This document shows, piece after piece, positions 1 to 23,731 of a DNA stretch of 23,731 bases. The notes under the pieces were generated by a model. It worked only from the letters and a program-made list of their open reading frames with translations, did not search any database and was not told the DNA's origin. The first letter of the stretch is position 1. Every line of letters starts with the position of its first letter. The stretch spans positions 1-23,731 of the forward strand of contig SDNV01000032.1 of the NCBI GenBank assembly GCA_004524515.1. The letters are read 5' to 3'. The stretch comes from Promethearchaeota archaeon. Lineage in GTDB: Archaea > Asgardarchaeota > Lokiarchaeia > Sigynarchaeales > SOKP01. Both the position numbers and the translations under genes were made by a program.

Positions 1-1814
1 GGAAAATAAGTCTTCCAAGTAAAGGTTTGAGGTTTGATTACTGGGGCTATTAATAAATCCTTACCAAACAGATATTGATATTTTGTTTTATGCAGTTCAG
101 GATCACTTTCATAATGTAAAAAACATGCCCGAATCGGGGGAATGCCTTCATCTTGATATTCTTTCGAGAGTTGTTTTAGATAGGGCTTTAAATGAACATG
201 AATTTTAACCATTTTAGCAAGATGAGAGAGCGTTTCAGCATCGGAATCATGTTGCCAATTGTCATATGGTCTATTGCCTTCATGGGTGCGCATTACCATT
301 GTAAACGTAGCCATTTCCGCACCACGCATAAACATTTCTTTCGTTCTTTTATATGGACCATAGGTGGTATATCCTCCAATATCATAACAATAATAACCAA
401 TACCACATATACCAACTGAAATTCCACAAGGAATAACCGTGGGAATTCCCATACCCTCGTCCCATTCTACCAATTGATCCCCTGAAAAATAGCACATCAT
501 ATATTTCGACACATGGGAAAAACCTGATCTATAAAAAATAAAAATATTCTCTAGTTTTTCATTTTCTTTTAAAATTTCATGAGCCATTTTAGCAAATTCT
601 ACGGGATATTGATTGTGATATTCTTCCGCGCTTATACCAGAATGTAGTACGGCATCAGTAGGTAAATACTCTCCGTAATCATGCATCCAACCTGCAAGGC
701 CAATACTAAGCATATTGTTTTTGATTATATTCTTCATCCATTTGACGGCATCTGGATTGGATACATCTAATATGGCGGTCGGAAAATCGGTGGTGTAAAT
801 AATATAATCTTTATTTTCTTTATTTTTTACACAATATCCCTCTTTAGACGCCTTTTTATACATAGGTGCATCGGTGGGTATAAATTGATTCATATACCCT
901 AAAAATTTTATATTTCTTTTATTTAACGATTTGATAAAATTAGGCAAATCTGGATAGCGCTTAGTATCATATTCCCAATTCCAAAATAATTGCTGGCCAA
1001 ATGAAGTCATACGGATACCTTGCCAATCCTGACACCACACAGCTGCAAGATCAACTCCAGCGTTAATAGCTTTTTCGATCTTTTTTTCCACTACTTCGTT
1101 TCCCCCTTGAATACCTAAAATAAGACCGTCATACACCCATTCAGGCATAGCGGGTTGTCGTCCAAAATAATCTGATAACATTTTCACTGCTGCAATGGCA
1201 CTATCACATTTAGCAATTAAAATTTTTTTTGGTACTTCCCAGACATAGAGTTCATGGGAAAAATCATTAGTAAAATTAAATTCGGAATAAAAAGTTGTTT
1301 CTACATGCAAAAAATAACTATTTTTATTGATTGATACAAAGGTTGGTAAAGGAAAATAGGAATATTTGCTTCTTGCGACTGGGGAATGATCTTCAACCCA
1401 GATTGGAATAATAAATCCTCTTAAATTTAATTCGGCGAATCGTGAACCACATCCATAAATTGCTTCATCAGAAGTTGCTGGAATAGCAATCCATAGTCGA
1501 TTTATTTCTGAACTAGTAGTAATAGGGATGATTTCCAAAAAGTTTTCATTTTCTCTAAGTGTAATCTCCAGAGCTTCTTTCTTTTTTGAAAATAAGATAA
1601 TTAACTCCTTTTTTGTATTGGATAATATTTTGAAATCCGTAAGCTTGATTTTTTTTGAGACACTTTCTTTTATTCTAAATTTATCATGTGTTAATTTATA
1701 TCGAGCATTCCCTATTCCGATTATAAAACAAGGTTTTTCAGGAGAATGCTGGAGAAAAAGTTGGTCCTTATAATATAATTTAAATCCAGCTTGATTGGGT
1801 TCAATTTTCAACAT
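1..1814 (-). CDS. yihQ: GH31 glycoside hydrolase, sulfoquinovosidase (YihQ) type; C-terminus cut by the window edge
   Basis: Retaining alpha-glycosidase, expected to release sulfoquinovose from sulfoquinovosyl glycerol or related glycosides in the cytoplasm. I read 604 codons from an ATG at 1814 to the left edge with no stop; E. coli YihQ is about 678 residues, so roughly the last 70 are missing. Against YihQ recalled from memory the alignment is colinear with a constant offset of 26. The nucleophile is Asp379 (context HDYGEYLPTD), the acid/base is Asp446 (SGDQ), and the sugar-pocket residues are Gln236 (GIQGG), Gln262 (CQDW), Trp278 and Tyr482 (DIGGY). The sulfonate-binding Arg301 of YihQ is replaced by Gln275 (GQQLFW), so substrate specificity is not certain. 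An N-terminal beta-domain covers about residues 1-215 and the barrel follows. It lies 46 bases after the isomerase gene and is probably the last visible gene of that operon. No strong ribosome site precedes the start. A non-sulfonated alpha-glucoside is the main alternative substrate. Confidence 0.85.
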   Translation of the reverse strand, partial: MLKIEPNQAGFKLYYKDQLFLQHSPEKPCFIIGIGNARYKLTHDKFRIKESVSKKIKLTDFKILSNTKKELIILFSKKKEALEITLRENENFLEIIPITTSSEINRLWIAIPATSDEAIYGCGSRFAELNLRGFIIPIWVEDHSPVARSKYSYFPLPTFVSINKNSYFLHVETTFYSEFNFTNDFSHELYVWEVPKKILIAKCDSAIAAVKMLSDYFGRQPAMPEWVYDGLILGIQGGNEVVEKKIEKAINAGVDLAAVWCQDWQGIRMTSFGQQLFWNWEYDTKRYPDLPNFIKSLNKRNIKFLGYMNQFIPTDAPMYKKASKEGYCVKNKENKDYIIYTTDFPTAILDVSNPDAVKWMKNIIKNNMLSIGLAGWMHDYGEYLPTDAVLHSGISAEEYHNQYPVEFAKMAHEILKENEKLENIFIFYRSGFSHVSKYMMCYFSGDQLVEWDEGMGIPTVIPCGISVGICGIGYYCYDIGGYTTYGPYKRTKEMFMRGAEMATFTMVMRTHEGNRPYDNWQHDSDAETLSHLAKMVKIHVHLKPYLKQLSKEYQDEGIPPIRACFLHYESDPELHKTKYQYLFGKDLLIAPVIKPQTFTWKTYF

Positions 1815-1860
1815 AGCTAATATTTGAGTTAATCTATTATTAAAAAATTTATATTTGAAT

Positions 1861-3177
1861 TTACTTGATGATTTGCCAATTTAGAATTTTTCCAAATATT
1901 TCAAGAGGTGTAATAAATTCACCATATACTATGGAGATATGATGAGCAATCCCGTTTTTAATAATTTTATCTATTACAATCCTAACATTATCTTCAAATT
2001 GAACTTTCGCATACGTTCCTTTTAATTCTTTTTCCATTGGAATAACTTCTGCCTTTTGCAAGAATATACGATATTCCCCGGGTGCGTAATCTATTCTCAA
2101 AAATGAGATCTCTCCCTTTTTCATTACAAAATCAGCTGTTACTCCTTTACCCCCAGCAAAATATGAATCCAAGGATCTAACACATTTTCCATCCCATAAA
2201 TTATATGCGGCCACCCCGCAATGCCAAATTAATCCAAAATCTTCTTGAAAATTAACCTGGGAAAAATCAGCTAAAAAAGGAGTCTCCCCTCCAATGGCTT
2301 TATGAGCAAGCATAGAGAGACTTCCTAAAATATCTCCCTCACAGGTTAAAATTCTATTTTCAGATTGTAAAATAGACATAGCAGCACAAGGAGAGATACC
2401 AAAACTTTCCGCAAATTCTGGCCAACATCTAATCGCAATAGAATCAAGATGATTTTTCTCCATAAAAGCCTCAAATTTCGCAGTAAGAGATGAAACTTTA
2501 TTTAATTGCTCATCAGATATACCAGAAATGTCAAATATAGATTTAATTTGGTCTTTCCTTTCATCAACATGCTCTTCACTTATGTTTTGATTAAAAACAT
2601 CACTTAATTCATAATGATCAATAAGAATTCCAATCTGGTGGTATAAATCAAGTTCATCAACATCTAAATTAAAAAACCCTTTTGCCCTATACCCTATTAT
2701 CCCAATATGAGCATTTTTAAACGCGGTTAATATTCGAATTGCATCTAACCAATCTTCATCAATTACATCGCCTATAACCACATGATAATTTTTTACTCCT
2801 GCCTTATAGAGATTTGATGAATTTAAATTAATGCCACAAACGGAATTGAGTCGAATTTTACCTCCGTCATAGGGTAATTCATATAAACCCCATAATAAAA
2901 TAGGACGATCGATAATTTTATTAAGTTCCAAAATTAAATGCCCCAGAGCGAAAGTACCGCTTATACATACTAAACCATCTATTTCTTTTGAAGCCAGTTG
3001 GTGAGCTGCCTTTTGAGCTTCTTCAATTTCAATCACTAAATCAGAAATAATTTCCCACGTAATATTTTCAATAGTTTTCAATTTTTTCAAAATTTGCTGA
3101 TAAATCTCAAAAGCAGCTTGAAAATCAAAAGTTTTTCGAGCTAAGCACACAATACCAATTCGAACATGTTGCTTCAT
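1861..3177 (-). CDS. L-fucose-isomerase-like sugar isomerase, probable sulfoquinovose isomerase
   Basis: Metal-dependent aldose-ketose isomerase of the L-fucose/L-arabinose isomerase superfamily (COG2407 type), 438 residues, cytoplasmic. The N-terminal half (about 1-165) looks like two Rossmann-like layers. The C-terminal half carries the expected metal and catalytic set: Glu254 in CWPEF, Asp282 in CEGDILG, and His319 in WHCG. In the sulfo-TAL pathway an isomerase of this superfamily converts sulfoquinovose to 6-deoxy-6-sulfofructose. The position between a sulfofructose-type transaldolase and a YihQ-type glycosidase makes that the best guess here. The ATG at 3177 is preceded by GGGTG about 6 bases upstream. 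Spacing is 88 bases from the transaldolase and 46 bases to the glycosidase, all on the same strand, so one operon is likely. Fucose, arabinose or another aldose cannot be excluded from sequence alone. Confidence 0.85.
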   Translation of the reverse strand: MKQHVRIGIVCLARKTFDFQAAFEIYQQILKKLKTIENITWEIISDLVIEIEEAQKAAHQLASKEIDGLVCISGTFALGHLILELNKIIDRPILLWGLYELPYDGGKIRLNSVCGINLNSSNLYKAGVKNYHVVIGDVIDEDWLDAIRILTAFKNAHIGIIGYRAKGFFNLDVDELDLYHQIGILIDHYELSDVFNQNISEEHVDERKDQIKSIFDISGISDEQLNKVSSLTAKFEAFMEKNHLDSIAIRCWPEFAESFGISPCAAMSILQSENRILTCEGDILGSLSMLAHKAIGGETPFLADFSQVNFQEDFGLIWHCGVAAYNLWDGKCVRSLDSYFAGGKGVTADFVMKKGEISFLRIDYAPGEYRIFLQKAEVIPMEKELKGTYAKVQFEDNVRIVIDKIIKNGIAHHISIVYGEFITPLEIFGKILNWQIIK

Positions 3178-3265
3178 TATGCACCCTTCAGTAATAATTC
3201 ATTTTTGTAATATTATAATTAAATTAAAATTAATAATTCCCTTTTTTTGATGACAGGGAAAAAAA

Positions 3266-3934
3266 TTATAATGAACCAATTTCCGTATCGTCCCAAGCAT
3301 CTTGGAATATTTTTAAACCCTTATTAGTAAATGGATGTTCAAAACTTTCTTTATATACTTCAAAGCCTGCGGTTACAATATCAGCTCCCATAACTGCAGC
3401 TTCAACTATTTGTTTGCCGTTACGCACCGCAGCAACAATCACTTCTGTAGCGATATTATAATTGCTATACATCATCATAATATCAGAAATCAGTTGAGTA
3501 CAATCCACCCCGGAAGCTTCTTGCCATCCAATAAAGGGAGAGCAATATTTTGCACCAATTCGACCCACTTGTAATGCTTGCGATGCCGTAAAAACTAATG
3601 TTACGTTGATTTTTACTCCTTCCTCTGTTAGCTTTTTCGCTGCAATTAATCCCTGCTCATTACATGGAATTTTAATAACAAAATTAGTTGATAAAGTCGC
3701 AATGTTTTTAGCTTGAGCTACCATTTCGTTCGCAGATTCTATATATGGATTGATTTCAACTGAAATTGGAAAATCGATATCTTTGAATTCTTCGGCAAAT
3801 TCTTTGATAACCGTAAAAAAGGGCTTCCCTGAATTTTTAACATGTTTCGGATTTGAGGTAACTCCCTCAATCTTCCAATTTTCAAGCGCATATTTTATTT
3901 CATCTATTTTGGCACTATCCAAAAAATATTTCAT
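3266..3934 (-). CDS. sftT: Transaldolase of the short FSA/TalC type, probable 6-deoxy-6-sulfofructose transaldolase
   Basis: Class I aldolase/transaldolase of 222 residues, the usual length of the short FSA/TalC group. Visible family marks are FLDSA with Asp6, GVTSNP at 24-29, the Schiff-base lysine Lys88 in FVIKIP, NVTLVFTASQAL at 110-121, and SPFIGW at 132-137. In ordinary members the last motif reads SPFVGR, where Arg binds the substrate phosphate; here it is Trp137. I recall sulfofructose transaldolases having a similar Trp and the early NSGKPF segment (34-39), but could not verify this. Inferred reaction: sulfofructose plus glyceraldehyde-3-phosphate gives fructose-6-phosphate and sulfolactaldehyde. 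The name sftT is given by inferred role. It sits between a GPH symporter and an isomerase on the same strand. Fructose-6-phosphate aldolase or an ordinary transaldolase are the alternatives. Confidence 0.87.
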   Translation of the reverse strand: MKYFLDSAKIDEIKYALENWKIEGVTSNPKHVKNSGKPFFTVIKEFAEEFKDIDFPISVEINPYIESANEMVAQAKNIATLSTNFVIKIPCNEQGLIAAKKLTEEGVKINVTLVFTASQALQVGRIGAKYCSPFIGWQEASGVDCTQLISDIMMMYSNYNIATEVIVAAVRNGKQIVEAAVMGADIVTAGFEVYKESFEHPFTNKGLKIFQDAWDDTEIGSL

Positions 3935-4027
3935 TTTCTTCTTCCCATGGATTTATTTCTTAATAAATTGAAAAAATTAATATCTATTAATTCAATAACC
4001 ATTTAAATCTTTTTTAGAATAAAAAAT

Positions 4028-4035
4028 AAAAAAAA
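4028..4035 (-). terminator. Poly-T tract after the first GPH gene
   Basis: Read on the minus strand, eight T lie about 30 bases after the stop of the 4065-5474 gene, followed by more T-rich sequence. Archaeal transcription commonly ends or weakens at such tracts. Since the sugar genes continue on the same strand 130 bases downstream, it may act as a partial terminator. Confidence 0.3.
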
Positions 4036-4064
4036 TTAGAATTTGAAATCCAGCTTTTCTTTTT

Positions 4065-5474
4065 CTAGTAAAGTTCCATATCCTTAAGTTTTTTAACCAT
4101 AGCCTCTTTTTCTGCTCCCTCAAGGGTATAAAACTTATAGAATATTATACACATCATAAACATGATGAGAGCCGGTATCAATCCTGCATGGATTCGTATC
4201 CCTATTATAGCCAATGGAGTTTGAGTGGCATTTGGATCAGGATTATACCCTGTAATAATGTGTATTGAGGTTAAAACAACGCCTTGAACTACTAGAGCAA
4301 TACGGAAAAAGAAATTTCTAATTCCCTGCAATGTACCATCTTGACGCCTCCCTAAGGAGGTGGCCACCTCATCCATTGTGTCCGAGGCGACAGGCATCGT
4401 CATTACTGTATATCCAGCATAAGGAATTCCTCCGATAAATGTAACTATAACCGCATGCCAAATATTAGTTAGAAATAAAGCGGGTATGTAAAGACAACCC
4501 GCAAAAAATAGAGATACGTAGTAAGTGCGCTTAAAGCCATGCTTTCTGGCATAGTTATACCAGAACGGAATAGAAAGAATATAGCCAGCCAAGCCCGCTA
4601 AGGCAGTAAATACCGCATATGTGTAGGGCACTTTATAGACATCTTTCAACATATAAATACCAGATGCTGCTGAGAGAGTTTGAGCAGTTATTATTGAAGT
4701 GTATCCAATGAGAGATACAACGAAATTTCTATGCGTAAAGGATTTTTTCATTACCTTGAAAAAACCTTTTTCTCCTGCTTTTTCATATCCACGAATAAAC
4801 ATTTCTTTCATCTCTTCAGACTCTCTTATACCCAGAAAAAGAAAAAGATTACAAATCCCTAGACAAATAACCACAAATAACGCTGCTGTGGCAAATGAGC
4901 CTCTGTTTCCATATTGAATGATAAATGGAGGGATTAAGCGAATACCGACCACCCCAAATCCCGCTATAGCTATTATTATTGCGAAACCCCTCCTTCTCTC
5001 ATATTCACTCTTAAATTGGTTTGTAAATCCCCCATATACATGGGTATTGAAGATCGAGAAAAATGTGTCGAATAAAGCTGTAATTGCTATCATATAAAGA
5101 AAGATAATTAATGGATTTTGCTTTGTATCGATATCGGGAGGAGAGAATATGAAATAATAACAAATTAACATCGGAAATGCAGAAAGCACTACCCAAGGAG
5201 CTCTTAATCCCCACTTCCTCGTCCATTTCCGGGGTTTATCCGTAAAATACCCTAAGAGAGGGTCGTTCACCATATTCCATATCGCATACAATAAGAATGC
5301 CAATCCCACAAAAATAACTGGTAGTCCGACCTCCACCTCATAATAATAGAATACAAGAGCAAATCCAGTTCCGATTAAATAATTTACAATTAAATAACCG
5401 AAACCATAAGAAAACATTTTAGAGGTTGGCGCAATTTGCCATTCACTTAAATCTTCTTCAACTGCCAATTTCAT
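4065..5474 (-). CDS. GPH-family sugar:cation symporter (MFS), minus-strand copy 1, next to the sulfoquinovose genes
   Basis: Membrane symporter of the glycoside-pentoside-hexuronide (MelB/YihO) family, 469 residues with about 12 hydrophobic segments and cytoplasmic ends. Family marks: NDPLLG at 70-75 after helix 2, Asp136 in LFDTFF in helix 4 (MelB Asp124 position), a YERRR loop, and a late SDTMDE...GRRQDG segment. Asn67 stands at the MelB Asp55 position while Asp71 (MelB Asp59) is kept, which argues against a MelB-like sodium site. Closest visible relative is the next copy (5714-7114). The start is preceded directly by TTAGGTGG; an upstream TATA box lies about 100 bases away and a second TATA-like box (TTTTTATAAATG at 5501-5512) about 27 bases away. 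It is 130 bases ahead of the transaldolase on the same strand, which makes it the best candidate importer of sulfoquinovose or its glycoside. YihO and YihP of E. coli sulfoglycolysis belong to the same family. Confidence 0.9.
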   Translation of the reverse strand: MKLAVEEDLSEWQIAPTSKMFSYGFGYLIVNYLIGTGFALVFYYYEVEVGLPVIFVGLAFLLYAIWNMVNDPLLGYFTDKPRKWTRKWGLRAPWVVLSAFPMLICYYFIFSPPDIDTKQNPLIIFLYMIAITALFDTFFSIFNTHVYGGFTNQFKSEYERRRGFAIIIAIAGFGVVGIRLIPPFIIQYGNRGSFATAALFVVICLGICNLFLFLGIRESEEMKEMFIRGYEKAGEKGFFKVMKKSFTHRNFVVSLIGYTSIITAQTLSAASGIYMLKDVYKVPYTYAVFTALAGLAGYILSIPFWYNYARKHGFKRTYYVSLFFAGCLYIPALFLTNIWHAVIVTFIGGIPYAGYTVMTMPVASDTMDEVATSLGRRQDGTLQGIRNFFFRIALVVQGVVLTSIHIITGYNPDPNATQTPLAIIGIRIHAGLIPALIMFMMCIIFYKFYTLEGAEKEAMVKKLKDMELY

Positions 5475-5572
5475 CCACCTAATTCCTTTTATTTAAAATC
5501 ATTTATAAAAATCGCTTGAATATCTGAATTTTGATTTCCTTTAAATATGTATTATTTAAGTATGGATAATGT

Positions 5573-5584
5573 GATATATATAAG
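5573..5584 (-). promoter_or_regulatory. TATA box upstream of the 4065-5474 transporter
   Basis: On the minus strand the sequence reads CTTATATATATC, about 100 bases before the start at 5474. A downstream TATA-like box at 5501-5512 could instead give a nearly leaderless transcript. This is the likely promoter region of the transporter and the sugar catabolism genes behind it. Confidence 0.4.
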
Positions 5585-5713
5585 TCTTTTGGAGAAAGTA
5601 TTCAAATGTTAATATTTTTATTTTTCATTTAATATGAATGTTTATTTTAGCAAGTACAAATGGTTAATTTAAAATAATAATTTAAAAAATTAATGATAAG
5701 AAGATTTCTTTTC

Positions 5714-7114
5714 CTAAAGTCCTAAATCCTTAAGCTTTCTAACCATTTCGGCTTTATTTTCTCCTTCTAAGGTATACCATTTATATACGATAAGGGAAAT
5801 CGTTAGCATCAATAGCGCTGGAATCAAGCCTGCATGGATTCTAATTCCTATTATGGCTAAAGGAGTTTGTGTAGCGTTTGGATCGGGATTATATCCTGTA
5901 ATTATATGGATTACAGTTATTACTACTCCTTGAACTACAATAGCGATCCTAAAGAAAAAATTTCTTATCCCTTGAAGAGTTCCGTCTTGACGTCTTCCCA
6001 TTTCTAAGGCAACTTCATCCATAGTATCGGAAGCAACGGGCATAGTCATCAGAGTATAACCTGCATAAGGTATTCCTCCAATTAAAGTAAATAGTACGGC
6101 TTGCCAGATTTCCGTAATGAATAACGTTGGAAAATAACAAATACCCGCAAAAAGCAATGAAACATAATAGGTTCGCTTAAATCCATGCTTTCTTGCGTAA
6201 TTGGACCAAAAAGGGATCGATAGCATATAACCAGCAAAACCTGCTAAACCAGTTAATACAGCATATGTAAAAGGAACTCTGAAAACATCTTTTAACATAT
6301 AGATACCAGAGGCAGTCGCTAGAGTTTGGGCTGTGATGATCGTTGTGTACGCAGTAAGAGAAATTGCGAAATTCTTTTTGTTTAAAGCAACTTTCATAAT
6401 GCTAAAAAAACTGGTGTCTTCTGCGTTCTCAAAACCTTTAATCAATCTCTCCTTGAGGTCTTCAGATTCTTTAATACCAAGAAAGAGGAAAATATTACAT
6501 ATTGCGAGAATACTGACAACTACCAAAGCCGATAACACAAAAGAATCCCGATTACCGTATTCTATAATAAATGGGGGAATCAACCCTATACCTACAACAC
6601 CAATTCCCGCTACGGCTATAATCACTGCAAATCCTCTCCTTCGTTCATATTCTGTACGGAACTGGTTTACAAATCCTCCGTAAACGTGAGTATTAAAAAT
6701 TGAAAAGAAGGTGTCAAATAAAGCAGTTACGGCTAACATATATAAAAATATAGTTAAAGCGTTCTCCTTGGGATCAATATTGGGCGGAGTAAAAATTAAA
6801 AAATAACAGATCAAAATTGGAAAACTCGAAAGCACAACCCATGGAGTCCGTAAACCCCACTTCCTCGTCCATTTTCGAGGCTTATCTGTAAAATATCCTA
6901 AGAGCGGATCATTGAACATATTCCATATTGCATAAAGCACAAAGGCGATTCCTACGAATAACACAGGCAAACCCACTTCCACTTCATAGTAATAAAAAAC
7001 AATAGCAGAATATGCTCCTAACAAATAATTTATAATAAGATAACCAAAGCCATATGCAATCATTTTACTCGTAGGGGCAATTTCCCATTCACTTAAATCT
7101 TCTTCAATAGCCAT
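5714..7114 (-). CDS. GPH-family sugar:cation symporter (MFS), minus-strand copy 2
   Basis: Membrane symporter of 466 residues, very similar along its whole length to the 4065-5474 protein, so the two form a recent tandem pair. The N-terminus EEDLSEWEIAPTSKM precedes the first membrane segment. Family marks are Asn65, Asp69 in NDPLLG, a helix-4 Asp in LFDTFF, YERRR, and SDTMDEVALEMGRRQDG near the end of the second half. The C-terminus ends WYTLEG...KLKDLGL, a tail shared with the other minus-strand copies. The ATG start has no ribosome site; TATA-like sequences lie at 7147-7158 and 7211-7220. It is separated from copy 1 by 239 bases, so it probably has its own promoter. The substrate is unknown. 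A related sugar or sulfosugar glycoside is inferred from its neighbours only. Confidence 0.9.
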   Translation of the reverse strand: MAIEEDLSEWEIAPTSKMIAYGFGYLIINYLLGAYSAIVFYYYEVEVGLPVLFVGIAFVLYAIWNMFNDPLLGYFTDKPRKWTRKWGLRTPWVVLSSFPILICYFLIFTPPNIDPKENALTIFLYMLAVTALFDTFFSIFNTHVYGGFVNQFRTEYERRRGFAVIIAVAGIGVVGIGLIPPFIIEYGNRDSFVLSALVVVSILAICNIFLFLGIKESEDLKERLIKGFENAEDTSFFSIMKVALNKKNFAISLTAYTTIITAQTLATASGIYMLKDVFRVPFTYAVLTGLAGFAGYMLSIPFWSNYARKHGFKRTYYVSLLFAGICYFPTLFITEIWQAVLFTLIGGIPYAGYTLMTMPVASDTMDEVALEMGRRQDGTLQGIRNFFFRIAIVVQGVVITVIHIITGYNPDPNATQTPLAIIGIRIHAGLIPALLMLTISLIVYKWYTLEGENKAEMVRKLKDLGL

Positions 7115-7210
7115 TATTTATTGACTAAGTTTTTTTTTATTTTTCTAAATATTATATATTAGATTATTTTTTTGTTTAAAATCAATGTTAATTAATTCTT
7201 TCAGTGTATT

Positions 7211-7220
7211 ACTATATAAA
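7211..7220 (-). promoter_or_regulatory. TATA box upstream of the 5714-7114 transporter
   Basis: The minus strand reads TTTATATAG, the same box seen before the 7432-8829 and 9294-10691 genes, about 100 bases before the start. A nearer alternative, ATATATAATATT, is at 7147-7158. Confidence 0.4.
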
Positions 7221-7395
7221 CTTTTTCGTAAAACTTGATCATTTATAAAAATTCTGAAGCTATTTGTGATATATTTAATACAATATTGTTCAATGCTATA
7301 ATTTTTAATCTTTTAGAAAATGAATGAAAGAATAGCGCCTATTACATTTTAAAAAATAATGAGACGAAATTGACATAAAAACATATTATATAATT

Positions 7396-7404
7396 AAAAA
7401 AAAA
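7396..7404 (-). terminator. Poly-T terminator after the 7432-8829 transporter
   Basis: Nine T on the minus strand begin about 27 bases after the stop codon, preceded by the sequence AATTCAAATTAAAATTC. A similar arrangement follows the 9294-10691 gene, so the downstream flank seems to have been copied with the gene. Confidence 0.45.
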
Positions 7405-7431
7405 GAATAGAATTTTAATTTGAATTTTATT

Positions 7432-8829
7432 TTAACGATAGATACCTAAATCCTTGAGTTTCATTACAAGTGCCTCTTTCTCTTTTCCTTCAAGCGTATA
7501 CCATTTTTTAAAGATTAATCCCATAATAATCATAATAACTCCGGGAATTAATGCCGCATGAACTCTTATACCCCATATTGCCAATGGAGTCTGGATAGCA
7601 TAAGGATTGGTATCATATGCCGTCATAACGTGGATTAACGGTATTACAACACCAACCACAAGAAAGGCTACTCTAAAGAAAAAGGTTCTTATCCCCACCA
7701 AAAGTGCATCTACCCGCTTTTCCATCTTACTAGAGACTTCATCATATGTATCTGAAGCCACGGGCATGAGCATCGTAACCTCACCGATATAGACCATTTG
7801 GTAAATAGCCCAAAATATGGTATGGAAAATAATGTCTGAAATGAATAAAAAGGGTAAAAAACAGATGCCATGGAGTATGTAAGCGGTGGCATAACATTTT
7901 TTGAATCCATGCTTACGGGCATAATTACTCCAAAAGGGTATCATTAATAGTCCAGCTACTGTACCCACTATAGCGGGAATCAATCCATAGATGTAGGGTA
8001 TTCTATAAACATCTTTATATAGATATATCGTTGAAGCTGCTATTAGGGTTGTTGCTGTGATGGAAATTGTGTATCCAGCACAAGATATTGCGAAATTTTT
8101 GGTTTTAAGTGCAGCTTTCATCGTTTTAAAAAAGCCTATTTTCTCTGCTTTATCAAATGCTTGAATAAACATTTGTTTCATCTCTGGTGATTCCCTTACG
8201 CCAGTTAAGACAATGACCCCGTAGATACCCAGAATTATCATCATAAGCATAGCCCATCTCACAAAACTGCTTGGATCTCCGTATACTATAGTAACACTTC
8301 CTATAACCGTCATGATAGTGATAAGCACAAACATTAAAATGGTTGCAATCGCAAAGGCTCTTCTACGCTCATATTCTGAGGGGAATTGGTTGGTAAAGCC
8401 CCCGTAAACATGATCGTTATAGATAGAGAAAAAAGTATCGAAGAGACAAGTGATAATTATAAACCATAGAAATATGATCATTGCTCCCATGCCTTGAGGG
8501 GGTATCCATATCACGTAGAATAAGATCACCACCGGAAAGGTTGTGATAACCACCCAAGGGGCGCGTAATCCATATTTTCGCGTCCATTTTAAAGGCTTAT
8601 CCGTAAGATACCCTAAGAGTGGATCATTGACCATATTCCATATCGCAAATATGATAAATGCTGCACTGAGATAAATAGCAGGTAACCCAATTTCGACCTC
8701 ATAAAAATAAAAAAGATTTGCTAAACCGTAACCGAGTAAATAATTGATAAATACATAACCAATTCCGTAGGCTGCCATTTTCCCTGTTGATGCAATTTCC
8801 CATTGGCTCAGATCTTCTTCAATAGCCAT
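7432..8829 (-). CDS. GPH-family sugar:cation symporter (MFS), minus-strand copy 3
   Basis: Membrane symporter of 465 residues with about 12 segments. It pairs most closely with the 9294-10691 protein: both have STGKM near the N-terminus, SIYNDHVYGGFTNQFPSE after helix 4, and MLMPVASDTYDEVSS followed by MEKRVDA in the second half. These differ from the copy 1/2 pair (SDTMDE, GRRQDG), so substrate preference may differ too. Asn65 and Asp69 replace the MelB Asp55/Asp59 pair as in the other copies. The ATG is supported by AAGGAGA about 7 bases upstream, one of the clearest ribosome sites in the window, which implies a leadered transcript. A TATA box lies about 100 bases upstream inside a block shared with copy 4. 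Substrate unknown. Confidence 0.9.
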   Translation of the reverse strand: MAIEEDLSQWEIASTGKMAAYGIGYVFINYLLGYGLANLFYFYEVEIGLPAIYLSAAFIIFAIWNMVNDPLLGYLTDKPLKWTRKYGLRAPWVVITTFPVVILFYVIWIPPQGMGAMIIFLWFIIITCLFDTFFSIYNDHVYGGFTNQFPSEYERRRAFAIATILMFVLITIMTVIGSVTIVYGDPSSFVRWAMLMMIILGIYGVIVLTGVRESPEMKQMFIQAFDKAEKIGFFKTMKAALKTKNFAISCAGYTISITATTLIAASTIYLYKDVYRIPYIYGLIPAIVGTVAGLLMIPFWSNYARKHGFKKCYATAYILHGICFLPFLFISDIIFHTIFWAIYQMVYIGEVTMLMPVASDTYDEVSSKMEKRVDALLVGIRTFFFRVAFLVVGVVIPLIHVMTAYDTNPYAIQTPLAIWGIRVHAALIPGVIMIIMGLIFKKWYTLEGKEKEALVMKLKDLGIYR

Positions 8830-8836
8830 TTTTGAA

Positions 8837-8843
8837 TCTCCTT
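8837..8843 (-). promoter_or_regulatory. Ribosome binding site of the 7432-8829 gene
   Basis: The minus strand reads AAGGAGA seven bases before the ATG. The same sequence and spacing occur before the TTG start of the paralog ending at 10691. Confidence 0.75.
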
Positions 8844-8928
8844 AGTTAGTTTTTATTTTTTTATTTATTTAATATTGGATAAATTCTATTTTTTTGTAAA
8901 TATTATTTAAGTTAGATATTATAATTAT

Positions 8929-9083
8929 GTTCTATATAAAGGTTTCTATCAAATTTTCAATTTGAATATCTCAAATCTAAAAAATATTCAAACTACAGTT
9001 TAAATAATTGAAAATTTTAGTTAAAAAATTAAATTTCATAAGGAAATTTATTAATTTCGTAAAAAAGAAGAAAAATATTATTC
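8929..9083 (-). repeat. Conserved upstream block, copy A (matches 10779-10930)
   Basis: Beyond the TATA box, an ungapped stretch of 29 bases with about 22 matches follows (minus strand, TTTGAGATATTCAAATT here against TTTGAGACATTTAAATT in the other copy). Further out, both copies share a stretch around 9037-9077 reading like CATAAGGAAATTTATT. The similarity is patchy, and the outer limits are approximate. Confidence 0.5.
8931..8940 (-). promoter_or_regulatory. TATA box of the 7432-8829 gene
   Basis: The minus strand reads TTTATATAGA, identical to the box before the 9294-10691 gene and at nearly the same distance (about 100 bases) from the start, predicting a leader of about 75 bases. Confidence 0.55.
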
Positions 9084-9251
9084 GATATTTATTGGTCTAT
9101 AATCATAATTTTTAAAATTGATAAATTATCAAAAAGAATTCATTTATCTTTAAGAATTTTAAAGATAGTCATTATAATAAAAAACCTTGAGAGATATAAA
9201 AAAATTTTTAGAAATAAATCTTATTCAATAATAGGTCAAATAAAATAAGTC

Positions 9252-9260
9252 AAAAAAAAA
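9252..9260 (-). terminator. Poly-T terminator after the 9294-10691 transporter
   Basis: Nine T on the minus strand about 33 bases after the stop, preceded by ATTCAAATTTTAATT, matching the layout after the 7432-8829 gene. Confidence 0.45.
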
Positions 9261-9293
9261 TATAATAATTAAAATTTGAATTATAAAACTATA

Positions 9294-10691
9294 TTATCGA
9301 TAAATACCTAAATCCTTAAGCTTTCTTACCAATGCTTCTTTTTCGGCGCCTTCTAATGTATAATATTTTCTAAATATTAATCCCATTGTAATGAATATAA
9401 GCATAGGAATTAATGCCGCATGAACACGAACTCCCCATACCGCTAATGGTGTCTGAGTAGCATAAGGATTTGGATCATATACTGTCACGATGTGAACAAC
9501 TGGGATTATGATTCCAACAGCAAGAAACGCAACTCTAAAGAAAAAGTTTCTCACTCCGACTAGGGTTGCATCTACCCGCTTTTCCATCACGCTAGAAACT
9601 TCATCATACGTATCTGACGCAACAGGCATGAGCATAATAACCTCACCAGAATAGAATAGAGCAGAAATAAAAGTAAATATGATAACGTGAATATATTCAG
9701 TTATGAATAAGAAAGGGATAAAGCTGAGGCCATGCAATATAAAACATAACCAGTAGGTCTTCTTAAAACCATGTTTTCTTGCATAGTTATACCAAAAAGG
9801 AACAACGATTACAAAACCAATCATACCTATGATAGCAGGTATTGCAGCATATGAATAGGGTAATTTGTAAACATCTTTATACATATAGATACCAGACGCT
9901 GCTACTAATGTCATAGATGTTATTTGGCAAGTATAGCCTGTTAATGAAACTGCAAAATTCCTTTGTTTTAATGCGGTTTTTAAGGTGTCAATGAATCCTT
10001 TCGCTTCAGCTTTTTCAAATGAACTTATAAACATTGCTTTCATCTGTTCTGATTCTCTTATTCCAGTAAATAGAATTGCATTAAATATTACCAGAAGGAT
10101 TACCATTACCATAGCATACCTGAAAAATGAGCTTTTATCTCCATAAACTATTATTAAATTGCCTATGACACCCATAGCAGTCATAAATAAACCCATTAAA
10201 ATGGTTGCAATGGCAAATGATCTTCTACGTTCGAATTCTGAAGGGAATTGATTAGTAAAGCCGCCATAGACGTGATCATTGTAAATAGAAAAGAATGTAT
10301 CAAACAAACATGTAATAATGATAAACCATAAAAAAATAGTCATATCACTCGCATTTTCAGGTGGAACCCAAATAAGAAAATAAAAGATCAAAATTGGAAA
10401 AGCCGAAATGACCACCCATGGAGCACGTAATCCCCATTTTTTAGTCCATTTCATTGGTCTGTCAGTAATAAAACCTAAAATAGGATCATTGATCATGTTC
10501 CAAATAGCAAATATGACAAAAGCAAATCCCAGTAGACCCACTGCGATGCCTACTTCCACTTCATAAAAGTAAAACACGAGGGCAAAGCCAGTTTGAAGTA
10601 AAAAGTTGATAATGATATAACCGAAAGCATAGGATATCATTTTACCCGTAGAAGCAATTTCCCACTCGCTCAAATCTTCTTGAATAGCCAA
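9294..10691 (-). CDS. GPH-family sugar:cation symporter (MFS), minus-strand copy 4, TTG start
   Basis: Membrane symporter of 465 residues and about 12 segments, the close pair of the 7432-8829 protein. The start codon is TTG at 10691. It is supported by AAGGAGA seven bases upstream and by alignment of the first residues (M)AIQEDLSEWEIASTGKM with (M)AIEEDLSQWEIASTGKM of its pair, which begins with ATG. Family marks are Asn65, Asp69 in NDPILG, SIYNDHVYGG after helix 4, and SDTYDEVSSVMEKRVDA. The C-terminus YYTLEG...LKDLGIYR matches copy 3. It is the outermost minus-strand member and diverges from the 11028-12431 gene across 336 bases. Substrate unknown. Confidence 0.9.
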   Translation of the reverse strand: MAIQEDLSEWEIASTGKMISYAFGYIIINFLLQTGFALVFYFYEVEVGIAVGLLGFAFVIFAIWNMINDPILGFITDRPMKWTKKWGLRAPWVVISAFPILIFYFLIWVPPENASDMTIFLWFIIITCLFDTFFSIYNDHVYGGFTNQFPSEFERRRSFAIATILMGLFMTAMGVIGNLIIVYGDKSSFFRYAMVMVILLVIFNAILFTGIRESEQMKAMFISSFEKAEAKGFIDTLKTALKQRNFAVSLTGYTCQITSMTLVAASGIYMYKDVYKLPYSYAAIPAIIGMIGFVIVVPFWYNYARKHGFKKTYWLCFILHGLSFIPFLFITEYIHVIIFTFISALFYSGEVIMLMPVASDTYDEVSSVMEKRVDATLVGVRNFFFRVAFLAVGIIIPVVHIVTVYDPNPYATQTPLAVWGVRVHAALIPMLIFITMGLIFRKYYTLEGAEKEALVRKLKDLGIYR

Positions 10692-10698
10692 TTTTAAT

Positions 10699-10705
10699 TC
10701 TCCTT
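10699..10705 (-). promoter_or_regulatory. Ribosome binding site that fixes a TTG start
   Basis: The minus strand reads AAGGAGA seven bases before TTG at 10691. There is no ATG or GTG in a better position, and the paralog has the same site at the same spacing before ATG. Confidence 0.75.
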
Positions 10706-10778
10706 AATGTAATTTATTTGATTTTTTTTGGACGAAATTTTTAGTTATAAATGATAATTATTTTAATATCTCATCTTA

Positions 10779-10930
10779 AGATCTATATAAATTTTTTCAT
10801 TGAAATTTTAATTTAAATGTCTCAAAAATTAATTGCGATATTTTTCCAGTTTGTATAATTGATAAATTAATTATAAAAATATACATCATCAAGGAATTTA
10901 TTTTTTTTATAAAAAGGAAGGAAAAAATTT
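10779..10930 (-). repeat. Conserved upstream block, copy B (matches 8929-9083)
   Basis: Same TATA box, same TTTGAGA-containing stretch without gaps, and a similar outer part (CATCAAGGAATTTATT near 10886-10901). It was probably duplicated with the transporter. Limits are approximate. Confidence 0.5.
10782..10791 (-). promoter_or_regulatory. TATA box of the 9294-10691 gene
   Basis: The minus strand reads TTTATATAGA, about 90-100 bases upstream of the TTG start, identical to the box of the paralog at 8931-8940. Confidence 0.55.
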
Positions 10931-10958
10931 TTCTAATTCTACTTCGGAATTAATAACA

Positions 10959-10971
10959 TTTTTATAGAAAA
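10959..10971 (+). promoter_or_regulatory. TATA box of the 11028-12431 gene
   Basis: TTTTTATAGAAAA, an exact match to the 13 bases at 14072-14084 before the third plus-strand transporter. It lies about 57-69 bases before the ATG. Confidence 0.5.
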
Positions 10972-11027
10972 TAATTACAATACTATATTTAATTACGTTA
11001 CTTATATTGAATTTCTGAAATATAAAA

Positions 11028-12431
11028 ATGAGCGAAGAACCAGAAATAGAAGTATCTGAATGGAAACAAGTTTCTACCAAAAAAATGCTTTCGTATTCTT
11101 TGGGAGTTTCTATTTCTGGTTGGATGGGAACTGCTTTTGCGATCTTTGTTTTTTATTATTATGAGGTGGAGGTTGGTCTACCTGTGGTTTACTTAGGGAT
11201 AGCATTTATAATTTTTGCCATTTGGAACATGGTAAATGATCCTCTTTTGGGATATTTAACGGACAAGCCTTTTCGATGGACTAAAAGATATGGAATGCGA
11301 TTTCCTTGGATAATATTCGGGGTGATTCCAACCATTGTTTTCTGGTTTCTTCTTTTTCTATCTCCCGATGCGGATCCCGGAAATCCATGGCCCGTTTTTT
11401 TATACTTGGTAATTGTAACCTGTCTTTATGATCTATTTTATTCCCTCTATACAACCCATTTAAATGCCAGTTATACTATGCAATTTCGTACTGACGCAGA
11501 ACGTAGAAGAGCAAGTGTGATAAACAATATTATTCCTCAAATACTTGGTTTAACTTTTAATCTTATAGTCCCTGTTATCTATGTATACGGAGATAGAAGC
11601 ACAGTAATTTTTGCAGAATTTATTATTGTATGCATTTTAAGCGTATGCGTGATTCTTCTAATACCTGGAGTGCGCGAATCTGAGGAAATGATTCAGCGAT
11701 TTTTACAAGGGTATGAGAATAAAAAAAGAGAATCGTTTTTTAAGACTATGGTAAATGCGTTTAACCAAAAAAATTTCGTGTCCTTACTTTTTGTAGTAAT
11801 GCTATTTTTAACTGCATGGAATTTGCATTTAGCATCCCATATTTATTATACAAAAGATATCCTAAGAATGCCCTTAACTATTGCTTTATATACGTATACT
11901 GCTTCTTTTTTAGGGTTCACATTATTCATCCCTTTTTGGGCAAATGTAGCAAAAAAATATGGACATGTAAAAACGATGAAGTTTGGTGCATTATTGGTCG
12001 CCATTGCCTTAACTCCTGGAATGTGGATTACTACTTTATGGGAAACTATTTTGTTTCAATTTTTAGGGGGGATTGCTTTCGGGGGCTTTGTTATCATGAT
12101 CGGACCGAGTACCGCAGATGTGAATGATGAATTTACTGTAACTACAGGAAGACACCAAGAAGGAATGCTCGCGGGCATTCGTACTTTTTTCTATCGATTT
12201 GCTCTTATCTTTCAAGCGATCATCCTCACAATTGTACATATATTAACCGCCTACAATCCCGATCCTAATGCCATTCAAACTCCTTTAGCTCAAATAGGAA
12301 TTCGTATTCATTTAGCCACCATTCCCTCGACTTTATGTTTAATCGCATTTTTTATACTGCTTAGGTGGTATGATTTGGAAGAAAAGAAAAAATCGCTAAT
12401 AAAGGCAAGGATGCGTTTACTAAAACTGTAG
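11028..12431 (+). CDS. GPH-family sugar:cation symporter (MFS), plus-strand copy 1
   Basis: Membrane symporter of 467 residues, about 12 segments. The acidic N-terminus MSEEPEIEVSEW keeps the SEW motif of the whole array. Asn67 and Asp71 in NDPLLG occupy the MelB Asp55/Asp59 positions, and a helix-4 Asp occurs in CLYDLFYS. The later motif reads GPSTADVNDEF followed by TTGRHQEG, closer to the general GPH pattern than in the minus-strand copies. It is the odd member of the plus-strand group: HLNASYTMQF replaces HINAGFTT-YF of the other two, and helix 7-8 residues differ. The tail is RWYDLEEKKKSLIKARMRLLKL-like and basic, unlike the KLKDLG tail of the minus set. The ATG has no ribosome site. The next transporter follows after 143 bases. 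Substrate unknown. Confidence 0.9.
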   Translation: MSEEPEIEVSEWKQVSTKKMLSYSLGVSISGWMGTAFAIFVFYYYEVEVGLPVVYLGIAFIIFAIWNMVNDPLLGYLTDKPFRWTKRYGMRFPWIIFGVIPTIVFWFLLFLSPDADPGNPWPVFLYLVIVTCLYDLFYSLYTTHLNASYTMQFRTDAERRRASVINNIIPQILGLTFNLIVPVIYVYGDRSTVIFAEFIIVCILSVCVILLIPGVRESEEMIQRFLQGYENKKRESFFKTMVNAFNQKNFVSLLFVVMLFLTAWNLHLASHIYYTKDILRMPLTIALYTYTASFLGFTLFIPFWANVAKKYGHVKTMKFGALLVAIALTPGMWITTLWETILFQFLGGIAFGGFVIMIGPSTADVNDEFTVTTGRHQEGMLAGIRTFFYRFALIFQAIILTIVHILTAYNPDPNAIQTPLAQIGIRIHLATIPSTLCLIAFFILLRWYDLEEKKKSLIKARMRLLKL

Positions 12432-12447
12432 TTCCTATATGAAATTA

Positions 12448-12464
12448 AAAATACGGGAGTAATT
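12448..12464 (+). promoter_or_regulatory. Conserved 17-base element, copy 1 (possible regulator site)
   Basis: AAAATACGGGAGTAATT occurs here and, base for base, at 14034-14050. Each copy lies 20-21 bases before a TTTTTATA box and just after the preceding gene. The CGGGAG core stands out in very AT-rich spacer DNA. A binding site for an activator or repressor just upstream of the TATA/BRE region is the simplest reading. Confidence 0.55.
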
Positions 12465-12484
12465 TTCGTTTAAAGAAAACAAGC

Positions 12485-12494
12485 TTTTTATAAT
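12485..12494 (+). promoter_or_regulatory. TATA box of the 12575-13984 gene
   Basis: TTTTTATAAT, preceded by AAGC (possible BRE), about 80-90 bases before the ATG and 20 bases after the conserved 17-base element. Confidence 0.5.
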
Positions 12495-12574
12495 ACATAG
12501 TCCTAATATATTAATAATTATAATTTATAACTTATTTCTAAAAAATATAGAAACACAAATCTAGTGAATTTTAA

Positions 12575-13984
12575 ATGAGTGAAGAATCTGAATTTGATTT
12601 TAAAGAATGGGAACAAGCCTCTTTAAAGAAAACCTTTCACTATTCGTTTGGTTATCTTCTTGTTTTTTTCATGGGGAGTCAATTTAATTCATATGTATTT
12701 TATTATTATGAAGTGGAAATTGGCTTACCTGTTGCACTCTTAGGGCTTGCATTTGTAATCTTTGCCGTATGGAATATGATCAATGATCCTTTAGTAGGTT
12801 ATTTAACAGATCGTCCTTTTAAATGGTCAATGAAGTATGGCTTTAGAGCTCCGTGGATGGTAATTGGAGTGATACCATATTTGATATGCTGGTGGCTTTT
12901 ATTTGCTGCTCCCGAAGCATTAATTAAATTATCTGATCCTTGGCCAATCTTTTGGTACTTTGTGATCATGTCTTGCTTGTTTGATACCTTTTATTCAATA
13001 TTTAGCACACATATTAATGCCGGATTTACAACACATTTCCGTACAGATGCTGAACGCAGAAGATCGAGTGCAATAAATACTACAATTCCTCAGATACTCG
13101 CACTTTTTATGGGTTTTACAGTGCCTCTTATATATGTATATGGTAATAGAGATTCGATGGTTTTAGCACAGTCCATAGTAGTTTTACTTTTGGTTTTTTG
13201 TGTTCTACTTCTTATTCCAGGGATTAAAGAAACAGAAGATATAAAAGAACGGTTTCAAAGAGGTTATGAGACTACAGAGAGACAATCATATTCTAAAACA
13301 ATAAAAGCAGCTTTCAAGCGAAAAAATTTCGTTTCTACTCTTATTGTTTTTGCTCTTTTAACTTTAGGTGATATTCTTTATAAGGCTTCATCGGTTTATT
13401 TTATGAAAGATGTTTTAAGTCTACCCCTTTATAATGCGGTATTCACAGGATTAGCGTGGTTTGCTGGTTTTATATTATTTATACCATTTTGGTCTAATTT
13501 GAGTAAGAGATATGGACATGGAAAAATAATGAAGTTGAGTTGTATATTAATAGCTATTGTATATCTCCCTCAACTATTCATTGTCAATTTATTTCAAGCG
13601 ATTTTCTTCAGTTTTTGCGGTGGATTTGTCGCAGGCGCATTCTGGGTAACTCTTGGACCAGTACAAGCAGATGTTTATGATGAATCTACTGTTGAAACTG
13701 GAAAACATCAAGAAGCGATGTACGAAGGAATAAGAACTCTTTTTTATCGAATGACAATAATTGGTCAAGCAATCATTTTTGTTCTCATTCATACTATGAC
13801 AGCGTATAATCCCAATCCGAATGCGGTTCAGACAGATCTGGCAGTTTTGGGGATACGAATCCATGCAGGACTAATTCCTTCTCTATGTGCTTTTATTGCG
13901 TTCATTGTCATGTATAAATGGTATGATCTTACAGGAGCAAAACAGAGTATGCTTAAACCTCGCTTAAAAGAATTAAAGCTTTAA
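12575..13984 (+). CDS. GPH-family sugar:cation symporter (MFS), plus-strand copy 2
   Basis: Membrane symporter of 469 residues and about 12 segments, highly similar throughout to the 14164-15573 protein (shared KKTFHYSFGYLLVFFMG, WPIFWYF, STHINAGFTT, KRYGHGKIMKLSCIL). The two are a recent tandem duplication. Asn67 and Asp71 are at the MelB Asp55/Asp59 positions, and a helix-4 Asp is in CLFDTFYS. The late motif is LGPVQADVYDE with ETGKHQEAMYEG. In the plus-strand pair the last motif has Lys-His (GKHQEA) where copy 1 has Arg-His (GRHQEG). The ATG has no clear ribosome site, and the next residues are acidic. Its promoter holds the 17-base element and a TTTTTATA box. Substrate unknown. Confidence 0.9.
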   Translation: MSEESEFDFKEWEQASLKKTFHYSFGYLLVFFMGSQFNSYVFYYYEVEIGLPVALLGLAFVIFAVWNMINDPLVGYLTDRPFKWSMKYGFRAPWMVIGVIPYLICWWLLFAAPEALIKLSDPWPIFWYFVIMSCLFDTFYSIFSTHINAGFTTHFRTDAERRRSSAINTTIPQILALFMGFTVPLIYVYGNRDSMVLAQSIVVLLLVFCVLLLIPGIKETEDIKERFQRGYETTERQSYSKTIKAAFKRKNFVSTLIVFALLTLGDILYKASSVYFMKDVLSLPLYNAVFTGLAWFAGFILFIPFWSNLSKRYGHGKIMKLSCILIAIVYLPQLFIVNLFQAIFFSFCGGFVAGAFWVTLGPVQADVYDESTVETGKHQEAMYEGIRTLFYRMTIIGQAIIFVLIHTMTAYNPNPNAVQTDLAVLGIRIHAGLIPSLCAFIAFIVMYKWYDLTGAKQSMLKPRLKELKL

Positions 13985-14005
13985 CTTCAATCAGAATTAT
14001 AATAA

Positions 14006-14030
14006 TTTTTTTTAACTCCTAATTTTTTTT
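14006..14030 (+). terminator. Double poly-T tract after the 12575-13984 gene
   Basis: Two runs of eight T (14006-14013 and 14023-14030) begin about 20 bases after the stop and end just before the second 17-base element, a usual setting for archaeal factor-independent termination. Confidence 0.45.
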
Positions 14031-14033
14031 ATT

Positions 14034-14050
14034 AAAATACGGGAGTAATT
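14034..14050 (+). promoter_or_regulatory. Conserved 17-base element, copy 2
   Basis: AAAATACGGGAGTAATT, identical to 12448-12464 and followed 21 bases later by TTTTTATAG. The sequences between the element and the TATA box differ (TCGTTTAAAG against CTATTTAGAA), which suggests the element itself is conserved. Confidence 0.55.
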
Positions 14051-14071
14051 CTATTTAGAAAAGGGGAAAGA

Positions 14072-14084
14072 TTTTTATAGAAAA
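14072..14084 (+). promoter_or_regulatory. TATA box of the 14164-15573 gene
   Basis: TTTTTATAGAAAA, identical to 10959-10971, about 80-92 bases before the ATG. A GGAGAT ribosome site at 14153-14158 implies a leadered message of about 65 bases. Confidence 0.5.
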
Positions 14085-14163
14085 AGTTCCCAATTCATTA
14101 ATTACTAATTTGTAAAAATAAAATATCAATAGAATATAAAAATAAAGATTTTGGAGATTTGTA

Positions 14164-15573
14164 ATGACTAATGAGTACGAATTCGACGAATCAGAATGGG
14201 CGCAAACCTCTTTAAAAAAAACCTTCCACTACTCCTTTGGGTATCTTCTTGTGTTTTTCATGGGGGGATTTTTTAATACCTATGTTTTTTATTATTATGA
14301 AGTAGAAGTTGGATTGCCTGTTGCTCTATTAGGGCTCGCATTTGTTATATTCGCCATCTGGAACATGATCAACGACCCTCTTCTAGGTTATCTTACGGAT
14401 CGCCCTTTTAAATGGTCTAGAAAATACGGTTTTCGAGCTCCTTGGATGCTTTTAGGGACAATTCCATATATTATATGCTGGTGGTTTATATTCGCAATTC
14501 CAAACAGTTTGGTGGAAAACTCCGATCCTTGGCCAATTTTTTGGTATTTTATAATCGTAGCTTGTTTATTTGATACCTTTTATTCCTTATTTAGTACACA
14601 TATTAATGCCGGTTTTACCACCTATTTCCGAACAGATGCTGAGCGCAGAAGATCAAGTGCAATCAATACAACCCTCCCCACTATCTTACAATTATTTATA
14701 GGATTTACCGTTCCTCTGATTTATATATATGGTGACAGAAATTCGATGATTTTAGCCCAAACTGTAGTCGTTTTTTTATTAATTATCTGCGTACTAATCT
14801 TAATACCAGGTATACGTGAAACAGAGGAGATTAAAGAAGCCTTCCTTAGAGGCCATGAAAAGAGAGGGAAAGTTTCCTACATCGAAACATTAAAATTTGC
14901 GTTTAAACGAAAAAATTTCATGTCTACTATGCTAGTTTTTGTAGCGTTAACTTTAGGATCTACCTTAGCTACTGCATCGGCAGTGTATTTCATGAAAGAT
15001 GTCTTAAGACTGCCCCTATATAACGCGGTTTTTACGGGATTAGCATATTTTTTTGGTTATGTTTTTTTCATACCCTTTTGGTCAAATATGAGCAAGAGAT
15101 ATGGGCATGGAAAAATAATGAAACTGAGTTGTATATTAATTGGTCTGGTTTATCTTCCCCAATTATGGATAACAACCTTATTTGAAGCGGTAATTTTTTC
15201 ATTTTTGGGTGGTTTTGTTGCAGGTAGTTTTTGGGTTACTTTAGGACCCGTTGCTGCTGATGTAAATGATGAGATGACAACTTTGACTGGAAAACATCAA
15301 GAGGCAGTGTATGAAGGAATGAGAACGCTTTTTTATCGATTAGCCTTTATTGGTCAAGCGGCTATTTTTGTGGTAGTTCATATTATCACAGGATATAATC
15401 CGGATCCGAATGCGGTACAAAGCCCTCTTGCAGTATGGGGGATAAGGATACACGCGGGATTATTACCCTCTCTTTGTGGTTTTATAGCATTTGTCATTAT
15501 GTATAAATGGTATGATCTTATGGGAGAGAAACAAAGAGCCCTTAAACCTCGGTTAAAACAAATGAAACTCTAA
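14164..15573 (+). CDS. GPH-family sugar:cation symporter (MFS), plus-strand copy 3
   Basis: Membrane symporter of 469 residues, about 12 segments, the close pair of the 12575-13984 protein. The acidic start MTNEYEFDESEW keeps the SEW motif. Asn67 and Asp71 in NDPLLG, a helix-4 Asp in CLFDTFYS, DAERRRSS in the central loop, and LGPVAADVNDE with LTGKHQEAVYEG all fit the family. The ATG is supported by GGAGAT with 5-7 bases spacing. It is the last transporter of the array. Poly-T follows within about 25 bases of the stop, then an amidohydrolase gene about 100 bases on with its own TATA-like box. Substrate unknown; its relation to the amidohydrolase and NagB-like genes behind it is by position only. 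Confidence 0.9.
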   Translation: MTNEYEFDESEWAQTSLKKTFHYSFGYLLVFFMGGFFNTYVFYYYEVEVGLPVALLGLAFVIFAIWNMINDPLLGYLTDRPFKWSRKYGFRAPWMLLGTIPYIICWWFIFAIPNSLVENSDPWPIFWYFIIVACLFDTFYSLFSTHINAGFTTYFRTDAERRRSSAINTTLPTILQLFIGFTVPLIYIYGDRNSMILAQTVVVFLLIICVLILIPGIRETEEIKEAFLRGHEKRGKVSYIETLKFAFKRKNFMSTMLVFVALTLGSTLATASAVYFMKDVLRLPLYNAVFTGLAYFFGYVFFIPFWSNMSKRYGHGKIMKLSCILIGLVYLPQLWITTLFEAVIFSFLGGFVAGSFWVTLGPVAADVNDEMTTLTGKHQEAVYEGMRTLFYRLAFIGQAAIFVVVHIITGYNPDPNAVQSPLAVWGIRIHAGLLPSLCGFIAFVIMYKWYDLMGEKQRALKPRLKQMKL

Positions 15574-15594
15574 AATATGATATAATTTAAAAAA

Positions 15595-15608
15595 TTTTTT
15601 TTATTTTT
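15595..15608 (+). terminator. Poly-T tract after the transporter array
   Basis: A run of eight T followed by ATTTTTA starts about 21 bases after the stop of the last plus-strand transporter. Confidence 0.45.
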
Positions 15609-15674
15609 ATTGAATGCTTAAATTTTATAGTATAATTATAAATCTTTTTATTCTAATGAGAATTGATAATATCA

Positions 15675-16451
15675 ATGAGAATAATCGATGCTCATGCTCA
15701 TCTATTTGATACATCTAATTATTTAGAGAATTTTATCCAAGCCCTTTATGATTGTGGAATTGAAAAAAGTTGTATCAGTGGACTTGGTAAATTATTTATG
15801 TGCGTTGATAATAATGGCATAAAAGCAGCTATAGATCAATATCCTAATAAATTGATTGGAGCTTATTTTATTCGTCCAGGCGATCACAAACCTGAAGATA
15901 TTAAAAATGCTTATGAGGATGGATTTAAAATGGTCAAAGTTACCCTTCCTCATAAACCCTATGATGATCCTTCCTTTTTTCCCTTATGGGAAAAGGCTCA
16001 AGAGCTAAATATGCCCGTGTTATTTCATACGGGAGTGGTAACAACTGCAAAGAGAGCCCCGGAAGAAAGAATTTCTTCATGGTTTATGCATCCTATGCGG
16101 CTTGAACCAATAGCGAATGCTTTTCCTGATTTAAATATGATTATTGCTCATCTAGGTGTCCACTGGAATGATGATGCGGCAGAATTAATTAGAATGAAGC
16201 CAAATGTGTATGCGGATCTATCAGGAGCTCCTACAGGTTGGAGGGTTAGAATGGACACTATTGGCATAAAACATTGGTTATGGTGGCCAGGAGCATTTAA
16301 AAAAATAGTTTTTGGTACTGATGTAATATTTAGCCAAATTTCTCAAATTTTAGAAGAAGATAAAGCTCGTTTAAAAAGATATGGGGTTGATCAAAAAACA
16401 CAAGAGCTAATATTTTCTAAAAATATGTTAAAAATGTTAGGCGAGAAATAA
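15675..16451 (+). CDS. Amidohydrolase of the PF04909 (Amidohydro_2) type
   Basis: Metal-dependent TIM-barrel hydrolase or decarboxylase, 258 residues, cytoplasmic. The metal ligands of the family are all visible: His7 and His9 (DAHAHLF), His118 (LFHTG), His159 (IAHLG) and Asp216 (FGTD). Lys88 in MVKVTLPH sits where some members have a bridging lysine. I chose the ATG at 15675 over a TTG at 15663 because the motif DAHAH then begins at residue 5, the normal place. A TATA-like box TTTTATAG lies at about 15623-15630. The NagB-like gene follows after 2 bases, so they are very likely co-transcribed. Reactions in this family include lactone hydrolysis, deacylation and decarboxylation, and the substrate cannot be read from sequence. 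Pairing with a NagB-fold protein recalls NagA-NagB, but this is not a NagA-type enzyme. Confidence 0.88.
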   Translation: MRIIDAHAHLFDTSNYLENFIQALYDCGIEKSCISGLGKLFMCVDNNGIKAAIDQYPNKLIGAYFIRPGDHKPEDIKNAYEDGFKMVKVTLPHKPYDDPSFFPLWEKAQELNMPVLFHTGVVTTAKRAPEERISSWFMHPMRLEPIANAFPDLNMIIAHLGVHWNDDAAELIRMKPNVYADLSGAPTGWRVRMDTIGIKHWLWWPGAFKKIVFGTDVIFSQISQILEEDKARLKRYGVDQKTQELIFSKNMLKMLGEK

Positions 16452-16453
16452 TT

Positions 16454-17302
16454 ATGGTAAATCGGAAGCAAGAAGTCAGAAAACTGATGCGGCTAACACC
16501 AGAGCAAGTAATAGAAATGGCTAGAGAGCATTTAATTATCTGTGAGAATTTGGAACAATTACATCTGCATTTTGCTAATAGTATTGCCTCAAAAATACGC
16601 AATAATAACCATAAAGATGCTCCTACTAGATTAATTTTACCGATAGGTCCAATTGGTCAATATCCCATATTGGCTAAAATCATTAATAAAGAACATTTAT
16701 CCCTTAAGTATACGTGGATATTTTTTATGGATGAGTATTGCAATGAAGAAGGTAAGGCTCTTAATGCTGATCATCCTTTAAGTTTTAAAAGGATTGCTGA
16801 AGAAAAGTTTTTGAATCTATTAGGAGGAGAGCATTTTCAAGTTTTTAAGAGAATTTTTATCCCTAATGAAACAAATTTAGAGGATTTATCACAGAAAATC
16901 GAACAAATTGGAGGTATTGATGTGTGTTATGGAGGAATCGGTATTCATGGGCATCTAGCGTTCAACGAGCCTGCACCGGAAATTACAAAAACTGATTTTA
17001 GGAAAGTTAAGCTCAATGATTTCACTATTACTATGAATTCGATAAGGGCAGAGATCGGAGGAGATTTGGAGAATTTCCCAAAAGAAGCATTTACTATTGG
17101 AATGAAACAAATATTAAGTTCCCGAAAAATCAGATTATATTGTCGTAATGGAACATCTTTCGATTGGGCAAATGCTATTTTAAGAATTTCGTTATTAGGA
17201 GAACCAGGAGATGATTATCCAGTTACCCATATAAGAAATCACTCGGATTATCAAATTATTACTGATAAACAAACTCTGGCAACACCTAAAAATTTATTAT
17301 AA
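16454..17302 (+). CDS. NagB-fold protein (glucosamine-6-phosphate deaminase-like) with altered active site
   Basis: Protein of 282 residues with the NagB/6-phosphogluconolactonase fold. Recognisable marks are FFMDEY at 90-95 (Asp93 equals the E. coli NagB base Asp72) and GIGIHGHLAFNEP at 161-173, with His167 and Glu172 at the NagB His143 and Glu148 positions. His165 replaces NagB Asp141. The loop that holds the substrate phosphate in NagB (TGGT) here reads LPIGPIGQY at 62-70. I cannot find equivalents of the phosphate-binding Arg172 and Lys208. It may therefore isomerise or deaminate an unphosphorylated or otherwise charged sugar; this is inference. It starts 2 bases after the amidohydrolase stop. 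An internal ATG (codon 12, at 16487) is another possible start. It could also be a ring-opening isomerase rather than a deaminase. Confidence 0.78.
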   Translation: MVNRKQEVRKLMRLTPEQVIEMAREHLIICENLEQLHLHFANSIASKIRNNNHKDAPTRLILPIGPIGQYPILAKIINKEHLSLKYTWIFFMDEYCNEEGKALNADHPLSFKRIAEEKFLNLLGGEHFQVFKRIFIPNETNLEDLSQKIEQIGGIDVCYGGIGIHGHLAFNEPAPEITKTDFRKVKLNDFTITMNSIRAEIGGDLENFPKEAFTIGMKQILSSRKIRLYCRNGTSFDWANAILRISLLGEPGDDYPVTHIRNHSDYQIITDKQTLATPKNLL

Positions 17303-17312
17303 TTTGGTATAC

Positions 17313-17345
17313 AATTAATTAAGCTAAGAGGAGGAATTAATTAAG
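17313..17345. repeat. Short repeat between convergent genes, possible two-way terminator
   Basis: AATTAATTAAG occurs twice (17313-17323 and 17335-17345) around a GC-richer centre GAGGAGG. Because AATTAATT is its own complement, the two copies could pair as an 8-base stem. It lies between the ends of the NagB-like and beta-mannosidase genes. In AT-rich DNA it may be chance. Confidence 0.25.
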
Positions 17346-17350
17346 GGAAA

Positions 17351-19966
17351 TTATTTTTTTAGTAAATCATAAAGCGAACTTACTCTAATTGAATCTTTTA
17401 TGTTTTGATCTGTAATTTCAATATTGGAATCTAATGATTTCAATTCCTTCAGTACAATAGATCGTGATTCATTCGGTTCCATTGAGAAAAAATTATCCGA
17501 AGCAATAAAATCAAACTCTTCAGAATCAATAAAAACGTAGAGAGCAATACCTTTACTTTCGATTGTCATGTTAAAAGTATTAGTCTCGTGAGAAGCTCTT
17601 TCGCATGTAAAACTTAGACCGGGATTAATCATCTTGAAATGCTTGGGGGAATCAAACAACCGAAATCCGTGATAAATTATTTTATTTTCATTTAGCTTAT
17701 CCTTTAATTTATAAAAAATGATATTATTCCGCATTTTGCTTTTATCATTATTAATGTCCCTTAAATCGACTGTGTCAACTTGCAATGAATAGCAGGGTAA
17801 GACTATTGCGTCATATATTCCTTTCTTAAGGATTTTACCCTCAGAATTAAGAATCTTCCAATCCAACTGCACTTCAGAATGGGTTCTTAAATCATTTGTT
17901 ATCCAGAATTCAATTTTATCTAGTCCTTCCTTTACGCTTGGAAAAACGGGTTGATAAAATCTTTTTGCATAATAATGAAGAGCTTTCCAACGGAGAAAAT
18001 AATCCAAGGAGGACCAACTTGCTACAGGCCAACAATCATTTAATTGCCAATAAAGAGATCCCATACAATGATTTTTATTACGGTTACAGCGCCAATGTTC
18101 TACACCATACTCCATAGCCTCAGCTTGAGTTATTTGAGATATGATGATTTGGTTTTCAAATTTATTTGGTATTGAGAATCGGCGGTGCATATATCTCATA
18201 ATCTTTTTATTTCCCGCGGGATTCTTTTGATGATTCTCCATTACGGGGGAATAAAAATCATATTGATCCATAGGGCAGAACTCTCTAATTGTTTTTATGG
18301 ACGGAAATGATTCAAAACCAAATTCTGACATAAAGCGAGAATCAAATTTATGGTATGAGGAGAAGGGTTTATTTTGATGCCAGACTGCCCAATAATGAGA
18401 ATCACCCCTATTAGGATTATTAGAATCTATAGTTCCTAACTTATCATCAATAAAACCATTGGAAGGAGAGCTTGACCAATATGAACGATGTGGGTCATAC
18501 TTTTTGATTAATTCTGGTAAAATGTTTTCAAAAATTTCTATATACCCATTGGCAAAATCTGCTTTGACATTTGAATCTCTTATCCCACAATTATAGAGTA
18601 GACCATTCCATAACCATTCGATTTCATTATTTCCACACCATAAAGCAAGACTAGCATGATGTCTTAATCTTTTTATGTTTTGAGCAAATTCTAGCTCGAG
18701 TTTTTCAATAAATTCTCTATGATAGGGATAAATTGCACAGGCAAATGGAAAATCTTGCCAAACTAAAATCCCTAATTCATCGCAGAGTTCATAAAACAGA
18801 TCATCTTCATAGATACCACCGCCCCACACTCGGATCATGTTCATATTAGCTTGTTCTGCATATTCAAGGTTCATTACATATAATCCTATTTTTTTTCCTC
18901 TTGGAATAAAACTATCTATAGGTATCCAATTCGCTCCTTTTGCGAAAATTGGGACTCCATTGAGAAGAAAATAAAAAGTTTCACCCCATTCATCAGGTGT
19001 TCTAATAAGCTGTAGATCTCTTAAGCCTAATTTCAATCGAAATTCATCTATAATATTATCATCTGATATAGTAACTGTTAATTCATAAAGATGCGAGATT
19101 CCTAGATCATGAGTCCACCATAATTGAGGATTATCGACCTTAAATTCTAAATTAGGATTCAAAGATGTGATTAATTGTTCTGAATTATAAATTCTTCCAT
19201 CGGGAGCTTTCAAATCTGCCTTAATTGTTAAATTTCTATTTTTAATATCGCTGGACTTTGAATAAAGTTCGATACTTAGGGAGATGAGGACCTGATTTAC
19301 TTTTATTGTCGAAATTTCATCAAGATTTTTTATTTCAAGTGGATTTTTAGAATAATTAAATTCTTGAATCGGATATACGCTTTCTATTTTTATATCATCA
19401 AATCCTAAAATTTCAACAGATTGCCATATACCTACATCAGGGATAATAGGTCCCCAATCCCATCCAAAAGAATATTGGGCTTTTCTTATATAAGGTGCTC
19501 CCGGAATTCCATCTTGACCCGTGTTCAAATTAATATTATGGGTATTGATTTCTTGTTTAGCTATTAGAGAAGAACTTTTCAAAATTACTTTTATCTTATT
19601 ATTGGAAAGTTTTAATTTCGATTTTATATCAAAATCAAATCTTAAAAACATATTATCTGTATATCCAAGAAGCTCGTCATTCAAATAAATTTCTGCGAAA
19701 GTATCTAATCCAAAAAAACGTAAAAATATATTCGAGTGTTCTAAAAATTCATAATTAAGATTAAACTTTTTCTGATATATCCAAATTGACTCATAAACCC
19801 ATGATATTTCATGTTCTCTGTTACCATAAAAAGGATCTTGAAGAATATTTTTTTTTAATAATGCTTCAAAAACCGATCCAGGGACTTCAGCGTCGACTTT
19901 TATAGATTCTTGTTCATTTTTAAGATTCCAATTTCCATTTAAGGAGAGTTTTTCAACTTTTTTCAT
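17351..19966 (-). CDS. GH2 beta-mannosidase
   Basis: Retaining exo-glycosidase of 871 residues, the usual size for a GH2 beta-mannosidase. Domains in order: sugar-binding jelly roll (about 1-190, with GNWNL and VPGSVFEALL near the start as in beta-mannosidases), immunoglobulin-like domain (about 195-315), TIM barrel (about 320-650), then C-terminal beta domains. The barrel shows RVWGGGIYE at 379-387, acid/base Glu448 in WCGNNE, and nucleophile Glu548 in MSEFGFES. The stretch YWQLNDCWPVASW is near the barrel end. There is no signal peptide, so it acts in the cytoplasm on imported mannosides. It is 26 bases after the metallo-beta-lactamase-fold gene on the same strand and convergent with the NagB-like gene. 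Other GH2 activities are less likely, given the beta-mannosidase-like N-terminus. Confidence 0.9.
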   Translation of the reverse strand: MKKVEKLSLNGNWNLKNEQESIKVDAEVPGSVFEALLKKNILQDPFYGNREHEISWVYESIWIYQKKFNLNYEFLEHSNIFLRFFGLDTFAEIYLNDELLGYTDNMFLRFDFDIKSKLKLSNNKIKVILKSSSLIAKQEINTHNINLNTGQDGIPGAPYIRKAQYSFGWDWGPIIPDVGIWQSVEILGFDDIKIESVYPIQEFNYSKNPLEIKNLDEISTIKVNQVLISLSIELYSKSSDIKNRNLTIKADLKAPDGRIYNSEQLITSLNPNLEFKVDNPQLWWTHDLGISHLYELTVTISDDNIIDEFRLKLGLRDLQLIRTPDEWGETFYFLLNGVPIFAKGANWIPIDSFIPRGKKIGLYVMNLEYAEQANMNMIRVWGGGIYEDDLFYELCDELGILVWQDFPFACAIYPYHREFIEKLELEFAQNIKRLRHHASLALWCGNNEIEWLWNGLLYNCGIRDSNVKADFANGYIEIFENILPELIKKYDPHRSYWSSSPSNGFIDDKLGTIDSNNPNRGDSHYWAVWHQNKPFSSYHKFDSRFMSEFGFESFPSIKTIREFCPMDQYDFYSPVMENHQKNPAGNKKIMRYMHRRFSIPNKFENQIIISQITQAEAMEYGVEHWRCNRNKNHCMGSLYWQLNDCWPVASWSSLDYFLRWKALHYYAKRFYQPVFPSVKEGLDKIEFWITNDLRTHSEVQLDWKILNSEGKILKKGIYDAIVLPCYSLQVDTVDLRDINNDKSKMRNNIIFYKLKDKLNENKIIYHGFRLFDSPKHFKMINPGLSFTCERASHETNTFNMTIESKGIALYVFIDSEEFDFIASDNFFSMEPNESRSIVLKELKSLDSNIEITDQNIKDSIRVSSLYDLLKK

Positions 19967-19992
19967 AACAAACAGCTAAATTTATAATAGTA

Positions 19993-20802
19993 TTATATTC
20001 TAGAGATATCATATTTAAATTTACCATCATCAATAATCCAAGAGCGCATAAAATCATTCTTTACTCGTTTATCCCAAATATTTTCAATATTGGAAATCCC
20101 GTTATAAAGTTTGCTTAGGAGTTCTATACCTACTCCAAATTCTTCATGTGAGGGATAAATCTCAATGGATTTTTGCTTTTCACATAGATTTATTAGTTTA
20201 GACAAATTAGTAAGCACTTCTGGAAACATTTTTTTCTTAGGTAAATATGGCGTACCAAAGTGTGCGGTATCACCTGTAAATAATTCATTTCTATTACTAA
20301 GCAAACAGATTGACCCCGGGGAGTGTCCAGGCGTATGGATTATTTCTAAAGCAAGATCGCCTAAATCTATAATATCTCCATCTTTTAATGGTTTAACAGA
20401 AGAAGCTGGAGGTAATGAAAATTGAAATTTTTCATAGCGTTTTACAATGTCCTTAGGAGAGCTTCTTAAATTTGTTATATTTATAGGCCTTGAGATTGTT
20501 AATTTTTCATTTTCGTGGATGTATATTTCATTAAATTCATGATTACCACCAACGTGATCCCAATGACAGTGAGTATTAACTACTTTCAAGTCCATCATTC
20601 CAATTAATTCATCTATGATTGGTTTAAGAGAAAATACTCCTGCTCCTGTATCAATTAACAATGCTGATTTAGACCCAATAAGTAAAAATAAATTAGTATA
20701 CACACTATTAAAACGGGGGTCAATTTCAGCTAATTTTTCCCGAATTACGTATAAATATTCTTTTTGTTTGATGACTTCAAACCACTGCTGACATTCAGCC
20801 AT
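19993..20802 (-). CDS. Metallo-beta-lactamase-fold hydrolase
   Basis: Zinc-dependent hydrolase of 269 residues with the complete metal set: His78, His80, Asp82 and His83 in THCHWDHVGG, His160 in HTPGHSPGS, Asp178 in TGDT, and His219 in YPSHE. This favours a two-metal hydrolase of the glyoxalase II or lactonase sort, not an RNase (no beta-CASP domain). The ATG at 20802 has no ribosome site and may be near-leaderless. The beta-mannosidase gene follows after 26 bases, so an operon is likely, and the GPH symporter at 20920 diverges from it. The substrate is unknown. A sugar lactone or thioester fits the neighbourhood but is inferred. Confidence 0.88.
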   Translation of the reverse strand: MAECQQWFEVIKQKEYLYVIREKLAEIDPRFNSVYTNLFLLIGSKSALLIDTGAGVFSLKPIIDELIGMMDLKVVNTHCHWDHVGGNHEFNEIYIHENEKLTISRPINITNLRSSPKDIVKRYEKFQFSLPPASSVKPLKDGDIIDLGDLALEIIHTPGHSPGSICLLSNRNELFTGDTAHFGTPYLPKKKMFPEVLTNLSKLINLCEKQKSIEIYPSHEEFGVGIELLSKLYNGISNIENIWDKRVKNDFMRSWIIDDGKFKYDISRI

Positions 20803-20919
20803 GATAAGTATAATCTTAAGATTAAATTAAAAATTTTGAAATCCAAAAAAAAATTTAAATTTGATTAAGTAGAAAGATTATAATAATTTAAAATATTAAA
20901 AGCTTAAATGGTTTAAAAT

Positions 20920-22290
20920 ATGGAACAATATAGACCTTATGGGAAACTTACGCAAAGAGAAAGATTTGGATATGCATTAGGGGCAGTTCCATTTGGTCTC
21001 TTAGCTTATATCTTTACTTTTAAGTATATAGAATTTTTTTTTGACGACTTAAAATTACTCCCCGAATATTTTATCATAGGTCAAGTAATTTATTTAGTAA
21101 TAAATGCAATTAATGATCCTCTCTTAGGGCAACTTTCTGATCGGACAAATCGAGAAAAATGGGGTAGTAGAAGAATTATCTATATTAAGTATGGGGGTCC
21201 AATATGGGCGCTGACCTTCATTTTGGTATGGTTTCCTTGGAGTTTAGATAATCAATTTGTAATTTTTCTTCATTATGTAATTAGTATCTGTATCTTTGAC
21301 ACGATGCTTACTCTTGTTGTACTTTCTTGGATGGCTTTATTACCTGAAATGACAACAGATACGGGAGAACGATCTCTTGTAAATTTAATAGTAGGCATAT
21401 TAGGATTATTAGCGATTGTTCCTGTATTAATTATTATCGCAACAATGAAAACCACCTCCTTCAATTTTCAAATTTTAATGGTAACCATTGCAATTGCATC
21501 GACTATTTTAAGCTTAATTGTTGCGAGAGAGAGCTTTGAAAGAGCAGAATTTCATAATGATCAAGTTTTTTCCTTAGGGAAATCCTTAAAAGAGACAATG
21601 AAATCTAAATCTTTTTTGTTATATGTAGGATTTAATTTTTGTAATACTTTCTTAGGAGGGATTGGTTTAAGCTATCTTTTTGTTTATGCCTTAGTTTTAG
21701 GGGAGAATTTTGGAGCCGCAATAGGCGCTTTTATTATGATTTCTATTTTTGTTGCTGTATTTTCAAATATTGTATGTATGAGAATAAGGCCTAAATGGGG
21801 TATGAGAAAGATAATTTTAATATTTGGTCTATTAAGAGCGATTGGAGTTTTGGTTTTATTTCTACTAATAATCAATCCAATGCCTCTTTGGGTAATTTGG
21901 GTTGCATTCATATGGTATACTTTTTTTGGGGGCTATAGTATATTTTCGATTCCTTTATTACATTTATCCTTTGACGAGGATGAAGTAAAAAATGGTATAC
22001 GTAGAGAAGGAATGTTCTTGGGTATCAATGCTTTGGTTACTAAGCCCGCATTAAGTCTCGGTCCTATAGTTGCTACCATCATATTAGTTTATTATGGATA
22101 TGTACAGGGTTCAGATATTCAACCCTCTTCTGCTATTCTTGGTATTAAAATTTTGTTTTTTTTAATCCCTGCAATAGTGGTTTCCATAAGCTTGATATTT
22201 ATTTATTTTCATCCCCTATATGGTGAAAGATTAGAGATTTTAGAAAAAAAACTGGAGTCATTACATCAAGAAAAAGCAAATAGAATTTAA
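20920..22290 (+). CDS. GPH-family sugar:cation symporter (MFS), outside the main array
   Basis: Membrane symporter of 456 residues with about 12 segments. Marks: Asn62 and Asp66 in NAINDPLLG, DRTNREKWGSRR in the loop after helix 2 (a more classical GPH loop than in the array copies), a helix-4 Asp in CIFDTM, and DTGERS in the next loop. It lacks the acidic SEW N-terminus shared by the seven array members and is only distantly related to them, so it is a separate lineage. It diverges from the metallo-beta-lactamase/beta-mannosidase pair across 117 bases, which makes it a candidate importer for mannose-containing glycosides (inference from position). The ATG has no ribosome site. Hydrophobic content and length are normal for the family. 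Confidence 0.88.
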   Translation: MEQYRPYGKLTQRERFGYALGAVPFGLLAYIFTFKYIEFFFDDLKLLPEYFIIGQVIYLVINAINDPLLGQLSDRTNREKWGSRRIIYIKYGGPIWALTFILVWFPWSLDNQFVIFLHYVISICIFDTMLTLVVLSWMALLPEMTTDTGERSLVNLIVGILGLLAIVPVLIIIATMKTTSFNFQILMVTIAIASTILSLIVARESFERAEFHNDQVFSLGKSLKETMKSKSFLLYVGFNFCNTFLGGIGLSYLFVYALVLGENFGAAIGAFIMISIFVAVFSNIVCMRIRPKWGMRKIILIFGLLRAIGVLVLFLLIINPMPLWVIWVAFIWYTFFGGYSIFSIPLLHLSFDEDEVKNGIRREGMFLGINALVTKPALSLGPIVATIILVYYGYVQGSDIQPSSAILGIKILFFLIPAIVVSISLIFIYFHPLYGERLEILEKKLESLHQEKANRI

Positions 22291-22409
22291 AAAAAGACTT
22301 TGGTTTTCATACTGAAATCGATTGATAATATCTTCCCGCGAGGTTTTGTTATAACTAAAAAAATAGGCATTGATTAATAATTTATTTTATAATTTAATTA
22401 TGGGTATGA

Positions 22410-22949
22410 CTAACTCAGGATATTCATTAATTCTTTTAAATTATCATAGCCATATGCCACTATAGGAAGTTTGAGGGTTTCATGCTCTTTCTTATCTACT
22501 ACTTTACCTCCCAGATCCTCATAAAATACACGATAGGGATTACTTTCTAACACCCAAACAAGCATTGAATTAACTTTCATTTCTATTAATTTCTTTACAA
22601 TTTTCCTAGTTAAGGCTTTTCCAATTCCTTGCCTCTGATATTCTTTTAGGATATATATACCCATTAATTCCCCTTCATAACTCGAATATGTCGTCCTTTC
22701 TAATCCACCAATCGCAAAACCTACGATTTCAGCTTTATTATTTTCAGCAATTAAAAATATATTTTCTTTAATCATATTCTCCAGCAGTTTTTGCCATCTT
22801 TTATCTTTTGATCTAATTTTAAAACCTTGGATATAACTATCTGGAACCACTCCCCTATATGAAGTATCCCATGTTTCCACATTAACTCTAATTATCCCGT
22901 TTAAGTCCGAAATTTTTGCCTTACGAATAGTTATTCCCAAATAAACCAC
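22410..22949 (-). CDS. GNAT-family N-acetyltransferase
   Basis: Acetyl-CoA-dependent acetyltransferase of 179 residues, cytoplasmic. The fold is seen as ITIRKAKISDLNGI at the N-terminus (strand 1-helix 1), WDTSYRGVVP typical of a common GNAT subgroup, and the acetyl-CoA loop QRQGIGKA at 105-112 followed by a helix. VLESNPYRVFYEDLGGK near 143-159 is the usual motif B region. The start is a GTG at 22949; a TTG three codons later is possible. It is convergent with the GPH gene and diverges from the transporter at 23081. The substrate is unknown, and there is no clear link to the sugar genes. Confidence 0.87.
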   Translation of the reverse strand: MVYLGITIRKAKISDLNGIIRVNVETWDTSYRGVVPDSYIQGFKIRSKDKRWQKLLENMIKENIFLIAENNKAEIVGFAIGGLERTTYSSYEGELMGIYILKEYQRQGIGKALTRKIVKKLIEMKVNSMLVWVLESNPYRVFYEDLGGKVVDKKEHETLKLPIVAYGYDNLKELMNILS

Positions 22950-23080
22950 TCTAAGGTGAAATTAAAATAAGGCTTTTTTAAAGGTTCTAAATATTTATAT
23001 ATATCTTTTAGTTTAAAGATTATATATTCATAAAGATTTTTAGAATCTTATTTTTTAGACCATTATCGGAAATTAAATAA
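22950..23080. promoter_or_regulatory. Divergent promoter region of the acetyltransferase and the right-hand transporter
   Basis: A symmetric TATA-rich stretch, TTTATATATATC (about 22994-23005), could serve either direction; a further TATATATTC lies near 23024. No coding potential is seen. Confidence 0.35.
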
Positions 23081-23731
23081 ATGACCAGTTACAATGGACT
23101 AAATAGGGAGAAAACTTTCAACTCGTTATGGTTTCTAATTTTCATGATTTATTTTTGTTATGGAATCATGCCTGTAAATATTGATAATTTATTAATCAAT
23201 CTCCCTGGAACTACAAAATTAGGAATTGGTATATGTTCAGCTTCATTTTTACTTATAACTTCTATTAGTTTAATATTTTTCGGGTATTATGAAGACAAAA
23301 TAATAGAAATGAAGATTAGAAAAAAAATTTTTGTATGTTCCAATTTTCTATGGGTAATGGCCTATGGTTTAATTTCTATTTCAATAAATTTTCATTTTTA
23401 TTTATTTTTTACAATAATTGCAGCTATTGGTGTTGGAGCATTTATCCCATTAGGATTTTCTATAATCGGAGATTTTTATTCACCAAAAAATCGTGGGAAA
23501 AAGTATGGTTCCATTCATTTTAGTTTAACTCTTGGTACTGGCATGGGAATTATTTTCGGTGGATTATTAGGAAATTATGGAGGCCCAAATGGATGGAGAT
23601 TTGCTTATGCGATAGGTTTCGTTTTTGGATTAATAGTTTTAATAAACTATTTTTTAAAAGGAATGGATCCAAAACGTGGAATGGCTGAACCAGAGTTTAA
23701 AGATTTTAAAGAAGATTTTATTTATGATTAC
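23081..23731 (+). CDS. Major-facilitator transporter, N-terminal part (cut by the right edge)
   Basis: The first 217 codons of an MFS protein from an ATG at 23081, open to the window end. Six hydrophobic segments can be traced. After the fourth there is GDFYSPKNRGKKYG, resembling the motif between helices 4 and 5 of drug/organic-anion type MFS transporters, and GGPNGWRFAY follows the fifth. These marks differ from the GPH proteins in the window, so it belongs to another MFS branch (Spns-like or organic-acid type by appearance). The substrate is unknown. Export of a sulfonate end product is only a speculation. Confidence 0.8.
   Translation, partial: MTSYNGLNREKTFNSLWFLIFMIYFCYGIMPVNIDNLLINLPGTTKLGIGICSASFLLITSISLIFFGYYEDKIIEMKIRKKIFVCSNFLWVMAYGLISISINFHFYLFFTIIAAIGVGAFIPLGFSIIGDFYSPKNRGKKYGSIHFSLTLGTGMGIIFGGLLGNYGGPNGWRFAYAIGFVFGLIVLINYFLKGMDPKRGMAEPEFKDFKEDFIYDY

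Follow-up and report, generated by a model that had tools for sequence, protein, structure and literature searches.

A variant of the sulfo-TAL gene set for sulfoquinovose catabolism is likely encoded by an Asgard archaeon

Sulfoquinovose (SQ), a sugar that contains sulfur, is part of the sulfolipid of plants and algae, and Asgard archaea are the group of archaea closest to eukaryotes. Published work describes Asgard archaea as widespread in anoxic environments and in marine sediments. A 2026 review places all SQ pathways known so far in bacteria. Does an archaeon also carry genes for growth on this sugar? An initial annotation of a 23,731-nucleotide stretch of DNA (the window) proposed that four adjacent genes form a sulfo-TAL operon for SQ in what looked like an archaeon. 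We analyzed the window and related loci, and conclude from gene identities, phylogenetic placement, linkage, co-occurrence and host that it very probably encodes the core of sulfo-TAL sulfoglycolysis, in a variant form, in an Asgard archaeon.

All four genes lie on the minus strand (Table 1), and their positions and the 130, 88 and 46 bases between them agree with the initial annotation. We assign the window to an Asgard archaeon (Promethearchaeota, Lokiarchaeota-type), in keeping with the suspected archaeal origin, because two named Asgard records (L001 and L003, from Lokiarchaeia/Lokiarchaeota) have nearly the same gene order. The L003 copy of the gene set is on a 671-kb contig. In L001, SftI and GH31 are separated by a 612-aa gene for a protein with leucine-rich repeats, which we regard as an insertion. 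Arrays of GPH genes stand before SftT in L001 and L003 too. In the window, the GPH protein nearest SftT scored 121.5 bits with the NCBIfam gph model (cut-off 231), which also matched the second of the next three GPH proteins. The genes for SftT, SftI and GH31 were together in 8 of the 19 Asgard loci that we fetched, and several of the others were interrupted at contig ends; on the basis of the eight, a chance neighborhood was rejected. In two loci (L008/L169), SftI is preceded by a series of tandemly arranged membrane proteins of 450 aa that have no family match.

Table 1. Features of the window, with the basis for each assignment
Position	Strand	Predicted product	Basis
3-1814	-	GH31 glycosidase, YihQ-like (SftG-type)	PRK10426; PDB; residues; tree
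1861-3177	-	SftI/SqvD-type sulfoquinovose isomerase	PF02952; NF048012; tree; fold model
3266-3934	-	SftT/SqvA-type sulfofructose transaldolase	222 aa; PF00923; PDB matches, tree, site residues
4065-5474	-	GPH-family sugar:cation symporter, candidate importer of SQ or an SQ glycoside	PF13347, E 2.6e-46
5714-7114, 7432-8829, 9294-10691	-	Three more GPH symporters	ORFs; similarity to other GPH proteins of the window
11028-12431, 12575-13984, 14164-15573	+	Three divergent GPH symporters	PF13347 for the first; similarity for the others
15663-16451	+	Enzyme of the amidohydrolase-2 family (AMH), paired with the NagB-like gene	PF04909, E 2.8e-20
16454-17302	+	NagB-like sugar isomerase/deaminase	NCBIfam nagB, E 7e-29, below cut-off; no Pfam match

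The transaldolase groups with sulfofructose transaldolases. It scored 311 bits against the Bacillus megaterium enzyme in the PDB (BmSF-TAL) and 154 bits against the next other transaldolase, and the tree put it in a clade with BmSF-TAL, separated from ordinary transaldolases (TAL) with support of 100/100. Lys88 corresponds to Lys89 of BmSF-TAL, Trp137 and Arg171 are present, and Lys30 is found where B. megaterium has Arg30, as it is in 31 of 37 SftT rows. All 37 SftT rows, a set in which some genomes appear twice, had Trp137 and Ala169; ordinary Asgard transaldolases have Arg and Ser there (10/10). The sulfonate site of sulfofructose transaldolase is reportedly Arg-Trp-Arg (Snow 2023). The PDB scores, site residues and tree reject an ordinary FSA/TalC, the identity that the initial annotation had named as fatal to its proposal; by tree and residues, the protein has the Schiff-base lysine and the sulfonate site of a sulfofructose transaldolase. 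The Asgard SftT rows did not form a supported clade (54/0).

The isomerase was likewise SftI-like by NCBIfam model, tree and fold, as first proposed. Its only NCBIfam match was NF048012 (SftI, SQ isomerase; E 5.5e-68), at 229.7 bits against a curated cut-off of 700. Proteins from bacterial loci of sulfoglycolysis type (L014, L045 and L077) scored 206-238 with this model, also under the cut-off. Twenty Asgard rows, including that of the window, formed one clade (98/85), with relatives in Bacillota, Spirochaetota and Thermotogota. The predicted structure (pLDDT 91.7) has the fold of L-arabinose isomerase (TM 0.87); a PDB sequence search gave no match at E values up to 1. Glu280, Asp304, His319, His412 and His413 were invariant in 33 aligned rows, which fits an earlier remark on Glu/Asp/His metal residues. 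By analogy with FucI and AraA, these five residues are putative metal ligands. Model, tree and fold place the protein with the FucI-type SQ isomerases of the sulfofructose-transaldolase set.

The GH31 enzyme belongs to the wider YihQ group and differs from YihQ at one key position. The gene is truncated where the window starts, leaving 604 aa without a stop codon; the L003 homolog has 654 aa. Its product and E. coli YihQ share 39% identity across 625 columns, and it scored 680.9 bits (cut-off 553) with NCBIfam PRK10426, a model described as alpha-glucosidase. YihQ-type PDB entries scored 438-528 bits and YicI 121 bits; a YicI-type alpha-xylosidase was rejected on the PRK10426 and PDB scores. 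Asp379, Asp446, Gln262, Trp278 and Tyr482 correspond to Asp405, Asp472, Gln288, Trp304 and Tyr508 of YihQ, all of which are kept, and Gln275 stands at the position of Arg301. From the YihQ literature, we take the two Asp residues to be the catalytic pair and Arg301 to bind the sulfonate. Asp405 is also named in section 5 of PMC11968277. In the named Asgard loci, including the window, 9 of 15 GH31 rows had Gln at 301, and the other 6 had Arg with Phe or Glu at 508. Of a further 29 Asgard rows, partly from the same genomes, 11 had Gln301 and 14 had Arg, combined at position 508 with Phe, Leu or Glu; the remaining 4 had neither Gln nor Arg. None of the Asgard GH31 rows examined had Arg301 and Tyr508 together.

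On the GH31 tree, 20 Asgard rows formed a separate clade (SH-aLRT 97) at an unresolved fork with a 24-row clade holding E. coli YihQ, the only characterized row in the tree; the Asgard rows required four label changes. The original reading of this protein is thus upheld as to the wider YihQ group, far from alpha-glucosidases, and not as to the clade of E. coli YihQ itself or its Arg301. Because of the Gln at 301 and the separate Asgard clade, a function as SQase, with SQ as the presumed substrate, is only probable. The sulfo-TAL proposal as a whole stood for the transaldolase, the isomerase and the archaeal host, with the SQase step graded lower. A genome survey (PMC8397734) used a YihQ model derived from bacteria whose genomes had been screened for signature residues, and Gln301 enzymes could escape such a survey.

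SftI and SftT go together in Asgard genomes. Among 227 genomes, SftI was found in 24, SftT in 20 and both in 18 (Fisher p 1e-19), and in 17 of those 18 the two genes were on one contig, at most 25 kb apart. A YihQ-like GH31 was present in 28 genomes, and 16 had all three. No SftT was found in 6 of the 24 SftI genomes, and no SftI in 2 of the 20 SftT genomes (genome completeness was not reported); these cases may reflect loss or gaps. We found no sulfolactaldehyde (SLA) reductase or dehydrogenase in the window by ORFs, Pfam and NCBIfam. An SftR-like reductase was encoded in 5 of the 227 genomes, next to SftT in all five, and shared 48-55% identity with the reductases found at SftI loci of bacteria (L020, L045 and L068). 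Thirteen genomes with both SftI and SftT had no SftR-like gene. The L003 genome had no reductase like that of the Asgard locus L021 at E 1e-50. DUF4867 (SqvB/SftX) is usual, not universal, in sulfo-TAL gene sets. It was found in none of the 26 Asgard carriers of SftI or SftT, compared to 5 of 5 bacterial controls.

Ten kb from the operon, a pair of genes for an amidohydrolase and a NagB-like protein keeps the same company. The initial annotation mentioned neither this pair nor the lack of an SLA enzyme in the window. The true start of AMH is probably an internal ATG at codon 5. AMH homologs of at least 334 bits were found in 10 of the 227 genomes; all ten genomes had SftI or SftT, and in all ten AMH was beside the NagB-like gene. 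The NagB-like gene was present in 12 genomes (one copy a fragment), all of them among the 26 carriers (p 3e-13). This tie of the NagB-like gene to SftI/SftT carriers in Asgard archaea is new in this analysis. The protein keeps the DEY and GH.AFNEP motifs of NagB glucosamine-6-phosphate deaminase. In contrast, it has IGP, with no Ser/Thr, where NagB has TGSSP (3hn6) or TGGTP (2bkv), a loop that presumably binds phosphate; all nine of the relatives aligned had a GP..QY loop. The residue in front of GH varies in NagB itself, with Asn in place of Asp in 2bkv. One speculative possibility, which we consider unlikely, is a second entrance to sulfofructose beside a complete Asgard sulfo-TAL pathway. 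AMH and the NagB-like protein (without the phosphate loop) would be the sulfonate counterpart of NagA/NagB, converting an (N-acylated) 2-amino-6-sulfo sugar to ammonia and 6-deoxy-6-sulfofructose for SftT, and some Spirochaetota would have a related pair. A literature search on names of sulfo-amino sugars gave, among the matches listed, heparan sulfate disorders and related themes.

In the sulfo-TAL pathway that we propose, a GPH symporter would import SQ or a short SQ glycoside, and the YihQ-like GH31, with its altered sulfonate pocket, may free SQ. To judge by its family, gene company and fold, SftI would convert SQ to 6-deoxy-6-sulfofructose. The placement of SftT with BmSF-TAL and its sulfonate-site residues suggest that it would form a Schiff base on Lys88, take up the dihydroxyacetone unit of sulfofructose and pass it to glyceraldehyde-3-phosphate. 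The products would be 3-sulfolactaldehyde and fructose-6-phosphate, the latter entering glycolysis. The sulfolactaldehyde would be handled by genes outside the window, and the reductase adjoining SftT in other Asgard genomes could form DHPS. AMH and the NagB-like protein may perform an accessory step on a sulfosugar. If the pathway works, Asgard archaea would release C3-sulfonates to sulfite-respiring neighbors and so add a new link to the cycling of sulfur in sediments. They would also be archaea whose sugar diet is defined and could be exploited to enrich them. Growth on SQ, until now reported for bacteria alone, would extend to an Asgard archaeon.

Parts of the locus might serve other sugars. 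In a general sugar-uptake island, SftT, SftI and GH31 would be sulfoglycolytic, and the GPH array, AMH and NagB-like protein would act on other substrates; this is possible, if rather doubtful. The window has eight GPH genes, more than one substrate needs, with GH2 and MBL genes close by. The four GPH proteins compared were only 21-25% identical to YihO/YihP (21-22% for the one nearest SftT). However, the confinement of the NagB-like gene to SftI/SftT genomes, on the same contig in 9 of 12, and the divergent copies carried by 5 of 61 SftI loci from bacteria argue against an unrelated role. It is also conceivable, and quite improbable, that the whole operon is for another C6-substituted sugar, or a sulfosugar other than SQ, and that the Gln301 GH31 is no sulfoquinovosidase. 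The substitution at 301, the lack of any Asgard row with Arg301 and Tyr508, and the clade without E. coli YihQ favor this. However, SftT retains a sulfofructose-type site, and Gln301 enzymes also occur in sulfoglycolytic-looking bacterial clusters, L045 (SftT, reductase, SftI and DUF4867) and L027 (aldehyde dehydrogenase, CoA ligase, exporter and DUF4867).

It is very improbable that the genes are bacterial contamination of archaeal bins. The nearest non-Asgard relatives of Asgard SftI are anaerobic Bacillota, Spirochaetota and Thermotogota, as contamination might predict. In contrast, the single clade of 20 Asgard SftI rows and the presence of SftI in 24 of 227 genomes speak for residence in Asgard archaea. 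SftI was also on contigs of 671, 504 and 354 kb with Ras-type GTPase matches of 150-174 bits, a weak marker because the Ras model matched 13 of 14 control genomes. Wholesale contamination was rejected on these three grounds.

The sulfo-TAL (SFT) system of Bacillus, Enterococcus gilvus and Agathobacter rectalis (SftG/SftI/SftT/SftR; SqvA/SqvD) has homologs of the Asgard transaldolase, isomerase and GH31, and the order SftT-reductase-SftI-GH31 in Asgard L021 is that of Clostridium sp. L045. The window differs from bacterial sulfo-TAL loci in its archaeal host, Gln301 GH31, GPH array and AMH/NagB-like pair, and in having no DUF4867 and no reductase. Its GH31 shares the equivalents of Asp405/Asp472, Gln288, Trp304 and Tyr508 with the SQases E. 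coli YihQ, E. rectale SftG and A. tumefaciens SmoI, and differs from them in Gln275 and its separate clade. The putative sulfo-TK-like cluster of Spirochaetota L027 resembles the window in SftI, a Gln301 GH31, a NagB-like gene and a borderline amidohydrolase-2 (26.5 bits, cut-off 26.4). L027 differs in having an aldehyde dehydrogenase, two CoA-ligase subunits, a sulfate-symporter-type exporter and DUF4867, with no SftT match in the locus.

We found that the minus-strand run of four genes that the initial annotation had proposed as a sulfo-TAL operon is real. Its GH31, isomerase (SftI), transaldolase and GPH symporter genes are separated by successive gaps of 46, 88 and 130 bases in a window of 32% GC over 23,731 bases. 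Beyond the GPH gene of this run are three further GPH genes on the minus strand and then three on the plus strand. In total the window has eight GPH genes (4065-15573 and 20920-22290); seven stand one after another and form two divergent runs. Six-gene GPH arrays also precede SftT in two Lokiarchaeal loci (L numbers denote loci gathered around SftI or SftT relatives), on a single strand in L001 and as two divergent runs in L003. One GH2 mannosidase-like gene and one MBL-fold gene (17351-20802) are found as a pair near the SftT-SftI-GH31 operon, as they are in three other Asgard loci (L004, L007 and L021). The TTG start listed for the amidohydrolase-2 gene (AMH) is probably too early, because relatives in four Asgard genomes (G001, G003, G024 and G157) have a stop within the match; MRIIDAHAHLF begins at codon 5.

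Coordinates of the operon and of the AMH/NagB pair in the window
Feature	Position	Strand	Remark
GH31 enzyme	3-1814	-	truncated by window start
Fucose-isomerase-like protein (SftI)	1861-3177	-	
Transaldolase (SftT)	3266-3934	-	222 aa
GPH symporter	4065-5474	-	
Amidohydrolase-2 (AMH)	15663-16451		
NagB-like protein	16454-17302		starts 2 bases after AMH

The transaldolase is of the sulfofructose type. Its closest relative in the PDB is the B. megaterium sulfofructose transaldolase (BmSF-TAL; 311 bits), compared to 154 bits for the next best transaldolase and ~69 for E. coli FSA. A tree of 50 rows, 40 of them distinct, separated the SftT rows and BmSF-TAL from ordinary transaldolases by a 100/100 branch, in line with the initial annotation; within the SftT side, the Asgard rows formed no supported clade (54/0). 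Window positions 137 and 169 are Trp and Ala in all 37 SftT rows, which include several genomes twice, whereas they are Arg and Ser in 10/10 ordinary Asgard transaldolases. Position 30 is Lys (31 rows) or Arg (6 rows) in SftT, and Ser or Thr in the ordinary enzymes. Lys88 and Arg171 occur in both groups. We take the sulfonate site of BmSF-TAL to be an Arg-Trp-Arg triad. The residues of the window SftT agree with this triad and with Lys89 of BmSF-TAL. Lys89 is given in section 3.3 of PMC12890257.

The sole NCBIfam match of the isomerase was the sulfoquinovose (SQ) isomerase SftI, at 229.7 bits, below the strict cut-off of 700. This cut-off is narrow, since three bacterial relatives (from L045, L077 and L014) scored 206-238 on the same model. 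The predicted structure (pLDDT 91.7) aligned to L-arabinose isomerase with a TM of up to 0.87 and to L-fucose isomerase with a TM of 0.78-0.81. In a tree of 81 rows, with the root set for drawing only, the 20 Asgard rows formed one group (98/85) amid Bacillota, Spirochaetota and Thermotogota. A single transfer, which we infer to have run from anaerobic bacteria, would explain the SftI tree; the trees of SftT and GH31 do not require such an event, nor do they show one.

The GH31 enzyme shares 39% identity with E. coli YihQ. Its six best PDB sequences (438-536 bits) were 8r56, a GH31, and five YihQ-type entries, including E. coli YihQ, E. rectale SftG (6PNR) and the A. tumefaciens sulfoquinovosidase (SQase; 5OHY), as identified in section 5 of PMC11968277; YicI scored only 121 bits. 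The enzyme keeps both catalytic Asp residues and has counterparts of Gln288, Trp304 and Tyr508. At the position of YihQ Arg301, the sulfonate-binding Arg, it has Gln275. Residue 301 was Gln in nine and Arg in six of 15 Asgard rows from the L-numbered loci (window counted), and Gln in 14, Arg in 23 and another residue in two of 39 bacterial rows. In 29 further Asgard rows, from partly overlapping genomes, it was Gln in 11, Arg in 14 and neither in four. Residue 508 was Phe, Leu or Glu in all Asgard rows with Arg301; the full Arg301/Tyr508 pair was thus absent from every Asgard row examined.

Gln301 enzymes are also found in a Clostridium cluster (L045: ROK regulator, SftT, reductase, SftI, GH31 and DUF4867) and in a sulfo-TK-like cluster from Spirochaetota (L027). 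With its aldehyde dehydrogenase, CoA ligase and exporter, L027 is similar to the sulfoacetate variant that PMC11659671 describes. Because of these two clusters and the YihQ-type similarity, we regard the window enzyme as a probable hydrolase of SQ glycosides with an altered sulfonate pocket. A quick GH31 tree, with SH-aLRT support only and some long branches, placed 20 Asgard rows, including the window, in a clade (97) whose branching relative to the 24-row bacterial clade with E. coli YihQ was unresolved. The remaining Asgard GH31 fell elsewhere; the tree implies 4 label changes, and starred branches force at least 2 of these. A spirochaete locus, L048 (106-9632), holds ABC sugar transporter genes, GH116, SftI, a Gln301 GH31 and DUF4867; no SftT match was found within it.

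We found that the operon genes recur together in Asgard archaea. Scanning 84,980 species genomes gave 160 SftI relatives, and 19 of the best 80 were Asgard records. Every organism name given among the best 120 of 1,367 SftI and the best 120 of 2,428 SftT homologs was Asgard. Gene order near that of the window, including GPH arrays, was present in L001 and in L003, which lies on a 671-kb Lokiarchaeota contig and extends as far as AMH. In L001, SftI and GH31 are separated by an additional gene, for a 612-aa leucine-rich-repeat protein (11388-13226). In a set of 227 Asgard genomes, 24 carried SftI, 20 a sulfofructose-type SftT (at least 324 bits; next match 156) and 28 a YihQ-like GH31 (E 1e-60). 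SftI and SftT co-occurred in 18 genomes, and with GH31 in 16. The two were on one contig and at most 25 kb apart in 17/18 genomes (at most 200 bases in 7); SftI and GH31 shared a contig in 16/21 (at most 200 bases apart in 14). Six genomes had a GH31 match with neither SftI nor SftT.

The NagB-like gene was found in 12/227 Asgard genomes (in one, G110, as a 68-residue match). Each of the 12 is one of 26 genomes that carry SftI or SftT (p = 3e-13), and in 9/12 the gene is on the same contig. AMH at 334 bits or more was present in 10 Asgard genomes, all with SftI or SftT and always adjoining the NagB-like gene. Eight Asgard genomes outside the SftI/SftT set had weaker homologs (287-303 bits); counting all 18 AMH genomes, 10 belong to this set (p = 2e-6). 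Five of 61 bacterial SftI loci (L027, L033, L042, L047 and L072) contain a divergent NagB-like gene (33-37%) at a distance of 2 to 9 kb from SftI, and L028 has a partial match. No bacterial match for the window AMH was found at E 1e-10, and the amidohydrolase-2 assignment in L027 was borderline. Like solved NagB, the window protein retains the DEY and GH.AFNEP motifs; unlike solved NagB, it is without the TG[GS][ST]P loop. We infer that it may be a deaminase/isomerase acting on a sulfonated sugar.

A beta-hydroxyacid dehydrogenase gene adjoins SftT in 5/227 Asgard genomes (L021, L067 and three others), all carrying SftI and SftT. This candidate sulfolactaldehyde reductase shares 48-55% identity with genes of Clostridium, Caloramator and Halanaerobium SftI loci; its identity with E. 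coli YihU is 28-31%. NCBIfam sulfolactaldehyde reductase models matched it below cut-off and were not top-scoring, and likewise for both bacterial relatives scanned. A gene of the auxin-carrier family (Mem_trans) was identified by its Pfam match in L012 and, in other loci, by 39-75% identity to the L012 protein. It separates the reductase gene from SftI in L178 and L179, and in L012, L169, L175, L183 and L186 it is close to SftI or SftT. We suggest that its product is a candidate sulfonate exporter. The vicinity of SftI in L012 (5382-9914), L017 (4090-8766) and L170 (10887-19282) encodes a ferredoxin-type protein, aldehyde:ferredoxin oxidoreductase, a nickel-pincer isomerase (group 22) and Mem_trans, with 2-oxoacid:ferredoxin oxidoreductase genes additionally in L170. 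This set could possibly carry out ferredoxin-linked oxidation of sulfolactaldehyde or sulfolactate. In L183 (1930-6538), SftI adjoins Mem_trans and GlcF-like and GlcD-like genes, the latter two possibly for a 2-hydroxyacid (sulfolactate) dehydrogenase. Seven tandem copies of a very hydrophobic protein of ~450 aa are encoded between SftT and SftI in L008 (1-8780) and L169 (4510-16296); a single copy examined had ~13 hydrophobic segments, and one copy scanned matched neither a Pfam nor an NCBIfam family.

Among the matches listed in open-access papers, none described sulfoglycolysis in Asgard archaea; PMC8993221, PMC9855744 and PMC7226565 contain both sulfoquinovose and Asgard names. Known SQ pathways are bacterial only, according to PMC12890257. 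There were earlier hints of SQ use by archaea, since PMC10755693 notes GH188 SQase genes in a few of them. Sulfo-TAL clusters in Thermotogae and Chloroflexi are reported in PMC9594981. The kind of pathway was already known. As far as our searches go, the domain of the host is new, as are the GH31 pocket variant, the absence of DUF4867 and the company of the AMH/NagB pair.
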